From assembly GCA_018660835.1 (NCBI GenBank), contig JABJJN010000080.1, forward strand, positions 62,001-126,000: a stretch of 64,000 nt of DNA, in the 5' to 3' direction. Below are positions 1-64,000 of the stretch, one piece after another. Every line of letters begins with the position of its first letter. Position 1 is the first letter of the stretch. The DNA is from Gemmatimonadota bacterium. Lineage in GTDB: Bacteria > Latescibacterota > UBA2968 > UBA8231. The notes under the pieces are model-generated. The model was not told the DNA's origin. It saw nothing but the letters and a program-made list of their open reading frames with translations, and ran no database searches. The translations under genes and the position numbers were made by a program.

Positions 1-1143
1 CTGCCAGATACTTCCGTAGCCCATATCAGAGTACACCGCTACCAAGCGCCCATCGACGAAGACACCTTCAAGAAAACCGACTTCGTCGGGCTGGTAGTAG
101 ACATCGGTCGATTCGTTGGAGTTCAGATAGAAGATGTCCGGGTTGCCACGAACACTCAGATATTCTCCCCCGACGGGCGGACCGTCCAGGTCAAAGAAAC
201 TGTGGTAGATGGCATGGCTATTCTGGATCCGTGTCAGCTTGCCTTCACGGCCAAGAGCTTGACCAAACATTGATCTGAGTGAGGCCTCGGCGGGCCCGAA
301 ATTCAGATCCGGACGGTCATTGTCGGCAAACACGAAGCCACCACTGCGCATGTATTGCCCCAGACTTTCGATCTCCTTGTCTGTGAGCTCGAAGCCGTCC
401 TGGTCGGTGATATAGACAAAGGGGGTCTTGAACAATTCAGGTGAATCGAGGAACATGTGATCCGCGACCTTCGCCTGAATTCCCGTATAGGTGTTGATCC
501 CTTCTGCCAGCTTGGACACAGAGCGCGGTGCATCGGGCTGCAGGTCATTGCCCCATGCCAGGGCCAGATAGACGAACCCACGGATATTCGTGCGGTCGTT
601 GGGGTCCTGAATGACCATGCCGCGATACTTCCCCGTATCCAGGGCGCTCAGATCCAGGAATTCCTCCTGCATGCTGATCCGATTCTCCGGGTCCTTCGAA
701 CTGCGGATCTGCATAGCCGCCACCTGCGGCGTAACCGTTCCAGCGCCAACACTTGCCCCCACATCGATCTGGTGCGCAAAGGTGGCAACTCCACCCAGTG
801 CGTCGGCACGACGAATCGAGCGGGGCGGTGTGCGCGCAATCTTCGGCCTCGCCGTCGTCAGCCGTCTCGTCATCTGCCGCTTCTGCACCTGCGTCTTGCG
901 CATGCGGAATGGCTTCTTGGCTTGCGGTTTCTGAATGATGAATTCCATCGCCATTGGCTTGGGTGCCGGCCCCTCATCCTCCAATGCCATAAAATAGCCG
1001 AAGGCAGACGCAACGATCCCCACAGCCAAGCCGTAGGCGAAATACGAAACCCGCCGCGTCTCTCGGAACAGTCGCCCAAGCTCCAGCGCATCTGTCGGAG
1101 CCTCAAAACGTCCGTGATTGGGTTCGGTCATCTGTCTCGCCAT
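1..1143 (-). CDS. Membrane-anchored DUF4159 protein, C-terminus cut by window edge
   Basis: About 381 residues are visible and the reading frame runs off the left edge. I chose the ATG at 1143 because AGGAT lies about 6 bases upstream. A second ATG lies at 1128. The N-terminus is cytoplasmic-like, then one hydrophobic segment at about residues 32-54. A very basic, Arg/Lys/Gln-rich stretch follows (about 68-108), and then a DUF4159 domain from about residue 170 (for example RGFVYLALAWGN and DMGYGSIWQ). The order of one membrane segment, basic or proline-containing linker and periplasmic domain recalls TonB-like anchors, but I see no TonB C-terminal domain. DUF4159 has no established reaction. 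It closes the leftward train of envelope genes. A lipoprotein paralog lies at 18890-19723. The domain call is strong; the role is unknown. Confidence 0.8.
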   Translation of the reverse strand, partial: MARQMTEPNHGRFEAPTDALELGRLFRETRRVSYFAYGLAVGIVASAFGYFMALEDEGPAPKPMAMEFIIQKPQAKKPFRMRKTQVQKRQMTRRLTTARPKIARTPPRSIRRADALGGVATFAHQIDVGASVGAGTVTPQVAAMQIRSSKDPENRISMQEEFLDLSALDTGKYRGMVIQDPNDRTNIRGFVYLALAWGNDLQPDAPRSVSKLAEGINTYTGIQAKVADHMFLDSPELFKTPFVYITDQDGFELTDKEIESLGQYMRSGGFVFADNDRPDLNFGPAEASLRSMFGQALGREGKLTRIQNSHAIYHSFFDLDGPPVGGEYLSVRGNPDIFYLNSNESTDVYYQPDEVGFLEGVFVDGRLVAVYSDMGYGSIWQ

Positions 1144-1171
1144 CGGCTATCCTGGACGCCTCGGTTCTCTA

Positions 1172-1537
1172 TCACTGTGGGATAAAGACGGTGTCGAGGT
1201 TAGAACTCTCACTCACGAAATCAGTGGCATCCACGGCTTCGACACGAAATGTGTAGAAAGAGTCGGTCCATGTGAACTCCACTGTATCAGTCTGCGTCGC
1301 AGACGGGGCCGTGAATTTCCACTCAGCCCCAGTGCTCCCTTCAGCAACTGTGACGATATAGTACAGGATCTGTGCCGATGCGCTGATCGTCCACTGCAGC
1401 ACGACCCGCTCCTCTTCGTACGTTGCGCTCAGAGCCTGTGGGCTCTCCACACGGTCCTCGTGAAATTTCGCCGGTAGACTGTGTTGGTCTCCACATGAGG
1501 TCCCCAGCAATGCCAAGGTGACCAACAGAAGCCACAT
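1172..1537 (-). CDS. Small lipoprotein with a fibronectin type III-like domain
   Basis: The protein has 121 residues. I placed the start at the ATG at 1537, which opens directly into a lipoprotein signal (LLLVTLALLGTSC), so Cys15 would be the acylated residue. The frame stays open further upstream, but that part is Arg-rich and overlaps the preceding gene. After the lipobox, residues about 28-118 have the pattern of one fibronectin III fold (ALSATYEEERVVLQW, then ILYYIVTVAEG, then YTFRVEAVDATDF). It sits 28 bases upstream of the DUF4159 gene and 32 bases downstream of the DUF5683-like gene, so all three are probably co-transcribed. It is probably a surface or periplasmic adaptor. No enzyme motif is visible. 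Confidence 0.7.
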   Translation of the reverse strand: MWLLLVTLALLGTSCGDQHSLPAKFHEDRVESPQALSATYEEERVVLQWTISASAQILYYIVTVAEGSTGAEWKFTAPSATQTDTVEFTWTDSFYTFRVEAVDATDFVSESSNLDTVFIPQ

Positions 1538-1569
1538 GGTTCGGCCATTCAACTGTATTTGCGTGAAGC

Positions 1570-2142
1570 TCAAAATCTGCTCGCAATCACAAGCCGTGCG
1601 GGGGCACCCTGCATGGCGGGCAGTGCGCGAAGACGCCAGCCAGCGGCGGCGGTCGTTTTTGGGCCATCGAACAACAGAATATCCGCAAGACTGTAGGCAT
1701 AGATGCCGAGGGCGGCGGCGGTGAACACCCGTCTCGTCAAACCAAGACGATCCAAGCTTTCGGCGTCTTTTTGAAGTTGCTGCCATCTCGCGTCTGCCGC
1801 GTCGAACTGACTATCTCCAGCAGCCATCTCCTCATACTCCGACTTCTGCCGCCTGAAGTTGTCGAGACGCGTTCTGTAGTTCTCGTTCGCAGTCAGAGCC
1901 GTAGCCAGGGAACTGAGTTCAGCAAGCACGAGAATCGACCCCGTCATCTTCCGCCCCTTCGACAGTTGGCCCATCCCGGGGAACAAGGCGGATAGGAGAA
2001 CTGCCTGCTTGCGCGATGCGATCTGACGCTCGGCAAACACACCCTCCTCTGCCTGCAGATCAGAGGCTGCGAACATGACGCACAGCATCACCCCCACGGC
2101 GAGCCCCGTCACCCCCCTCGCTGTCACAGGTCGCCCTCTCAA
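1570..2142 (-). CDS. DUF5683-like small membrane protein with signal peptide
   Basis: The protein has 190 residues with a signal peptide (about 1-31, ending near LQA). A hydrophobic segment with the motif LFPGMGQLSKGRK follows (about 50-65), typical of DUF5683/TM2-like envelope proteins found beside outer-membrane genes in the FCB group. A charged, helix-prone stretch lies at about 88-130 and a second hydrophobic segment at about 140-158. The ATG at 2142 overlaps the stop of the upstream barrel gene by 4 bases (ATGA), so translation is likely coupled. The function is unknown; the position suggests a helper of the barrel operon. The domain assignment rests on the GMGQ motif and layout and could be wrong. 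Confidence 0.65.
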   Translation of the reverse strand: MRGRPVTARGVTGLAVGVMLCVMFAASDLQAEEGVFAERQIASRKQAVLLSALFPGMGQLSKGRKMTGSILVLAELSSLATALTANENYRTRLDNFRRQKSEYEEMAAGDSQFDAADARWQQLQKDAESLDRLGLTRRVFTAAALGIYAYSLADILLFDGPKTTAAAGWRLRALPAMQGAPARLVIASRF

Positions 2143-5100
2143 AATTGTGGTGCTCCTGCGACGATCTGCATGAACGTCGCCAGGATATCCGTGTTGTCCG
2201 TCCCGCGGAAAGGATCGTCATAGGTGCGGCGATCGAGGGTCACGCCCACATTCGTGACGATTTCATAACCGAAGTAGTCGGAACGATTGGTCATCATCAA
2301 CACGTAGACATCTTGTTCGAAGCTGTTCCAGTTGTTCGCATGATCTTTGACGCGATACTTCAATCCCGGGAGTCCCTGGGCACCGGCGCGGAACGTCGTA
2401 CGCGGCGTAATGTGATAACTGGCCTTGACGATGGGAATCACCGTCGCCTCGTCCGCCAACGGCACATCGATGATGTCCTGCGTCCGTTTGAGGAAGAGTA
2501 ATTTGAGGGCCGGCACGATTTCCCACTTGCTGCGTGGTGGTTGCCAGGTGTAGTCGATACGGTGCACGGAGCTCAAGGAACGGATCTCGTTCGTGCGTTG
2601 GAAGGTTCCGTCATCGAGTAAGCCACGCTGCTGGCGATTCAGTTCGTAGCGAAAATTGTGATACAGACTCAGACCTTCGATGGGACTGAGTCGAGCCTGA
2701 GCGTAGAATCGATTTGCCCAGCTATTTCGATAGTTGAGACCGTCGTCGATCAAATTCAGATCGAACTGCTGCTGATATCCAAAGCCTGCCAGATGCACCT
2801 TGCCAAAGGCGCCCCGACTGAAATCCGAGGACACCAGGACGCGGTCGGGCACGGAGTCGTGAACTCGCTTCAGCGTGTTCTCAATGTTGAGTTCCCCCAA
2901 GCCGAGTCGTCGGCCGGTCCAGGAGAGACGCCCGTAGCTCATCACATTCTCACCACCACCTGCCTGTTGGCGAGAATCGAGTCGACCGAGGGTGAGGCCA
3001 AGATCGGGACGTATCCGGTACGTGCCAATCAGGTGTGTGCCTTCCAGGTCCTCCGGGTACGGATAGTCTGGTTCGGGATCATCTTCGCGGCCATCGGGTC
3101 GATCGTTGTTGTTCAAATCCAGATCGTAGACGTAATCGTCTGACTCTACTGTGTACATCAGGAATGGTTCGAGGTAGTCTGGTAGCTGGTTGCCATTCTT
3201 ATTCGTATCCGGCCTGCCATCACCGTCTTCGTCCTTGCCCGGGAACACGCCGTCCGCATCAACACCCTCGTTGACGAAACCAGCGATATACTGCTGGAAC
3301 CAGGAGTCAGGGAAACGATCATTGTCGTCGTTATCATCCACCATCATCAGACGAACGGTGCTGTTGAAATGTCCTACGGCAGGAGTACCAAGCACGACTA
3401 GCTCAGTCGAGTAGTCCGGTCCCATGTGGAAGTATTCGGCGCCCCAGTCGAAGCGTTCGTGTTCTTTGCGCGCCACCACGTAGTATGCCTCACCAACTTC
3501 GTCGAAGCGCTTGCCCGCACGAATCGGCGTGCTGGGATCGGGGCCCGGCACACCATCAGGGTAGCGATTGTGATGGATGCTGCGGGCGTATTCACCGTCG
3601 ATCTTCAGTCCGAAGAGATTGGTGCTGAAGTCGAAGCCGAAGATCTCCATGCCTGTTTCGGTGCCGATATCGAAAGAGATCCGCTTCAGATTGGACATGT
3701 CCTGCACGTTCCCAGGTGCACGTTCGACGACCCGATAGAGCGTCGGCCTGGAATACCGCTGTGTGTAGGGGACATCGATGGCTGCCAAGGGATTGTTCGC
3801 ATCGAACTCACGGGTCCTGGCGACGGTGCCGACTTCAATCTTGTAGTCGTTGGCGATCAGGGCATCGAAGGAAACGGACTCGATGAAACCCTCTCCTGCA
3901 ATTGTGAAGTAGTAGACGACGAAGTCTTCGCCTGCAACCTGGATAGGTCCTGGGTCGTCGGTGCGCCAGCGAAAGGACTGCTCCAATGGACGGAAGGTGT
4001 GATTCAGCGCGTTGTTGCGCAGCAGGATCGACTGCACTTCCTCGGCAGAGAAAACCTCCGACAGGATCTCATCCTCGTTGTCTTTGTAGAAATTTCGACT
4101 CGTCGAGGCATCTGGATCGACATTAACTGCCAGTTGCCACGCCTCCTCGACAGGGAACTCCACACCGCGCCAGAAATAGGTATCGTATTGGCGATCGAGA
4201 TCGACGTGATCATTCTGACGCAGATCGCGAAAGAAAAGATAGTCCATGTACAGGGGCGCTTCGTTGATTCGATGCTGTAGATACGCTGCCTGCGTCGGAA
4301 CCGAAGAGGTGAATGCCGCCGACAGCTGCGCATAGGTATTGCGCACCAATCCCTGCGAACCGATGGTACCGACGGATGATTCCGTCGTGCCGCCAATCTG
4401 TTCGATGATGTCCGGGACAATGTCTGTTCGCACAACACCGTTGATCCGGATATTGACATCTACAATGTGAGGACCACCGCGATTGTCTTCGGGTGAATCG
4501 TCCGAAAACTTGACAGCGATGATCTCCGGGAAAGGCTGGTTGTGACGTAACACGCCGTCTCGTGACAGCGCATTTCCATACTGATCACTAAAACTCTCAT
4601 GGGCATTCACGTAGGTGAGGCCAAAGTCCAGCAGGCCGACGCTGCGCTTCAGGTGAAATGCCCCCATACGGTAGGTTCCGTGCGTCATGAACAGCGCCGA
4701 CGCATCAGAGTGTTTGGTGCTGACGTCCAGGCGAAACCCTGGGAAGGCGTTCACCTTGAGGGTTAGCGGTGTAAATCGGCCGCGCATTTCCTGCGCCACC
4801 GTAAGACCGGCGGACCAACGATTGGTGTGCTCGGAAATCGACATCACATCTTCAAAATACCGCCGATACGTGGTCTGTTCCCGCCCGGGATAGTTGTAGA
4901 GATCACCGGTGATCCCAAGAGCCGAAGAGCCTCGCGCCTGCGCCCCAAGGCCTTTCGTTTCGACCCAGTCGTATCCCGGAATTCCGTAGGCCAGGCGATT
5001 TCCGAGTGGCCCGTAGAAGAACTGTTTGGGATCCCTGTAGGGTGACAGGATTGTTGGATAGTTCGTGTACATGTTCTCAGCATGCGCGTAGTTCCGATAC

Positions 5101-5312
5101 TGTTCCCATGGCCGGCGCATGAACATCCGGTCGGGCTGAACTCGCGCCACCTCGGGAATGTCGATCCCAGTACGCGGCCCCCACGACAGACTGTCTTGCG
5201 CCTGCGTGGCACTGGTGCCAACCAGCAGCACGGCAGCCAGTGCCCCCCACTCAGTACGTCGCCTGATAGACGTAGCTACTTGATCTCGGAATTTGGATGC
5301 GAGCCGAATCAT
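2139..5312 (-). CDS. Outer-membrane barrel-like protein, paralog 1 of 3 (1057 aa)
   Basis: This is the largest of three tandem paralogs. A signal peptide (about 1-38, ending ATQAQ) is followed by a long N-terminal part with a conserved GGPHIVDVNIRING segment. Near residues 660-750 come calcium-loop segments (DDNDDNDRFPDSW, DEDGDGRPDTNKNGNQLPDY, LNNNDRPDG) of the thrombospondin-3/EF-loop type. The rest alternates polar and aromatic residues like amphipathic beta strands and ends in Phe, as many outer-membrane proteins do. The ATG shares one base with the stop of the upstream paralog (TGATG). I infer a beta barrel with a large N-terminal domain; no characterised family is recognised. A distant relation to SprA-like translocon barrels is possible but unproven. 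Confidence 0.75.
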   Translation of the reverse strand: MIRLASKFRDQVATSIRRRTEWGALAAVLLVGTSATQAQDSLSWGPRTGIDIPEVARVQPDRMFMRRPWEQYRNYAHAENMYTNYPTILSPYRDPKQFFYGPLGNRLAYGIPGYDWVETKGLGAQARGSSALGITGDLYNYPGREQTTYRRYFEDVMSISEHTNRWSAGLTVAQEMRGRFTPLTLKVNAFPGFRLDVSTKHSDASALFMTHGTYRMGAFHLKRSVGLLDFGLTYVNAHESFSDQYGNALSRDGVLRHNQPFPEIIAVKFSDDSPEDNRGGPHIVDVNIRINGVVRTDIVPDIIEQIGGTTESSVGTIGSQGLVRNTYAQLSAAFTSSVPTQAAYLQHRINEAPLYMDYLFFRDLRQNDHVDLDRQYDTYFWRGVEFPVEEAWQLAVNVDPDASTSRNFYKDNEDEILSEVFSAEEVQSILLRNNALNHTFRPLEQSFRWRTDDPGPIQVAGEDFVVYYFTIAGEGFIESVSFDALIANDYKIEVGTVARTREFDANNPLAAIDVPYTQRYSRPTLYRVVERAPGNVQDMSNLKRISFDIGTETGMEIFGFDFSTNLFGLKIDGEYARSIHHNRYPDGVPGPDPSTPIRAGKRFDEVGEAYYVVARKEHERFDWGAEYFHMGPDYSTELVVLGTPAVGHFNSTVRLMMVDDNDDNDRFPDSWFQQYIAGFVNEGVDADGVFPGKDEDGDGRPDTNKNGNQLPDYLEPFLMYTVESDDYVYDLDLNNNDRPDGREDDPEPDYPYPEDLEGTHLIGTYRIRPDLGLTLGRLDSRQQAGGGENVMSYGRLSWTGRRLGLGELNIENTLKRVHDSVPDRVLVSSDFSRGAFGKVHLAGFGYQQQFDLNLIDDGLNYRNSWANRFYAQARLSPIEGLSLYHNFRYELNRQQRGLLDDGTFQRTNEIRSLSSVHRIDYTWQPPRSKWEIVPALKLLFLKRTQDIIDVPLADEATVIPIVKASYHITPRTTFRAGAQGLPGLKYRVKDHANNWNSFEQDVYVLMMTNRSDYFGYEIVTNVGVTLDRRTYDDPFRGTDNTDILATFMQIVAGAPQF

Positions 5313-8149
5313 CAGTTCACCGGTCGCAGTCCCACGAGGGAGCGGAAGAAGAAAATGGACGTGTTCACATCGGACGCGGCACGCTGCGCAGAGTCAAATT
5401 GACGCTTCTGGATCTGATATCCCGCGTTAAAATTCACCTCATACCCCTGATAGGTGAATGTGTTGGCAATCAGGGCTACATAGTCTTGCGTGGAGAAGTC
5501 CCGTCCGGGACTCACAAGATCCAGCGAACGACTCTTGAGGAATGGAAACCCTTGCGCGCCGGCGCGAAAACTGGTGACGGGCGTCAGTTCCCAGTCGAGT
5601 CGCACGATGGGGTAAAAGAAGAACTCGTGGAGCACAGGGACTGGGAATCGATCGTCAGACAGTCTCTGTGACATCACCTTGATCTGGGGTGTAATCGAGA
5701 CACCCGCGAATCTGCCTGACAGATGATGGGCATACTGTCCCCTGATAACAGACGTGATCCGCGTGATCTGACTCGCGTCGCCACCATCCTGACCAAACTG
5801 GTGATTTAACTCATGCTTGAGATTCAACTGGAGATCGATCGGAGCCAACGCCGTCAGTTCGGTTTCGGCGTAGGCTGTATTAACGAAGCTATCCTTCATC
5901 TGCAGCGGATCTTCGATCAGCGTGACGCCGAGCCCTGCACCTGAAAAGCGACCACTTACATCTTCCTGCAATTCAAATGTCGCGTTGCGCGGGAAGATGA
6001 AGACATTGTCGCGGATGTCATCCTCCACCCTCTTGGCGAAGTCGACAAGGAGAAAACGACCCCAGAAAGGAATCTTTCGATCGTAGACTGCCTTGGCGTA
6101 CAGGACATTGTTCTCACCGCCGGCGGCGATCTGCTTGGTCAGATACTGACCGAGGGTGAGGGTCGTCCCTTTCCACGGGTGATACGAACCGAACAGATGG
6201 AAACCTTTCAGGTCGAGATCGTATGGATAGTCCGCTTCGGCATCATTCTCGCGAATATCGATAATGCCATTGTTGTTCAGATCGTCGCCGTAGTCGTATT
6301 CCTCTGGGTTAACTCCATAGAGGAGAAAGGGCTCCAGATAATCAGGAATGGCATTGTTGTTCTTGTTGGTTTCGGGTCTGCCATCCTGATCGAGATCCAG
6401 CCCCGGGAAGACACCGTCGAGATCTCTGCGAGATCGGATATAGTGCTGGTCGGCAAAGCGGTCTTTGTCGTCGTTGTCCTCAACTGTGTCGAAGATGAGC
6501 GTCCCATTCAGTCCAGACTGGTTGAACCCATCTATGCCCTTTAGCCCCCCATCGATCTCGCTATCCAGCGGCGAGAAGGGCAGCGTGACGAAGCTCTGAT
6601 ATGCCGGGTCCTGGATACGGAGTGATGTGCCATAGTGTGGGTCCATGTGGAACACTTCACCACCGACGTCGAGTTGCTCTCCACGCCAGGTTGCATTGAC
6701 GAAATAGGCCTGACCCGTGCGCGAGGAACGCTCACCGGACGCGACGGGAAAACGCCGAAAATCGGCACTGAGATCATATTCCGCGCGGAAGGAAAAGTTC
6801 TCTACCGTCATATCTGCGTGCACGCCTGCCAGCATCCGTCCCGTTTCTCGACCGTAGTCGAACTTCACGACTTGCAGATTGGACAGATCCTGCACCTTAC
6901 CCGGAGCGAAGGCTACATCCTGGAAAAACAGTGCACGATTCCGGTCTCTTGGGGTGCGCCCTGCGCGTAGTCGTGATGGGTCATTGGCGTAGACCTCTGA
7001 CAGACTGATCCGGTAGTCATTGCCGACCTTAGCCCGGAAAGAGACGGCGTCGATATCTTCCGTGCTCAATGGCACCCAATACAGGAGATACTCTTTCCCA
7101 TGCGCCTCGAGATAGCCACGTTGGCCAGGGAACTCTTCAGGAAGCTGACCGCTGACAAACTCTACGTAGGGTGGAATCTCAAGTCCCAGCTCCCGCGGAA
7201 ACTCCGCGTCGCCATTGGGGAAAGCCGGATCGATCGCGTCCATGTGGTGGCGCGTAACAACGATTCGTTGGGTGTCGTCAAGACCCGCCGCCGACACCGC
7301 GTCGGGGTGAACCCGCAATTCGGGGCGCAGTTCGCCGTTGATGTAGACCTGCAAATCGTAGACGCGTGGACCGCCGTCGTCATCGATTGATCCGTCGGCG
7401 AACTTCACGACGAGATAGTCGATCTCGGAGCTATTGTTGGGTGTGGCACCGCGGATGTCCCACTGCTTGCGGCCCAGCAAACTATTGATGCGATACTGAT
7501 TGACCCACTGGGCCCCGAGATTCAGCGCCCCGATGCTCGTCTGCAGGTGTGAACCAAGCAGATACGTCGCAAAGAAGGGTGGTCTGGTTCCGATGACGCT
7601 GGCATTGTGCTGTTTGTTGTCATTATTGGCATCCACATCCCAGATCGGATAATCCAGGCGGGAATTAACGAAGGTAAAATCGAATCTCTTCGTGCTCATG
7701 TCCCAGCGAATCCCATTCAGGGCCGCCATGTCCAGAGACATAGAAGTGAACTTCGTACGGATCTGATCCCCCACTGCCAAGGTCGTGTGAAAGTCGCCAT
7801 AGGAATCAGACGCCACCGACAGACGGCTCAGATAGTCTCTGAAGTACCGGCTCTTGTTGATGACACTTCCAGGTCCGGGATCGAGGGTACGCGATTCACG
7901 CAGACTGAAGACTTCGATGCCCTCGACAACGAAATCTCCCAGTTCGTCGAATACAAGATCTTCTGGTCTGACCAGATAGGATCGTGGCCACATTCGGTAG
8001 GGTTCACGTGAGTGGGTCGTATACCCTTCCCCCGGCCGATAGAGGAAGACACCGGGACCACGCAGAGCCGCGCGTGCCTCGGGTATTCCCACGAGCGTCA
8101 CGGCAGCCACTATGGCGCAAAAAAGATTTCTCCGATAGCTCATCGTCAT
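5312..8149 (-). CDS. Outer-membrane barrel-like protein, paralog 2 of 3 (945 aa)
   Basis: The layout matches its two neighbours. A signal peptide (about 1-27, ending ARA) precedes an N-terminal block that shares LFDELGD/VEGIEVFSLRESRT-type sequence with paralog 3 and GGPRVYDLQVYINGEL with both. At about residues 550-650 are calcium-loop repeats (EDNDDKDRFADQ, DLDQDGRPETNKNNN, DDLNNNGIIDIREND). A strand-rich C-terminal third contains QIAAGGEN, the counterpart of QQAGGGEN in paralog 1. The ATG at 8149 follows the TAG of paralog 3 with no gap. A second ATG two codons later is an alternative start. I infer an outer-membrane location from the signal peptide and the strand pattern. The ligand or partner is unknown. 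Confidence 0.75.
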   Translation of the reverse strand: MTMSYRRNLFCAIVAAVTLVGIPEARAALRGPGVFLYRPGEGYTTHSREPYRMWPRSYLVRPEDLVFDELGDFVVEGIEVFSLRESRTLDPGPGSVINKSRYFRDYLSRLSVASDSYGDFHTTLAVGDQIRTKFTSMSLDMAALNGIRWDMSTKRFDFTFVNSRLDYPIWDVDANNDNKQHNASVIGTRPPFFATYLLGSHLQTSIGALNLGAQWVNQYRINSLLGRKQWDIRGATPNNSSEIDYLVVKFADGSIDDDGGPRVYDLQVYINGELRPELRVHPDAVSAAGLDDTQRIVVTRHHMDAIDPAFPNGDAEFPRELGLEIPPYVEFVSGQLPEEFPGQRGYLEAHGKEYLLYWVPLSTEDIDAVSFRAKVGNDYRISLSEVYANDPSRLRAGRTPRDRNRALFFQDVAFAPGKVQDLSNLQVVKFDYGRETGRMLAGVHADMTVENFSFRAEYDLSADFRRFPVASGERSSRTGQAYFVNATWRGEQLDVGGEVFHMDPHYGTSLRIQDPAYQSFVTLPFSPLDSEIDGGLKGIDGFNQSGLNGTLIFDTVEDNDDKDRFADQHYIRSRRDLDGVFPGLDLDQDGRPETNKNNNAIPDYLEPFLLYGVNPEEYDYGDDLNNNGIIDIRENDAEADYPYDLDLKGFHLFGSYHPWKGTTLTLGQYLTKQIAAGGENNVLYAKAVYDRKIPFWGRFLLVDFAKRVEDDIRDNVFIFPRNATFELQEDVSGRFSGAGLGVTLIEDPLQMKDSFVNTAYAETELTALAPIDLQLNLKHELNHQFGQDGGDASQITRITSVIRGQYAHHLSGRFAGVSITPQIKVMSQRLSDDRFPVPVLHEFFFYPIVRLDWELTPVTSFRAGAQGFPFLKSRSLDLVSPGRDFSTQDYVALIANTFTYQGYEVNFNAGYQIQKRQFDSAQRAASDVNTSIFFFRSLVGLRPVN

Positions 8150-10858
8150 CTACCCAATGCGCATTCGGATGTAATACCGCTCGCGGCCAGCGGACACACG
8201 ATGGGAAGAGACATAGCGGTCGAAGACACGTTCGAAACCGATACTCGTGCTCACGTCAATGCCACGATAGTTGCCGAAATTCTCCAAGACCAGGATGTAA
8301 TACCACGAGTCACGGTCGAGGAATGGGCGATCCTGATCTCGGTGTATCTCACGGAATGGGAGACCGAGCAACCCACCGCGCACGACCGTCTTTTCGGCGA
8401 GGCGATAGTCCCCCCGAAACATGGGCGTGATCGTGTAGGTGTCCTGTTTCAGCGTTTCGAGCTCGGCCTTCGTGCGCCGCACGGTTCCCTTCAGCATGGG
8501 GCCAAAGGTGAAATTTTCGCCGAGGTGCCAGGTGTAGTCGGCCCGTGCCACATACCCCACCGTCGTGAGGCGGCCACTCGGCTGAAAGAAGTTACCATCG
8601 TCTATTTCACGCTGGCTGTTCACCTCGAGGAGGACGTCGTTGTACACGTTCAGACTCGGTAGAGCATCCGTATTGAGATGGATACCAAAGACCAGTGTGT
8701 TTTGCAGACTGTTGCGCAGCAACAACCGATCCGGTAGCACCGAGTAAGAGCCGCCGGTAAACCGGTAGAGGTCGTTGCGGATATCGTCACGCACTCTCTT
8801 GCCGTAGTATCCCGCCTGTATCCGACCCAGCCCCGGCCATGACTCCACATAGTTGGCCTTCACGTAGCTGGCTCGATCGCTGCCACCACCTCCGGGTTGA
8901 TGCATGTTGTAGTAGCCAGCGCGTACGAAAGCGTCATCCACTTCCGGCAGCGGCCGCCAGGTCACGAACCCATGACCACCGCGACTGTCGAGGTCATAGG
9001 GATAGTCGGCTCGGTTGTCATTCTCCCAACCATCGATCTGACCATTGTTGTTGAAGTCATCGCCGAAGAAAAAGGGCTGGTCGTAGTAGGTCAGGATTCG
9101 ATTGGCACCGTTATACCAGACATTGTCCTGTACACCGTCGCGGTCGACATCCAGGCCGGGAAAGACGCCAAACCCCATGCCTGACCCAGGCGCCGGTGTT
9201 AGATTCAGTGAAGCGAAGCTTCGATCCTGTTCCCAACGATCGGGCCACTCGTCGCGGTCGTCATTGTCGTCTACCAACTGAAAAGACGAGATCACATTCT
9301 GCCGCGGATTCTGCATCAACGCCTGGAATGTCGTTGAATAGTCAGAGGGCATGTTGGCGTATTCAAAGCCTACGTCCCAGCTACCGTTATCTCGGAACAG
9401 ATTGACAAAGTAGGCATCACCATCCGTGGACAGGCGTTTTCCAGATCCTGAGGGATAGCGAAAGTAGGATGTGTTACGCGAGAATTCGCCCCACGCCTCG
9501 AAGCCGAGCAACTTGGCCTCGAAATTCACGCCATAAAGCACGGTGCCTGTCGGAAATCCGTAGCGAAAACTGACCCAGCCCATGTTGCTTTGGTCCTGGA
9601 CATTGTCCGCCGCCCGTTTCACCGTGTGCCAATCCCGCCACTGCACATCATTTCCGATCCAGCCCAGAGCGCTGGCTACGTCAATGACATAGTCGCCGGC
9701 AGCCAACGCACGGAAACGCACCTGTTTGGCATCGGCGGGCACTTCGAATCGATAGATGAGGATATCCGTGCCATTCGCTTCCAGAAATGGTGTCTCAGCA
9801 TGAGAGACATCCTCGCCGGAGTTGAAGAACAATCCTCCACTGGTGAAGTTGCTCAAGGCGCCGGTGCGCGTGTACCCCTCCTTGACGATCTCCTCCATCA
9901 GATAGCTTTCAATCAGCCAGGAGGGTCGGTCCGCACGTTGCAGGGAGATCTCACTATCTCCCAAACCGATCTCTCGGTTTGACTCGCCGATAAGGACGGG
10001 AACAGATCGCACAATCCGCACCATGGGTTCGATGTCGTCTCGTTGCTCACCGTCGATGTGGATCTGCATTCTGAAGACACGGGGACCATTGTCATCCCAA
10101 TACGAATCGTCGCTGACGATGACGAAGACCGAACGTGCCTCTTCCAGGCTGGAAAAGGGCACGGCCCCCTTGAGAGAGCCATCCTTGCGTCCAGCAATGG
10201 CGTCAAAGTTGTGCACATTCACGTACGTGGAACCAAGCTTCAGAACACTGCCGAGATTCGTCTCCCAGTGACCACCTACCAGATAGGTTCCAAAGGAGGG
10301 ATTCCCAGAGATTCCCTCTGAGTTGACCTGCACACCGCTGCGGGTCAGGCCTGTGGCAAGCAACACAGGGTCGGACACGCGAGATCCGATGATGCTGAAA
10401 CTCGACTTTCGCGAGGAGGCATCGAACCGAATCCCATTCAGTCGACTGAGATTCAGTGTGAGAGGCGAAAACCGAGTCGGGATCGCGTCACCGACCATGA
10501 TCGACGCGGACCACCCCTGATAGGAGTCCATGCCGACCATGAGATTGCGGAAGATGCCGGGATAGAGTGGGCTCTTGAAAATCGCGCTGCCCCGCTCGGG
10601 CCCATCTGTGCGGGTTTCCTGGAGAGAGAAGACGGGGACGCCATCGATGAGATAGACACCGAAGGGGTCGTAGACTCGCCGCTCCACGTCTCGTTCATCA
10701 AAATCGCGGTAACCCAGTCGACTGATGTTCTCGTATCCCTCTTTCTCCCAGAGGGGGTAGTTGTCCCGAGAAATCAGCTGCGCATCCGCGTGACAGAACG
10801 ACAAGAGGAGTGCGGCAGTTGCCGCCAGGGAGGTCCCTGTGCTCGTCTTGGCTCTCAC
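8150..10858 (-). CDS. Outer-membrane barrel-like protein, paralog 3 of 3 (902 aa)
   Basis: This is the first of the three paralogs in transcription order. The start is GTG, supported by AAGG about 10 bases upstream and by the signal peptide that follows directly (about 1-26, ending ADAQ). It shares the DGVPVFSLQETRT and NGPRVFRMQIHIDGE blocks, the DDNDDRDEWPDRW/DVDRDGVQD/DDFNNNGQIDGWEND calcium loops (about 540-620) and the HQPGGGG motif at the start of the strand-rich region. It differs by a shorter C-terminal region ending in Gly. The three proteins are clearly homologous but too divergent for a recent duplication. The gene lies 79 bases downstream of a secreted FlgD-tail protein. Confidence 0.75.
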   Translation of the reverse strand: MRAKTSTGTSLAATAALLLSFCHADAQLISRDNYPLWEKEGYENISRLGYRDFDERDVERRVYDPFGVYLIDGVPVFSLQETRTDGPERGSAIFKSPLYPGIFRNLMVGMDSYQGWSASIMVGDAIPTRFSPLTLNLSRLNGIRFDASSRKSSFSIIGSRVSDPVLLATGLTRSGVQVNSEGISGNPSFGTYLVGGHWETNLGSVLKLGSTYVNVHNFDAIAGRKDGSLKGAVPFSSLEEARSVFVIVSDDSYWDDNGPRVFRMQIHIDGEQRDDIEPMVRIVRSVPVLIGESNREIGLGDSEISLQRADRPSWLIESYLMEEIVKEGYTRTGALSNFTSGGLFFNSGEDVSHAETPFLEANGTDILIYRFEVPADAKQVRFRALAAGDYVIDVASALGWIGNDVQWRDWHTVKRAADNVQDQSNMGWVSFRYGFPTGTVLYGVNFEAKLLGFEAWGEFSRNTSYFRYPSGSGKRLSTDGDAYFVNLFRDNGSWDVGFEYANMPSDYSTTFQALMQNPRQNVISSFQLVDDNDDRDEWPDRWEQDRSFASLNLTPAPGSGMGFGVFPGLDVDRDGVQDNVWYNGANRILTYYDQPFFFGDDFNNNGQIDGWENDNRADYPYDLDSRGGHGFVTWRPLPEVDDAFVRAGYYNMHQPGGGGSDRASYVKANYVESWPGLGRIQAGYYGKRVRDDIRNDLYRFTGGSYSVLPDRLLLRNSLQNTLVFGIHLNTDALPSLNVYNDVLLEVNSQREIDDGNFFQPSGRLTTVGYVARADYTWHLGENFTFGPMLKGTVRRTKAELETLKQDTYTITPMFRGDYRLAEKTVVRGGLLGLPFREIHRDQDRPFLDRDSWYYILVLENFGNYRGIDVSTSIGFERVFDRYVSSHRVSAGRERYYIRMRIG

Positions 10859-10937
10859 GACTGTCTGCCTTCTTGTACCATCTGCTCACACGCGGCCAAA
10901 GAGCGGACGCCCCCAGCCAGCAATGCGAGGATACGCA

Positions 10938-13094
10938 CTAATAGGCTACGTAGACGACACCGGTCGCCGTCTCGTCACCAGTGTCCAAATTGGCGGTCAC
11001 TGAAAACAGATAGATTCCTGGAGCGACGAGTTCGCCATTGTCATTCTTGCCGTCCCAGAAACCTGGAGACAGACGCGCCACGTCTGAGTCGATGCGCAGA
11101 TTCTGATAGCGTCCACCGATCAGCGTGGGTGTATCGAGTCGCCGCACGCGGCGGCCACCCATCTCGAAAACCTCCACATCTACGACACGTGGCTCGGAGA
11201 CCTTCGTCAAGGTGAACTCGAAGACGGTGAAATCGTTGATCCCATCGTTGTTTGGCGTGAAGACTTTTGGATAGGCCTTGACCCCGAACAGATCGCGGGC
11301 ATCGACGTCACTGACGAAGACTCTCCACGATTCGTCATCTTCGACACCTTCGCTCACGTTCTGCGGATCATCGGAACCCGGACTGAAGAGGAAGGCGCGA
11401 AACTCATGCGTGTCTGTGAACAGTGCCGCTTCAAACAAGACGTCGAGATCGATCTGTTCCGCATCGGCCGAGCTCAGGGGCGGATCAAAGCGGATATCGA
11501 GATCGCGCACGCCGCCTGGCGTCACATGCAGGACACGCCCAAGCGCCGTGATTCCTTCTTCACTGGTGGGATACTCTTGCACACTGATCTGCTCGCCGAG
11601 CAGAACGAGTCCATTCACGACTGAGGGCTGGCTCGGCAGGCGAATTCGAACCGTCTCCACAAGATCGCCCTCGGCCAATTGCAACTGGAGGCGGTAGACA
11701 AATGGAGTTTCTACACCCATCGCCGCCTCGTGTGGCGCGACGGATCCACTGGCGCCTCGGGCGGCGATGCCCGCTGCATCAAAGTCGATCTCAAGACTGT
11801 CGACTGTCGGCGTAAATTCCAGGTCCTCCGTATGCAGATTCACCCGATAGCGTAAATAGCGGCGCGGCTCAGGAGAGGGCATGAAGATGTCCGAATCTTC
11901 AAAGGATTCGCTCCAGGCGCTCCAGCTGGGATCGGTCGTATCGGGACTGTCGCCGGTGCTGAATTGCAAGTCCACCGATGTTGAGGGCGGAGTGTCCGCC
12001 CACCAGCGGACCCGTCCAAAGTTCTTGACCGTATCCGGATCACCCAGATCTAAGGGCGCCGAGACAAACGCGCCGTCAGAAAGGAAGTCGACGCCGTAGA
12101 TCTGAACTTCTGTCACTTTCGCTGGATCACTGCCTACTTCAGCCTGCGTGACTTGCACCCGAACATAGCGAGCCAATACAGGATTGAACTGGACCTCCGT
12201 GAACACGAAGTCCTCAATGTCATTGAGTCCGCCCATTTCGATCCAGCGTGATTGATCCTCGCTGATCTGAACTGAATAACCCAGCAGAGAATTACCTTCG
12301 TAGGTCTCGTTGCCATCCGGCGGCTTGGTAATCACGCGGACACGATTGATACGGGTCAGCTCGGGCAGGGTGAGATCGACCACCCGATTCAAGGCCCCCA
12401 GCCCCTGAGGAAGGGACCAAACCGGTGTGCCGATACGACCGTCTGTGATGCCCACTTCGCTGGCATTCAGCCCGAGAGCGATATTCTGTCCCCCCTGATC
12501 AGCCAGGATGATCTGTCCCGCCGCCGAACTGCCAAGGTTGACGTCATCGGGATATCCGGCCACAACTTCCGCCTCTGGGTGGAAGATGCCGCCCGTCACC
12601 TGCGATCGGTCGATCGTGCCGGCGCGCACGCGCGCCCAACTGCTACTGACGTTGGCTGTCGTCCAGTCAGTCCCGACCTGTTCGTCTCCGGTCCAGTACC
12701 ACAGGGACGTCTCGTCCGTAAAGGTGCTGCGAACCACCAGCGAACCACCCTCGACGCTGACGATCAACCCATTGCCCTGCTGGGCCGCAAGGTTTGTCAC
12801 GACGATGGCGATGTCATTGTTCCCCGACTCGAGCGAGACGGGTGCTTGTTCTGCCGTTTGCCAGTTAGGATCGGCGGCAACTTCAACGCCGTTGACATAG
12901 AGCGTGTACTTGCCGACGGCTGTGACTTGCAATGCCGCCTCTACCGCTTCTTCGACCGCAAAGGTGTGGCGGTAGTAGGTGGTTTGCTCCCAGTGGCCAA
13001 TACGAAGTGTGTCACCGTCGGCCTGGCCGCTGACGAGGACGACAATCAGGAGAGCTAGGACGAGCGAAGGATTTCTTCTACCCACAGAGATCAT
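10938..13094 (-). CDS. Secreted F5/8-type-C domain protein with FlgD/T9SS-like C-terminal tail
   Basis: About 718 residues. I prefer the ATG at 13094: a purine-rich GGGAAG sits just upstream and a clean signal peptide follows (about 1-27). The frame is open to 13199, but that extension looks non-coding. The N-terminal part (about 28-190) looks like a jelly-roll domain. A discoidin/F5-8C-like domain spans about 195-337 (RINRVRVIT, GYSVQISEDQSRW, ARYVRVQVTQAEV). A beta-sandwich region follows. The C-terminal about 105 residues form a gliding-motility/FlgD-like module (KVFTPNNDGINDF, then GFWDGKNDNGELVAPGIYLF). I infer a surface-exposed, carbohydrate- or surface-binding protein exported together with the downstream barrel proteins. 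Confidence 0.75.
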   Translation of the reverse strand: MISVGRRNPSLVLALLIVVLVSGQADGDTLRIGHWEQTTYYRHTFAVEEAVEAALQVTAVGKYTLYVNGVEVAADPNWQTAEQAPVSLESGNNDIAIVVTNLAAQQGNGLIVSVEGGSLVVRSTFTDETSLWYWTGDEQVGTDWTTANVSSSWARVRAGTIDRSQVTGGIFHPEAEVVAGYPDDVNLGSSAAGQIILADQGGQNIALGLNASEVGITDGRIGTPVWSLPQGLGALNRVVDLTLPELTRINRVRVITKPPDGNETYEGNSLLGYSVQISEDQSRWIEMGGLNDIEDFVFTEVQFNPVLARYVRVQVTQAEVGSDPAKVTEVQIYGVDFLSDGAFVSAPLDLGDPDTVKNFGRVRWWADTPPSTSVDLQFSTGDSPDTTDPSWSAWSESFEDSDIFMPSPEPRRYLRYRVNLHTEDLEFTPTVDSLEIDFDAAGIAARGASGSVAPHEAAMGVETPFVYRLQLQLAEGDLVETVRIRLPSQPSVVNGLVLLGEQISVQEYPTSEEGITALGRVLHVTPGGVRDLDIRFDPPLSSADAEQIDLDVLFEAALFTDTHEFRAFLFSPGSDDPQNVSEGVEDDESWRVFVSDVDARDLFGVKAYPKVFTPNNDGINDFTVFEFTLTKVSEPRVVDVEVFEMGGRRVRRLDTPTLIGGRYQNLRIDSDVARLSPGFWDGKNDNGELVAPGIYLFSVTANLDTGDETATGVVYVAY

Positions 13095-13282
13095 CTTCCC
13101 TTCCCCACATATGCATCTTCGGGTGAATGGATCGTGCTCGTGATGAGCGAATCCGACGCTGGAATGAAAATCCGAGGGAACATTCTGTAGAACGAACAAG
13201 GTGAACGATCATTCCAAGGATGACCGTCCACCTCGTCCATGGGTCGTAACGACTTTCTAAACCCTACTTGTGTTCCTGCACC

Positions 13283-15202
13283 CTACTTGAGCAGTGTCAT
13301 CTTCTTGGTCTGCGAGAAGTGACCCGCTTGCAGGCTGTAGAGATAAACACCATTGGCCATGCTGGCTCCAGTCTCGTCGGTACCGTCCCAAACACTCTGG
13401 TACGAGCCCGCCGCGACATAACCCTGGTGCAACGTCTTCACGAGTTGACCCTGCAGGTTGAATACCTGAAGGACCACTTGTTCGTCCTGAGGCAAGCTGA
13501 AACGGATCGTAGCCTCTGGATTGAAAGGGTTCGGATAGGCGTCATCCAGAGCGTGGCTGGATGGCAGCGTCGCAACTTCGAGAGCTTCCACAGCCGTAGA
13601 GGCGCCACCCGGATTGATCAAAGCAGACTTGGAGTCGTAAGGGAAGTGAATCGCCTGACGCGCCGGGAAACCGGTGAAGTCAGGAACGTCCATCGGGTCG
13701 GTACCGCCACCGCGACGTGATCCGATATCCCAGTAGAGACCGTCATATGGACCATCTTCTTCGATCGACTCAACCCACTGCGGCCAGTGAGCCGGTGCAT
13801 GGCTCGCCAACATATGCAGAATACCCGTGCCGTCCGGACCAAGAATGTCGACGGTCGCCGACGTAGCACCGAGCAATGGGATGAAAGCGAAACCATGACC
13901 GTCCTTGCTTCCTGAACCCGAGGTGTTCCACGGTGTCAGAGCGAAGGAGCCGAAGTCGAAGTCACCCGTGTCGGGATTGCGGCTGTCGGCGAAACCATCA
14001 CCATTGTTGTTCGTCCACATCAATTCACCGTCAAGGCTGACCTTGACGTGCAGTGGTGCAGCGTAACCAACGGCATAGATACCTGTGCCATCGACCCAGA
14101 TATCATGTGGGCTGAAAGCCTGGTTGCCGGCGCCGACGTCGATCACATTCCACTCAGACAGATCGATCACGTCGACCACTTCACCAGTGGCCGCATCCTG
14201 AATACCTACCTGTGAATGTGCCGGCAGGTCACCACCGCGATCATAGGTCGGGTAGTAGATACGACCTTCCCACACATCGATACCGGTGGATCCATTCTTG
14301 ACGTTACCATCGCTGAAGGGAGCGAACTTCATGCGTCCGTCGCCTTCACTGCCGAAGTTGCGGTCAAGCGTGACCTGGCCATTGGCCGGATCTACACTGA
14401 ACTTGATCGCGCCATAGACCGCAGTTACTCCGTCGACGATCTCGTGGCTGTCACCGTAGAAGTCGCCGGGCAACGAGCCATACTGCTTGCCGTTACCGCC
14501 ACCCTGCCACACTGCTGGCACGATGTCATCTTCGTGAAACACGGTCATCAGCTCGTCTTCGACATCGATCGCCTGATAGGCACCCGGCGTCTCGAGCCAG
14601 TTCGTGCCGACCTTGCTGAGAATCATGTGTCGAGGACCATCGGTGGTGAGGCGTGACGCGCCACCACCGGTGACCGTGAACAGGTCACCATTGCCATCTT
14701 TGGCCAAAGCGGACTCAGCCGTGTGACGTGCATTGGTGTAGGCAACCATGTTGATCGGCGCCTGATCGTCGAGACCGATGACGAAGTAGCGATAGCTACC
14801 CGTCGGATCTACGGCGTTGCCGTCCATGTCCGTGCCGTCCCACGAGAGGGAATGCGAACCCGCCTCGAAGCGGGATCCAGCGGACACGTGCAGGGCGTAG
14901 TCGACTTCCTGATAGGTGTGCCAGTTGATCTCACCACCTGTGGTGAGACCAGGTAGATCCGAATCAGGCAGATTCGTATACACGGCCAGGTACACCGTAG
15001 CCGCCGAACCAGTCATGCTGAAAGGAATACTGACGGGGAAACTGGTGACATTCATGTCAGACACAGACAGGGTCAGCACCGTTGGCATGCGACTCTCGGT
15101 GATCTGATTTTCCTCGCCGCCAATGGCACCCTGGGCAAGCGCGCCACCGACCGAAACCAGCAGCATCGCTGCTGAGACACGCAGTTGTTTTCCAACTGTC
15201 AT
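13283..15202 (-). CDS. Secreted protein with YPNPFNP (T9SS type A-like) sorting tail
   Basis: The protein has 639 residues. The ATG at 15202 has GGAG about 9 bases upstream, and a signal peptide follows (about 1-24, ending ALAQG). A FlgD-like segment lies at about 95-140 (HSLSWDGTDMDGNAVDPTG). A long central region carries repeated Asp/Gly loops and short blade-like patterns (PHDIWVDGTGIYAVG), suggesting a beta-propeller, but I cannot assign a family. Residues about 550-639 are a classical sorting module: DAYPNPFNPEATIRFSLP, then WDGTDETGASMANGVYLY, and a final KKMTLLK. It is first in the leftward train and has a candidate promoter upstream. It is probably a cell-surface or released protein. 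The substrate is unknown. Confidence 0.75.
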   Translation of the reverse strand: MTVGKQLRVSAAMLLVSVGGALAQGAIGGEENQITESRMPTVLTLSVSDMNVTSFPVSIPFSMTGSAATVYLAVYTNLPDSDLPGLTTGGEINWHTYQEVDYALHVSAGSRFEAGSHSLSWDGTDMDGNAVDPTGSYRYFVIGLDDQAPINMVAYTNARHTAESALAKDGNGDLFTVTGGGASRLTTDGPRHMILSKVGTNWLETPGAYQAIDVEDELMTVFHEDDIVPAVWQGGGNGKQYGSLPGDFYGDSHEIVDGVTAVYGAIKFSVDPANGQVTLDRNFGSEGDGRMKFAPFSDGNVKNGSTGIDVWEGRIYYPTYDRGGDLPAHSQVGIQDAATGEVVDVIDLSEWNVIDVGAGNQAFSPHDIWVDGTGIYAVGYAAPLHVKVSLDGELMWTNNNGDGFADSRNPDTGDFDFGSFALTPWNTSGSGSKDGHGFAFIPLLGATSATVDILGPDGTGILHMLASHAPAHWPQWVESIEEDGPYDGLYWDIGSRRGGGTDPMDVPDFTGFPARQAIHFPYDSKSALINPGGASTAVEALEVATLPSSHALDDAYPNPFNPEATIRFSLPQDEQVVLQVFNLQGQLVKTLHQGYVAAGSYQSVWDGTDETGASMANGVYLYSLQAGHFSQTKKMTLLK

Positions 15203-15579
15203 GGGCTACTCCACATATGGTGTGCACTGACAGGTGATCTGCCCGTGCGGGTTTAAAAGTCCAACTCACCTGCTTTGGGCCGCCCCAGACTGCGTAGCGA
15301 TCTACCGTTTGAAGCAGGTAATTCGCCGCCAATATAGCCTAGTGCATGGGCTTGGCAAACTTTTTTTTGACAGATTCACAACCCGTTTCAAAGTCTCGCG
15401 AAGAAAGGCCTTTGCGACAGGTAGATAGACGATGTGACCTGCCGTCCCCGGAACGCTACTATTAGCCGCAGTTTTGACCGTAGCCACGTTTCAGCCCATC
15501 CTGAATGACTTGGTCCAAGTGGTCCAAATTGCGGCAGATTCCTGCGATCCTGGCGTGATGGTCCCGCTCGAGTGAGGAA
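15203..15579. other. Divergent intergenic region of 377 bases
   Basis: It separates the leftward surface-protein train from the rightward membrane protein gene. It holds the minus-strand promoter candidate at 15331-15358, a run of eight T around 15361-15368 directly before a TTGACA, and a short direct repeat GGTCCAAGT/GGTCCAAAT at 15512-15529. The TTGG-T-CCAA in this repeat is palindromic, so it could be a small operator for the rightward gene. I see no open reading frame with coding character and no RNA gene. Confidence 0.5.
15331..15358 (-). promoter_or_regulatory. Candidate sigma70-type promoter for the leftward surface-protein train
   Basis: On the minus strand TTGCCA (15358-15353) is followed after 16 bases by TATATT (15336-15331). 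Transcription would start near 15324 and leave a leader of about 120 bases before the ATG at 15202. This was identified by eye from consensus resemblance only. Confidence 0.4.
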
Positions 15580-17577
15580 ATGATGCGCGAGTCGATGCAG
15601 CAGGAATTGAAGGGGGATTCTTCCCAAAGAGAGGAGCCTGCCCAGGGGGTAACGGTGCGAGCCTTCCTGATGGGCCTGGTTTGCTCTGCTGTTGTGGCGG
15701 GGGGGACGCAATACGGCGAGATCTATCTGAGAAGCTCCCGTATGTCCGATGACTTCAGCATGGGCGGCGCGATCTTCGTTTTCTTCTTCGTCGTCGCCGT
15801 CGTTAATGTCGTCCTCAAGCTGATCGGACCGAGAGCGGCCTTCGCCCGTGGCGAGTTGATCCTCATTTACGTGATGATGATGACCTCCTGCGCCGTGACC
15901 GGCATGGGACTGACGCACTATCAGATTCCATTGATGGCGACGCTGTCGTACTTCTCGACACCAGAAAACGCCTGGGCGACACTCATCGCGCCGCACGTTT
16001 CGGGTTGGATGGTGGTAGAGGATCCTCTTGCAGCCAAACACTTCTTCGAAGGGCTGCCGGAGCATATGCCGCTTCCGTGGGGAGCCTGGCTGAAGCCATT
16101 TGCGTATTGGAGCGTGTTCTTTCTGGCTCTCTACTTCGCCATGACAGCGATCATGGTCATCCTCAGGAAGCAATGGAGCCACAATGAGCGGTTGATCTAC
16201 CCCATGATCCGGGTTCCTCTCGACATGATCGGCGATGAGGATCGTGGCAATCTGCTGTCGGGATTCTTCAAGAACCCCGTCATGTGGGCTGGTTTCTTCG
16301 TCGCCTCTTTCGTGACATCATCCATTGGTCTCAGCGCGTACTACGACTTCATCCCCCAGATCAACGTCCTCTATCCGGGGACGACGATCAGTATGCTCAG
16401 AAACACGATCAACCTGCAATTCATGATCAGCTTTCCTGTCCTCGGCTTTGCCTATCTGATCAATCAGGATGTGGCCTTTGGCCTGTGGTTCTTCGACGTC
16501 ATCGCCAAGATCATGGACGGCGTGCTCAACACGGTAGGACTCTATCTGCGCCTTCGCGTCAACCACTATGGCAGTGCCTCGGGGATCTTCTCCTCGACGG
16601 CCATTGGCGCCATGGTGACGCTGGTGATCTATGGCCTGTGGGTGGGACGTGGACACCTGAAGGACGTATTCAGAAAAGCCTTCAAGGGTGATCCCGAAGT
16701 AGACGATACGAACGAGATTCTCTCTTACCGCAGCGCCGTCTTCGGATTGATCGCATCGGTGATCATCATGCTCGGCTGGCTCGATGCGGCAGGACTGCCC
16801 GTATGGGCGGGAATGCTGTTTCTGTTCATCGCCTTCGTCATCTTCATCGCTATTTCCCGCCTTGTCGTGGAAGGAGGATTGGCGGCCTGCAGGGCACCCT
16901 TGATCGCGTCAAACTTCATGCTGTATGCAGTGGGCACACCGGCGTTAGGTGCAAAGGCCGTAACGGCTCTCGGCTTCTCCTATGGCTGGGCCTCTGACAT
17001 CCGGACATTCCTGATGGCTTCGATCGCCAATGCGTTGAAGCTTCTCGATGAGCCCTGCTTCCGCGAGCGCAAGCGTTGGATCTTCGGCTGTATCGTGGCG
17101 TCCCTCATCGTATCGGTGGTGGTGTCTTTTGGTCTGATGCTGCACCTGGCCTACGATGTGGGCGGCGTCAACATCCACTCCTGGTTCTGCCTCGGAGCCA
17201 ACTTGCTGCCATTCAACATGGTCGCCACAGTGGTCAGCCGACCCATCGATGTGACGTGGCCCATGTGGATGAACATGGGTTTCGGCGGCTCGCTGATGGG
17301 ACTGCTGACATTTCTCCGCTATAAGTATCTGTGGTGGCCGCTGCATCCTCTCGGACTGACCGTTGCTGGCAGCACGGTGATGAACTGGACCTGGTTCAGC
17401 ATCTTCCTGGCTTGGATGATCAAGGTCCTTGTATTGCGGTATGGGGGTCCGAAAATGTTTCGCGCCACGCGCCCCTTCTTTCTCGGCATGGTTCTGGGAC
17501 AGTTCGTGTCCGCCGGTGTGTGGACGATCATCGACGGCTTCAATAGCATGACGGACAACATGATCTTCGTCGTCTGA
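15580..17577 (+). CDS. Polytopic inner-membrane protein (DUF6784/DUF6785-like, transporter-like)
   Basis: The protein has 665 residues with at least ten hydrophobic segments. The clearest are at about 28-45, 60-82, 90-112, 175-195, 235-255, 383-402, 408-428 and 500-522. Conserved-looking loops include YPMIRVPLDMIGDE, RLVVEGGLAACRAP and GGVNIHSWFCLGANLLP. The architecture resembles the DUF6785/DUF6784 membrane proteins common in Planctomycetes, Poribacteria and Latescibacteria, which look like oligopeptide-transporter relatives. That assignment is from memory of the family and is not tested here. GAGG lies 2-3 bases before the first ATG (15580) and about 5 before the second (15583), so the second may be the real start. 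It is the only obvious transporter candidate in the window. It is monocistronic, facing the convergent M28 gene. Confidence 0.7.
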   Translation: MMRESMQQELKGDSSQREEPAQGVTVRAFLMGLVCSAVVAGGTQYGEIYLRSSRMSDDFSMGGAIFVFFFVVAVVNVVLKLIGPRAAFARGELILIYVMMMTSCAVTGMGLTHYQIPLMATLSYFSTPENAWATLIAPHVSGWMVVEDPLAAKHFFEGLPEHMPLPWGAWLKPFAYWSVFFLALYFAMTAIMVILRKQWSHNERLIYPMIRVPLDMIGDEDRGNLLSGFFKNPVMWAGFFVASFVTSSIGLSAYYDFIPQINVLYPGTTISMLRNTINLQFMISFPVLGFAYLINQDVAFGLWFFDVIAKIMDGVLNTVGLYLRLRVNHYGSASGIFSSTAIGAMVTLVIYGLWVGRGHLKDVFRKAFKGDPEVDDTNEILSYRSAVFGLIASVIIMLGWLDAAGLPVWAGMLFLFIAFVIFIAISRLVVEGGLAACRAPLIASNFMLYAVGTPALGAKAVTALGFSYGWASDIRTFLMASIANALKLLDEPCFRERKRWIFGCIVASLIVSVVVSFGLMLHLAYDVGGVNIHSWFCLGANLLPFNMVATVVSRPIDVTWPMWMNMGFGGSLMGLLTFLRYKYLWWPLHPLGLTVAGSTVMNWTWFSIFLAWMIKVLVLRYGGPKMFRATRPFFLGMVLGQFVSAGVWTIIDGFNSMTDNMIFVV

Positions 17578-17651
17578 GGCAATCAGAGATTCAGCCAGCT
17601 CTCTCCCTGAGCGACTGGACCTCAGAAGGGCTGGCCCCAAAACAGCTGGGC

Positions 17652-18893
17652 CTAGAGCAGCTGAATCCGGCGCAAGTATTCGTTGAAGACCAGAAAACTG
17701 TTCTCCACGCAGTCGAGGGGCACCGTGTCTGGCGTGTCCTCGGGACGATGCCACAGGGGCAACTGCTCTTCGTCATAGCCACGGCTGTTGAGATCGATCG
17801 TCCGGATGCCCGCATCGGCAAAAGGACGGACCTCACTACGCACAGCACCCGGATACTCAAAGCCAATGGGATAGGCTGGATCGAACTCATTGTGGAGGCG
17901 CAGATCTTCGTGGATGGATCCCATGATCTGCCGCAACTGCTCGTCCAGCGTGTGCACATACAGGTTCGGGCCGTAGGTCAGAGAATCAAAACTGGCGCAG
18001 AACTTGATCTTATGCAGCGTGCCTTCCTGCCGCCGCCGCTCGCAGTAGTGCTTCGCACCCAGGAGGTTGTATTCCTCCGAACCGGTGCCCATAAAAGTCA
18101 TCGTCCGCTTGGGTCGTGTGCCAGAAAACGCGTGGGCCAGCATGAGCACAATGATGAGGGTCGCCGTGTTGTCGTTGGCGCCCGGTGTGTTGTATTGAGT
18201 GTCAGCGTGGGCGAAGACGAGGATCTCTTCGTCCGTCTGCCCCGGCAGCGTGCCAACCACGTTGCAGGTTCGAGCATCATCGATGAATTCAGCCTTGAAA
18301 TGCAACCGTACCGGTGCCTGACTCGCCACGGCGGCCTCGAGGGCGCCGGCGTCCTGTTTGCCAATGCAGATCGTGGGGACATGTGCATCCTCACTGGCAG
18401 GATCGATCACACCGGTCACGGCACGACCATAGGTGCTGATATTCACCTGCGCGCTGACCGCCTTTGAAGTGGCGTCGACGATCGCGAAGGGATTGGCGCC
18501 CTCCTGGTGCACGAGAATACCACGTGCGCCATTAGGTTCAGGCCATGCACTGCCAAAAGCGGGGTAACACTCAATGCTGCGCCCCGCGCAGTAGAAAATC
18601 GGGTCTTCCAGCAGACGCCATGCTCGCAGACCAAACCAGTCCAGTTCTGTCTCCGGCATGGCGAGGGCCATCTGCTGACGAATCAGCTCAGCGGAACGAT
18701 CGTAGGCGGCGCTGCCCGCGTAACGCGGACCGATCTGTGTGCAAAGGGTGTCGAGCATCTGCGCCATGTAACGGGCTCGATCCTGTGGCCGCGCCACCAG
18801 ATGTCGGCTGGTAGAATTGCCAGCGAAGGCAGTCAGGGGGGTGAGGGCCATGGAGGCGGCCAGTGATTTACCGAGGAATTCCCGCCGTCTCAT
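17652..18893 (-). CDS. Exported M28-family zinc aminopeptidase-like hydrolase
   Basis: The protein has 413 residues. The N-terminus RRREFLGKSLAAS followed by a hydrophobic stretch and TAFAG is Tat-like, so export in folded form is likely. M28 zinc and catalytic residues are all present: His229 and Asp241 in HADTQ...GANDN, Glu273/Glu274 in GSEEYNLLGAKHY, Asp303 in SFDSLTYG and His382 in WHRPEDTPD. M28 enzymes remove N-terminal residues from peptides or act on related amides. The exact substrate is unknown. The start overlaps the stop of the DUF4159 lipoprotein gene by 4 bases (ATGA). It is a paralog of the M28 protein at 21072-22196 and shares its CEAxxP-free C-terminal layout (VPLDCVENSFL against [11 protein letters not shown]). 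Confidence 0.85.
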   Translation of the reverse strand: MRRREFLGKSLAASMALTPLTAFAGNSTSRHLVARPQDRARYMAQMLDTLCTQIGPRYAGSAAYDRSAELIRQQMALAMPETELDWFGLRAWRLLEDPIFYCAGRSIECYPAFGSAWPEPNGARGILVHQEGANPFAIVDATSKAVSAQVNISTYGRAVTGVIDPASEDAHVPTICIGKQDAGALEAAVASQAPVRLHFKAEFIDDARTCNVVGTLPGQTDEEILVFAHADTQYNTPGANDNTATLIIVLMLAHAFSGTRPKRTMTFMGTGSEEYNLLGAKHYCERRRQEGTLHKIKFCASFDSLTYGPNLYVHTLDEQLRQIMGSIHEDLRLHNEFDPAYPIGFEYPGAVRSEVRPFADAGIRTIDLNSRGYDEEQLPLWHRPEDTPDTVPLDCVENSFLVFNEYLRRIQLL

Positions 18894-19723
18894 ATGCCTG
18901 CTCCTTTGAGTTTCATTGCCAGAGATCCTTCCTTCGTGAGAGCGTAGATCACCAGGTTGATGCCCATCTTCAGTTGTGGCTCGTTTTCGAACGATTGCTG
19001 CCAGAATTCTCCATAGCCCATATCAGCGTAGACGGCGACAAGACGACCATCGATGAAGATTCCCTCAAGAAAGTCAACCTGCGGCGCCCGTGGTCCTTCG
19101 AGGATCAGACCGGGCCGGTAGTCGCCGCCAAAGGGTGGCCCCTGCAGATCGTAATAGCTGTGGAAGATAGCGTGGGTGTTGGGAATCCTCTCAAATCGGG
19201 CGTTCCCATCCAGCGCATCGACCAACATCTGACGCAGGGCCGCCTCCGCCGGGCCGAAACCGAGGTCTGGGCGACCATTGTCTACGACGACAAACCCGCC
19301 GCTGCGGATATAGCGACCCAGATTATCGAGCTCGAGCTCTGACAGATCGAAGGCTTCCACAGCGCTGATGTAGACGAAGGGCCGGCGCAGCAACTCGGGC
19401 GAGTTTAGGAAGGTGTGGCCCGTCAACTTGGCGCGCACACTGGTCTGTGCTGTGAGCGCCTCTGCCAGGGCCGAAACGGCGCGCAAATGCCCTGGCCGAA
19501 GGCGACGTCCCCAGGTAATGGAGAGGTAGACAAACCCCTCAATGCTTTGCTTGTCGTCTGGGTCCTCCAGGATCACGGCACCGAACTGTCCCGTGTCGAA
19601 GTCTGCGGGCGTCGGTGCCGTATCAGCCTCATCGATTTGCTCCCTTGGCTCGAGATTGCGCAAGGTGGCACAGGCACTGATGCCAGCAATCAGCAGGAGC
19701 AGAAATCCCCGGGACAGACTCAC
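18890..19723 (-). CDS. DUF4159 lipoprotein
   Basis: The protein has 277 residues. A lipoprotein signal (FLLLLIAGISAC) puts the acylated Cys at about residue 18. The remainder is a DUF4159 domain with the same blocks as the protein at the left edge of the window (GFVYLSITWGR, RSGGFVVVDNGRPDLGFGPAEA, VDGRLVAVYADMGYGEFW). The start codon is GTG, one base after the TGA of the AGE-epimerase gene; no in-frame ATG would keep the signal. The family has no assigned reaction. Its place between an epimerase and two M28 peptidases is odd for a structural protein and may mean a shared periplasmic job. The domain call is firm; the function is open. Confidence 0.8.
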   Translation of the reverse strand: MSLSRGFLLLLIAGISACATLRNLEPREQIDEADTAPTPADFDTGQFGAVILEDPDDKQSIEGFVYLSITWGRRLRPGHLRAVSALAEALTAQTSVRAKLTGHTFLNSPELLRRPFVYISAVEAFDLSELELDNLGRYIRSGGFVVVDNGRPDLGFGPAEAALRQMLVDALDGNARFERIPNTHAIFHSYYDLQGPPFGGDYRPGLILEGPRAPQVDFLEGIFIDGRLVAVYADMGYGEFWQQSFENEPQLKMGINLVIYALTKEGSLAMKLKGAGI

Positions 19724-19724
19724 T

Positions 19725-21068
19725 TCATTGCCATACGCCGCTCACGGCGCCGTTACGCTCGATCATTCGATCGAGAGCTAACAGGTTGAGCATCAGATGG
19801 CGCGGGTGATGGAAGTTGCCCTTGCGTGCGGTTTTCGGCTGGTAGGTAACCTTTCGATCTCCTCCCATGATCCACATGGGATAGCCATGTTGACGCAGGG
19901 GAAACTTCTCCTGCACATAGTGGAAGGTGCGATCGAACCACCACGCGGGCCATTCGAGATCTGTGTGCTCCATGAGGATCATCGTGCCGATCAGGACCTC
20001 TTCCTGGAGCCAAAGCACCTTGTCAAAGGTGAGCGCGCCATTCACCTCCATAGCGCGAAAGAATCCACCATACACATCATCCCAGGCGACCTCGATATGC
20101 CGTTTAAGTCGCTCTGCAGCCAGGTCGAACAGTGCCGGGTCTTGCCGTCGAAGTGCTTCGTGCAGAATCATCCAGAATGTTTCGATGGCGTGACCTAGAT
20201 AGACAAAGTCCTCGTTCTCGTCGTCCCGACGATTGAAGTTGTGATCGAGGGCTTCGTTGTTGAGACGATATTCCGGATGCCAGAACCGCTCGGTGACATT
20301 CTCCAAGGCATTCGACATTCGTGCTTCCAGCGCTGCGTCAGATCTCTTTTGCAGGAGTGAATTCAGCAGAACGATCGTCACCATTTCGAAGCCACCGACT
20401 CGCATACCGGGGTAACTGACGGGTATGTATCCCTGGTTGACGTCTCTGTCAGGGTCGTTGTAGAGCTTCGTCCCCTGCCAGAATACGTCGATCGCCAGAT
20501 CCATGGTCTCTTCATCGTCCGCCGCCTTGGCGTATTCCTGCAGCCCTTCGGCGAGGAAGAGCGCTGCGTAGCCCATGCGGTCGGCATCGCCGGTAATTCG
20601 GCCTTCACGATCCATGCTGGTGACCCAGTTGCCCTCTTTGTCTCGACCGTGCTTGAGGACAAAGTCCTTCGTCAATCGCGCCATCTCCAGGTGTTCATCA
20701 CCACCGAAGTGATTGTAGAGGAAGGAGTGGGTCCACAACCCTCTCCCCTGATACCACATGCTCTTTTCCGTATTCAACTGCGTGCCGTCATCAGCGACGG
20801 CACACATGAAGCCGCCGAGTTCGAAATCGAATCCACTCGTTCGCCAAAAGGGCACGTAGTCGTCGAACAGATCACTGCGATACTGTTCGCGCAGATCGGC
20901 CAGAGCCATTCCTGCAATGTGTGAGCGTTTTGTCCGCATTGTATCAGCCTGTGGTTGCACACCCGTTGCCATCGTCGTATCCCCATGAGAAGGCCGAGGT
21001 ACGAAGACCCCGGATAAATTGGTAAGTGGTGCAAGCGCCAGGCCCTTGAGGACATCGCGACGCTTCAT
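19725..21068 (-). CDS. N-acylglucosamine 2-epimerase (AGE) family protein with Tat-like signal
   Basis: The protein has 447 residues. It begins MKRRDVLKGLALAP, a Tat-type twin-arginine start, so it is probably periplasmic, which is unusual because most AGE-family sugar epimerases are cytoplasmic. The body is an (alpha/alpha)6-barrel with family motifs: WYQGRGLWTHSFLYN (about 103-117), DRMGYAALFLAEGLQEY, YLGHAIETFWMILHEAL (His near 285) and YPMWIMGGDRKVTYQPKTARKGNFHHPRHLM at the C-terminal end. Family members interconvert GlcNAc/ManNAc, cellobiose, mannose/fructose or act on related sugars. The substrate cannot be read from the sequence. It lies 3 bases downstream of an M28 gene and 1 base upstream of the DUF4159 lipoprotein gene. 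Confidence 0.8.
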   Translation of the reverse strand: MKRRDVLKGLALAPLTNLSGVFVPRPSHGDTTMATGVQPQADTMRTKRSHIAGMALADLREQYRSDLFDDYVPFWRTSGFDFELGGFMCAVADDGTQLNTEKSMWYQGRGLWTHSFLYNHFGGDEHLEMARLTKDFVLKHGRDKEGNWVTSMDREGRITGDADRMGYAALFLAEGLQEYAKAADDEETMDLAIDVFWQGTKLYNDPDRDVNQGYIPVSYPGMRVGGFEMVTIVLLNSLLQKRSDAALEARMSNALENVTERFWHPEYRLNNEALDHNFNRRDDENEDFVYLGHAIETFWMILHEALRRQDPALFDLAAERLKRHIEVAWDDVYGGFFRAMEVNGALTFDKVLWLQEEVLIGTMILMEHTDLEWPAWWFDRTFHYVQEKFPLRQHGYPMWIMGGDRKVTYQPKTARKGNFHHPRHLMLNLLALDRMIERNGAVSGVWQ

Positions 21069-21071
21069 CGA

Positions 21072-22196
21072 TCAGCTGCCAGCAATTCGCCCGACGAATG
21101 ACTGCATCGTCAGGAAGGCGCTTTCGACACAATCCATTGGCACATTCGCCGCGTCATCTGCAGGCGTGTGATTGGCAGCCAATGTCTCGTATCCACGGCT
21201 GTTGAAATTGACCCCCGTAATGTGAGAATGCAGATCCTTGAAGGGCGCCGCATCGTTCATCCAACAGGGCGTATCGTCATAGATCGGCTCAGTCCCCAGC
21301 TGCAACTCTTCGTGCACGGCGCGCACGGTCGCCGTCAGGTCCTCATCATGGGTCGAGGTCCACAGATTTGGACCGTAGGTCAGAGAATCGAAATTGATGA
21401 CACAGCGGATGTCTCTGTGGGTCCCTTCCTGCACACGGCGCCGTACATAGTGCCTGGCGCCAATCAATCCGTATTCTTCGCTTCCCGTGATCAGAAATCT
21501 CAGGGTGCTTTGAGGCGTGCTTTTGGCAAAGACATGGGCCAGCATCATCGCCACGATGGCGGAAGCCATGTTGTCATTGGCGCCCTCTGTGCGAATGATG
21601 GAGTCTGCATGAGCTATGACGATGACTTCGTCTGCAGCCTGACCCGGTATCCGCGCGACAATATTGTGTGTCGGGCAGTCGGTTGAATGCACTACACGAA
21701 GACGAGTCTGTACGACAGCGTCCGTCTCGGCGAGCATCTTCAAGAAAGGGACATCACGAAGCCCCACGACGAACGTGGGAGGGCCGAGAATCGCATCACC
21801 GTATAGATACACAGGTTGCACCCCCACATCTGTGCTCACCTGAATCAGCGCATCCATCGTTCCCGTTTCCACATTCTGGATGCCAAAGGGTGTGCTCGTG
21901 TCGGGGGTCAGGCGAATACGGCCATCAAACCCCGCAGCTGCGGTACCCGAGCAGTTTTCGGCAACACCGACGGCGAGCCGATTTCCCTGATGATTGATTT
22001 CGGCAGAAGGAACAACCGCCCAATAGTCGAGGTAGCGATCGAGTTGCACATCCGCAATGGAGGAAGACAGATCCTCGTGGATGATGCGAACCACCTCCTC
22101 GTATTCGGCTGTGCCTGACGGATGGGGTCCGATCTCGGCACATAGGCGTTGCAGCATACGCTCGGCATACTGCATTCTACTGCAGGGTGTCTCCAC
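21072..22196 (-). CDS. M28-family metallopeptidase-like hydrolase without signal peptide
   Basis: The protein has 374 residues. The start is GTG at 22196, chosen because GAGGA lies about 9 bases upstream; the next ATG (22175) has no ribosome-binding site. M28 metal and catalytic motifs are complete: IAHADS...[28 protein letters not shown] and ANHTPADD. There is no signal peptide, in contrast with the exported paralog at 17652-18893. The pair may therefore process the same class of substrate on two sides of the membrane. The N-terminal phrase [13 protein letters not shown] matches TLCTQIGPRYAGS of the paralog. Substrate unknown. Confidence 0.8.
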
Positions 22197-22302
22197 GTCG
22201 GTCTATCCTCTTCACCGGCTCAACGGCAATAGGCAGCGTTAGGGCGTGTAGGGTATTGCTTGAATCAGCCGGGCACAACGTGCGAAACTGTCCAAGACGA
22301 AA

Positions 22303-25300
22303 TCATCGCATCACCTGCACAACTCCTTCCGCTGCGGCAGATCCCACGTCGCCATGGGTCGTAATGCGGTAGAGATAACTGCCCCCGGCGAGGGAGAGTG
22401 TTGGCGCCCAGAGGATCTGATTGTGTCCCCGCAAGCCATGGGCCTTGATCTCGTCGACCACTCTGCCGCTCACGGTATAGATGCGGATTCTCACGGTCGC
22501 TGGGGCCGAAAGCGAAAAAGTAAAGTGCCCAGTGTCCGACGTCGGATTGGGAAAAAAGACAGCGTCGTCGATCCTTTGCCCCGGTGAGACGACTGCCGTC
22601 ACCCGGCTTTCCGACCAATTGTTGTGCGTGTCCCACGCCTCCAGGATGATCTCGTGTGGGCCATCTTCCAACACTGGCAAATCGATCATCACGCCGCCCA
22701 CGCGATAGTCCTCCCCCGTGTGGAACAGGGAGGTCACGTCCGTCCGCTCGCCATCAACGGTGAGCATGATTTCGTGGCCCACATCGCCGGCGATATTGAT
22801 TCCACTGGGATCCTCGATGGTGGCCTGCAACCGGACCTTCGGAGACACGAAGTCGCCAGAGAGAAATGCCTGGCCGGAGAAACCGATGGAGATCTTCGGT
22901 CCAGCAAAATCCGGCTGCGCATCGGCGGCCGTACCGGACATGATCAACCCGCCCCTCGAACCAAAAGCTGCGCCCTGCTCGGCAGCGGCATAAACACTGA
23001 TGCGCCCACGCGTACCGCGATATGTAATATCCTTGGGCACGGGAAATTCACCTGCAAAGCGACCGTCTACGACCGGGAAGATCCCGCGGAACAACGTCGC
23101 CACCGGTTGATCGTACTCCAACACTTCGCCCTGCAACGTTTCACGACGCCCCACGACGGAATCAAATACCTGTACGCGCGCTTCGCCGTTGAACCCCTGC
23201 AGGAGCGCGCCGTCCTCCCCTATGATCTCTCCCTCGAGTCGCTCCACACCGAGGGCTCGTAGAGTGTCCGCTGTTTGCAATGCAATTCCGAGAGTTGGCA
23301 TGGAGAGTCGCATCAAGGGGTCGCCAAAAAGAGTGTAGCGTCTCTCGTTTTCGCGAAACGTGTCGGTCGCGAGTTTCGCCTCCAGCAAGGCCATCCCCAC
23401 CGGCACGAAGCGTCGACCGCTTGTGAACATCCCCGCGTGAAAACTGCGCGCCAAAGCGATGTTGCTGTTGTGGAAACCGATACGGGTTGCGGCGATCATG
23501 CCGATGGCCCCACCGTGTGGCCACTTGATCAGGGCCTCGGGCATCGAATCCAAGTCGGGGTCATCGAAGACACCCATCTGACTGGCTGCAGCAAACACAA
23601 AAGGCTGTCGCCCACCGTTATCAATCGCCTGCAGATCGGTGGGTAGGACGAAAACATGCTCATGGGCAAATACCCGAGAATTCCCATGGCCCACCCAGGT
23701 CAACAACACGGCTCCCTCGTTGAACCGGCGCACAAAGGCGTCGCGCGCTTTCGGCTTGAACCTGCCCTCAAAAGGAAACTCGACGAGGTAGAGTTTTTCG
23801 AGGTCCAGTTCCTGTGGGAGGAACCGGGCCGCCAGGTCCTCACTATCCTGGGTGAACATGGTTTCGACCAGGTGCGGTTCGTCGGCGTTGAAGGTATCAT
23901 CCGACACGAGCAGGATTCGTCCCTGCCAGGCACCAAACTCTGGATCACGATCATAATTGATCAGCTTGTCCACGACGGTCCGAGCTTCATCTGACGTCTG
24001 CACAGAGAGTCGACCGATCGCCATGTCCGGCAGTGCGTCATTGCCGGAAACATGCGTATACCACTCATCGTACGTGCTCTCCCCATCCTCGTACGGTGGC
24101 ATCCAGTTCCCGGGACTCGTCCCCGAATGATTGCGATAATCGTAGGTTCCGTCACCGAACAGAACCACGAAGCTCGGTGCCGGTGCCCATTGATCATGGG
24201 CATGGCGGAGGAAGTCGCGGATCGCCGTGGGATCAAACAGTCCACCACTGAAGTCGTCGTAGATCTGCTCGACATCCACCACCCTCGTCACGGGCGCTGG
24301 CGCAAATCGATCATCTGTGGCACGCCAGTGGGCGAGATCCTGAGCGGCGCTCAGAAAATCCGTATGCGTGATCACGATGTAGTCGGCACCGCCCGAACCG
24401 GTCAATTCTCCCAACTGACGCAGTTCGACGCCTGTTGGCGTCTTGAAAGCTGAATCTGCGACCACAGCGTAGCGACGCGGCGGTGACAGGATCGGCGCCG
24501 CGAAAGAAAACCGGCCTAGTGACGCATCATGTGTCGCCCCCACGATCTGAGTGAGGCCCGCGGCAGAGATGTCGAACACCCGTGGGGGGCGTTCAAATCC
24601 AGTCAGGGCGTAAGCGGCTTCCCCTGTCTGCACTCCATCAAAGAGCAGTTCGCCATCCACTGCCGTCAGGAAGCGCTCGTATTCGACCTCGTACCAGTCG
24701 AAAAATGCTGCACTATCGCTGCGCCCTCGGATTGTCAATTGCCCATCTTCACCGTCGATTTCGATTCGATCCTGCGTGACAGTTACAAGGTCGCGCTGCA
24801 ACGGCTGTATCGTGACAGTGGCTCCGTCCCACAGGATCTGTACCGTTGCATCAGCGATCGCGTGGGTCGTAAACCCTGTGCGCAAAGTCGCCACAGACGA
24901 AGCCGCATCGGGGTGAGAGACGTCAAGAGTTCGAGCTTCGCCCTGCTGCAGCAATTCCCAATACCACTGTTTGCCCGACGGGATGCTCCCAGGCGCTATG
25001 AACAACGGTGCGCGCTGCTCTTCGTGATGCTCACGTGCCACATACGTAGTTCGGATGGTGGAGCTATCATCGATGGATCCGTCCAAGGGCATCGACACGG
25101 TTGTCGTGTCTGCATCAAGGGCGAGCCAGTAAACATTGGCGGCAGTGAAGGGGTTGCTGAGGAACTGGCCTGCTGCGTCTCCTTCTGTGATCCAACGATC
25201 GGTGCCCTGTCCGTAAAACAGGATGTAATCATCTGTACCCAGCAGACCATCGCCGCCGTCCTCTAACACAAAGCTGACTGGATTCAACCCTGATGGTGCA

Positions 25301-26022
25301 CCACCAGATTCGGCCAGGGGTCTGCCACCACCGTTGTAGAGGGCCAGCGAGGCCACAGGGATACCGGTGGGCGCTCCCGCCGTGACGAGTTGTGCTCCCG
25401 TGAGACGATAGATCCCCTCCTCCTGGACGGTCACCTTAAAGAACATCCCCTCGGGGCGGGGTATCTGCGACCGGCCAGCACGCTTGGCGACGTGCTGACC
25501 ACGTCTCCAGGAACGTGCCTGATCATAGTTGGCGATGGACCCGCTGTACATCAGCTCTTCATAGAACGCACCTCGAGCAGCAAGAGCTTGCCCAGTCGAG
25601 TTGGGTTCGAAAGACACCTCCACTACGACCGAGTCGGACACGCTCTCGGCTTCGCCTACGCCTGACCCTGGCGGTATGAGCAACTCAACGATGCGTTGGT
25701 CGCGAAAGAAACCCACCTCTCCGAGGCGCACCGCCATCTGCGCCGAAGCAGGTGTCTCGAGAATGCGCAGACTCGGTGAGCCGACGAGGGGGATACCCAC
25801 CAGGGCTCGTTGTCCTTGGTCTGTGGAACCGATCGGGCAGGCGAGCCGCACGAACCCCGGTCCGCGATCGACGACGCGCACCGCCGCCTGAGTGGCGGCA
25901 GCTGACAACATGAGCCCCACCAGAAGAATGGCAATCGCCAGGTGGCCTGCTTGCCTGGTCGGCAAAGCAGATCTGTCAGCGCGCGCGGACAACAGCGAAT
26001 TTCCCTCGCAACGTGCGACCAT
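22303..26022 (-). CDS. PorU-like C25 (gingipain-family) protein with Ser at the catalytic Cys position
   Basis: About 1240 residues from the ATG at 26022. The frame is open to 26145, but the extension lies inside the upstream gene. A hydrophobic signal segment at about 28-47 ends TQAA. An N-terminal beta-rich region precedes a C25 peptidase domain (about 560-900). The His motif TWVGHGNSRVF has His779, and the Cys motif position reads FAAASQMGVFDDP with Ser814, 35 residues later, where PorU and gingipains have Cys. Ig-like domains and a FlgD/sorting-like tail (FFPNPTSDTGHFTF, then SLAGGSYLYRIT) complete it, as in PorU. PorU is the T9SS sortase at the outer membrane. The upstream neighbour looks like PorZ, its partner. 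The Ser could make it inactive, a serine variant, or reflect a base error. Confidence 0.75.
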   Translation of the reverse strand: MVARCEGNSLLSARADRSALPTRQAGHLAIAILLVGLMLSAAATQAAVRVVDRGPGFVRLACPIGSTDQGQRALVGIPLVGSPSLRILETPASAQMAVRLGEVGFFRDQRIVELLIPPGSGVGEAESVSDSVVVEVSFEPNSTGQALAARGAFYEELMYSGSIANYDQARSWRRGQHVAKRAGRSQIPRPEGMFFKVTVQEEGIYRLTGAQLVTAGAPTGIPVASLALYNGGGRPLAESGGAPSGLNPVSFVLEDGGDGLLGTDDYILFYGQGTDRWITEGDAAGQFLSNPFTAANVYWLALDADTTTVSMPLDGSIDDSSTIRTTYVAREHHEEQRAPLFIAPGSIPSGKQWYWELLQQGEARTLDVSHPDAASSVATLRTGFTTHAIADATVQILWDGATVTIQPLQRDLVTVTQDRIEIDGEDGQLTIRGRSDSAAFFDWYEVEYERFLTAVDGELLFDGVQTGEAAYALTGFERPPRVFDISAAGLTQIVGATHDASLGRFSFAAPILSPPRRYAVVADSAFKTPTGVELRQLGELTGSGGADYIVITHTDFLSAAQDLAHWRATDDRFAPAPVTRVVDVEQIYDDFSGGLFDPTAIRDFLRHAHDQWAPAPSFVVLFGDGTYDYRNHSGTSPGNWMPPYEDGESTYDEWYTHVSGNDALPDMAIGRLSVQTSDEARTVVDKLINYDRDPEFGAWQGRILLVSDDTFNADEPHLVETMFTQDSEDLAARFLPQELDLEKLYLVEFPFEGRFKPKARDAFVRRFNEGAVLLTWVGHGNSRVFAHEHVFVLPTDLQAIDNGGRQPFVFAAASQMGVFDDPDLDSMPEALIKWPHGGAIGMIAATRIGFHNSNIALARSFHAGMFTSGRRFVPVGMALLEAKLATDTFRENERRYTLFGDPLMRLSMPTLGIALQTADTLRALGVERLEGEIIGEDGALLQGFNGEARVQVFDSVVGRRETLQGEVLEYDQPVATLFRGIFPVVDGRFAGEFPVPKDITYRGTRGRISVYAAAEQGAAFGSRGGLIMSGTAADAQPDFAGPKISIGFSGQAFLSGDFVSPKVRLQATIEDPSGINIAGDVGHEIMLTVDGERTDVTSLFHTGEDYRVGGVMIDLPVLEDGPHEIILEAWDTHNNWSESRVTAVVSPGQRIDDAVFFPNPTSDTGHFTFSLSAPATVRIRIYTVSGRVVDEIKAHGLRGHNQILWAPTLSLAGGSYLYRITTHGDVGSAAAEGVVQVMR

Positions 26023-28240
26023 CACGGGTTGCAGCGATATAGAGATAGATACCCGGACCGACGGTCTTCCCGTCCCTGTCTGTGCCATCCCAGGCAATGA
26101 CCGTTGCACCCCGCTCAGCTTCGAGAAATCGAACCAGATTTCCATCCAGCGAGAACAGCGTCACCTCCGAGTCGAGTGGCAATCTTGCGAAGGTCAGCCG
26201 TGAACTCCCGGAGCCGTCGACGACGAGCGGATTCGGGTACACGAGGGGACCATTGCTCTGAGCGGACTCAACTCGACTGAGGCCAACCTGCAGCTGCCCA
26301 AGGCCTCCGAAGGTGCCGATCCAGAGCGACCCGTCAGACTCTCCATAGGTGACGGATGCGACGCGGTTATGGATCAAACCGCTGTTCTGGGTAGTGAAAG
26401 TGGTGACCAGGGTCCCCGTTGTCCGCAGCCAGGTCAGACCTGCACGTGTCCCGACCCAGACATTCCCCTGGTCGTCGAAGGTGATGGAAGTGATGAAGTT
26501 GGAATTCAATCCATCTTCGAGTCGGTATTCGCGCCATGTGGGGAATGAGAGACGGCCCGTGCCGGTGTTATAGGACCATGTAAGTCGATACAGACCATTG
26601 TCGGTTCCCACCCAGAGGACATTTGCCGTTGACACGGCGATGGCCGTGACATTGGCACTACGCAGTCTGGATTCGGTCGTCGGATTCACGACGGCAGACG
26701 TAGCCCCTGCAGCAAATGGCTCGGATCCATCGTCAAAGAACACGAAACCCTCTGTCGCCGTCGCCACCCACTTGGTTCCGTCCGGCCCGATCGCGACCCG
26801 ACTCAGATGCGTTGCGGCAGGTAGGCCCAGTGCATCCAGATCGTGAAGAAAGCTTCTGGTTGTTGGAAAGCTATCCATGACGACCAGACCCGCCTGGACA
26901 TTCGTCATCCACATGTGGCCCTGGGCATCGGGTTGGATGTCACTCACCACGACGAAGTCCGGCACGCTCGGTTGTGTGATCCCTCGTAGGGCAGAGTTGC
27001 GCTGGTCGAATGCACGCCAGGCGCCGTCGTCAAGGATCGCGACGCCACGACCCCACGTCGTAACCCAGAGATGTTCAGACTCGTCGCGCGCGATACCGAC
27101 GGCGAAGTCGGACGGCAAACCACCGTCGCGGCCGTAGACTTCCCAGCTGTCACCATCGTAGCGAAAGACACCGACAGGATCACCCTCCCTGTCGCTGGCA
27201 GTACTGGCCACCCACAACTCGCCGTTTTCGCCTGCCTCGATGTCGAACAGCTCGTTGCTGGGGGCATCTGCAAAGGCTGGAGGATCTGTGCGTCCAAGTG
27301 TGGCAAGCCCCGTAGGGGTGCCATACCACAGATCTTCTCCTGAAGGTGCAAGCGATTGGACGGCGTGGGGCACATCCAGCTCGCCCCAACTTCCAGCCCC
27401 GTGGCGCTCGTGCAGGTCTCCATCGGCACTGGCGACAAGTCTTCGAGGCTGACCGAAACTGCTCAGACCATCGACCTTGCCAAAGAACGCGATCGAGCGC
27501 CAACGAGACTGGCTCTCGTCAAAACGCCAGACAGCGAAGGCTCCACCACAGTAGAGTGTGTCATTGTGAACGATGAGACTTGAACTGTCCCCCATGAGTC
27601 GCGATGACGTCCAGCTGTCGGGATCCTGGAGATTCGTCGACGCCAAGGTTGCGTGAGCGACACCATCGCGAGTGGCGACAAACAGATTGCCCGCGTACAC
27701 GACCATCGCGCGGACCTCGGTGTTTTTCTGGAACTGTCCGAGTTGCCGGTAGGTCTCCTTGACCCTGCTGTTGGCGGTGAGGTAGACGCTGACACCGACG
27801 TCTGTGCCCACGAAGAGTCTGTCCTCGAGGGATAGGATGCTATTGATCCTGAGATCTCGAAGTGCATCCTGCGTCGGCACAAATTGGGCGTCCGCAAGGC
27901 GCAACTGGCGAAGACCGTCGCCATCGGTACCAAACCACAGATTTCCGGATGAATCTGGGCAGACCGACAGAACAAGATTCGCTTCCATTCCATCTGCCCG
28001 GGTGAAGGGTTGGTATGATTCAGCGACCGGATCGTACTGCAGGACGCCCCCAGCCGTGGCAGCGTAGACGCCCCCTTCGGCAAAAGCCAGGGCATTGATG
28101 GGTTGCATGCTCGTCAGTGCGCGCCATGACCCGGCTTGAGCAGCCGTTGCCGCAGGCAGCAGCGTCATCAGAGAGAAACCGAGAATCACGACATGGCCGC
28201 ACGATGTGCTCTGAAGGCCTCGCAAGAGGCGCGTACTCAT
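25976..28240 (-). CDS. PorZ-like protein: two beta-propellers plus sorting-type tail
   Basis: About 754 residues from the ATG at 28240, which gives a good signal sequence (about 1-34); the frame is open to 28318. The body is a series of two-component-regulator-propeller repeats (for example SSGNLWFGTDGDGL, ENGELWVAST, SEHLWVTTWGRGV, QGHMWMTNVQAGL, TANVLWVGTDNGLYRL, QGNVWVGTRAGL, DGSLWIGTFGGL). The number fits two seven-bladed propellers. A FlgD-like module (LVYPNPLVVDGSG, then WDGTDRDGKTVGPGIYLY) ends the protein. This is the architecture of PorZ, a surface component of the T9SS attachment complex with PorU, PorV and PorQ in Bacteroidetes. Its end overlaps the PorU-like gene start by 47 bases. 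No histidine kinase follows the propellers, so it is not a hybrid sensor. Confidence 0.72.
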   Translation of the reverse strand: MSTRLLRGLQSTSCGHVVILGFSLMTLLPAATAAQAGSWRALTSMQPINALAFAEGGVYAATAGGVLQYDPVAESYQPFTRADGMEANLVLSVCPDSSGNLWFGTDGDGLRQLRLADAQFVPTQDALRDLRINSILSLEDRLFVGTDVGVSVYLTANSRVKETYRQLGQFQKNTEVRAMVVYAGNLFVATRDGVAHATLASTNLQDPDSWTSSRLMGDSSSLIVHNDTLYCGGAFAVWRFDESQSRWRSIAFFGKVDGLSSFGQPRRLVASADGDLHERHGAGSWGELDVPHAVQSLAPSGEDLWYGTPTGLATLGRTDPPAFADAPSNELFDIEAGENGELWVASTASDREGDPVGVFRYDGDSWEVYGRDGGLPSDFAVGIARDESEHLWVTTWGRGVAILDDGAWRAFDQRNSALRGITQPSVPDFVVVSDIQPDAQGHMWMTNVQAGLVVMDSFPTTRSFLHDLDALGLPAATHLSRVAIGPDGTKWVATATEGFVFFDDGSEPFAAGATSAVVNPTTESRLRSANVTAIAVSTANVLWVGTDNGLYRLTWSYNTGTGRLSFPTWREYRLEDGLNSNFITSITFDDQGNVWVGTRAGLTWLRTTGTLVTTFTTQNSGLIHNRVASVTYGESDGSLWIGTFGGLGQLQVGLSRVESAQSNGPLVYPNPLVVDGSGSSRLTFARLPLDSEVTLFSLDGNLVRFLEAERGATVIAWDGTDRDGKTVGPGIYLYIAATRDGRTLRGKFAVVRAR

Positions 28241-28386
28241 TTCGTTGTGGCCTGCGCGGAGTGGGAGGAATTCTGCTTGAGCCGATTGGACGCCCAATAT
28301 GGTATTCGGGTTCGCCAACTCGAGTTTGGTCGCCGATTAAGCTAGCAGGTCGAATCGCCATCAACAAGCGCCAGCGAGGCGGATGC

Positions 28387-28415
28387 TTGACCACACTGGC
28401 GTGGCCCCTTTATCT
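28387..28415 (+). promoter_or_regulatory. Candidate sigma70-type promoter
   Basis: TTGACC (28387-28392) and TTATCT (28410-28415) are separated by 17 bases. A transcript would start near 28422, about 55 bases before the GTG start at 28478. It was identified by eye only. Confidence 0.4.
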
Positions 28416-28477
28416 GTCAGCCTCGAATTCGTCCGACACTTCGACCATGTAAGTCTGCCACACCGGAGTCAGCCGCC

Positions 28478-30238
28478 GTGAGCTATCTGAAAAAGAGTCA
28501 TGTCCGCATCGACACACCCATGGCACCACCTGCCTGGGCCTTGATGGAATGGGAATTGATCCGCACACAGGAACGCGCCTGTGGCGAATTCTTTGAGCGT
28601 TACTTCGACGAGCGCGGGTATCTGGAGTGTATCCCTCGTTGGGGCGGCAACGACGGTCCCGACGATGCCATCGAAAACCTCGTGAATTGGCCCGTCCTCT
28701 ACGTACTCGGTGGCCGTGACGATCTACGTGCCATGTGTGAGTTGGGCTGGGAAGGTCATCTGAAACAATACACCGAGGCGAAGACGACGCAGGTACCCTT
28801 CGCCCGCGACGGCATGTATTACCGCGAATTCCCGGTCATGTTCGACTGGGTCCACAATGGCGAAGGTCTTACAACCTTCAATCTGCACGGACTGATGGAC
28901 CCGACAGCTCGAGAATTCGACCGACGTGTGCGGCGTTTTGCCGGTTTCTATATGGGAGACGATCCGCAGTCGCCGAACTATGACAAGCAGCACAAGATCA
29001 TCCGCAGTCTGCTCAATGGCAGCCGCGGTCCCATGCTGCGCAAGGCGACAGCCCTCGATTGGGCCGGCGATCCGATGGATGAGGTGGAGGAACGCTTCAA
29101 CGCCCTACACGGCGAACGCAACTTCGCTGAAATGCTCGCTCACTTCGAGGACTACACAGATGTTGCGGGTGATCACCCGTCCAACATGGTTGCCACAACC
29201 CTCGGGCTGAATGCCTACGCCCTGACCGGTGAGGATGATTTCCGCGACTGGGTGCTGGAATATGCCGAGGCGTGGCGCCAGCGCACGATCGAAAACGACG
29301 GCATCATCCCTACCAACATTGGTCTCGATGGCACGATCGGTGGCGAGTGCGATGGCAAATGGTATGGTGGTTGTTATGGTTGGGCGTTTACTGTCGTCGT
29401 ACCGCAGACGGGTGGTCTGTCGAGTCGCAACACGCACTATCTGGGTATCGCCGGCTTTGGCAATGCTCTGTTGTTCAGCGGCGATCAGCGCTATGTCGAC
29501 GTATGGCGTCAGATGATCGACAAGATCAACAGCAACTCGAAGGTGGTCGATGGTGAGCAGCAATACCCACATATGTTTGGCGACGACGGTTGGTACGACT
29601 ACTCGGCGGCGCCCTACTCCCTTGGTGCTCTTGATGTCTACTACTGGTCGATGCAGCGTGACGATCTGAAACGCCTCAATACGGAAGGTGGTTGGATCGG
29701 CTTCCTTGAGGGCAACGCGGCTGATTATCCTGAAGCTGCTCTGCAACGAGATTTTGAGCGCGTGCGAGGACAGATGGAGAAGGTGCACAACGATACGACC
29801 ACGCCGGACACGCGACTGTCAGACAATCCGAATCCGCTGAATCCGGCAACGATCGGCTCCCTGGTAGAGCTGATGCTCGGCGGCATGGCACCAAGGCACG
29901 GCTGCCCGCTGCATTGTCGTCTGCGTTACTTCGACCCCGAGAATCAGCGACCGGGCATGCCTGACGGCGTGGGCGCACTGGTGGAGAAACTCGAAGCAGA
30001 TTCGACGACGGTGACCCTCGTCAATACGGATCAAGTTTCCCCGCGCCGCGTCATCGTCCAGGGCGGAGCATACGCTGAGCATCGATTTGGCAGCGTTTCC
30101 ATCAATGACGAACAGATCGCCGTCGACGGCACGTCCTTTGCCGTAGAACTGGCTCCGGGAGCTGGCGCGACACTGAAGATTGAAACACAGCGTTATGCGA
30201 GTCAGCCTAGCTTCGCTTTCCCGTGGGATCGTGACTAG
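28478..30238 (+). CDS. Putative (alpha/alpha)6-toroid glycosidase-like protein, cytoplasmic
   Basis: The protein has 586 residues without a signal peptide. The start is GTG at 28478: GGAG at 28464-28467 gives about 10 bases of spacing, and the next ATG (residue 15) has none. The sequence has repeated helical blocks with aromatic-rich turns (ERYFDERGYLECIPRWGGNDGPDD, then LVNWPVLYVLGG, GGCYGWAFTVVVPQ, HMFGDDGWYDYSAAPYSLGALDVYYW). It ends in a small beta-sandwich-like part (about 500-586). This layout is typical of six-hairpin glycosidases and polysaccharide lyase helpers found in Poribacteria and Latescibacteria. No catalytic pair can be assigned. The gene stands alone, divergent from the PorZ-like gene, convergent with the Rof-like gene. 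Confidence 0.6.
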   Translation: MSYLKKSHVRIDTPMAPPAWALMEWELIRTQERACGEFFERYFDERGYLECIPRWGGNDGPDDAIENLVNWPVLYVLGGRDDLRAMCELGWEGHLKQYTEAKTTQVPFARDGMYYREFPVMFDWVHNGEGLTTFNLHGLMDPTAREFDRRVRRFAGFYMGDDPQSPNYDKQHKIIRSLLNGSRGPMLRKATALDWAGDPMDEVEERFNALHGERNFAEMLAHFEDYTDVAGDHPSNMVATTLGLNAYALTGEDDFRDWVLEYAEAWRQRTIENDGIIPTNIGLDGTIGGECDGKWYGGCYGWAFTVVVPQTGGLSSRNTHYLGIAGFGNALLFSGDQRYVDVWRQMIDKINSNSKVVDGEQQYPHMFGDDGWYDYSAAPYSLGALDVYYWSMQRDDLKRLNTEGGWIGFLEGNAADYPEAALQRDFERVRGQMEKVHNDTTTPDTRLSDNPNPLNPATIGSLVELMLGGMAPRHGCPLHCRLRYFDPENQRPGMPDGVGALVEKLEADSTTVTLVNTDQVSPRRVIVQGGAYAEHRFGSVSINDEQIAVDGTSFAVELAPGAGATLKIETQRYASQPSFAFPWDRD

Positions 30239-30267
30239 CCTGAGACCGCAGCGACGGCCGTAAAGGG

Positions 30268-30513
30268 TCAGCTGGCAGGAGGAAGCGGCGCTCCGTCGAG
30301 TGAGACAATCCGATCGAGTCGAATCTTTCCACTCGGATGGGTGGTGATATACTCGGCGCCCTCGTGGGTGAATACGTCGGTGATTCGCACGACCGCTGTT
30401 GCCTGCGTGTCATCTGCGTCACGATAGACGAGTTCGCACGGTTTGCCCGTCACCGCCGCTGCTTCCAGGCGATCGTGAAAGGCACAGGAGATCGGCGTGT
30501 AGTGTTCGCTCAT
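30268..30513 (-). CDS. rof: Rof-like Rho-binding antiterminator
   Basis: The protein has 81 residues from the ATG at 30513. The frame extends 15 codons upstream, but that part is not conserved in character. The sequence starts YTPISCAFHDRLE and ends with RLDRIVSLDG, matching the pattern of E. coli Rof/YaeO (YQPINCDDYDNLE ... RLDKITSF). Rof is a small Sm-like-fold protein that binds the transcription termination factor Rho and reduces termination. The gene lies 63 bases downstream of the TauD-like gene on the same strand, so it may be the last gene of that operon. It is the only regulatory protein I can identify in the window. Homology is by motif recall; binding to Rho is inferred. Confidence 0.72.
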   Translation of the reverse strand: MSEHYTPISCAFHDRLEAAAVTGKPCELVYRDADDTQATAVVRITDVFTHEGAEYITTHPSGKIRLDRIVSLDGAPLPPAS

Positions 30514-30576
30514 GCTGTCCTCGCTGCCCCGGCCGGTTGCGTCCCACCATGATGGCAACGGACGACGACGACTTGT

Positions 30577-31791
30577 CTAAGTGACATTGAGGATACCTGC
30601 AGGAGTCGAGTAACCAGCCGCGACGTGCTCGTCCAACCATGGCTGCTCGTCATTTCGTGGTAAGGCCAACGCGGGCTCACCCTTGCAGCTCAACCGATAC
30701 AGTAGCCGCGCGTCATCGAGTGATGTGATGTTGGATTTGATGGGCGGCGAGTTGTGCAGGGTCATGTAGTTGTCCCACAGCGTCACGTCACCAGAAACGT
30801 GCGGATGATCGTAACGGAATTGCGGTTGCAGCACGTGAGCCTCAAGTCGATCCAGCAACACCCGTGACGCCTCCATGGACAGACCGTCCACTTCGATAGG
30901 TGGTCGCACACCAGGCCGCGAGGCCCAGATCGGACTATGTAGCGACTTCACACCAGACCGCGGGTTCGTCCGCACCAGTGGCGCCAGCCAGCCTTCATCC
31001 GGTGCATTCAGCCGACGCCGCACCTGCGTCTGCTCCAAATCGGCCTGTTGGGCCGCATCCAAAGCCGCAAAAGCTGCCGCTGTATCGGCAAAGGCTGTCT
31101 CACCATTGAGTGGCAACCGTGTGCGCAGACGCATGAGCTCGGCATCGGTGTCATCCAGATAGGGATGCGAGCTGCCCGTCGGGCCCGTCACCCACGTGCC
31201 AGACGCAGCATCGCGAGAGACCGGCGATCTGTGCACGAGGAACATGGAGACATAAATCGGCAGTGGTTCGTATTCGATATCCGTATGCCAGGATCCACCC
31301 CCCGAGACTCGCACCGCTCCTGCGTCTTTCCTGTCACCGCGGAAATTCGACGTCACCAACACCGTCGGCGATTCATGCGGCATGCACGCCAGTTCATCAG
31401 GGAAGGCGGCGTTGACCGCCGCTGCCGCCCGCTTCTCGAAAGGGACCCATTCGAAAGGTCCGTCACTGTCGCCATCCGACTGCGCCGGCTTGCCGCCGCG
31501 CAGAAAATTGTTTGGATGAGGCACCGGCGCGCCCCAGTGATTGGCAAAACGCTCAAAGTGGGCGAGGGAAAAGTTCGACAGATCCTGACCGGGAATACTC
31601 ACGATGCCAAAGTTGGCCAGTGCATCCAGGAGAAATGCTACCTGCTCAGAGGACAATTCTGGACGCAGGTCCATACCAACGAAACGTCGGCCTGCCCCAC
31701 TGGCCGCCAGGGGACCTTCACTGTGTGCCTGGGAGCCAAACAGTTCCCTGAGTTCGTCGTCCAATTCCTGCTGCCCGATCTCTCGGTTCAT
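30577..31791 (-). CDS. TauD/TfdA-family Fe(II)/2-oxoglutarate dioxygenase
   Basis: About 404 residues from the ATG at 31791, which has AAGGGAT about 10 bases upstream; a TTG seven codons earlier directly abuts the previous stop. The facial triad of the family is visible: WHTDIEYEPLP (HxD, about residue 168) and NYMTLHNSPP (distal His, about 344), with the 2-oxoglutarate-binding Arg in LLYRLSCKGE. TauD-family enzymes hydroxylate taurine, alkylsulfates, aryloxyacetates, quaternary amines and many natural products, using O2 and 2-oxoglutarate. The protein is longer than TauD (about 280) owing to an N-terminal extension and an insertion around residues 110-145. It follows a GH32/43-like and a heparinase-like gene, so the substrate may be a modified sugar. 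That is inference. Confidence 0.82.
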   Translation of the reverse strand: MNREIGQQELDDELRELFGSQAHSEGPLAASGAGRRFVGMDLRPELSSEQVAFLLDALANFGIVSIPGQDLSNFSLAHFERFANHWGAPVPHPNNFLRGGKPAQSDGDSDGPFEWVPFEKRAAAAVNAAFPDELACMPHESPTVLVTSNFRGDRKDAGAVRVSGGGSWHTDIEYEPLPIYVSMFLVHRSPVSRDAASGTWVTGPTGSSHPYLDDTDAELMRLRTRLPLNGETAFADTAAAFAALDAAQQADLEQTQVRRRLNAPDEGWLAPLVRTNPRSGVKSLHSPIWASRPGVRPPIEVDGLSMEASRVLLDRLEAHVLQPQFRYDHPHVSGDVTLWDNYMTLHNSPPIKSNITSLDDARLLYRLSCKGEPALALPRNDEQPWLDEHVAAGYSTPAGILNVT

Positions 31792-31812
31792 CTTTGATAG
31801 ATCCCTTTTCAA

Positions 31813-33237
31813 CTATTCAATCCAGAACGAATACAGCCTTGCCTGGTGCAGATAGAATCGTAGTCGCACCGGTTGCTCAAAGACCAGGTCATGCTTGGGC
31901 TTCCATTGCACCTTCGCCCTTACCTGATCACCGACGAAGGGCTCAGGTAGTTCTCCAGGCACCCAGAACCCGTCGTGCGGTCGTCGCGTTTGGGCATCAA
32001 CGATTTCTACATAGATCTTGCCCCACGTTGCTGCGGCGTTGATATAGACATCCTCGCCCTTCAGCTCGAAGGGTTTGGTTAAGATCTGTCCCGCCTCATC
32101 CGCAGCAAGGGCGGCAAAGCGATCAGCCGGCAGCTTCGCCAGTGACAAAGCGCCGCCATCATCGAAGGCCTCATCCTGCACGCCGAGTCTGAACAACTCT
32201 TTGTTGCGGTTGAATTCACGGTATTGCTCACGACTGCCGGGCAGACGTAGCGCATTGTAGTAGCACCAGATCTCGCCGTCCTCACGTACGACGGGTGCTC
32301 CCGCTGGTAGTAGTTGGCTGGTGCCGTAGTTGTCTCCGCGCCAGGGCTCGACGCCGATGAATACCTCTCGATTGGCGACACGTTCCCATTGATGCAGATC
32401 GCGCGAAACAGACATCTCGATCTGATTGATGCGTGTGTAGTTCGTCGCCGGAGGTGGGATCGCGCCGATGGGGTTGAAAACAGTCGGAAAGCCGACATAC
32501 AGTCCGGCATATGGCAGCACAGCCATGTTGTAAATCTCCGCCTTGTAATCCCTCTCGTCCACAAGTGGCGGAGTTAGATAGGCAGGGTTGTCCACAAACT
32601 CCCGGACTCGCCGACGACAGTTCTCCCAATCCACTTCGTCGGCGTGAAAGATCAGCTCCGGCTCGGTAAAAGTGCGGAAGTCCTGACTCTTCGAAAGCCA
32701 CACAGACCGTCCCCACTCGGTGCCATTTTTCACAAAGGCCAGATACTGCTGCGTCTGCGGATCGTAGGTGAATTGTGATTCGTCCTGGCTGGGGATCGTC
32801 TCCTCCAGCAATGTCCAGTCGAAGCCATCGGGAGATATGCCCAGCTGTCGCCCATTGTGACCAAACAATGCCTTGTAGCGTCTTGAAGCATCTTCTTCCG
32901 CTTCATCACGATGAATGTGATACATCCGCGGCTTGGCTGGATCACAGGCAATGTTGTTGTCGCGAGATCCGTCGTACTCGTAGAGCCCAAGGGAGGGCAG
33001 GTCCCAGTTTTCGCCATCCGCTGAGGTCGCATAGTTGGTGTGCGACCCCATGTACCACCACTCCCACAGATTCTTCTCCGGATTCCACTGCGGTGTTGCC
33101 CGACTCTGCACACCGCCGCGGATCATGGGACCACACTTGTTGGGCTTCTCCAGCACGCGATACACGCCGTCCTGTGTCTCCAGCGCTCCGTCATCGATCA
33201 GCAGTTGGTGATGAGTCTTTGGGTCGATCTGTTCCAT
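31813..33237 (-). CDS. Beta-propeller glycoside hydrolase-like protein (GH32/43-like)
   Basis: The protein has 474 residues. The ATG at 33237 shares one base with the heparinase-like stop (TGATG); a GTG one codon earlier is also possible. There is no signal peptide. Short repeats such as YATSADGENWDLPSLG, LGISPDGFDWTLLEE, WLSKSQDFRTFTEPE and MSVSRDLHQWERVANRE are the SxDGxxW blade motifs of five-bladed-propeller glycosidases (clans GH-F/GH-J). A small beta-sandwich-like domain follows at about 370-474 (FELKGEDVYINAAATWGKIYVEI). The catalytic acids cannot be placed confidently. It is a paralog of the protein at 62172-63578 (same order of domains and same C-terminal FxLHxARLYSFWIE/FQLRDADLFALQFD ending). 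Likely role: exo-acting sugar hydrolysis or sugar binding. Confidence 0.7.
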   Translation of the reverse strand: MEQIDPKTHHQLLIDDGALETQDGVYRVLEKPNKCGPMIRGGVQSRATPQWNPEKNLWEWWYMGSHTNYATSADGENWDLPSLGLYEYDGSRDNNIACDPAKPRMYHIHRDEAEEDASRRYKALFGHNGRQLGISPDGFDWTLLEETIPSQDESQFTYDPQTQQYLAFVKNGTEWGRSVWLSKSQDFRTFTEPELIFHADEVDWENCRRRVREFVDNPAYLTPPLVDERDYKAEIYNMAVLPYAGLYVGFPTVFNPIGAIPPPATNYTRINQIEMSVSRDLHQWERVANREVFIGVEPWRGDNYGTSQLLPAGAPVVREDGEIWCYYNALRLPGSREQYREFNRNKELFRLGVQDEAFDDGGALSLAKLPADRFAALAADEAGQILTKPFELKGEDVYINAAATWGKIYVEIVDAQTRRPHDGFWVPGELPEPFVGDQVRAKVQWKPKHDLVFEQPVRLRFYLHQARLYSFWIE

Positions 33238-36200
33238 CACTTGTCTCTCGTCGAGTCGATCTTTGCCAGTTCCACCAGATCCCCCACACCATACTGCCAG
33301 ATCGACACCGTTCGGTCTGACAGAGTTCGAGCCAATTCATCGGCAGACACCGCATCTGTCAAGAAAATCGCGTTTTCCTCGTCGTCAGCATCACCGCCCT
33401 GCCAGACACCTGCCACCTGCAACCGTATCTCTCCATCTGAGAGCCAGCTTCCTGCATAGTAGTCGGGCCCCGGTACCAGTTCACCATCTCGCATGGCGCG
33501 GCGCTGGCCAAAGGTGAGATACGCGCCGACCTGCACGCGGCCCTCGTCGACGGAACTGACGGGACCACGCCCCAGCAGTGCCGTTCCATCGAGATCCAGC
33601 CACAAGATGCCGTCCGCCTGCGCCTGGCCCGTCACCTTGTAGAGTGCGGCTCTGCCATGGTTGTAGACGCGCAGCGTCCGGCCCACAAATGGTTGACTGA
33701 CCAGATCAGGGGTTGTCGCGACGCCGACCCGGTTCGACTCGTAGTCAACGGCAACGATTGGGGCCGTCAAATAACCGCCCTCGTCGCCAGGCATCCATTC
33801 TCCCACCTGAACATCCCGCGTCGTTTCCCCGGCCCTTACGGTCTGTACTCGGACACCAATCGGTCGGTGCGTCGTTGTCGTGCTCGGCGTCAGCGGCACA
33901 TTCAGATGCAATCGATCCACGGCACCCTCGCGCGCTACTTCAAGTACCAGTGGCGTGTGCGACACGAGCCGCACCTGTTGCACAACGGGCTCACCTTGAT
34001 AGGCATCGAGGACACTCAGAAAGACCGACGCCTCGCCATCCGCCACCGACCGCCGGGCCAGCACATAGTCAAGATGCCAGTCTTGTGGACGGGCTGGTGA
34101 TCTTCCGCGGCCAGCAATCACTTCGAGTGGACCATCTACGGGCACCAGGTGGATTCGCAACCCGTCGCCCTCAGGCAGATCGCTGCGCCATGTCCACGCC
34201 ACCGGCTCTGCCAGGGTGGCTCGCTGGATGTCGGTGAGGAAACCGGGAAAGTCGTCACGTTCGCGACCCCAGCGATCTGTCCAGGTAGCAAACTGCTCTA
34301 CCTCGGCACCTGCCAGGGTGCCTGTCTCCTGTCGGCTCCAGTCCAAGGGCGGCGACTCCACAGGAACCAGTGGACCATGCCAGCTCTGATCGTGTTGCTC
34401 ACCGCCATCGACGGCAAACAGATCGACCGTGTAGAACTGGTCTTCATCCACATCGACGAGCACGACGAGGCGTTCGTAGAGCTGCGTCGGCTTGGCCCCC
34501 TCGCGAGCCGGTTGCACGCGCTCAACTGGATACGGGTCGTGACTTGCACTGATCACATGCACTCCATCCACGCTGGCGAAGAGACGGCCCATGCCGCCGA
34601 AGTCCTGCCGGGGCTGCGTCTCGTCGACGGTGACCGTGTTGTGCGCCATCGAATTCGAGTCCCACTGCCAACGGTAGTCCCAGGACACGGGATACCCCAG
34701 GTCCGGCAACCAGTCGACACCCCGTGCAAACAACCCCAGTGATAGATTGTCACATTGTCGATGACCGAGGAGCGAACTGTAGTTGAGCATGGCCGCTCGC
34801 CGCTGCTGGTCCGCACCTGAAGCGAGGATGCCGACACCATACCCGTCCAGCAGCCGCGAGCCACGGTCGATGTGGGATTCGGGCGTCTGTAGAGCGGCTA
34901 CGATGTCGTCCACCGGATAGGGTTCGAAGAGCTCGCCCTCGAAGGGCTTGCCGTCCATTCCTGTCGCCGCTCGGGCGAGACGTGCGTCGTTGTAGCGCCT
35001 GAAGGCAAACAGATTCTGCGTCGTCAGCATGGAGTACCATTGGGGGGCGACACGGCGCAATGCCGGAACCCCACCTGTGTCACCGATCGATGGCAGGTAG
35101 TAGTCGAGCATTGTCACATCGACGAACCAGTCAAAGATCATTTTTGCCTTGGGCTCGCCGAACAGATCAGGATACGTCTCGACGGGAAAGCGACCCGGAT
35201 GCCGCTGACGGATCGACGTCATCGCCTGGTCGACGCGGATCAGATCGAGCTTGATGCGATTGTAGCTGGGACTCTCGTGGCCACCGCCATCGCGCGTCAA
35301 CCCATTCACCAGAAGGTGCGCAGCATGACCCTCACCATGGAAGGTGTAGTCCACCATATCTGTAGAATTGGGCGACGAGGTAGCATTCGACGACGGGTCA
35401 ATATCGGCCAACGAGTCCGGGTAATCGTCGAGGACCAGGGCACATGCGAGGGCCGCCGCCTGGTGATGCCCTTCATTTCCCTTGATGGCGCCATTGAGGA
35501 GCCCCGTCATACCCGCACGCAGCAGGTAGTGCTCGATGTAGCCACGCAGATCTGCGGCATTTTCGACAGGTAACCCCTTGCCCTTGAGAAAAGCGAGCAT
35601 GTCGGGATCCTGATCCATGTAGTTGAACAGACCGTCATAGGCGTAGACGGCTCCTTCAAGGCAGAAGGTCTCCCAGATCAGATCCGTGATCATGCCCCCC
35701 GTCTTCCAACGGTAGTGCGGATCCCGTCCATTGTAGAGGGCGTAGAACAGTCGATCCTGTCGATCGTCATGGTTTGGATATTCACTGGCCAAACGCGCCA
35801 GCAGGATCACGCCCTTGCGACCATAACGCGCATCTCCCGTAAGGGCATACGCCTGAGACAGGGAGCGCAGTCCGGGAATGACGGCCGAGCCATAGGCCAT
35901 ATGGGCGTATTCCCGTAGGAAGTAGTACCTGCGGCCATCGACAACACAACCACTGCCATCGTCAGGGTAATCACCCGACGTCATATCCCCCGCTGCATAA
36001 TCATTGCTCGGATACCACTCTCCGCCGAGCATGCACTGGATCTTGTACGGATGGTTGATCGGATCGATCTTGTAGGGACACCAGGGGTCGATGGCTCGCA
36101 CATCCGTGCCGTGTACAGGGCAAATGGCACGCGCCTCGTGTTCCATGGCCCGAGCGATCTTCGTCGTCGGCTGTAGCAGCCACATAAACTCGTCGCTCTG

Positions 36201-36422
36201 CTCTGCATACGTCTCTGCCGGGCCATAGTCGGGTCCGATGTAGTAGCTAAAGCCGTCCCCCGTCTTGATCCGCTCGAACGCTGCTTTGGCCCAATCGTAA
36301 CGTGCCAGATTCTCGCGCGCTGTCTCGACGCGTTCCGGCGTGTAGTATGTGGGCCCATCCTTCGACGAGACCATCGCCGCCATGCCCATGATCAACCCTC
36401 CTGTCATCATCAAAACCTTCAT
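33237..36422 (-). CDS. Large exported heparinase II/III-like protein
   Basis: About 1061 residues from the ATG at 36422, with GGTGAG just upstream and an immediate signal-like segment (MKVLMMTGGLIMGMAAMVSS). Open frame continues to 36530. The N-terminal half (about 30-520) is an alpha/alpha toroid (LSQAYALTGDARYGRKG, GNEGHHQAAALA). The second half is the heparinase II/III beta-sandwich with its signature RQCDNLSLGLFARGVDWLPDLGYP and MAHNTVTVDE. Family members are lyases that cleave uronic-acid-containing polysaccharides (heparin, alginate, oligoalginate). It is larger than most (600-750) because of an added C-terminal beta region. It starts an operon with a GH32/43-like protein, a TauD dioxygenase and a Rof-like protein, and is divergent from the PhyH operon. 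The specific polysaccharide is unknown. Confidence 0.75.
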   Translation of the reverse strand: MKVLMMTGGLIMGMAAMVSSKDGPTYYTPERVETARENLARYDWAKAAFERIKTGDGFSYYIGPDYGPAETYAEQSDEFMWLLQPTTKIARAMEHEARAICPVHGTDVRAIDPWCPYKIDPINHPYKIQCMLGGEWYPSNDYAAGDMTSGDYPDDGSGCVVDGRRYYFLREYAHMAYGSAVIPGLRSLSQAYALTGDARYGRKGVILLARLASEYPNHDDRQDRLFYALYNGRDPHYRWKTGGMITDLIWETFCLEGAVYAYDGLFNYMDQDPDMLAFLKGKGLPVENAADLRGYIEHYLLRAGMTGLLNGAIKGNEGHHQAAALACALVLDDYPDSLADIDPSSNATSSPNSTDMVDYTFHGEGHAAHLLVNGLTRDGGGHESPSYNRIKLDLIRVDQAMTSIRQRHPGRFPVETYPDLFGEPKAKMIFDWFVDVTMLDYYLPSIGDTGGVPALRRVAPQWYSMLTTQNLFAFRRYNDARLARAATGMDGKPFEGELFEPYPVDDIVAALQTPESHIDRGSRLLDGYGVGILASGADQQRRAAMLNYSSLLGHRQCDNLSLGLFARGVDWLPDLGYPVSWDYRWQWDSNSMAHNTVTVDETQPRQDFGGMGRLFASVDGVHVISASHDPYPVERVQPAREGAKPTQLYERLVVLVDVDEDQFYTVDLFAVDGGEQHDQSWHGPLVPVESPPLDWSRQETGTLAGAEVEQFATWTDRWGRERDDFPGFLTDIQRATLAEPVAWTWRSDLPEGDGLRIHLVPVDGPLEVIAGRGRSPARPQDWHLDYVLARRSVADGEASVFLSVLDAYQGEPVVQQVRLVSHTPLVLEVAREGAVDRLHLNVPLTPSTTTTHRPIGVRVQTVRAGETTRDVQVGEWMPGDEGGYLTAPIVAVDYESNRVGVATTPDLVSQPFVGRTLRVYNHGRAALYKVTGQAQADGILWLDLDGTALLGRGPVSSVDEGRVQVGAYLTFGQRRAMRDGELVPGPDYYAGSWLSDGEIRLQVAGVWQGGDADDEENAIFLTDAVSADELARTLSDRTVSIWQYGVGDLVELAKIDSTRDK

Positions 36423-36591
36423 CGCGCTCACCAATGTCGAAGCTCTTGCAGGTTTGCCCATGTACTGCTGTGGCATGCGTTGCCGCTCTATACTTATTTC
36501 TGCTGAGCTACAAGCTGAAGGACCCGGCACCCAACCACAAGCCCACGCCTTTCGAAGAAAGGTCCACGCCCTATTGGAGAGTACAGAGACC

Positions 36592-37392
36592 GTGACTGAG
36601 GATACCGTAAGTGATGCAGATCAGGAATTCTTCCACCGCGAAGGATATCTGATCCTGCCTGGATTGATCGATGCCGACTACAATGCACGACTGATCACGG
36701 AGCTGGACGAACTCATCGAACATCGTCAGGCGAAAGATCATCGCATGATCGTGTCCTACGAACAGATGGGACTGCTGACCTCTCACCCACCTGTCATGCA
36801 ACGCCTGCAGGCATTGATGGGACCCCGCTTTGCCATGCACCACATTCATTCAGCACGTCATGAGGCCGGCAATGGCGGCGTCAACTGGCATCAGGATTAC
36901 GAACAGTATCCACAGACAAACCGCTCCCACATCATGGTTCATGTCTTCTACTATCTCAATGGGCTCAACGGTACCGTGGGCGATCTACTCGTGCTGCCGC
37001 GGTCACAGAATATCGTCGTCCCCAATGGCGGCATGGGACTCTTCGGCACGCAGGACCTGCCAGGCTCTCTCGTCGTAGATGATCTACCACCAGGCTCCGC
37101 GATTATCGTGCACTCCGCCCTGTGGCACGCCCGCCGCCCCAAAGACGGTGGGGAGGATCTGCCACGACACTTCATCGATATCTCCTATTGTCAGCATGGA
37201 GTTCTCTGGCCAGCGTATCCGGGTATCGGCGAGATCAATGCCCACGCCATTGAAGTCGGCCTGGGGCGCGACGGTGCCTATGATTTCCTCTACGATTCCG
37301 ACCAGTTCTTCGAACGCCGAGAACTGGATGAGGCCTTCAAGGAACGCAATCAGGGCAGTATCGCTCTGCAGATGAAAGGTGTGGGTGTCTGA
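36592..37392 (+). CDS. Phytanoyl-CoA dioxygenase (PhyH) family protein
   Basis: The protein has 266 residues from a GTG at 36592. This start is preferred because GGAGAG lies about 10 bases upstream and the length fits the family. The frame is open back to 36349, but this would run into the divergent gene. Fe ligands are visible: NWHQDYEQYP (HxD, about residue 99) and HSALWHARRP (distal His, about 177). The opening FFHREGYLILPGLID is typical of PhyH. Members hydroxylate phytanoyl-CoA, ectoine, mitomycin intermediates and other small substrates. Here the gene is translationally fused (TGATG overlap) to an SDR and followed by two nitrilases, so a small hydroxylated amide or nitrile pathway is possible. 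The substrate is not deducible. Confidence 0.82.
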   Translation: MTEDTVSDADQEFFHREGYLILPGLIDADYNARLITELDELIEHRQAKDHRMIVSYEQMGLLTSHPPVMQRLQALMGPRFAMHHIHSARHEAGNGGVNWHQDYEQYPQTNRSHIMVHVFYYLNGLNGTVGDLLVLPRSQNIVVPNGGMGLFGTQDLPGSLVVDDLPPGSAIIVHSALWHARRPKDGGEDLPRHFIDISYCQHGVLWPAYPGIGEINAHAIEVGLGRDGAYDFLYDSDQFFERRELDEAFKERNQGSIALQMKGVGV

Positions 37393-38381
37393 TGGCAGAA
37401 CGCATCGTCCTGCTCACAGGAGCCACGGGCAAGGTAGGCCAGGCTTTCATGCGTCGTTTTTTGGCGGACGGGGCATGGAAGGACGCCCAGATCCGCGCCC
37501 TGTGCCACAATCGTGTCGTCGAAAGCAGTGACCGCGTGCAGATCGTGCGCGGTTCCATCTCAGATCGCAATGCCGTTGCCGAGGCCGTCAACGGTGTCAC
37601 TCACGTTGTACATCTGGCCACGTGCAAGGAGACACCTGACGACGTAATGGACGTCGCCGTCAAAGGCATGTTCTGGTTACTCGAGGAGTGTCGCCAATCA
37701 CCGAGCTTCGAGCAATTTGTCCTGATCGGTGGTGATGCAGGAATGGGGCACTTCGTCTACCCTCATCCGGTTCCTGTTGTAGAAACGCAGAAACACAGCG
37801 CCTACGAGGGTTGCTACGCCCTGTCGAAGGTGCTCGAGGAGGTCATGCTCGAGCAGTACTACGTGCAGTATGACTTCAACGGTTGCTGCCTGCGCGCACC
37901 GTGGATCATGGAGAAGGATGATTTCAAATACACCCTCTCCTTTGGCAACGACGTCTTTGGCGGACCCCGCTGGTGCGATCTGGTGGGTGCGAAAAAGGCA
38001 GATGAATACGTCGCGGCTGGCTCGGTGCCTGTCATGCTTGATGCGCACGGTGATCCCATGCTGCGCAACTTCGTCCACGTTGACGATCTGACCGCAGCGA
38101 TTGTTGCCGCTCTCGGCCATCCTGCGGCGCGACAGCAATTATTCAACATCTGCATGGACGAACCCGTCGACTATCGCATCATGGCAGACTATCTCTACGA
38201 AACCCGTGGACTCCCCAGTGTCGACATACCGACGACCTTCCATCGGACGTGGCTCGACAACAACAAGGCAAAGTTTCTCCTCGATTGGCGCCCTGAAGTC
38301 GACCTGGACGATCTGATCGACAATGCCTGGGACTACGAGCGCGACGACGATGACGAGCGAAAGATCTGGTATCCTGGATGA
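37392..38381 (+). CDS. Extended SDR: NAD-dependent epimerase/dehydratase family
   Basis: The protein has 329 residues. The N-terminal TGATGKVG is the nucleotide-binding GxxGxxG motif of extended short-chain dehydrogenases. VTHVVHLA follows the fourth strand, and YALSK (about residue 142) is the YxxxK catalytic pair. RNFVHVDDLTAAI is the typical substrate-loop region of sugar epimerases. These enzymes act on nucleotide sugars, uronates (uronate dehydrogenase-like) or steroid-like substrates. The ATG shares one base with the stop of the PhyH gene. The length is normal. An unusual acidic tail (YERDDDDERKIWYPG) ends it. Exact reaction unknown; a uronate dehydrogenase or epimerase role would fit the heparinase neighbourhood. 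Confidence 0.8.
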   Translation: MAERIVLLTGATGKVGQAFMRRFLADGAWKDAQIRALCHNRVVESSDRVQIVRGSISDRNAVAEAVNGVTHVVHLATCKETPDDVMDVAVKGMFWLLEECRQSPSFEQFVLIGGDAGMGHFVYPHPVPVVETQKHSAYEGCYALSKVLEEVMLEQYYVQYDFNGCCLRAPWIMEKDDFKYTLSFGNDVFGGPRWCDLVGAKKADEYVAAGSVPVMLDAHGDPMLRNFVHVDDLTAAIVAALGHPAARQQLFNICMDEPVDYRIMADYLYETRGLPSVDIPTTFHRTWLDNNKAKFLLDWRPEVDLDDLIDNAWDYERDDDDERKIWYPG

Positions 38382-38394
38382 GGGCCTGAACAGT

Positions 38395-39228
38395 ATGGAG
38401 CGACCTGTCACCGTCGGCATGCTGAAGGACGTCCCTGCGAAGTGGGATAGCGAACGCAACTGGTCTGTCCTGTGTGAGCAATTCGATCGCCACGCCGCCG
38501 ACGTGGATGTCTTCGTGACACCCGAGTGTCATTACGATGGGTATGCCGTCACGGAAGAAGACTGGACGGTGGAACGCTTTTCTGACGTCACACTTGCAGT
38601 GGACGACCGTCGCATCGAGGCTCTTCGCGACATGGCGAAGAGCCAGGAGACGGCCATCGTCTTCGGTTTCACGGAGAAGCTTGACGGCGGCTTTTACAAT
38701 TGCGCCCTCCTCATCGACGCTGCGGGACAGATCGTCGGCAAGTATCACAAGACCCATCTATTGAGCCACGACCATCGTTTCCATCGTGGCAATCACCTCG
38801 ACACCTTTGATGTGGACTTCGGCCGTGTCGGCATGGTGATCTGCGCCGATCGTCGCTGGCCCGAATCGATCCGAACCCTACGACTCGGCGGCGCCGAGAT
38901 CTGCCTGATGCCGACATATGGCATGTGGGGTGAGGAGAATGAGTGGTGGATGCGCACACGGTCGTACGAGAACCAGATGTTTATTTGCTTCACCCATCCC
39001 AAGGTCAGCCTGATAACGAATCCGAGTGGGAAAGTGGAGGCAAAGCTGGAATCGAATGTCACCGATGTTCTCATCCATACGATCGACCTGTCTCAGGTTC
39101 ACTCGGGGAATCATCTTGAGAATCGACGCCCCGACCTCTATGGACCGCTGACGGATACAGACCATCCGTCGGCACAGGCACCCTTCGACGCGCCCACTGT
39201 CGACGACGACACCTTGCCACAGGAATAG
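38395..39228 (+). CDS. Carbon-nitrogen hydrolase (nitrilase superfamily), copy 1
   Basis: The protein has 277 residues from the ATG at 38395, 13 bases after the SDR stop; the longer open frame lies inside that gene. The Glu-Lys-Cys triad is visible: Glu about 44 (TPECHYDGY), Lys about 119 (KYHKTHL) and Cys about 151 (VICADRRWPE). Nitrilase-superfamily enzymes hydrolyse nitriles, amides, N-carbamoyl compounds or biotinidase-type amides. The loop GMWGEENEWWMRTRSYENQMF matches amidase branches rather than true nitrilases. The gene is followed after 3 bases by a second member, so the two may form a heteromer or act in sequence. Substrate unknown. Confidence 0.8.
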   Translation: MERPVTVGMLKDVPAKWDSERNWSVLCEQFDRHAADVDVFVTPECHYDGYAVTEEDWTVERFSDVTLAVDDRRIEALRDMAKSQETAIVFGFTEKLDGGFYNCALLIDAAGQIVGKYHKTHLLSHDHRFHRGNHLDTFDVDFGRVGMVICADRRWPESIRTLRLGGAEICLMPTYGMWGEENEWWMRTRSYENQMFICFTHPKVSLITNPSGKVEAKLESNVTDVLIHTIDLSQVHSGNHLENRRPDLYGPLTDTDHPSAQAPFDAPTVDDDTLPQE

Positions 39229-39231
39229 CCG

Positions 39232-40134
39232 ATGACACCGCCGGAATCCCTCCCTGATTCTCTTCTCGTTGCCGCGGCTCAGATCGACACGAATTCGGAC
39301 CTGCCAGCGAATCTGTCCAAGATTGAGACACGCATACGCGAAGCCGCTGCCGCAGGCGTGCAGATACTGCTGTTCCATGAAGGCTGTCTGACGGGGTATC
39401 CCGATGACGAACGGGTGCAAACACTGGACTTCGACTGGATTGCGCAGGCAGAGTCCACGATTCAGAGACTGGCACAGGAGCTCGTCATTGCCGTGCTCGT
39501 AGGAACGACGAGCCGGCGCGACAAACAGGTCTTCAACGATCTGCTCATCATCGATGCCGATGGTCGACGACTGGGTCGCTACGCCAAGACCTGGCGCGCC
39601 GGTGAGCCCTGGTTCACCGCCGGCAGTGGTCCCGTGATCTTCAATGTCTGCGGCGTCGAGGCGACAGCCATCATCTGCCACGATCTGCGCTATCCGGAAC
39701 TCACGCGACTGGGTGTCGCCGCCGGCGCCCGCATTATCTTCATCGCCAACAACGAATCGGGCCTGACCTCCGAATACAAGCTGCTGGGCTATCGCTCGAT
39801 GCAGATCTCACGTGCCACGGAGAATCTCGCTTATGCTGTGATGGCGAATGCACCGGCAGATGCAAAAGACATGGATCGCAGCAATGCTTCGCACGGCAAT
39901 TCGATGATCGTTGATCTGTGGGGAGACGTACTGGACGAAGCAGGTTCATTTGAAGAACGCCTGGTCGTGGCTCGCCTGGACCTCAGCAAGGGCACGGGTG
40001 GCCCCGCCCGTCGCACACTGGGTAAAGATGGTGGCGCAGAACTCTACGGCACAGATTGCGAGCATCCAGCCTATGCACAGTGGATCCGTTCAGGTCTGAA
40101 GTTGGTGCGTCGACTCGACGGTGGCAGCTCCTGA
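39232..40134 (+). CDS. Carbon-nitrogen hydrolase (nitrilase superfamily), copy 2
   Basis: The protein has 300 residues. The triad is intact: Glu about 50 (FHEGCLTGYP), Lys about 120 (RYAKTWRAGEPWF) and Cys about 151 (IICHDLRYPELTRLG). The HDLRYPEL signature is the N-carbamoylase/omega-amidase/amidase-like form. It differs strongly from the copy just upstream, so the two are not a recent duplication. It is the last gene of a four-gene rightward operon (PhyH, SDR, two nitrilases). Its stop lies 14 bases from the convergent enolase-superfamily gene, with no clear terminator hairpin between them. Function: hydrolysis of a C-N bond in a small amide or carbamoyl compound, inferred from family. Confidence 0.82.
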   Translation: MTPPESLPDSLLVAAAQIDTNSDLPANLSKIETRIREAAAAGVQILLFHEGCLTGYPDDERVQTLDFDWIAQAESTIQRLAQELVIAVLVGTTSRRDKQVFNDLLIIDADGRRLGRYAKTWRAGEPWFTAGSGPVIFNVCGVEATAIICHDLRYPELTRLGVAAGARIIFIANNESGLTSEYKLLGYRSMQISRATENLAYAVMANAPADAKDMDRSNASHGNSMIVDLWGDVLDEAGSFEERLVVARLDLSKGTGGPARRTLGKDGGAELYGTDCEHPAYAQWIRSGLKLVRRLDGGSS

Positions 40135-40148
40135 ATCGAAGACTCCTG

Positions 40149-41339
40149 CTAGTCGAAGAAGGTGGCGTCCTCATCGGACAGGTATTTCTTCGCTGCATCA
40201 ACACGAAACTCCACGCCAAGGCCAGGCCGGTCCCACACATCAATGTGGCTATCGATCACAATCGGGTCCGGTAGACCGTCGACGATATCGTACCACCACT
40301 CGGGTCTTGCCGTCGTGTACTCGAAGGCGAGGAAGTTTGCCGGCATGGTGGCGCACACATTCACCAATGCCGCCAGTCCAAAGACGCCGTCAATGACTCC
40401 ATGGGGGGCCATGAGAATCCCGTGCAGATCTGCGTATTCGGCGACCCACTTCAACTCGGCAATCCCACCGATATCGCAGGGATCCGGGCCGACGATATCT
40501 ACAGCCCGCTTTTCGATCAGATCAGCGAAATTCTGCCGCAGGTAGATCTGTTCGCCCGTGTGAATGGGCGTCGTCGTACTCTGCGTAACCTCGCGATAGA
40601 GATCGGCTTGCACATAGGGGATGTAATCACCAGTGATCATGTCCTCGAGCCAGCTGATATTCAGTGGCTCCACAGCCTGGGCGAGTTTCTTTGCGTCCTG
40701 CACCATCATCCCTGGCCCGCAGTCGAGGGCGAGCCCGACCTCGTCACCACAGACCTCCTTCATGGCGGCGATACGTTCTACGAGATGATTCATCCCCTTT
40801 TCCGTTATGGCCCCTCGATTCAGATGCAGACGTTCATTCACAGGATCACCGTAGTAGAATCCATCCACATCTTTGGGCATACCACTGTGAAAGGCAACGC
40901 CCTGTTTAATGATGGAAAAACCCTCCGGTGACTCCTTCATGCGTGCCATCTCTTCGGCGTAGGCCTGCACAGAATCCCCTTCCCTGGGGAAACGCACGCC
41001 GCCATTGTAGACACGCACCCGGTCCCGCACCTTGCCTCCGAGAAGCCGATAGACGGGGACACCTGCCGCCTTGCCCGCAATATCCCACAGGGCAATCTCG
41101 ATGGTACTGACCGCTGCCCCCCAAGGCTTGAAACTGCCCAGTCGGCGAATCCTGTGCATGACACGCTCGACATCGCGAGGATCCTGGCCGAGGATGAAGT
41201 CGCGGTAAAACATCACGTGCGGCTGCAGATAACTTTTACTGTTCTCCGCTTGTGCATAACCATCGATACCCTCGTCCGTCGTAATGCGCACAACGGGGTT
41301 GGCACCAATGACGGCACACTTCAAGTCGGTGATCTTCAT
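40149..41339 (-). CDS. Enolase-superfamily dehydratase (mandelate racemase type)
   Basis: The protein has 396 residues from the ATG at 41339 (GGAG about 10 bases upstream). Metal ligands are seen in order: Asp in ALDCGPGMM, Glu in SWLEDMITGDY and Glu in HTGEQIYLRQNF. The catalytic His lies in MAPHGVIDG. The usual KxK motif reads KQG (GFSIIKQGVAF), as in acid-sugar dehydratase branches. This set fits sugar-acid dehydratases rather than muconate cycloisomerases. An APH..G loop near the end is typical of the MR/gluconate-galactonate subgroup. It is the last gene of a leftward operon with a TauD-like enzyme and a protein of unknown function. Likely role: dehydration of an aldonate or uronate-derived acid to a 2-keto-3-deoxy acid. 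Confidence 0.82.
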   Translation of the reverse strand: MKITDLKCAVIGANPVVRITTDEGIDGYAQAENSKSYLQPHVMFYRDFILGQDPRDVERVMHRIRRLGSFKPWGAAVSTIEIALWDIAGKAAGVPVYRLLGGKVRDRVRVYNGGVRFPREGDSVQAYAEEMARMKESPEGFSIIKQGVAFHSGMPKDVDGFYYGDPVNERLHLNRGAITEKGMNHLVERIAAMKEVCGDEVGLALDCGPGMMVQDAKKLAQAVEPLNISWLEDMITGDYIPYVQADLYREVTQSTTTPIHTGEQIYLRQNFADLIEKRAVDIVGPDPCDIGGIAELKWVAEYADLHGILMAPHGVIDGVFGLAALVNVCATMPANFLAFEYTTARPEWWYDIVDGLPDPIVIDSHIDVWDRPGLGVEFRVDAAKKYLSDEDATFFD

Positions 41340-41372
41340 TCGTCGTTTCGCTCCAGTTGATTGCGCCGCCAC

Positions 41373-42200
41373 CTATGCGATTCGGGCGGCGTCGATGACA
41401 TCCCTGAATCCCGCGAGATTCGTGCCGATGCCGCGAACCCAGCGACTGACCCATTCCTGCATCGGCACGGCCACCTCATGTTCCAGTTCAGGTTTTCCTT
41501 TCGACCAGGGCGCCTCTGGCCAGACCGTGTGGCCGAGTTTGTCAGTGAGCTGGTGCTTTCGATCGTGTAGCCGCAGGCAGACACGCCGCTCGTCCAGCCA
41601 CTGCGCTGTACGTCGCGACTGGAATGTCGCCGCACACGTACCGTCATGACACTCGAAGAGCCACGCCTCCACATCGGAATCAGCGATGGCCAGGGTTTCG
41701 ATCTGTCGCGTCATGTGCAGGAAACGACTGTCGTAGACGGTCATTTCATAACGCATCTTCGGCGCCCGCCGCAACTGCAGATACTGAGCGAAGGCACCGC
41801 CATACCCGGGAACGCACCCCTCGAAGGACTCACCCCACAGCTCTGATGTCACCGTCTCAGCGTCAAAGACCAGGCCATGCACCTGCAGGTGACCTCGAAT
41901 CTCTGCGACCAGACCCTGATAGTAGTCGTCGAGGTCCTGATTCTCGGGAAAGGGGAATTGCAGCGAAAGGGCGTGGTCGGCGCCAAGCGCCGTGGCCGCA
42001 GCGTCAGTGAGATAGGCGGGCCCACCGAGCTGGACATACAACGTCTCAGGGGCACGGTCGCCCATCTCGGCCAACCATCTCGCCTTGACCTCTTCTTCGC
42101 GCTCGAGATAGAGCTGGAATCCGTCCCGGCGGATCGTCTCTGCATCGATGGGTTCGTAGCAGCAGGGATGGATCAGGAAGATGATATGGGAAATCTGCAT
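41373..42200 (-). CDS. Conserved-looking protein of unknown function (275 aa)
   Basis: I do not recognise this family. The ATG at 42200 has GAGG about 5 bases upstream. It begins ISHIIFLIHPCCYEP, a buried strand with HPCC, then has amphipathic helices. Further notable segments are LYVQLGGPAYLTDAAA, SLQFPFPENQDLDDYY, LWGESFEGCVPGYGGAFAQYL and LFECHDGTCAATFQSRRTAQW. No signal peptide or membrane segment is visible. Several His/Cys pairs (HPCCYE, CHDGTC) could bind a metal. The GESFEGCVPGYGG segment suggests an isochorismatase-like or deacetylase-like loop, but I cannot support either. It lies between the TauD-like gene (28 bases) and the enolase-superfamily gene (33 bases), so it is probably in the same operon and pathway. 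Confidence 0.6.
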   Translation of the reverse strand: MQISHIIFLIHPCCYEPIDAETIRRDGFQLYLEREEEVKARWLAEMGDRAPETLYVQLGGPAYLTDAAATALGADHALSLQFPFPENQDLDDYYQGLVAEIRGHLQVHGLVFDAETVTSELWGESFEGCVPGYGGAFAQYLQLRRAPKMRYEMTVYDSRFLHMTRQIETLAIADSDVEAWLFECHDGTCAATFQSRRTAQWLDERRVCLRLHDRKHQLTDKLGHTVWPEAPWSKGKPELEHEVAVPMQEWVSRWVRGIGTNLAGFRDVIDAARIA

Positions 42201-42227
42201 GCAGCCTCGTTTAGTCAGGCAGTCGTG

Positions 42228-43262
42228 TCAGGCACGTCGCCGATAGCTGTGGAAAAACTCCCTCGTGCCTTCAAAAATGGGTGGCAGAGGTCTGCCATTG
42301 GGCAAGGACAACCAGAGTCGGAGCATATGCCTGCTGGCGTCGTCCTCTCTCTGATTCTGAAGCGACGTCTCATTCTTCCGGCCCGTCTCATTCTGAAAAG
42401 CGGCGCGCGCATGCAGGATATCGTAGTTGTTGGCGACAACCAAATCTCCCGGTTCCATTTGAAAAGACAGAGCCATTTCGTCGCAGACCTCATCCATCAG
42501 ATCAAGTGCCTCGACTTGCGCAGTCGTCAGTTCGGGTACATCCTCCCAGCGTTGCGCCAGAGCGATGTATTCACGCTTGTAGAGAACATTGAGTAGACCC
42601 GCATGGGCCGTGTAGATCGGCACACGCTGGAAGGGTCGCGCACCTGGGCGCTCTTGTCCGCGTGCATCGAAATCAAAGGGCTCCTGCAACACAGCGGCGA
42701 GATCTGGTCGGCGCCGCAGAATTTCATTGAACACAGCAACAGCGCTGACCAACCGTGACTCGCCGCCAGTGGCGGCAGCGCGATAGCACAGTAACATGAA
42801 CGCATCGGCGCCATCGTTGTGATAATTGATCGGCAGATTCGTCTGGTAGGCTCGAATGTTGTCGTTCGCCAAATCCTTGCCTGTGTCCCGCACGTCATGC
42901 AGGAGATTTCCAGCCGCATCCTGTGGTTCGGGATACCCCACGCGTTGCCCGATTCCCCAGAGCATGAGACGCACTTGCTCGATGGAAAGCTCGTGCACAG
43001 GCAGGCAACTTAGCAGAGCAAATCCGCGCCCGCCTTCCAACTCCTGCTGAAGTTGCCGAGCGATACCATCCCATGAAGGCAGGTGCATATCAGTGTGCGT
43101 CGTCGATTGCCAGGAACCTCCCTGTGTCAGGATCGCGTCGGCTGCCTGACGTAACTCGGCGATCTGTTGCGGCTCAAGACGAAGGGTCCACGCCTCCCGT
43201 GAACCGATGTCACTACCGTGCCAAGCAGCCTTTGTGTGGAGGGCCGTTGTGCGTCGACTCAT
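42228..43262 (-). CDS. TauD-like Fe(II)/2-oxoglutarate-dependent oxygenase
   Basis: The protein has 344 residues. The HxD pair is HND in LPINYHNDGADAFMLLC, and the distal His is in NNYDILHARAAF. The 2-oxoglutarate Arg is probably in RHMLRLWLSLPNGRPLPP. The body (RGFALLSCLPVHELS, IGQRVGYPEPQDAAGNLLHDVRDTGKD) matches TauD/clavaminate-synthase-like proteins annotated for taurine or trimethyllysine-like substrates. It is not closely related to the TauD-like protein at 30577-31791. It is the first gene of the leftward operon and is divergent from the ceramidase-like gene over 223 bases. The reaction is hydroxylation of an unknown substrate. The family call is firm. Confidence 0.8.
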   Translation of the reverse strand: MSRRTTALHTKAAWHGSDIGSREAWTLRLEPQQIAELRQAADAILTQGGSWQSTTHTDMHLPSWDGIARQLQQELEGGRGFALLSCLPVHELSIEQVRLMLWGIGQRVGYPEPQDAAGNLLHDVRDTGKDLANDNIRAYQTNLPINYHNDGADAFMLLCYRAAATGGESRLVSAVAVFNEILRRRPDLAAVLQEPFDFDARGQERPGARPFQRVPIYTAHAGLLNVLYKREYIALAQRWEDVPELTTAQVEALDLMDEVCDEMALSFQMEPGDLVVANNYDILHARAAFQNETGRKNETSLQNQREDDASRHMLRLWLSLPNGRPLPPIFEGTREFFHSYRRRA

Positions 43263-43381
43263 AAACTGGATTCTCTCTTATCGATTTCGCAAGGATATCT
43301 ACCGTGGCTTACGCAGACCTCCGCTGATCACAGATACGACGACTTACAGACACGACGACACAGAGCACACGGACCACGAGT

Positions 43382-43410
43382 TTGCTAGCAGAGGCTGGGT
43401 ATGGTATTGT
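43382..43410 (+). promoter_or_regulatory. Candidate promoter for the ceramidase-like gene
   Basis: TTGCTA (43382-43387), a 17-base spacer and TATTGT (43405-43410) resemble a sigma70 promoter. A transcript would begin near 43417, about 70 bases before the ATG at 43486. This is by-eye evidence only. Confidence 0.33.
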
Positions 43411-43485
43411 GGCGCCGCGGCTCATACCAGGGGTTCGCGATTGCTACCAACGTGTGACTCCTGCCAAAACCAATATTGAGGCATC

Positions 43486-44979
43486 ATGTCGACCACAAGT
43501 GTCCCATCTCCTACATCGATCCTACGACTCGGTCATGCTCAGGGCGATATCACACCCCCCGTTGGCATTTACCATCGCATGTGGGGAGCCGCTCGCCATG
43601 ACAAAGCAACGGGCGTGCACCGCCCTTTGCTCGCCGATGTGTTGATTCTCGAATCAAGCGGCGCATCTGATGGCGACACGAAAACGCCGGAACGCAGCAA
43701 GAATGAACGCTTCGTCAGAGTGCAGCTCGACCACGTCATGTTGTCGGATCAGCAGACGGATGCAATCGTTGCCGAGATACCTGAAATCGCCGGTGTATCA
43801 CGCGACCAGGTACTGGTCACTCATTCCCATTCACACTCCGCAGGATTTCTACTCCCTGATCGTATCCCCCTTCCTGGGGGTGACCTGATCGAGCCCTATC
43901 TGGCATCACTGAAGCAGACATTGGAACGCCTTACGCACGAATCACTGGAGCAGACACGGCCCGCCACAGTCAGCTATGCTCTCGGCCGCTGCGATATGGC
44001 CGCCAATCGCGACTATCGGGACACCGATCAGGACATCTACTGTACCGGCTTCAATCCGGACGCCGTGGCGGAAGATCTCGTTATCGCCGCACGCGTCTTC
44101 GATGAAGACGGTAATCCGCGTCTCGACATTGTGCACTATGGCTGCCATCCAACCACCTTGGCCTGGGACAACACCTTGCTGAGTCCTGATTTTGTCGGTG
44201 CCATGCGCGAGACCCTTACAGCCCAGACGGACACACCCTGCGTGTTCTTTCAAGCGCCGTGTGGCGACCTCGGACCAAGAGACGGCTTCGTCGGCGATAC
44301 AGAAGTTGCAGATCGCAATGGCCAGCAGCTCGGCTACGCCGCCCTGTCAGCCCTGGCGTCTCTCGGGCCGTCCGGGCACGATTTCGCCTATGCGGGCCCC
44401 GTCGTCTCGGGAGCAACCATTGGCACCTGGACGTGGGAACCTCTGACCGACGAGCGCAACAGCGCCACACACCGCTGGGTGGGCGAGACATTCCATGTTG
44501 ACCTGCCGATCAAACAGATGCCCGACACCAGCGGCATCGTCACCGATCTGGAGCGCTTCTCAAAAGAGCAGGAAGCGGCCGACGCAGCAGGTGACACGAT
44601 CGCTGCCCGCGACGCGGCGGCACGGGCCGAACGCTGTCGGCGATGGTTGCGTCGTATAGCAGAGTTGCCTGAGGGTGACAGCTACCCCTATCGCTTTGCA
44701 GTGTTGGAGATGGGTGACGCCCTGTGGATCACGTGCAGTGCCGAACCGTACAGCTGCCTCGCTTCGCAAGTGCGACGCCGCTTCCCGCACAAGACCGTGC
44801 TGATCTCACCGGTGGCCGGCGACTCGCAGGTGGCCTACCTGCTACCCGAAGATCGCTATGGGAAGGGCCTGTATCAGGAAGAGCCCTCTTGTCTTGCCCC
44901 TGGCTGTCTTGAAAAGGTCTTGGACGCAATCACCGAGGCGATCGAGAAGGTGACCGGCTCGCCCCGAAGGCCAGACTAA
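43486..44979 (+). CDS. Neutral/alkaline ceramidase-like hydrolase
   Basis: The protein has 497 residues without a signal peptide. The N-terminal RLGHAQGDITPPVGIY and LVTHSHSHSAG (about residues 110-120, the zinc-binding HxHxH-like stretch) match the neutral/alkaline non-lysosomal ceramidase superfamily. Further matching parts are DIVHYGCHPTTLAWDN, FQAPCGDLGPRDG and a C-terminal WITCSAEPYSCLASQVRRRFP block. Members of this broad family act on N-acyl sphingosines or unknown amides. Many environmental proteins with the fold are probably not ceramidases. No acyl-chain determinant can be read. It is followed after 112 bases by the Gfo/Idh/MocA gene, which has its own promoter candidate. Confidence 0.75.
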   Translation: MSTTSVPSPTSILRLGHAQGDITPPVGIYHRMWGAARHDKATGVHRPLLADVLILESSGASDGDTKTPERSKNERFVRVQLDHVMLSDQQTDAIVAEIPEIAGVSRDQVLVTHSHSHSAGFLLPDRIPLPGGDLIEPYLASLKQTLERLTHESLEQTRPATVSYALGRCDMAANRDYRDTDQDIYCTGFNPDAVAEDLVIAARVFDEDGNPRLDIVHYGCHPTTLAWDNTLLSPDFVGAMRETLTAQTDTPCVFFQAPCGDLGPRDGFVGDTEVADRNGQQLGYAALSALASLGPSGHDFAYAGPVVSGATIGTWTWEPLTDERNSATHRWVGETFHVDLPIKQMPDTSGIVTDLERFSKEQEAADAAGDTIAARDAAARAERCRRWLRRIAELPEGDSYPYRFAVLEMGDALWITCSAEPYSCLASQVRRRFPHKTVLISPVAGDSQVAYLLPEDRYGKGLYQEEPSCLAPGCLEKVLDAITEAIEKVTGSPRRPD

Positions 44980-45009
44980 CCACGCCCCTCCGCTACCAGT
45001 TGGTTGCGA

Positions 45010-45039
45010 TTGCCAACCTAGGTCGGAAAGGTCTTTATA
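45010..45039 (+). promoter_or_regulatory. Candidate promoter for the Gfo/Idh/MocA operon
   Basis: TTGCCA (45010-45015) and TTTATA (45034-45039) are 18 bases apart, and the second overlaps TATAT. A leader of about 45 bases would precede the ATG at 45092. The spacing is slightly long. Confidence 0.35.
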
Positions 45040-45091
45040 TCGCTGATCTTCACCTTTCACTTCCCTCTTTCAGTAGCAGATTGGGGTACCG

Positions 45092-46099
45092 ATGACGATT
45101 CGCACCATTCACCTGGGTGTCGGCGGCCGTGGTGCCTGGCCCCTGCGCCAGATCCCGGACCGCAACGATTTCAAGGCCGTCGCCCTCGTCGATGTGGATG
45201 ACGAGAAACTCGCCGCTGCTCGCGAGCTGACGGGCCTGGGCGACGAGGTCTGTTTCAGCCGCCTGGACGAAGCCATGGACGCCGTCGAGGCGGATGCCGT
45301 CGTCGTCATCACGCCACCTGATATGCACGCTCGTCAATGCCTCGATGCCGTGCGCGCTGACAAACATATTCTCGTCGAAAAGCCCTTCACAAAACAGCTG
45401 GACTACGCGCAGCAAATCGTCGACGAGGCGGCACAACGGAATCTCAAGGTCGCCGTCTGCCAGAATGCCCGCTATAGTGCCAAGTTCGTCACCATGGCGC
45501 GTCTGGTTCGTGAAGGCTCATTGGGCCGACCTGCCTTCGGCCTGCAAACGACCTTCGGCTGGCGCGCTGGCGTTCATCACTCTGGCATGGATCGCCATGC
45601 CTATCTGTGGGAACGCGGTATTCATGATCTGGATACGATGCGCTTCGTCTTTGGTGCCGCACCCAAGCGCACTTGGGGACACAGCTTCAATCCCGACTGG
45701 AGTCCCTATCGTGGGGGCGGCGGTGCCCATGGCTGGGTGGAATTTGAGGACGGATCGACGTGTGGCTACATGTGCACCTTCGTCGCCCACAAAGGTGGCG
45801 GCAGCTTCCGCATTGAATTGGAAGGTGGCAGCATGGAACCCACATCAGAAGGGATCTCGTTGACACGGCCAGGAACGAAGGAGGCGGAACTGATCCCACT
45901 CGATGAGGTAAAGGAGAGCACGACGATCATCCTCGATGGCTTCGCCGCCTACATCAACAACGATGAAGAGCCCGAATTCAGTGGCCGACAGAACCTGACG
46001 ACCGTCGCCATGGTGGAAGCCATGGGCGTCGCCTCAGACGAGGGCCGCATCATTGACTTCGATGAGTATCTCCAACGCCCAGCAGCAGGACAATCATGA
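45092..46099 (+). CDS. Gfo/Idh/MocA-family oxidoreductase
   Basis: The protein has 335 residues. The N-terminal Rossmann fold has HLGVGGRGAWPLRQ in place of the common GxGxxG and LVDVDDEKL at the end of strand 2. The conserved EKPF (HILVEKPFTKQLDYAQQ, about residue 94-97) holds the catalytic Lys. The C-terminal half (WERGIHDLDTMRFVFG) contains the GxHxxD catalytic motif variant. These enzymes oxidise or reduce hydroxyl groups of sugars, inositols and related compounds with NAD(P). The stop overlaps the amidohydrolase start by 4 bases (ATGA). It is the first gene of a tight rightward operon with an amidohydrolase, a NylB-like hydrolase and an enolase-superfamily dehydratase. Substrate unknown. 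Confidence 0.85.
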   Translation: MTIRTIHLGVGGRGAWPLRQIPDRNDFKAVALVDVDDEKLAAARELTGLGDEVCFSRLDEAMDAVEADAVVVITPPDMHARQCLDAVRADKHILVEKPFTKQLDYAQQIVDEAAQRNLKVAVCQNARYSAKFVTMARLVREGSLGRPAFGLQTTFGWRAGVHHSGMDRHAYLWERGIHDLDTMRFVFGAAPKRTWGHSFNPDWSPYRGGGGAHGWVEFEDGSTCGYMCTFVAHKGGGSFRIELEGGSMEPTSEGISLTRPGTKEAELIPLDEVKESTTIILDGFAAYINNDEEPEFSGRQNLTTVAMVEAMGVASDEGRIIDFDEYLQRPAAGQS

Positions 46100-47082
46100 A
46101 TAGTAAAACAGGCTTCAGCGATCGCGACCACGAGTTCTTCCTCAAGGAAATCGATCCCTTTCTCCCGGATCGCATCTACGATGCCCATGCACACATCTGG
46201 GAAAAGGAGTGGGCGAATTTCACTCTCGGTTCATCGCCCGTCGCTGATCTGGCCCTGTATGATCAGGCAATCGCGGAGATTCATGGAGACCGCCGCACAG
46301 AGGCACTCTTCCTTTCCTTTGCCCTCGCTGAGTATCGTGAGCAGATCGCCGCCGCCAATGAGTGGACGGCGGGGCAGATCGCCGATCGCCCCGCCTGCCG
46401 AGCACACTATTTCATCACCCCCGAGGACGATCCGGAATTTGTCCGCGACGAGGTTCGGCGTCTCGGGATGCACGGGCTTAAGTGTTATCACTTGTTCTCC
46501 GGTGTCGACCCCACCTGGGATGCATCCATTCCAACTTATCTGCCCGAGCCCCTGGTTGCCGTCGCCAATGACGAGGGCTGGACGATCACTTTGCACATGG
46601 TGAAGGCCCGGGCCGTTGCGGATCCGGACAACCAGCACTGGATCCGCCACTACTGCGAGACCTATCCGAAGATGCAGCTGATTCTGGCGCACTCCGCTCG
46701 CGGATTCCAACCCGGGCACAACATGGAGGGACTCGAGAAGCTCACTGGTCTCGACAACCTCTGGTTCGACACGGCTGCCAACTGTGAACCCATCGCCCAT
46801 CAGTCGATCATGCGCATTTTCGGTCACGAACGCCTGATGTATGGCAGCGATCTACCCGTGTCCCACATGCGCGGTAAATCCCTTGGCGTCGCTGACAGTT
46901 TCCTCTGGCTCTATGAGGACACACCCGTGTGGGGTGAAAAGCATATCAAGGTGCATCCTCTCATGATCGGACTCGAGCACCTGCGCTCCGTGAAATGGGC
47001 TTGCTGGTCAGAAAAATTGACCGACGCCCAGGTGGAAGACGTGTTCTGGAACAATGCCGCCAGACTATTCAACGTCACATGA
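46096..47082 (+). CDS. Amidohydrolase-2 family metal-dependent hydrolase
   Basis: The protein has 328 residues. The metal-binding HxH is in YDAHAHIWEKEW (about residue 29-31). A third His may be in TITLHMVKARAV, a fourth in LILAHSARGFQPGH, and the catalytic Asp in MYGSDLPVSHMRG. This is the layout of amidohydrolase-2 (lactonase, decarboxylase and TIM-barrel hydrolase) proteins. An inserted loop around residues 230-245 and the C-terminal FWNNAARLFNVT, which is the usual family ending, are present. The last bases lie inside a 20-bp tandem duplication (47069-47108) shared with the start of the next gene. A lactonase role acting before the downstream dehydratase is plausible but only inferred. 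Confidence 0.82.
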   Translation: MNSKTGFSDRDHEFFLKEIDPFLPDRIYDAHAHIWEKEWANFTLGSSPVADLALYDQAIAEIHGDRRTEALFLSFALAEYREQIAAANEWTAGQIADRPACRAHYFITPEDDPEFVRDEVRRLGMHGLKCYHLFSGVDPTWDASIPTYLPEPLVAVANDEGWTITLHMVKARAVADPDNQHWIRHYCETYPKMQLILAHSARGFQPGHNMEGLEKLTGLDNLWFDTAANCEPIAHQSIMRIFGHERLMYGSDLPVSHMRGKSLGVADSFLWLYEDTPVWGEKHIKVHPLMIGLEHLRSVKWACWSEKLTDAQVEDVFWNNAARLFNVT

Positions 47083-47108
47083 AGCAGGTCAACGTCACAT
47101 GAAGCAGG
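47069..47108 (+). repeat. Perfect 20-bp tandem duplication at a stop/start junction
   Basis: Two identical copies of TCAACGTCACATGAAGCAGG lie at 47069-47088 and 47089-47108. The first copy contains the amidohydrolase stop (TGA 47080-47082) and an ATG at 47079. The second holds the ATG at 47099 that opens the serine-hydrolase gene. In the first copy the ATG reads M-K-Q-V-N-V-T-stop, and this mini-ORF ends inside ATGA at 47099-47102. A single copy would restore the usual ATGA overlap between the two genes. Confidence 0.9.
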
Positions 47109-48280
47109 ACTTCCCATCCGAAGCTGAAGACCAGGTGACCCTCGCAAACTGGCGGATCGCGCCCTACAACGAATGGGCTTTCCACCACGTGCGCGAAATC
47201 GTCCCCTCCGCCAACATTGGCAATCACCCGGATCAGGTCCGTGAACTTGATAGGGAGTTGCTGGACTGGTCTGCTCTTGGTTGGCAGAAAGCAGACAGCA
47301 CGACGAGCCTGGATATTTTCCTGGAAGAGACAGCGACGGATGGATTTGTCGTACTGCACCACGGGAGAATCGTAGCCGAGCACTACGATCACGGCATGAC
47401 GGCACGCACACCGCACATCCTGATGTCCGTGTCCAAGTCGATGCTTGGATTGCTCGCTGGTATCCTCATCGATCAGGGAATCCTGCAAGAGGACACCCTC
47501 GTCACCGACTGCTTGCCTGAGTTGGCGTCGACCGCCTACGCTGGGGCAACGATTCGGCACTTACTGGATATGCGCGTTGGCGTTGAATTCAACGAAGACT
47601 ATCTGATCACGTCGGGGCCGATCATCGACTATCGCAAGGCGACCAACTGGAATCCGCTGGAAGCGGGGGATGTGCCCGGTGATCTGCGCAGCTTTTTCGC
47701 CAGCCTCACGACACCAGACGGGCCGCACGAAGGTCGCTTTCACTACGTCTCGCCAAATACAGACCTCCTCGCCTGGATCATCGAGCGCAGTGCCGGACGG
47801 CGCTACGCAGATCTGATGAGCGAGCTGTTGTGGCAACCCATGGGAGCCGGTACGGACGGCTATATCACCGTGGACAGACTCGGCGCACCCCGTGCCGCCG
47901 GAGGCATGTGTGTAACCACACGCGATCTGGCCCTCGTCGGCCAGCTCGTCGCCGACAGAGGTCGTCGTGGCGATCAACAGATCGTGCCGGAAGCCTGGAT
48001 CGATGACATGCTGTCAGGCGGTGATGCGTCAGCGTGGAATGTGGGAGACTTCGCCGAAGATTTCGCGGACCTGTCCATGCGCTATCGCAGCAAGTGGTAT
48101 GTCATCGATGGCGACGACCCGTTGCTGTTCTGTCTGGGGATTCACGGTCAGTATCTATTCGTGGACCCCGCAGCTGAGATTGTCATCGCCAAGCAGTCCT
48201 CACGTGCGGCACCACTGGATGAAACCGACGAGAGACAAGCCATTGAGGCAGCAATGGCCATAAGGAACTACCTATCCTGA
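47099..48280 (+). CDS. Beta-lactamase-fold serine hydrolase (NylB/class C-like)
   Basis: The protein has 393 residues from the ATG at 47099. The SxxK motif is SVSK (ILMSVSKSMLGL, about residue 110), and YVSPNTDLLAW supplies the second Tyr/Asn motif in the form seen in 6-aminohexanoate-dimer hydrolase NylB. A third motif is near CLGIHGQYLFVD (HGQ for the KTG box). There is no signal peptide, so it should act in the cytoplasm, unlike true beta-lactamases. Family members hydrolyse esters or linear and cyclic amides. It sits between an amidohydrolase and an enolase-superfamily dehydratase, which suggests a deacylating step of a catabolic route. See the 20-bp duplication at its 5' end for its displaced start. 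Confidence 0.82.
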   Translation: MKQDFPSEAEDQVTLANWRIAPYNEWAFHHVREIVPSANIGNHPDQVRELDRELLDWSALGWQKADSTTSLDIFLEETATDGFVVLHHGRIVAEHYDHGMTARTPHILMSVSKSMLGLLAGILIDQGILQEDTLVTDCLPELASTAYAGATIRHLLDMRVGVEFNEDYLITSGPIIDYRKATNWNPLEAGDVPGDLRSFFASLTTPDGPHEGRFHYVSPNTDLLAWIIERSAGRRYADLMSELLWQPMGAGTDGYITVDRLGAPRAAGGMCVTTRDLALVGQLVADRGRRGDQQIVPEAWIDDMLSGGDASAWNVGDFAEDFADLSMRYRSKWYVIDGDDPLLFCLGIHGQYLFVDPAAEIVIAKQSSRAAPLDETDERQAIEAAMAIRNYLS

Positions 48281-48296
48281 CGGAGAGTTGAGCGAC

Positions 48297-49460
48297 ATGA
48301 AGATTACAGCGATCAAGACATTTATGGGGGTCTTTGGCAGCCGGCCACGCGGGCTGCTGAAGGTGGAGACCGACGAGGGCATCTACGGTTGGGGTGAGAC
48401 CTACTCCATCGGCCCGGATCTGTCGATCGAACCCATCGCCGACTATATCGCCAAGATGATCATCGGTGAGGATCCGCGGCGCATTGAATACATCATGATG
48501 AAGATCAATCAACAGTATCGCTTCCCACCGGGTGGCGTCGGTCTCGCTGTCAGTTCGGCAGTGGACCACGCTTTGTGGGACATCAGTGGCAAGGCAGCGG
48601 GGCTTCCCGTCTACCAGTTGCTCGGTGGAACCGTTCGTGACCGCGTGCGAGTGTATCAGGGAATCGGCGGGGCCGACGGCAAGCAGGTCGCAGAGTCCGG
48701 GCAAGCGCTGAACGAGAAATTTGGCTTCACCGCCTTCAAGACCGGCCCCTTCCAACTCGACATGAACACGAATCGCTGGGGACGCGTCTGCGCAGCGGCA
48801 GCTGATTACTTCGAGGACATCCGCAAGCATTGCCCCGACAACTGGGAATTTGCCTTCGACCCCCACGCCAAGATCTTCGAGCCAGTTCGCGCCCTGCAGT
48901 TGGCCAATGCCCTGGCGCCTTTTGACCCCTATTTCTACGAGGAGCCCCTGCGCCCCGAGCACACGCCTGCCTGGGCAAAGTTGCGGGCGCAGATGCAGAT
49001 TCCCCTGGCCACAGGGGAGTGCCTCTATACACGATTCGAGTTTCTCGATCTCATGGCAGCCCAGGCAGCCGATATCATCCAGCCCGATGTGTGCGTCTGC
49101 GGTGGTTTGCTGGAGATGCGTAAGATCGCCGCCATCGCCGAGGCTCACTATGTCAGTGTCATGCCCCACAACCCGATGGGTCCCATCGCCACGGCGGTGA
49201 ACGTGCATTTCGCCGCGTCGACACCCAACTTCGAGATTCTTGAGTATATCGTGCCGGGCGCAGAATGGCGCTCGTGGGTCGATGACCCCTACATGCCAAA
49301 GGACGGCTATCTGGAGTTGCGCGATCGTCCCGGATTGGGGATCGATGTCAACGAGGAAGCCCTCGTTCCGGGGCCATTATCAGAAGCGGACAAGGCCAAG
49401 CTCCCGCACTGGCAGCGCACGTGCCCTGTCCTGCCCGATGGCTCGACGGGATATATCTAA
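48297..49460 (+). CDS. Galactonate-dehydratase-like enolase-superfamily protein
   Basis: The protein has 387 residues from the ATG at 48297, which has GGAG about 10 bases upstream; a TTG three codons earlier is unlikely. Metal ligands: Asp in FDPHAKI, Glu in YFYEEPLRPE and Glu in TGECLYTRFEF. The catalytic His is in MPHNPMGPIATAV, closely like the APHCPLGPI loop of D-galactonate dehydratase, and the DPH in FDPHAK corresponds to its DFH. The KxK position reads KTG (FTAFKTGPFQ). The ending LPDGSTGYI is short. Likely reaction: dehydration of an aldonic acid to a 2-keto-3-deoxy acid. It closes the rightward operon. The substrate stereochemistry cannot be deduced. Confidence 0.83.
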   Translation: MKITAIKTFMGVFGSRPRGLLKVETDEGIYGWGETYSIGPDLSIEPIADYIAKMIIGEDPRRIEYIMMKINQQYRFPPGGVGLAVSSAVDHALWDISGKAAGLPVYQLLGGTVRDRVRVYQGIGGADGKQVAESGQALNEKFGFTAFKTGPFQLDMNTNRWGRVCAAAADYFEDIRKHCPDNWEFAFDPHAKIFEPVRALQLANALAPFDPYFYEEPLRPEHTPAWAKLRAQMQIPLATGECLYTRFEFLDLMAAQAADIIQPDVCVCGGLLEMRKIAAIAEAHYVSVMPHNPMGPIATAVNVHFAASTPNFEILEYIVPGAEWRSWVDDPYMPKDGYLELRDRPGLGIDVNEEALVPGPLSEADKAKLPHWQRTCPVLPDGSTGYI

Positions 49461-49517
49461 GGGTCCGTTGCCCGGTGGCCTTACTGCACGATCGGGGAGG
49501 GCAAGCGTCCCCGCGCC

Positions 49518-50618
49518 TCAATCCGGCACGCGATACCGTTCCAGCGCTTCACGATCGAGCCTGATGCCCAAACCAGGCAGATCGGGGACGACGAGGGCGC
49601 CATCCTCGAACTGGATGGGCTTTTCGAGCAGGTCATCCTCGCGCAGCAGATGACCGATGATATCACTGGGCAGCGTACACCCTGCGGCGGCGGCGGCGTG
49701 TACGCTGCTCATATCACGAACTCCGAGATCCATGCCCGTGCCGCGCCATGTGGGACATCCCGCCTGACGACACAGCGTCGCCCAATCGACGAATGGCTTG
49801 AGTGGACCGAGCAGATTGTAGGCATGTGCCGCATCTGCTTTCAGAGCCGGCAACAAATGGTGAATCGACGTCAGGTGCAGTGCAATTTTCTGCGGAATCT
49901 CGCGCCGTAATTGCACATACCAATCGATTCGATCCTGCGGGACGGGACTTTCGAAGAGCACCTCATCGAAGTCTTCGAGACTCTTCGAGACGAGGAGCGC
50001 GCCTTCTGGATCTTCAAACCGTTCGTTGGGATCCAGCACAACACTGAAGGATGGCGCCACGTCGCGCACCGCCCGCACGCGCTCGGCAATCGGATCACCG
50101 AGGGCACACTTCATCTTCACCCCATGGAATCCTGAATCGACAGCGATCCTCGTTCGTTCTGCCGTCGCCTCCGGTGTACATCTGCCCATCCAGTAGTCGA
50201 TGAGCACTTTGTCCACGAGTTTGCCACCCAGCAGATGCCAGACGGGCACGCCGAGGTGTTGTCCTAACAGATCGTACCAGGCCATTTCGAAGGCCTCGTA
50301 GATGATATAGGACTCATAGTCTTCACCATGGGGCAGGGGCAGATTCCCCACGGGCAACTCGATGAGTGTCTTGCCGATCAGCAGATCCGCCTGCTGGCGC
50401 AGGGCGTCGCCGAGATCACCTCGTCGTGGCTCCCCCAGACCGATCAAACCATTGTCGGCGACGAGTTCGATGATCCATTTGGGAAAGTCCCAGAAGTTAG
50501 CACTGCGTCCACTGACCGGGTCGGGTGCACACAACTTGTCGTCCACACCCTCGGAATGCACCGTGTCTGGCTTCATGGGCACGATCAGTTTGTGGATCCT
50601 TACATCGACGATTCTCAA
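49518..50618 (-). CDS. Enolase-superfamily (muconate/mandelate-like) protein with altered third metal ligand
   Basis: The protein has 366 residues. It starts at TTG (50618): AGGGG lies about 7 bases upstream, and the start overlaps the TGA of the previous gene (TTGA); the first ATG would remove the N-terminal strand of the capping domain (RIVDVRIHKLIVPM). KMK (GFHGVKMKCALGD) is the KxK motif. Asp in VLDPNERFED and Glu in LFESPVPQDR are two metal ligands. The third ligand position reads IALHLTSIHHLL, with no Asp or Glu where VDE/GES-type sequence is expected. It is the last gene of a leftward five-gene operon. It may bind metal differently, or be a non-catalytic relative. See findings. Confidence 0.78.
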   Translation of the reverse strand: MRIVDVRIHKLIVPMKPDTVHSEGVDDKLCAPDPVSGRSANFWDFPKWIIELVADNGLIGLGEPRRGDLGDALRQQADLLIGKTLIELPVGNLPLPHGEDYESYIIYEAFEMAWYDLLGQHLGVPVWHLLGGKLVDKVLIDYWMGRCTPEATAERTRIAVDSGFHGVKMKCALGDPIAERVRAVRDVAPSFSVVLDPNERFEDPEGALLVSKSLEDFDEVLFESPVPQDRIDWYVQLRREIPQKIALHLTSIHHLLPALKADAAHAYNLLGPLKPFVDWATLCRQAGCPTWRGTGMDLGVRDMSSVHAAAAAGCTLPSDIIGHLLREDDLLEKPIQFEDGALVVPDLPGLGIRLDREALERYRVPD

Positions 50619-52819
50619 CTTGTGCCCCTGAGGATCTCATGCCAACGTGGCATACGGTCTTTGCGATCCGGGACGTCGTAGTCCACGGGGCCCTGATACA
50701 TGTGCTCTGCTTTGGGCATGTCGAAAAGCAGCTCCTTGTCCCAACACAATCGCGAGCCACTGATCAGTCCGATTTCACGCTCCCCTTCACGATCGATGAC
50801 GAAGGCAAAGTCTGCATCGGTTTGCAGCGATCCGTAGTCTACGGCGCCCGTCTGCCAGTCGAACATGGGCCGACCGCGCAGATTCGTCAGGCCGATGCTG
50901 GTATCCAGCTTGAGACCCACCGTCGCCTGCGCGCCACCTACATCCAGACGCAGACCCAAGGTGCGAAAAGATCCGTCGTCGTCCTGCAGTATCTGCACCT
51001 GGTTCAGCAGGCCATCGTCAAAGGTGCCAGTCGCATGCGGCGTCAAAACAGTGACGAAGCCAAGGCGCTGCCCCTTGAAGAAATAACCGTAGAGAAACTG
51101 CAGAAACGCCGTCGACGGATTGAAGCGTCGATCGACGCTGCGGACCTGACTGTATTTGTCACGATTGCCGAGAAACTGCACAAGCAGCTCGCGATCGTGC
51201 CGATTCGTCCAATACTCGTCGCGAATAGGAATGCGCTCAGGCCACGAACGAACCCAGTGTGATCCCTCCTCGTCAAATCCTCCCTGGGCAAGGATGCCAT
51301 CGGGATGCCACATGTTGGTAAAAGACTTTGGCCCCTCACGGTCGATGAGGACAGCGTCAACGATGACATAGACACCTGTCGCCGGCACGAAGAGCACGAT
51401 GCGATCCGTCGTGTAGCCGCGGTCCTCGTCCACCAGACGTGTACGTGAATAGTCGAGGGAGCCGAAGTTACCGAAGTGAATCTTCTCGGTGCGCACCGGC
51501 ATGTATTGGGGGTTGCCCTTCAGGTAAGGCATCATCTCGTGGTTATTCGGCCAACCCAGACGGGCCACCAGGCGGTTGTGATACAGATCGGCACGCCATC
51601 CATCATGCGCCGTGCGCCGATATCCACCATCGGCAAGCAGCACTGTGCCTGACTCCATCAACATGACCAGCGAGTTTTCATCCGCATGTCCGTGATGTGG
51701 CATTTCTTCAAATGCATAAAGCTGTTGGTTCTGATACTCCCGTTGGTAGCGGCCATAGGGTCCGGCATCACGGTAATTCAGCAAGCCATAACTTGCCGCC
51801 TCCGGGCCGTGTTTCCCGCCGTCGTTACGGAAGGCAATCTTCTTGGACACGAGATCGTCGACGACCTCTTCAGATTCCTGCAGGTCGTATCTGGTTGCTG
51901 CCGGTGGTGGGTTCTGCCCAAACCAGCGCAGCGCCGTTGCCAGACAGTAGAGGGCATCCCCCGTATCCAGACCTACCTGCGAATAACCCGCAATCTCGTT
52001 GCCCGCGAGGGCCATGTCTCGATGCGTCTCATAGAGACGCTGAGCGAAATACAGGTAGTCCCCCCGTTGGTAACAGCCTGCGGCACGCACCATGACAGCA
52101 GCATACCACGCCCACATGTGCGTCCAGTCGCCATCGCCCCAGTCAGGTAACATGCCATTGGGCATCAACAGGCGGGAATACTGCTCGAAGTAGTAGCGCG
52201 TCGTTATTTTTTCCAGAAACTCCTGATCCCGCCCACCAAGACCTTCGGCGGCAGTGATCAGATAGAACAGCCAGAAGGGACCATAGATCGATGCGTCCTC
52301 AATAGACCATCGTCCCCAGCTGTCTTCGATCAGCCCATCGCCGTAACCACGCCAGCGTGCCGCATTCGCATGATCGGGTACAGCTTGCGTAGCCGCATAG
52401 AAGCCGGCCGCATCGACCGTCGCCCGATTCTGCGCCCCCCAGTCTGTCGCCCCAAGATGGCTGTCGGCGCTGGCGACAATCAGGGCATCCGTCTTTACGA
52501 TCGTCTGCTCGTCCAGTTGGTCGAGGCCCTTCAGATATGCATAGGCTTCGCAGAACGGCGGAAGCTCACGAAAGCTCCCCAGCAGCGGTGCCACCTGGCC
52601 TTCTGTGCCGATCGAACTGTCGACGAAAGCGATCAGTCCGTCGCGAATCTGGGTTAACAGCGCCGCATCACCGGTACGCGCATGTACGATTGTCGCCGGT
52701 GACAGAACCCACGACAGGCCACGCACGGTCTGCTCCCGCCCTGTGCCTGTTTCGGTATCGAGGGCGTTGAATACGCGGTTTACCGCTTCCTGCACATCCT
52801 GCAACAACAGCTCTTCCAC
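50615..52819 (-). CDS. Heparinase II/III-like protein without signal peptide
   Basis: The protein has 734 residues. It starts at GTG (52819) with GGAG about 7 bases upstream. The N-terminal part (about 1-330) is an alpha/alpha toroid rich in aromatic residues (IEDASIYGPFWLFYLITAAEGLGG, DWGDGDWTHMWAWYAAVMVRAAG). The beta half has PHHGHADENSLVMLMESG and LLADGGYRR...YHNRLVARLGWP, matching the family core and likely catalytic His/Tyr region. Unlike the 1061-residue relative at 33237-36422, it has no signal peptide and is presumably cytoplasmic. It could act on oligosaccharides imported after extracellular cleavage. It overlaps the enolase-superfamily gene by 4 bases and follows the amidohydrolase gene by 46 bases. 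Confidence 0.75.
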   Translation of the reverse strand: MEELLLQDVQEAVNRVFNALDTETGTGREQTVRGLSWVLSPATIVHARTGDAALLTQIRDGLIAFVDSSIGTEGQVAPLLGSFRELPPFCEAYAYLKGLDQLDEQTIVKTDALIVASADSHLGATDWGAQNRATVDAAGFYAATQAVPDHANAARWRGYGDGLIEDSWGRWSIEDASIYGPFWLFYLITAAEGLGGRDQEFLEKITTRYYFEQYSRLLMPNGMLPDWGDGDWTHMWAWYAAVMVRAAGCYQRGDYLYFAQRLYETHRDMALAGNEIAGYSQVGLDTGDALYCLATALRWFGQNPPPAATRYDLQESEEVVDDLVSKKIAFRNDGGKHGPEAASYGLLNYRDAGPYGRYQREYQNQQLYAFEEMPHHGHADENSLVMLMESGTVLLADGGYRRTAHDGWRADLYHNRLVARLGWPNNHEMMPYLKGNPQYMPVRTEKIHFGNFGSLDYSRTRLVDEDRGYTTDRIVLFVPATGVYVIVDAVLIDREGPKSFTNMWHPDGILAQGGFDEEGSHWVRSWPERIPIRDEYWTNRHDRELLVQFLGNRDKYSQVRSVDRRFNPSTAFLQFLYGYFFKGQRLGFVTVLTPHATGTFDDGLLNQVQILQDDDGSFRTLGLRLDVGGAQATVGLKLDTSIGLTNLRGRPMFDWQTGAVDYGSLQTDADFAFVIDREGEREIGLISGSRLCWDKELLFDMPKAEHMYQGPVDYDVPDRKDRMPRWHEILRGTS

Positions 52820-52865
52820 CTATGTCTCCGTAATTCGAATGGGGATTCTCGAGGAAACCCGAGCG

Positions 52866-53618
52866 TCAGGTCAGATTGAGCACTCGTTGTGCATTGCCCC
52901 CAATGACCAGTCGTTTCTCTGTGTCTGTCAGATCAGCTGTGATAATCTTGCCTAGCTGAACGCGCGGGTCCATCAATGGTTGATCCGAGCCAAACAGCAC
53001 GCGATCGGCACCGGCGCCGGCAACGAGCTTTTCGATCACGCCAGGTTGGCGAAAGGTCGAGCACGTCTCCAGGTAGAAATTCTCGTGCGCCTGAACCATC
53101 TCAACTGCCTGCGTGCGAAAGGGTTCGATATTGCCCGAGTGCCCTGCCACAAAACGAGCACCCGGAAAACGTGCCGCCGCTGCGCCGAATTTTCTCGGCT
53201 CTGACAGCTCACCATTATCCGTGTGAGATATCACAGTCAGACCCCGATCCTGGGCGAAGGCAAAAATCGGATGCCACGCCTCGTGATCGAGGGGAAACGT
53301 CGTGTAGGGCGGATAAATCTTGATCGCTTGCAGCCCGAGTTCATCGATCGCGCGCGTCAACTCGGCTTCGATCGTCGACGGCATCATCGGTGACACGTAG
53401 GCGAAACCGATGAATCTGTCCGGATGCTGCGCTACGAAGGCCGCAGTCGAGTCATTGCCGCGGCGACCTTCTGGATGAAAGATGTTGAAGACACAGGCAC
53501 GATCCACACCGGCCATATCCATCGCATGCAGCATGCGCATCGGCTCATCGAGCATGCCAATGGGTTCCCAATTGCCCACATGCCCGTGAAAGTCGATAAC
53601 GGGTGCGTCTGCAATCAT
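52866..53618 (-). CDS. Amidohydrolase-2 family protein, intact metal site
   Basis: The protein has 250 residues from the ATG at 53618, which overlaps the upstream stop by 4 bases (ATGA). The HxH motif is DFHGHVGNW (about residue 10-12). Other metal and catalytic positions are VISHTDNGE, VAGHSGNIEPF and FGSDQPLMDPR. The ending GGNAQRVLNLT is the normal family C-terminus. It is short, close to the minimal TIM barrel of 250-280 residues. It is paired with the next upstream gene (53615-54388), a relative in which the same motifs are lost, so the two may form a catalytic/non-catalytic dimer. Members are hydrolases or decarboxylases of small acids or lactones. Substrate unknown. Confidence 0.82.
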   Translation of the reverse strand: MIADAPVIDFHGHVGNWEPIGMLDEPMRMLHAMDMAGVDRACVFNIFHPEGRRGNDSTAAFVAQHPDRFIGFAYVSPMMPSTIEAELTRAIDELGLQAIKIYPPYTTFPLDHEAWHPIFAFAQDRGLTVISHTDNGELSEPRKFGAAAARFPGARFVAGHSGNIEPFRTQAVEMVQAHENFYLETCSTFRQPGVIEKLVAGAGADRVLFGSDQPLMDPRVQLGKIITADLTDTEKRLVIGGNAQRVLNLT

Positions 53619-54388
53619 GATGCGACCTCGGCATCGAGCCCGAGCAACTCGCGGGTGGTGCCGTCGAGAATTCGCTGCAACTGCGCCGCTTCGATCTGCT
53701 GTCTGTGGAGTGCCCAAAGGATGGGGCCCATGGCATAACGAGGGCAAAAAGAGCCATACAGCAGACGTCGTGCGCCGATCTGCGTGACCAGATCTTCGAT
53801 CGCCCCGGGTGTTTCGAGCCGACTAAGTTCCAGGCACGACCTCGGCAGATGCTTCAGCAGCGGCGCTACAAGCTGCGCATGTACATAGTGAGCACCTACG
53901 ATCACTGTGCGCAGTTCGCGAAAATCAGCCAGTGTGTCGGCGAGTTCTACAGGATCATTGTCTGCCAGCGAGATCCACAAGGGGAGGCCCTCCTGTTGCA
54001 GCCACTCGAGCAGATCGCCGTAGATCCAGCTTGTGAGCGGCGTCGACAGCGACATGGTGTCGTGAAGTCGCACGGCCCGCACCTGACGATCCGCATGCAG
54101 CTGCTGTAGTTGCTGCAGTGACTCGGGCCCCATGGACGCCATCCATGCGGCGTGCAGGCGCCCCTGGCCAGCGGCAATCCACTCATGGAGAGCGTCATTG
54201 CCATCCAGAGCACTCACCTGCTCTCCCTGGACATGGTACACGAGCGCCTCACCCACACCATGCCGATCCATCTGCGACAACAACGTCGGTGCATCAGCGA
54301 AAGGAGACGGTCGGTCATGGCGGTGGCCGACGCCGACGTTGGCGTCGATCACCGGTCGCTCACAGCGAAAACTCAGTTCAGGAGGCAT
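53615..54388 (-). CDS. Degenerate amidohydrolase-2-like protein lacking the metal motifs
   Basis: The protein has 257 residues from the ATG at 54388, which overlaps the upstream gene by 11 bases; AGGCGG is near. The fold is an amidohydrolase-2 barrel (MDRHGVGEALVYHVQGE, VRAVRLHDTMSLS, VIVGAHYVHAQLVAPLLKHLP, LGLDAEVAS). However, the N-terminal HxH position reads VIDANVGVGH, and the catalytic GSD motif reads LLYGSFCPRYAMG with Phe for Asp. It is followed without a gap by the intact paralog. I infer a pseudo-enzyme subunit or a metal-independent relative. The reading frame is intact with no stop or frameshift, so it is not a dead gene by sequence. Confidence 0.75.
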   Translation of the reverse strand: MPPELSFRCERPVIDANVGVGHRHDRPSPFADAPTLLSQMDRHGVGEALVYHVQGEQVSALDGNDALHEWIAAGQGRLHAAWMASMGPESLQQLQQLHADRQVRAVRLHDTMSLSTPLTSWIYGDLLEWLQQEGLPLWISLADNDPVELADTLADFRELRTVIVGAHYVHAQLVAPLLKHLPRSCLELSRLETPGAIEDLVTQIGARRLLYGSFCPRYAMGPILWALHRQQIEAAQLQRILDGTTRELLGLDAEVAS

Positions 54389-55391
54389 TCGCCGCCTGCA
54401 GGGCAGCATGGATATAACCAAAGACATAGGCCATACCGACCCGCCCTGGCTCTGGGCCAGAGATACCGGGCACGTGATCGGGCATGATCATGTATTGGTA
54501 GTCGACTTCCTTCAACACTCGCATTACATCGATCATGTCCACATCTCCCTCATCAGGGAAGACTTCGACAAATTTGCCCAGACTGCCTATGATGTTTCGA
54601 TAGTGAATGTTAAAGAGCTTCTTGCGTTCACCGAAGTAGCGAATCGTGTCGAAGATCTCCTGCGAAGGATTCTCCAGGCACTCGGAGTGACAGCCGACGC
54701 AGAAGTTCAACCCGTTGTAATCACTTGGATACAGATCGATGAGCTTCTTGAAGCCCTCCGTCATACCCAACACACGATCCACACCGCGATAGGTCACACC
54801 CACACCGATTCCTGGATCGGAGGGATGACAGGCGAGTTGCACCTTGTATTCCTCGGCGACGGGTACAACACGCTTCAACCAGTAGTCGATCCGTTCCCAC
54901 ATTTCATCGGCATCGGCGGGACCGTCTTCAAACTCGTCAGAACCACTCGCCCCCTTCTGTCGAGGTGATCCCTTAGCGAGCAACTCTTCGTAGTTGAACG
55001 TCGACAGCCGTGCCCCACCGCGTCCCGTCTCCGATTCAGTTCGCAAGTGGCCGAGGATGGTGATGTTGTAGTTGAGACCACGCAGACCCGCCTCTCCTGC
55101 CATGCGAATCACATTGCACGCCAGATCGAGTTGTCGCTCACGCGCATCACTCGGCTTCAGGAAGATGGCACCCGTGTGTTCATCCGTCAGCGCACTGCCT
55201 GAGCCGATGAAATGCATCATCTCGAGGCTGATGCCGAACTTCGCAGCGCGTTCGCGATAGCTGGTCAACAGCTCGGTGGTCCAGGTGTTGATCGGCTCTC
55301 GGGGTGTTGTATCGATGTTGTTCACGCCCAACTGGGCAAGCATCTCCAAATCGTGATCTTCAGCGAAGGCGCCTTGGGTTCCGATATACAT
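54378..55391 (-). CDS. Mannonate dehydratase-like protein (UxuA family, TIM barrel)
   Basis: The protein has 337 residues; the ATG at 55391 has AGGAG about 6 bases upstream. It begins GTQGAFAEDHDLEMLAQLGVNNI and carries UxuA-type metal segments: HPSDPGI (His and Asp), GLNFCVGCHSECLE, NIHYRNIIGSLGKFVEVFPDEGDVDM (replacing the HFRN...H.GD of UxuA) and MPDHVPGISG. D-mannonate dehydratase converts D-mannonate to 2-keto-3-deoxygluconate in glucuronate degradation. Only about 25-30% resemblance is plausible here, so the substrate may differ. It is the first gene of the leftward operon with two amidohydrolases, a heparinase-like lyase and an enolase-superfamily gene, which fits degradation of uronate-rich polymers. 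Confidence 0.75.
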   Translation of the reverse strand: MYIGTQGAFAEDHDLEMLAQLGVNNIDTTPREPINTWTTELLTSYRERAAKFGISLEMMHFIGSGSALTDEHTGAIFLKPSDARERQLDLACNVIRMAGEAGLRGLNYNITILGHLRTESETGRGGARLSTFNYEELLAKGSPRQKGASGSDEFEDGPADADEMWERIDYWLKRVVPVAEEYKVQLACHPSDPGIGVGVTYRGVDRVLGMTEGFKKLIDLYPSDYNGLNFCVGCHSECLENPSQEIFDTIRYFGERKKLFNIHYRNIIGSLGKFVEVFPDEGDVDMIDVMRVLKEVDYQYMIMPDHVPGISGPEPGRVGMAYVFGYIHAALQAANAS

Positions 55392-55553
55392 GTCTGCTCC
55401 TGTAGGATCTTCTTGAGGTCATCTCGGGGCCAAGTGTAGGATGCACATGCGCTGATCGCCATCTGCTGCCCATGATGACCGTGTTGTGCGACTCACTGGA
55501 CCTTGAGAGCCATCGTCACTTATGTAGAACCAGCTTCCACCCCAAGGAGAGTC

Positions 55554-57059
55554 ATGAATTCAAGCGATTCCATTTCACATTACGTCGGCGGACATCGGGT
55601 TGCCGGTGACAGTGGCCGCGAACAAGACGTATTCAATCCCGCCACGGGAGAAGCAACAGCACGCGTCTCGTTGGCATCTACCGAAGAGACCAACGCCGCC
55701 GTCGCCGCTGCCCGCGCCGCCTTCCCTGCCTGGTCGGCGCTGCCCCCCATTCGCCGGGCCCGCGTCATGAATCGGTTTCTCGGCTTACTGAATCAGCACA
55801 AGGAGAAACTGGCTGCCGCCATCACCAGCGAACACGGCAAGATCCTCTCCGATGCTGTTGGCGAGGTTGAGCGCGGCATTGAGATCGTCGAATTCGCCTG
55901 CGGCATCCCGCAGCTATTGAAGGGAGACTACACAGAGCAGATCGCCAACGGCATTGACAATTGGACGATGCGTCAACCATTGGGCGTCGTCGCCGGCGTG
56001 ACACCATTCAATTTCCCGGTGATGGTTCCCATGTGGATGTTTCCCATCGCTATCGCTGCGGGCAACACCTTCGTCCTGAAGCCATCTCCGATCGATCCGA
56101 CACCATCACTTCTATGTGCAGAATTGATGCAGGAGGCAGGTTTTCCTGATGGTGTGTTCAATGTCGTTCAGGGAGATGTCGTCGCCGTCGATGCGCTGCT
56201 GGCGAACCCTGACGTGGCTGCTGTCTCCTTTGTCGGTTCCACTGTCGTCGCCAACAAGATCTATGAGACGGGCGCCCACTATGGCAAACGGATTCAGGCC
56301 CTCGGCGGTGCCAAGAATCACATGATGATCATGCCCGATGCTGATCTCGATAAGGCCGTCGATGCCCTCATCGGTTCCGCCTACGGCTCGGCTGGAGAAC
56401 GCTGCATGGCGATCTCCGCCGCGGTCTTGGTGGGCAGTGTCGCCGACGAGATCATGCCGAAGCTGGCAGAGGCTGTCGCGGCGCTGAAGGTGGGTTCTGG
56501 AACGTCAGACGACGCCGAGATGGGCCCGATCGTCACCGCCGCCGCTCGTGAACGAATCGAAGGCTGCATCCAACAAGGCGTCGATGCGGGAGCCAAGTTG
56601 GTAGTGGACGGACGTGGATTCACCGCTCCAGGTTTCGATGCCGGCTTCTGGCTCGGAGGAACACTGTTCGACCATGTGAGCCAGGACATGAGTATTTATC
56701 GGGAGGAGATCTTTGGCCCCGTCCTGTCCTGTGTGCGTGTCGATAACTTCGCCGAGGGACTGCAGTTGATCAACGAGCATGAGTATGGCAATGGCGTCAG
56801 CATCTTTACCCGCGACGGCAATCTCGCACGCGAATTCGGTCGCCATGTGCAGGTGGGGATGGTCGGCATCAATGTACCGATCCCGGTGCCCATGGCATGG
56901 CAGGGCTTCGGTGGCTGGAAGCGGAGTCTCTTTGGCGACATGCATGTATATGGCGAGGAGGGTGTGCGCTTCTACACGAGACAGAAATCGATCATGCAGC
57001 GGTGGCCCGAAAGCACCTCCCGCGGCGCAGAATTCGTTATCCCCAATGCAGAAAGCTGA
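55554..57059 (+). CDS. mmsA: CoA-acylating methylmalonate-semialdehyde dehydrogenase
   Basis: The protein has 501 residues from the ATG at 55554, with a strong AAGGAGAG just upstream. It is typical of the MmsA/IolA branch of aldehyde dehydrogenases: [16 protein letters not shown], a [19 protein letters not shown] cofactor loop, [13 protein letters not shown], and GERCMAIS holding the catalytic Cys at about residue 284. The enzyme oxidises methylmalonate or malonate semialdehyde with NAD and CoA to propionyl- or acetyl-CoA. Length agrees with the family (about 490-500). Its 3' end overlaps the transhydrogenase gene by 14 bases. The role is probably the end of a route that yields malonic semialdehyde, from inositol, beta-alanine or valine. 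The exact source is unknown. Confidence 0.9.
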
Positions 57060-58347
57060 GAACACATTGGAACGAGATACAGCCTTTGAGATGGCGACAT
57101 CCAACATTCGCTACGGCAAGGGGATTACGGCAGAGGTCGGCATGGATGCAGCCGATCTCAATCTGCAAAGAGTCCTCGTCGTCACCGATGCGAATCTAGC
57201 CGGCCGTGAGCCCGTCGCGGTTGTGCGGCAATCGTTGGATGATGCGGGCGTGGAACATGAACTCTTCGATCGTACGCGTGTCGAGCCCACAGATGCCAGC
57301 TTCCAGGAGGCGATACAGGTTGCCACCGAGGGTGCCTTCGATGGCTATATCGCCGTGGGTGGTGGATCGAGTATCGACACGGCAAAGGCGGCCAATCTCT
57401 ATGCCACACATCCGCCGGACAATTTCCTCGATTATGTCAATGCGCCGATCGGTGCGGGCAAGCCGCCACCAGGGCCACTCAAACCTCTGATCGCCATTCC
57501 CACCACTGCAGGAACGGGTTCGGAGACGACGGGCGTCGCCATCTTCGATCTGGTGGAGATGGAAGCGAAAACCGGCATTGCCCACAGGCGCCTCAAGCCG
57601 GTCCTGGGGATTGTCGATCCGGACAACACCCGTGAATTGCCACCGGCCGTGGCTGCTTCAACGGGACTCGACGTGTTGAGTCACGCCCTGGAATCGTACA
57701 CGGCAATACCCTTCGATAGCCGACCGCGCCCCGAGCGACCCATTCTGCGACCCGCATATCAAGGCGCCAATCCCATCAGCGATCTGTGGTCGCTTGAAGC
57801 GCTGCGCCTGCTGGCGACTTATCTGCCTCGGGCGATCGGTGACACCGATGACGAGGAGGCGCGTGGCCAGATGTTGCTCGCTGCCGCCTTTGCTGGTATC
57901 GGTTTTGGCAATGCCGGCGTACACCTTCCCCACGGCATGTCCTATCCCGTCGCCGGCAAGGTCAGAGATTATCGCCCACCGGGATACGATGTCGATCATG
58001 CCATGGTACCACACGGAATCGCCGTCATCGTCAATGCCCCCGCTGTGTTCCGCTTCACAGGCCAGGTGAATCCTGGTCGGCATCTACGTGCGGCGCAGGT
58101 GCTTGGGGCTGACATTTCGACGGCGACTGAAGCCGACGCAGGTCAGGTGCTGGCAGACCGGCTTATTGAATTGATGCAGGACATGCAGATGCCGAATGGT
58201 CTGCAGGAATTGGGCTATTCCAGCGAGGATATTCCCACCCTCGTCGAAGGTACCCTGCCACAGCATCGGGTGACCAAGCTGTCCCCCAGATCTGCCGGTG
58301 CCGAAGAGTTGACCGCCCTCTTCGAGGACGCTCTGCGGTACTGGTGA
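57046..58347 (+). CDS. Hydroxyacid-oxoacid transhydrogenase (iron alcohol dehydrogenase family)
   Basis: The protein has 433 residues from the ATG at 57046; conserved sequence begins at [15 protein letters not shown], so the start cannot be much later. The sequence follows ADHFE1 (4-hydroxybutyrate:2-oxoglutarate transhydrogenase) motif by motif: [12 protein letters not shown]-type opening, [51 protein letters not shown]-type [36 protein letters not shown] and [14 protein letters not shown]. The enzyme transfers hydride between 4-hydroxybutyrate and 2-oxoglutarate, giving succinate semialdehyde and 2-hydroxyglutarate, without free NAD. The neighbouring semialdehyde dehydrogenase suggests a hydroxyacid-to-semialdehyde-to-acyl-CoA route. 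In bacteria the true hydroxyacid may be another one. Confidence 0.88.
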
Positions 58348-58382
58348 AGTGGAACGGGGCGATTTCGTGAGGGTCGTCACAC

Positions 58383-58423
58383 CCTGCCTGTGTCATGATG
58401 CGTAGATTCTGACCACAGACAGG
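58383..58423. promoter_or_regulatory. Imperfect inverted repeat upstream of a secreted-protein gene
   Basis: CCTGCCTGTG (58383-58392) faces CACAGACAGG (58414-58423) with one mismatch and a 21-base spacer. No T-tract follows, so it is more likely an operator or leader hairpin than a terminator. It lies between the transhydrogenase stop and the ATG at 58476. Confidence 0.3.
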
Positions 58424-58475
58424 TGAGTGTGCCCGAGTGGGACGCTCCAGATCCATCACATTCGAAGGCAAAATC

Positions 58476-60450
58476 ATGAGAAAGATCCACTGGATTGCAG
58501 GGGCGATCCTAGCAATGGCGACCGCCTCAGTTGCCGTTACCATCGACGGCATTGTCCGTGACCAGAATGGCGAGAGTGTGGCCGGGGCCCTCGTATCCTT
58601 TGCCAGTGAGGATGGCACGGGCGACGTGTCAGCCCGAACGGCCAGTGACGGCAGCTGATCAAGTAGACCTGAGCAGATCACAACCCACAGCAATCCTTGG
58701 GATCAATGAGCGGCCGAATGCGTCGGCTCTGTTTCAGAACTACCCCAATCCCTTCAATCCTGAAACGATCATCGCTTTCCAGCTTGAGTCTGCATCGACG
58801 GCGAAGCTGGTGATCTACAACAGCCTTGGGCAGGCGGTCAGAACACTGGTAGACGCCCCCGTGGTTGCGGGCGTGCACCGGCTTCGATGGAATGCCGCTG
58901 ACAACGATGGCCATGGGGTTGCTGCCGGTACCTACTTCTATCACCTGACGACAGATGAGTTCAACGATACGGGCAAGATGACCCTGATCGACGGTCACAA
59001 AGGATCAGTAGCCGTAGAATCTGCCACGTTGACGCCAGTGGCGTCCCGGGCGCCCGAGCCAGCAGGGAAAGCTCTCGAAGAATCGAGATTTTTCACAATC
59101 TCCGTAACAGGTGACGACTTCTTCGACTACGCCCGATCCGGCGTGGCTCTCGACGAGGATCGTAGCATCGACATGCTCGTAAATAGCTCCGCCGATCTGG
59201 GCATGGTGCGGCTCGGTCTCACAGACGCCCCGGTGGATGGCGCTGACGCTGTCCTGGTGACGATCAACACCGTCGACATTCGACGCGCTGGTGGCGGCCC
59301 GTGGCAGACATTTGTGGGCGAGTCACGAACCTTTGACCTGCTGTCCTTGACGGGCGGCGTGAACGAAGTGCTCGGTGAGCAGGTTCTTGAGCCAGGCGAA
59401 TTCTCGGGCGTGAGATTGATCGTCGAGTCTGCTCAAATCGTAATTGACGGTGAGACCTTCGACCTCGAGGTCCCCTCCGGCGAACAGCGCGGCATTCAGC
59501 TGCAAGGCAACTTCAGCATTGTCACCGGCGAGACCCTCGATCTGATGATGGACTTCGATGCTCGCAAGTCGATCACCCAGCGCGGTAACGGCAACAACTT
59601 CGCCCTCAAGCCCGTCGTTCGCATGGTTCCCACAACAGGAGCCGGTTTTATCGCCGGAAGGGTCTTCGTAGACACCGATGAAGAGCTCGCCGTCGTCGTC
59701 ATCGCAACTCAAGATGGCGAGGAGATATCCTCAGCCATCGTTGATCCCGAAGATGGCACCTATCGGATCTCATTCCTCGAACCGGGACTCTACGATCTCC
59801 ATCTCGAAACCGAACTCGTTATTGAACCTGCGGAGATTTCGCAGGTTGAAGTTGTCGCTCGCCGTGGGACACGGGGTGTCCATTTTGGTGAAGTGAGCGA
59901 CGATGAGGACGACGATACGGACGGCGAAGGTGACGACACGGACGGCGAAGGCGACGAGACCGACGGCGAAGGTGACGACACCGACGGCGAAGGCGACGAC
60001 ACCGACGGCGAAGGTGACGAAGGCGACGAAAGTGACGACACCGACGCCACGGAAGATGACGGTGATAGCGAAGAGAATCTCACCCTTGATAATGCCGAAG
60101 AGGCTTGGGGCATCGCCCTCAAGCTACTCACTCGTGTTGTTTCCGAGGCTGCCGAGTCGAGTGCATCTGCCGTCGCAGGCCAGGTTGAAGGTGAAGCAAC
60201 CGTCGACATGTCTGTTGGATTGAGCGGCATCACCTACGTCGTCGAATTCACTGCCATGTCCGATGACGGCGAGGTGTGGCTCGATGGTGAAGTGACCATC
60301 GAGACCGCAGATGGTGAGCAATTTGACTATGATGGCGAGTTGACCTTTGGTGGCGCGATCGTGGGTGAGATGGCTGTTGATATGTCCGGCACCACCGATG
60401 GCGCGACGGGAACGTTGGTTGTCGGTGACGAAGAGCTTGTGATCGAGTAG
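58476..60450 (+). CDS. Secreted DUF4382 protein with internal sorting-like module; apparent single-base frameshift
   Basis: The N-terminal frame (58476-58658) gives a signal peptide (about 1-20) and the start of a carboxypeptidase-regulatory-like domain (TIDGIVRDQNGESVAGALVSF). It meets a TGA at 58656. The rest is open in another frame to 60450. Deleting the G at 58657 joins them as SDGSYQVDLSR, the normal end of this domain, giving 657 residues. Next comes an internal YPNPFNPETIIAF/WNAADNDGHGVAAGTYFY module, a DUF4382-like domain (LTDAPVDGADAVLVTI), a second carboxypeptidase-regulatory-like domain, an acidic 21-bp-repeat linker and a beta-rich C-terminal domain. A sorting-like module in the middle is unusual. 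An intrinsic terminator follows. The frameshift may be a sequencing error or real. Confidence 0.78.
59911..60015 (+). repeat. Five tandem 21-bp repeats coding an Asp-rich linker
   Basis: Five in-frame copies of a 21-base unit encode D-D/E-T-D-G-E-G each time (59911-59931, 59932-59952, 59953-59973, 59974-59994 and 59995-60015). The copies differ mostly at third codon positions. Degenerate Asp/Glu codons continue to about 60065. Repeats of this kind change copy number easily. The product is an acidic linker that could bind calcium. Confidence 0.9.
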
Positions 60451-60474
60451 CCTTAGCATAGGTCCGTTTTAATG

Positions 60475-60515
60475 GGGGCGTGCCGACATGTTCGGCACGC
60501 CCCTTTCCTTTTTTT
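60475..60515 (+). terminator. Strong intrinsic (Rho-independent) terminator
   Basis: GGGGCGTGCCGA (60475-60486) and TCGGCACGCCCC (60492-60503) form a perfect 12-bp GC-rich stem with a 5-base loop (CATGT). TTTCCTTTTTTT follows at 60504-60515. It lies 25 bases after the stop of the secreted DUF4382 gene and isolates it from the next operon. It is the clearest terminator in the window. Confidence 0.9.
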
Positions 60516-60528
60516 AGATCGGGATCAG

Positions 60529-62175
60529 ATGAGATCAAAGCACCAGGTGATTTTCAATGGCGACTGGGGTGCCATGTTCTGGGCGCCGAATCTCTGGCAG
60601 CCTGAGGGTGGCCCGTACTCAGCACGAGCCCTGCACAGCTTCGTCGAGCTTCTGGCTGAGAATCAGGTGGACACGTACGCCATCAGCCCCAACACCCAAC
60701 TTGCCTGGTATCCGAGCAAGGTCGTGCCGACGGCGCTCGACGACTATACACGCGGCGACAAGCGCTGGGCTCGCTGGTTTCGCAGTTGTCCTGATGAGAC
60801 GAACATCGCCATGATGGACCGCTACCTCGATTTGCTCGAGGCCGGTGTGGACTGGATGGCCGAGACCATCGTCGCCTGTAAGCAGAGGCAGGTGACACCC
60901 TGGGCCTCCGTCCGCATGAACGATCCCCACGGCTATCTGGAAAAGTGGGTCGACAATCCGATCAACTGTCCCCTGTTCAAGGATCCAGACAACCGCCTTC
61001 GCGGCACCCCCCTGCGTCCGGGTCGCCACGCCGACGTGTTGTGGGTAGGCCTGAATTTCGAACGCCAAGCCGTGCGCGACTATTTCCTCGACATGATCCG
61101 TGAGTTGGTCCTGGATTACGACACAGAGGGTCTGGAACTGGACTTTCTGCGCACCCCTGCCATTTGTGAGCCCAATGCGTCGCAGCAGACCATCGACACC
61201 ATCACCGAGTGGATCGGCGAGATCCGTGCACTGACGCGACGCAAGGCAGAACAGACGGGACGGCCCTTCCCCATGGGCCTGCGTATTCCCGCGGCCTTTG
61301 GTGCCCTGCGCAGCATCGGCTTGGATGTTGCCGCGATTGCTGATGCAGGCCTGATCGACTTCGTCAGCCCCAGCAACTACATGCAAACCGCCTGGGACCT
61401 GCCACTGGATCAGCTTCGTCAGCAACTGGGACCGGACATCGCGATCTACGGGAATGTGGAGTTTGCCCTCAACGGCGTGTCAGCCTACTCGAAGCAGGCA
61501 GACAGCACGCAACTTCGTTGCCCCTTTGTTGTCACAGAGGCATTGCTCGGCGCCACAGCTGGACAGCGTGCGCTCGGTGCGGATGGCATCGAACTGTACA
61601 ACTACTACGCAGCGGATGAGGACAACGCTGATATCCGCATTTGCACGCGGCAGAACATGAAGGCCGATTATACGGCAATCCAGAAGATTGGTGATCTGGA
61701 AAGCCTTCGCGGCCAACCCAAGCAGTACGCCTTCACGACCATGCTGGCTCCGGTATGGAATCCGCCCTTTGACACACCAGATTCGCTGCCTGACATCCTC
61801 GAGCCAGATTGGCGACGCGCCTACCGGCTTCCCATGTGCGCCGAACCTGCTGATGCCGCCTTGGAATTGGTCATACAGATCGTCTTAGACCGACGTGACG
61901 ATCTTCCTGAACTTGCGGTGAGTTTCAATGACTCGTGGCCCACGAGAGATGCACAAGCGACGGATGAGCTACTCTTCCCGCAATTGGATCACGCCTTCCA
62001 TGTTCCTGAGTACACCGCCTTCAACTATCGTTTCGATGTATCCGAGATTCGCGAGGGTTGGAACGAGATCAGCGTGTACAATGGCAGCCACGAAGTAGCG
62101 ACAGCCCAGAGTCGGGCAAAACACTCTGTGACGATTCGCAGCATCGAGCTGGCCATCAAGGAAACGACGCCATGA
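60529..62175 (+). CDS. Putative TIM-barrel glycoside hydrolase-like protein
   Basis: The protein has 548 residues. The ATG at 60529 has a purine-rich GGGATCAG upstream; it lies only 13 bases after the T-tract of the preceding terminator. The barrel-like sequence includes FNGDWGAMFW at strand 1, DTYAISPNTQLAWYPS, TPWASVRMNDPHGYL, GLELDFLRTPAICEPN (the ELDF acid is a candidate catalytic residue), FPMGLRIPAAFGALRSIGLD and GADGIELYNYYAADED. A short beta domain follows after about residue 450. The pattern resembles uncharacterised family-10-like or DUF4838-type glycosidase-like proteins in these bacteria. I cannot name the family. Its stop overlaps the next gene by 4 bases (ATGA), so the two act together. 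Confidence 0.65.
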   Translation: MRSKHQVIFNGDWGAMFWAPNLWQPEGGPYSARALHSFVELLAENQVDTYAISPNTQLAWYPSKVVPTALDDYTRGDKRWARWFRSCPDETNIAMMDRYLDLLEAGVDWMAETIVACKQRQVTPWASVRMNDPHGYLEKWVDNPINCPLFKDPDNRLRGTPLRPGRHADVLWVGLNFERQAVRDYFLDMIRELVLDYDTEGLELDFLRTPAICEPNASQQTIDTITEWIGEIRALTRRKAEQTGRPFPMGLRIPAAFGALRSIGLDVAAIADAGLIDFVSPSNYMQTAWDLPLDQLRQQLGPDIAIYGNVEFALNGVSAYSKQADSTQLRCPFVVTEALLGATAGQRALGADGIELYNYYAADEDNADIRICTRQNMKADYTAIQKIGDLESLRGQPKQYAFTTMLAPVWNPPFDTPDSLPDILEPDWRRAYRLPMCAEPADAALELVIQIVLDRRDDLPELAVSFNDSWPTRDAQATDELLFPQLDHAFHVPEYTAFNYRFDVSEIREGWNEISVYNGSHEVATAQSRAKHSVTIRSIELAIKETTP

Positions 62176-63578
62176 CGATCCACATCGGCAACCGACGCGA
62201 ACCTTTCGTCGACCGATTTCTCATCGATGAGCTGGGGCCAGGTGCCGTTCACCGCCTGCACCATCCACGCCGCGAAGGTGTCGCCCTGCCGTTCGATCAA
62301 CCCTGGGAGGGCGGCCTCGCCCTGCATGTGACGATCTTGCAGGATGGCGATCTCTACAGGATGTACTACCGTGGCTGGGGCATCGATCCGTCTCGCCCCG
62401 CCAATGAAGAGGGTCAGAATCTGCCGGTCACCTGCTACGCCGAAAGCCGTGATGGCTATGCCTGGCACAAGCCCAATCTCGGTCTGTGCGAATGGCACGG
62501 CTCGTCAGCGAACAACATCATCCTCACGGGCCCGCGCGAGGTAACGCAGCGATTTTCCCCCATGCTCGACGACCGGCCCGGCGTGTCGAGCAGCGAACGC
62601 TTTAAGGCGATCGGCGGCAATCAGCGCACGGGATTACATCTGTGGACCTCGGCGGATGGTTTGCACTGGAGCGAACAACCGGGGACCGTGATCGAGGGCG
62701 ATGGATTCGACTCGCAGAACACGATTCATTGGAATCCAACCGAGAATCGCTATGTCTGCCTTTTCAGATCCTTCAAGGACGTCGACGGCGAACGGGTCCG
62801 CTGGATTTCCCGCACTATGTCAGAAGATCTCGTGCATTGGAGCGCTGCCGAAGAACTCGACTTCGGCACGGCGCCACCGGAACACCTCTACACCAATCAG
62901 GCAGCACCCTACGTCCATGCGCCCCACATCCTGATCGGAACCCCAGCCCGCTTCCTGCCGGGACGCTGGGCCTTGAGCCCACAGCAGGAGGAGGAGATCG
63001 GCCTACACACGCCCGAGACCTATGAGGGCCTACCAGGGGCACTCTCCGACACAGTCCTGATCACCAGTCGCGGCGGCACACACGTGGACCGCACCTTCAT
63101 GGAGGCCTTCGTGCGTCCGGGAGAAGACGCCAACGACTGGGTCGCCCGCTCCAACTATCCCGCCCTTGGCATCCTCCCCACATCGGACCGGGAACTGTCC
63201 CTCTATGTGGCCCGCCACTATGGCCAGCCCACTGCTTATCTCGAGCGACTGAGCCTGCGCGTTGATGGCTTTGCGTCGTTGTCCGCCGGCTTTGATGGTG
63301 GCGAGATCATTACCAAGGCCTTCACCTTCGAGGGCAGCCAACTGCGACTGAATATGTCGACTTCCGCCGCCGGTTCGGTGCGCGTCGAGGTGCAGGATGC
63401 GGATGGTCACACACTCCCGGGATACGAGATCGAATCGTGCGATGAATTGATCGGCGATGAAGTGGACCGAAGGGTCACGTGGGGAGAGCATCGCGACGTT
63501 GCTTCCCTAGCTGGGAAACCTGTGCGACTGCGTTTCCAGCTTCGCGACGCGGATCTGTTCGCTCTGCAATTCGACTGA
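62172..63578 (+). CDS. Beta-propeller glycoside hydrolase-like protein (GH32/43-like), copy 2
   Basis: The protein has 468 residues from the ATG at 62172 (ATGA overlap with the TIM-barrel gene); the longer open frame upstream lies inside that gene. Blade motifs include CYAESRDGYAWHKPNLG, HLWTSADGLHWSEQPG, HWNPTENRYVCLFRS and RTMSEDLVHWSAAEE. A C-terminal beta-sandwich-like part (about 380-468) contains FEGSQLRLNMSTSAAGSVRVEVQDADG. It is a paralog of the protein at 31813-33237 in both domain order and ending (FQLRDADLFALQFD). No signal peptide. Likely role: hydrolysis or recognition of a sugar next to a TIM-barrel partner. A catalytic triad is not visible with confidence. Confidence 0.7.
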   Translation: MTIHIGNRREPFVDRFLIDELGPGAVHRLHHPRREGVALPFDQPWEGGLALHVTILQDGDLYRMYYRGWGIDPSRPANEEGQNLPVTCYAESRDGYAWHKPNLGLCEWHGSSANNIILTGPREVTQRFSPMLDDRPGVSSSERFKAIGGNQRTGLHLWTSADGLHWSEQPGTVIEGDGFDSQNTIHWNPTENRYVCLFRSFKDVDGERVRWISRTMSEDLVHWSAAEELDFGTAPPEHLYTNQAAPYVHAPHILIGTPARFLPGRWALSPQQEEEIGLHTPETYEGLPGALSDTVLITSRGGTHVDRTFMEAFVRPGEDANDWVARSNYPALGILPTSDRELSLYVARHYGQPTAYLERLSLRVDGFASLSAGFDGGEIITKAFTFEGSQLRLNMSTSAAGSVRVEVQDADGHTLPGYEIESCDELIGDEVDRRVTWGEHRDVASLAGKPVRLRFQLRDADLFALQFD

Positions 63579-63717
63579 CGGGTCTTTGCAGAGCTTCCCA
63601 GTTGCCGGTCAGGGCTTGCAGACGGGCGTTGTATCCTGCACCTGATCTTCCGCATCTACCACTGAGACACCATTGCGCCCACAGGGCGCATCATCTTCGA
63701 CCAGGGCCCCAACACCT

Positions 63718-64000
63718 ATGACGACCTCGCCTGTCGCCGCCCCCCGCCCGGGGCTGATGGAGCAACTCAAGAGCTTCGGTCAAACCCTCACTGAGCCGAA
63801 ACGTCCCGAACCATCCTACCCCGTCCTGCCCGCTGCGGACGAAAAGGGCCAGAGCAGTGTCGACGGTGTGTATCTCGTCGGCGAGGTGGCGGGCACGCCG
63901 CTGATCAAACTCGGACTCAATGCAGGCCACGAGATGGTCGCCCAACTCGCTGACGAAATCAGAGGTGAGGCGAGCGGCGAGATTGCGGAGACTGATCTGT
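63718..64000 (+). CDS. N-terminal part of a flavoprotein-like oxidoreductase, cut by window edge
   Basis: Ninety-four codons are open to the window edge from the ATG at 63718. The segment DGVYLVGEVAGTPLIKLGLNAGHEMV (about residues 54-79) looks like the FAD-motif end of thioredoxin-reductase-like proteins (GVFAAGDVAG...AxxAG), but here it sits near the N-terminus. This suggests a circularly arranged or fused flavoprotein with the GxGxxG part beyond the edge. The flanking stretch before it (residues 1-53) is Pro-rich. Only a partial sequence is present, so the function is tentative. The 139-base gap before it (63579-63717) shows no clear promoter or hairpin. Confidence 0.4.
   Translation, partial: MTTSPVAAPRPGLMEQLKSFGQTLTEPKRPEPSYPVLPAADEKGQSSVDGVYLVGEVAGTPLIKLGLNAGHEMVAQLADEIRGEASGEIAETDL

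Follow-up and report, generated by a model that had tools for sequence, protein, structure and literature searches.

Identity of the overlapping gene pair

Two overlapping genes from an uncultured bacterium outside Bacteroidota resemble porZ and porU, and raise the question whether a type IX attachment complex can work with a serine at the position of the catalytic cysteine. In the usual view, PorU is a Cys/His enzyme that hands its cargo to a glycolipid via a thioester intermediate. The genes lie in a window of 64,000 nucleotides, the whole stretch of DNA analysed here, from a MAG (G000, with an estimated contamination of 8%) that is placed in Latescibacterota and thus outside Bacteroidota, in agreement with the original prediction. 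The features of the window are collected in Table 1.

Table 1. Positions in the window of the porZ-porU pair, its active-site residues, a predicted cargo protein and neighbouring genes.
Feature	Position	Strand	Basis and remarks
porZ-like gene, double beta-propeller and tail domain	25976..28318	(-)	NF052228, PF21544, AlphaFold/5m11
porU-like gene	22303..26145	(-)	NF033707, 6za2
C25 domain of the PorU-like protein (aa 589-947)	23305..24381	(-)	PF01364, 262.4 bits
Type IX tail domain of the PorU-like protein (aa 1198-1265)	22351..22554	(-)	TIGR04183 27.0, cut-off 23
His820, catalytic His, GHG motif	23686..23688	(-)	His in 93/93 aligned rows
Ser855, codon AGT, at the catalytic Cys position of PorU	23581..23583	(-)	Alignment to 6za2
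Arg888, equivalent to the PorU Arg conserved 32-33 residues past the nucleophile	23482..23484	(-)	Alignment
Predicted cargo, C-terminal FlgD_ig/type IX tail	13283..15202	(-)	FlgD_ig 66.9; Por_Secre_tail 29.4 (cut-off 27); TIGR04183 36.3 (cut-off 23)
M28 peptidase	21072..22196	(-)	PF04389; order kept in L046, same-genus synteny only
GlcNAc-2-epimerase-like	19725..21068	(-)	PF07221; same-genus synteny only
DUF4159	18890..19723	(-)	PF13709; homologue also near the pair in L051
Second M28 peptidase	17652..18893	(-)	PF04389; same-genus synteny only

The PorU-like protein scored 606.8 bits against the PorU equivalog model NF033707 (cut-off 420), and its PDB match was PorU (6za2), both by sequence (E 1.1e-55) and by fold, where it was the best match (E 1.4e-60). 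The TM score of the predicted model against 6za2 was just 0.45, because the domain arrangement differs. The description of this protein as a PorU-like C25 protein with a sorting-type tail is borne out by these matches, by its C25 domain and by TIGR04183; a second tail model, PF18962, remained below its cut-off (18.3 vs 27). It resembles PorU of P. gingivalis (PG0026), the C-terminal signal peptidase or sortase of the T9SS, in its C25 domain, the His, the Arg and its own type IX tail, and differs from it in the domain arrangement and in the coupling to porZ. PorU2, which has a related C25 architecture, was also considered and rejected, as NF052324 gave only 115.6 bits (cut-off 450), far below the PorU score. 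Judged by its sequence, the window protein is PorU by descent and architecture, with residues that are not those of a cysteine sortase.

The PorZ-like protein matched the curated PorZ model NF052228 over its full length (9-757 of 757) with 210.5 bits, which is below the cut-off of 260; PorZ fell under this curated cut-off in every genome searched. Its family membership is confirmed by PF21544, the model of the PorZ N-propeller (33.8, cut-off 27), and by its fold. The AlphaFold model (pLDDT 87) had 5m11 as its top PDB fold match (TM 0.75/0.74), the A-LPS delivery protein PorZ of P. gingivalis, with which it has the double-propeller fold in common along the full length. The protein had been described as a double propeller with a FlgD-like tail. 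The propellers stand, and the tail domain is putative: in the window protein both FlgD_ig (19.9, cut-off 27) and TIGR04183 (18.2, cut-off 23) scored below cut-off, and TIGR04183 was matched by 16 of the 22 aligned PorZ (E up to 1e-3).

A quite different explanation might be that the locus encodes an ordinary C25 protease beside a sensor with Reg_prop repeats, which Pfam indeed found in the PorZ-like protein, and that neither has anything to do with type IX secretion. In line with this explanation, the PorZ-like protein is by sequence slightly closer to the sensor 3v9f (E 7.3e-26) than to PorZ 5m11 (E 1.5e-24), and it misses the cut-off of the PorZ model. However, TM scores were only 0.33-0.35 against sensors and up to 0.58 against eukaryotic tandem propellers, all 22 aligned PorZ matched the PorZ model, and no kinase domain was found behind the propeller among the Pfam or NCBIfam matches. 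In addition, PorU exceeds its equivalog cut-off, and SprA and PorV occur in the same genome. A protease next to a two-component sensor, which had been named as the case that would overturn the original prediction, is contradicted by these profile and fold results and seems extremely improbable. The two proteins are almost certainly members of the PorU and PorZ families.

Both reading frames allow two starts. The PorZ-like frame encodes 780 aa from a TTG start, or 754 aa from an in-frame ATG at 28240, which was the gene boundary used originally. The PorU-like frame encodes 1280 aa from ATG 26145 or 1239 aa from the in-frame ATG 26022. Both frames were found where they had been predicted, and the predicted overlap of 47 bases holds with ATG 26022 (the porZ stop is at 25976), while the first ATG would give 170 bases. 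This overlap differs from the situation in P. gingivalis, where, according to excerpts of the literature, porZ is PG1604 and porU is PG0026.

A serine at the nucleophile position of PorU

Ser855 of the window protein corresponds to the nucleophile Cys690 of P. gingivalis PorU, which stands in the context T/S-C-x, whereas the serine stands in A-S-Q. This serine was present in all 30 PorU genes sampled from the bacterial family of the host (22 of 25 genomes), in contrast to the cysteine found in all 67 other distinct PorU sequences scored. The alignment comprised 26 Ser-type and 67 Cys rows, and four further Ser genes came from a search for exceptions. In the tree, the Ser-type PorU form one clade with a support of 100, which requires a single change from Cys to Ser. 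Arg888 is matched by Arg in 26/26 Ser-type and 59/67 Cys rows; the significance of this conserved residue is taken from an excerpt of PMC4560394.

The serine is neither an error of sequencing nor the oddity of one gene, since 22 genomes have it in a total of 30 genes and its codon varies synonymously. Both AGC and AGT were found, and every serine codon was AGY; hence, a codon-class selection test (TCN vs AGY) was uninformative. A shift of the nucleophile to another cysteine is likewise ruled out, as the family has no column with a majority of Cys; in two columns, Cys accounts for 7 or 8 of the 26 residues.

Exchange of Cys for Ser usually cripples cysteine peptidases. A natural example within clan CD is the trypanosome homologue MCA4, a pseudopeptidase that, like the window PorU, has Ser for Cys in a clan CD fold. 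It differs from PorU in that the change in PorU is common to a whole bacterial family and is accompanied by further active-site changes. Among open-licence PMC papers we found none that describes a Ser-type PorU and none that joins Latescibacter and the T9SS, which is weak evidence of absence.

Probable remodelling of the active site

The differences between Ser-type and Cys-type PorU are concentrated around the active site. Six of the nine clade-diagnostic columns of Ser-type PorU fell within the active-site windows, compared to one of 60 in eight control clades. These windows (His ±8, nucleophile ±8 and Arg ±4) were chosen after the alignment had been viewed, and the Arg window in particular after column 890 had been viewed. 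When the Arg window was dropped, five of the nine diagnostic columns still lay within 34 of 980 columns (P 4e-6, with columns treated as independent). Similarly, of 227 columns without variation in the family, 20 were inside the active-site windows (P 1.5e-5, again with columns treated as independent), and entropy within eight residues of the nucleophile was 0.39, against 1.27 for the whole protein. The family has five invariant Ser columns. Four of them are mostly Ser in the cysteine group as well, and Ser855 is the exception. We read this as an active site that has apparently been remodelled and is still under selection. Very likely, the site still has a function in cargo handling, with either catalysis or binding under selection.

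The choice between catalysis and binding is less clear. Ser-type PorU might be a conserved scaffold that binds tails, PorV or PorZ but does not cut, in which case the tail would keep the cargo anchored or another enzyme would cut it. The nucleophile of the cysteine enzyme has after all been lost, conservation of a binding pocket does not require catalysis, and the C690A variant of P. gingivalis PorU is inactive according to an excerpt of PMC5121618. Moreover, the host genome encodes a long C25 protein of 1888 aa (L043) with an intact Cys, which could in principle do the cutting. Yet, comparable long C25 proteins are encoded both where PorU is of the Cys type and where PorU is absent, so they do not replace it specifically. 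A non-cutting scaffold is also at odds with the full conservation of His820 and Arg888 in the family, with a serine that is retained in all 30 genes, and with an active site that is more conserved than the remaining protein. We regard such a scaffold as the main rival and as a serious possibility, though somewhat short of an even chance.

On balance, we lean towards Ser855 as a working nucleophile, and Ser-type PorU is probably a serine acyl-transferase. In the mechanism that we propose, cargo would pass SprA and then be carried by PorV, which would present it to PorU. PorU would remove the tail via Ser855 together with His820, Arg888 would have the same position as in the cysteine enzyme, and the cutting would proceed through an ester acyl-enzyme. 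PorZ might bring an amine donor, probably a surface glycolipid, which would take over the cargo. A natural, family-wide serine PorU amounts to an evolutionary experiment on PorU chemistry. Either an ester intermediate suffices, or the binding role of PorU is separable from its cutting role.

The type IX pathway of the host genome

A full T9SS in the same genome had been put forward as a test of the prediction, and the outcome was mixed. SprA (G000:C15) reached 650.7 bits together with its neighbours in frame (cut-off 200), and it was above cut-off in 58 of 60 genomes. The PorV/PorQ family model gave 248.7 bits (cut-off 90), while a stricter PorV model missed its cut-off (157.3 vs 250). TIGR04183 tails were matched 99 times in the genome (E up to 1e-3, irrespective of position within the proteins). 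Tail matches numbered 49-113 in four genomes of the host family, whereas three genomes of family f3, in which PorU and PorZ are lacking, had 7-16. SprA, PorV, PorU, PorZ and a large number of tailed proteins are common to the host genome and the type IX system of Bacteroidota. In contrast to that system, PorQ was weak (137.4 bits at G000:C4, cut-off 220), and the PorL, PorM and PorN models had no match in the host genome. PorQ was also absent (E 1e-25) from one of the GldM-positive control genomes (G071).

The window had also been predicted to encode several tailed surface proteins. Among 20 other window proteins searched with Pfam, just the predicted cargo of Table 1 had a terminal tail above cut-off; the tail-type domain at 58531-60450 is internal, and CHU_C at 10938-13199 was just below cut-off.

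The missing motor components might be explained by divergence. The models of PorL, PorM and PorN were built on Bacteroidota proteins, PorZ and PorQ likewise score below their curated cut-offs here, and some driving force is to be expected, so that an ordinary T9SS could be present with a motor too divergent to be recognised. Contrary to this explanation, the scores of SprA, PorV and PorU in the same genomes are far above cut-off. Moreover, GldM was found in 0 of 60 and 0 of 11 genomes, and GldN and above-cut-off GldL in 0 of 22, which included the single-contig genomes G018, G024 and G027. Among 41 control genomes, GldM was detected in 10, and the nine above cut-off all carried both GldN and GldL. 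We consider a divergent but ordinary motor to have not quite an even chance. The combination of SprA, PorV, PorU and PorZ with no recognisable PorL/M motor raises the question what drives SprA export outside Bacteroidota. Overall, we are modestly inclined to see the window proteins as the surface attachment pair of a type-IX-like secretion pathway, with processing by serine.

Duplication and gene neighbourhood

The host genome carries a second PorU with PorV directly downstream, and, similar to P. gingivalis PorU, the window protein thus has a paralogue in a porU-porV pair. Two further PorZ matches were found besides that of the window. PorU and PorZ co-occur by lineage, and the window pair is the second copy of a porZ-porU unit whose two genes were duplicated together. 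We show from sequence comparison that the Cys-to-Ser substitution and the further active-site changes predate this duplication. Taken together, the data might point to a family-wide type IX sortase with a serine nucleophile that arose by one substitution plus second-shell changes, was duplicated with PorZ as a second attachment complex, and acts in an export pathway without the PorL/M rotary motor; this combined reading is tentative and less likely than not.

Among the best 80 of 525 confirmed relatives, which formed the named comparison set, PorU was present across many FCB lineages. This spread, the second-copy status and the Cys-to-Ser change were not part of the original prediction.

Two M28 proteins and a sugar epimerase had been noted beside the pair, and they are indeed present (PF04389 twice, PF07221), together with a DUF4159 protein. 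Their order is kept in the same-genus locus G001:C57 only, and not in the porZ-porU loci L045 and L051. A role of the M28 and epimerase genes as a conserved part of the secretion unit is therefore unsupported beyond the genus. The single transcription unit that had been predicted is putative. Promoter and terminator scans gave numbers of matches at chance level, and Rfam gave nothing at gathering score across the whole window. The porU gene is followed by a gap of 106 bases.

Identity of the gene pair

Both minus-strand open reading frames of the original prediction are present (see table). With ATG 26022 as start codon of the second gene, the two overlap by the 47 bases described; with ATG 26145 the overlap would be 170 bases.

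The downstream protein scored 606.8 against the equivalog cut-off of 420 of the PorU model, and matched PorU 6za2 in sequence with E 1.1e-55. Its structural model (pLDDT 91.6) also had 6za2 as top fold match (E 1.4e-60), followed by gingipains; the TM-score of 0.45 and rmsd of 19.5 arise because the domains are arranged differently. The upstream protein exceeded the cut-off of the PorZ N-propeller family and matched the PorZ model at full length (9-757 of 757), where its 210.5 bits did not reach the curated cut-off of 260. By sequence alone, sensor 3v9f was marginally ahead of PorZ, which makes the fold comparison important. The AlphaFold model (22-sequence alignment, pLDDT 87) had PorZ 5m11 as top PDB fold match (TM 0.75/0.74), versus 0.33-0.35 for two-component propellers and at most 0.58 for eukaryotic tandem propellers. 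With PorU above its equivalog cut-off and 6za2 and 5m11 as best folds, the claimed PorU-/PorZ-like pair is borne out: judged by descent and predicted fold, these are PorU and PorZ family members. According to the alignment, the window PorU nevertheless lacks the catalytic cysteine that defines PorU.

Locations of the porZ-porU pairs and other features
Feature	Location	Coordinates	Strand
porZ-like gene, upstream member of the pair	G000 (host), window	25976-28318	-
porU-like gene, downstream member of the pair	G000, window	22303-26145	-
porZ-porU pair	G001:C52
porZ-porU pair	G001:C57
porZ-porU pair	G002:C76 (L063)
porZ-porU pair	G012:C439
porZ-porU pair	G015:C53
Three large consecutive ORFs	G000, window	2139-10858	-
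DUF6785/DUF6784 protein	G000, window	15580-17577	+
Protein with internal tail-type domain	G000, window	58531-60450	+
Long separate C25 protein, 1888 aa	L043 (G000:C46)	7258-12921	+

A serine at the nucleophile position

The catalytic cysteine of P. gingivalis PorU is C690 (PMC5121618), which aligns with Ser855 of the window PorU. The nucleophile column was scored in 93 distinct PorU-type sequences, left from 139 aligned hits (133 long) after removal of near-copies. Serine occupied 26 rows, which are the PorU of the host's family (f1), of both paralogue types. Cysteine occupied the other 67, which include other families, other phyla and the long separate C25 protein of the host. Four extra f1 PorU regions, taken to seek an exception, all had serine, giving 30 of 30 f1 PorU genes in 22 of 25 f1 genomes; the count leaves out G005, G009 and G010, for which no stretch containing the site was sampled. 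The serine rows lie on one side of a single branch (support 100) in a tree built by a quick method, with 17 of 90 inner branches open and many rows differing in composition. All 26 serine codons are AGY (15 AGC, 11 AGT), and pairwise identity among the f1 serine-type PorU ranges from 39 to 96%.

Columns at least 95% fixed in f1 and at most 5% elsewhere were considered diagnostic. There were nine among 980 (439, 692, 816, 854, 855, 856, 859, 890, 914), six of them inside active-site windows totalling 43 columns, set after the alignment had been seen (P 4e-7, assuming independent columns); without the Arg window it was five of nine (P 4e-6). Eight further clades from this tree, including two subclades of f1, yielded 60 diagnostic columns, of which 1 fell at the active site (Fisher P 5e-6 against f1). 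Entropy within eight positions of the nucleophile was 0.39 bits in f1 versus 1.27 for the whole protein, and 1.66 versus 2.15 in the cysteine group. His820 is conserved in 93 of 93 rows. Arg888, whose counterpart has been tied to sortase-like chemistry (PMC4560394), is present in all 26 f1 rows and 59 of the 67 others. The f1 alignment contains no conserved cysteine column. With most diagnostic columns at the active site, low entropy, and His820 and Arg888 kept, the site does not look decayed; the pattern looks like a focused change, thereafter under strong selection.

In the known system, PorV carries cargo to PorU, the tail is cut, a thioester is formed, and the cargo is transferred to an A-LPS amine supplied by PorZ (PMC10202324, PMC4560394). 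By analogy, the likeliest version here is the same cycle with a putative ester: PorV would deliver cargo to PorU, which would cut the tail and form an ester on Ser855 instead of the thioester, and the cargo would then be passed on as in the known PorU-PorZ cycle. Its main competitor is a conserved pseudo-sortase, in which case the long Cys-type C25 protein may do the cutting. That protein reaches neither the PorU cut-off (220.9 vs 420) nor that of PorU2 (161.4 vs 450). A site in use is favoured by its conservation and by the number of tailed proteins, although these do not prove catalysis.

The long C25 protein has a catalytic cysteine and a FlgD-like tail. Long frames resembling it occur in many of the 60 genomes compared, some of them without PorU.

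Type IX components

We profiled SprA, the PorV/PorQ family, PorU, PorZ, tails, GldM, GldN, GldL and PorQ. In the main set of 60 genomes (host and relatives), SprA was above cut-off in 58, the PorV/PorQ family in 60 and PorU in 34. PorZ was found in 34 at E up to 1e-30, none above the cut-off of its model, which was run without Bacteroidota control. Broken down by family, f1 had PorU above cut-off in 22 and PorZ in 24 of 25 genomes, f5-f9 had them in 12 and 10 of 13, and f2-f4 in 0 and 0 of 22. These 22 genomes (G025-G046) do have SprA and PorV-family proteins; the attachment complex was either naturally lost or absent from the start.

Tails were counted as TIGR04183 matches (E up to 1e-3), a model that likewise hits two of 14 named, unrelated genomes. 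Four f1 genomes had 99, 49, 113 and 104, two of these being lower bounds; three f3 genomes without PorU/PorZ had 12, 7 and 16; four f5-f7 genomes with Cys-PorU had 20, 118, 48 and 93; two GldM-positive controls had 36 and 14.

GldM was found in none of the 60 genomes, nor in 11 comprising the host and ten genomes behind loci with other labels (one labelled Bacteroidetes, two Ignavibacteriales). The positive control for the motor models was 41 genomes from the phylum of an Ignavibacteriales genome (Bacteroidota in GTDB); ten had GldM, nine above cut-off, and 31 had none. GldN was found in 9 of 9 over-cut-off GldM controls versus 0 of 22 other genomes. GldL gave 9 of 9 versus 0 of 22 above cut-off, with one 20.5-bit match in G048. 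PorQ of the host scored 137.4 bits against a cut-off of 220, and is also missing in one control.

The Latescibacterota pathway thus has the translocon, the shuttle, the attachment proteins and the cargo tails in common with the T9SS, but no recognisable motor. For this reason we do not call it the complete T9SS sought as a check on the original prediction: SprA, PorV family, PorU and tails are in the genome, without recognisable GldL, GldM or GldN.

Probable duplication and genomic context

Of the host's two PorU, the one in the window is linked to porZ and the other (contig C41) lies directly upstream of PorV. PorU of this type was found in 18 of 20 loci, adjoined by PorV in 13 (C41 included), by PorZ in three, and by neither within the stretch in two. 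Such porZ-porU pairs turned up at six places in 5 of 25 f1 genomes. Among the 78 named loci kept from the best 80 of 525 relatives, PorZ lay within the flank in L063, L077 and L078 only, all f1, which is a lower bound because a single query and flanks up to 7 kb were used. The PorU tree includes five porZ-linked PorU, which separate from the family's other 21 (support 100), and the four operonic PorZ of the PorZ tree form a separate group (support 0.92). Given these groupings, porZ and porU were most likely duplicated together.

Only in G001:C57 is the pair followed by M28, epimerase and DUF4159 genes in the order seen in the window. No homologues of these neighbours were found in the porZ-porU locus L045; at L051, genes of DUF6785 and DUF4159 type lie nearby in a different order. 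A homologue of the window's DUF6785/DUF6784 protein directly adjoins the pair in L051 too.

Distribution and other observations

The MAG holding the window is 7.09 Mb (completeness 93%, contamination 8%). PorU is widespread; older work describes it as known from Bacteroidetes only (PMC4793230). Among the best 80 of 525 relatives, the closest named ones are labelled Candidatus Latescibacterota or Gemmatimonadetes, and other labels among the 78 loci kept are KSB1, Zixibacteria, Calditrichota, Ignavibacteriales and Neomarinimicrobiota.

Loci L063, L064, L066, L072, L073, L074, L077, L078 and L130 carry the f1 serine motif in PorU, in MAGs labelled Gemmatimonadetes, Gemmatimonadota, Gemmatimonadaceae or Gemmatimonas. 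Published mentions of a T9SS in Gemmatimonadetes may rest in part on such labels. The KSB1-labelled loci L088, L090 and L095 have two adjacent Cys-type PorU genes on one contig.

Elsewhere in the window lie three successive large ORFs of 1057, 945 and 902 aa, none of which matched a Pfam family with an E-value of 0.001 or better. In another protein of the window, residues 71-149 of 639 hold a type IX tail-type domain, ahead of DUF4382 and away from the C-terminus; its start may be misplaced, or the protein may be a fusion.
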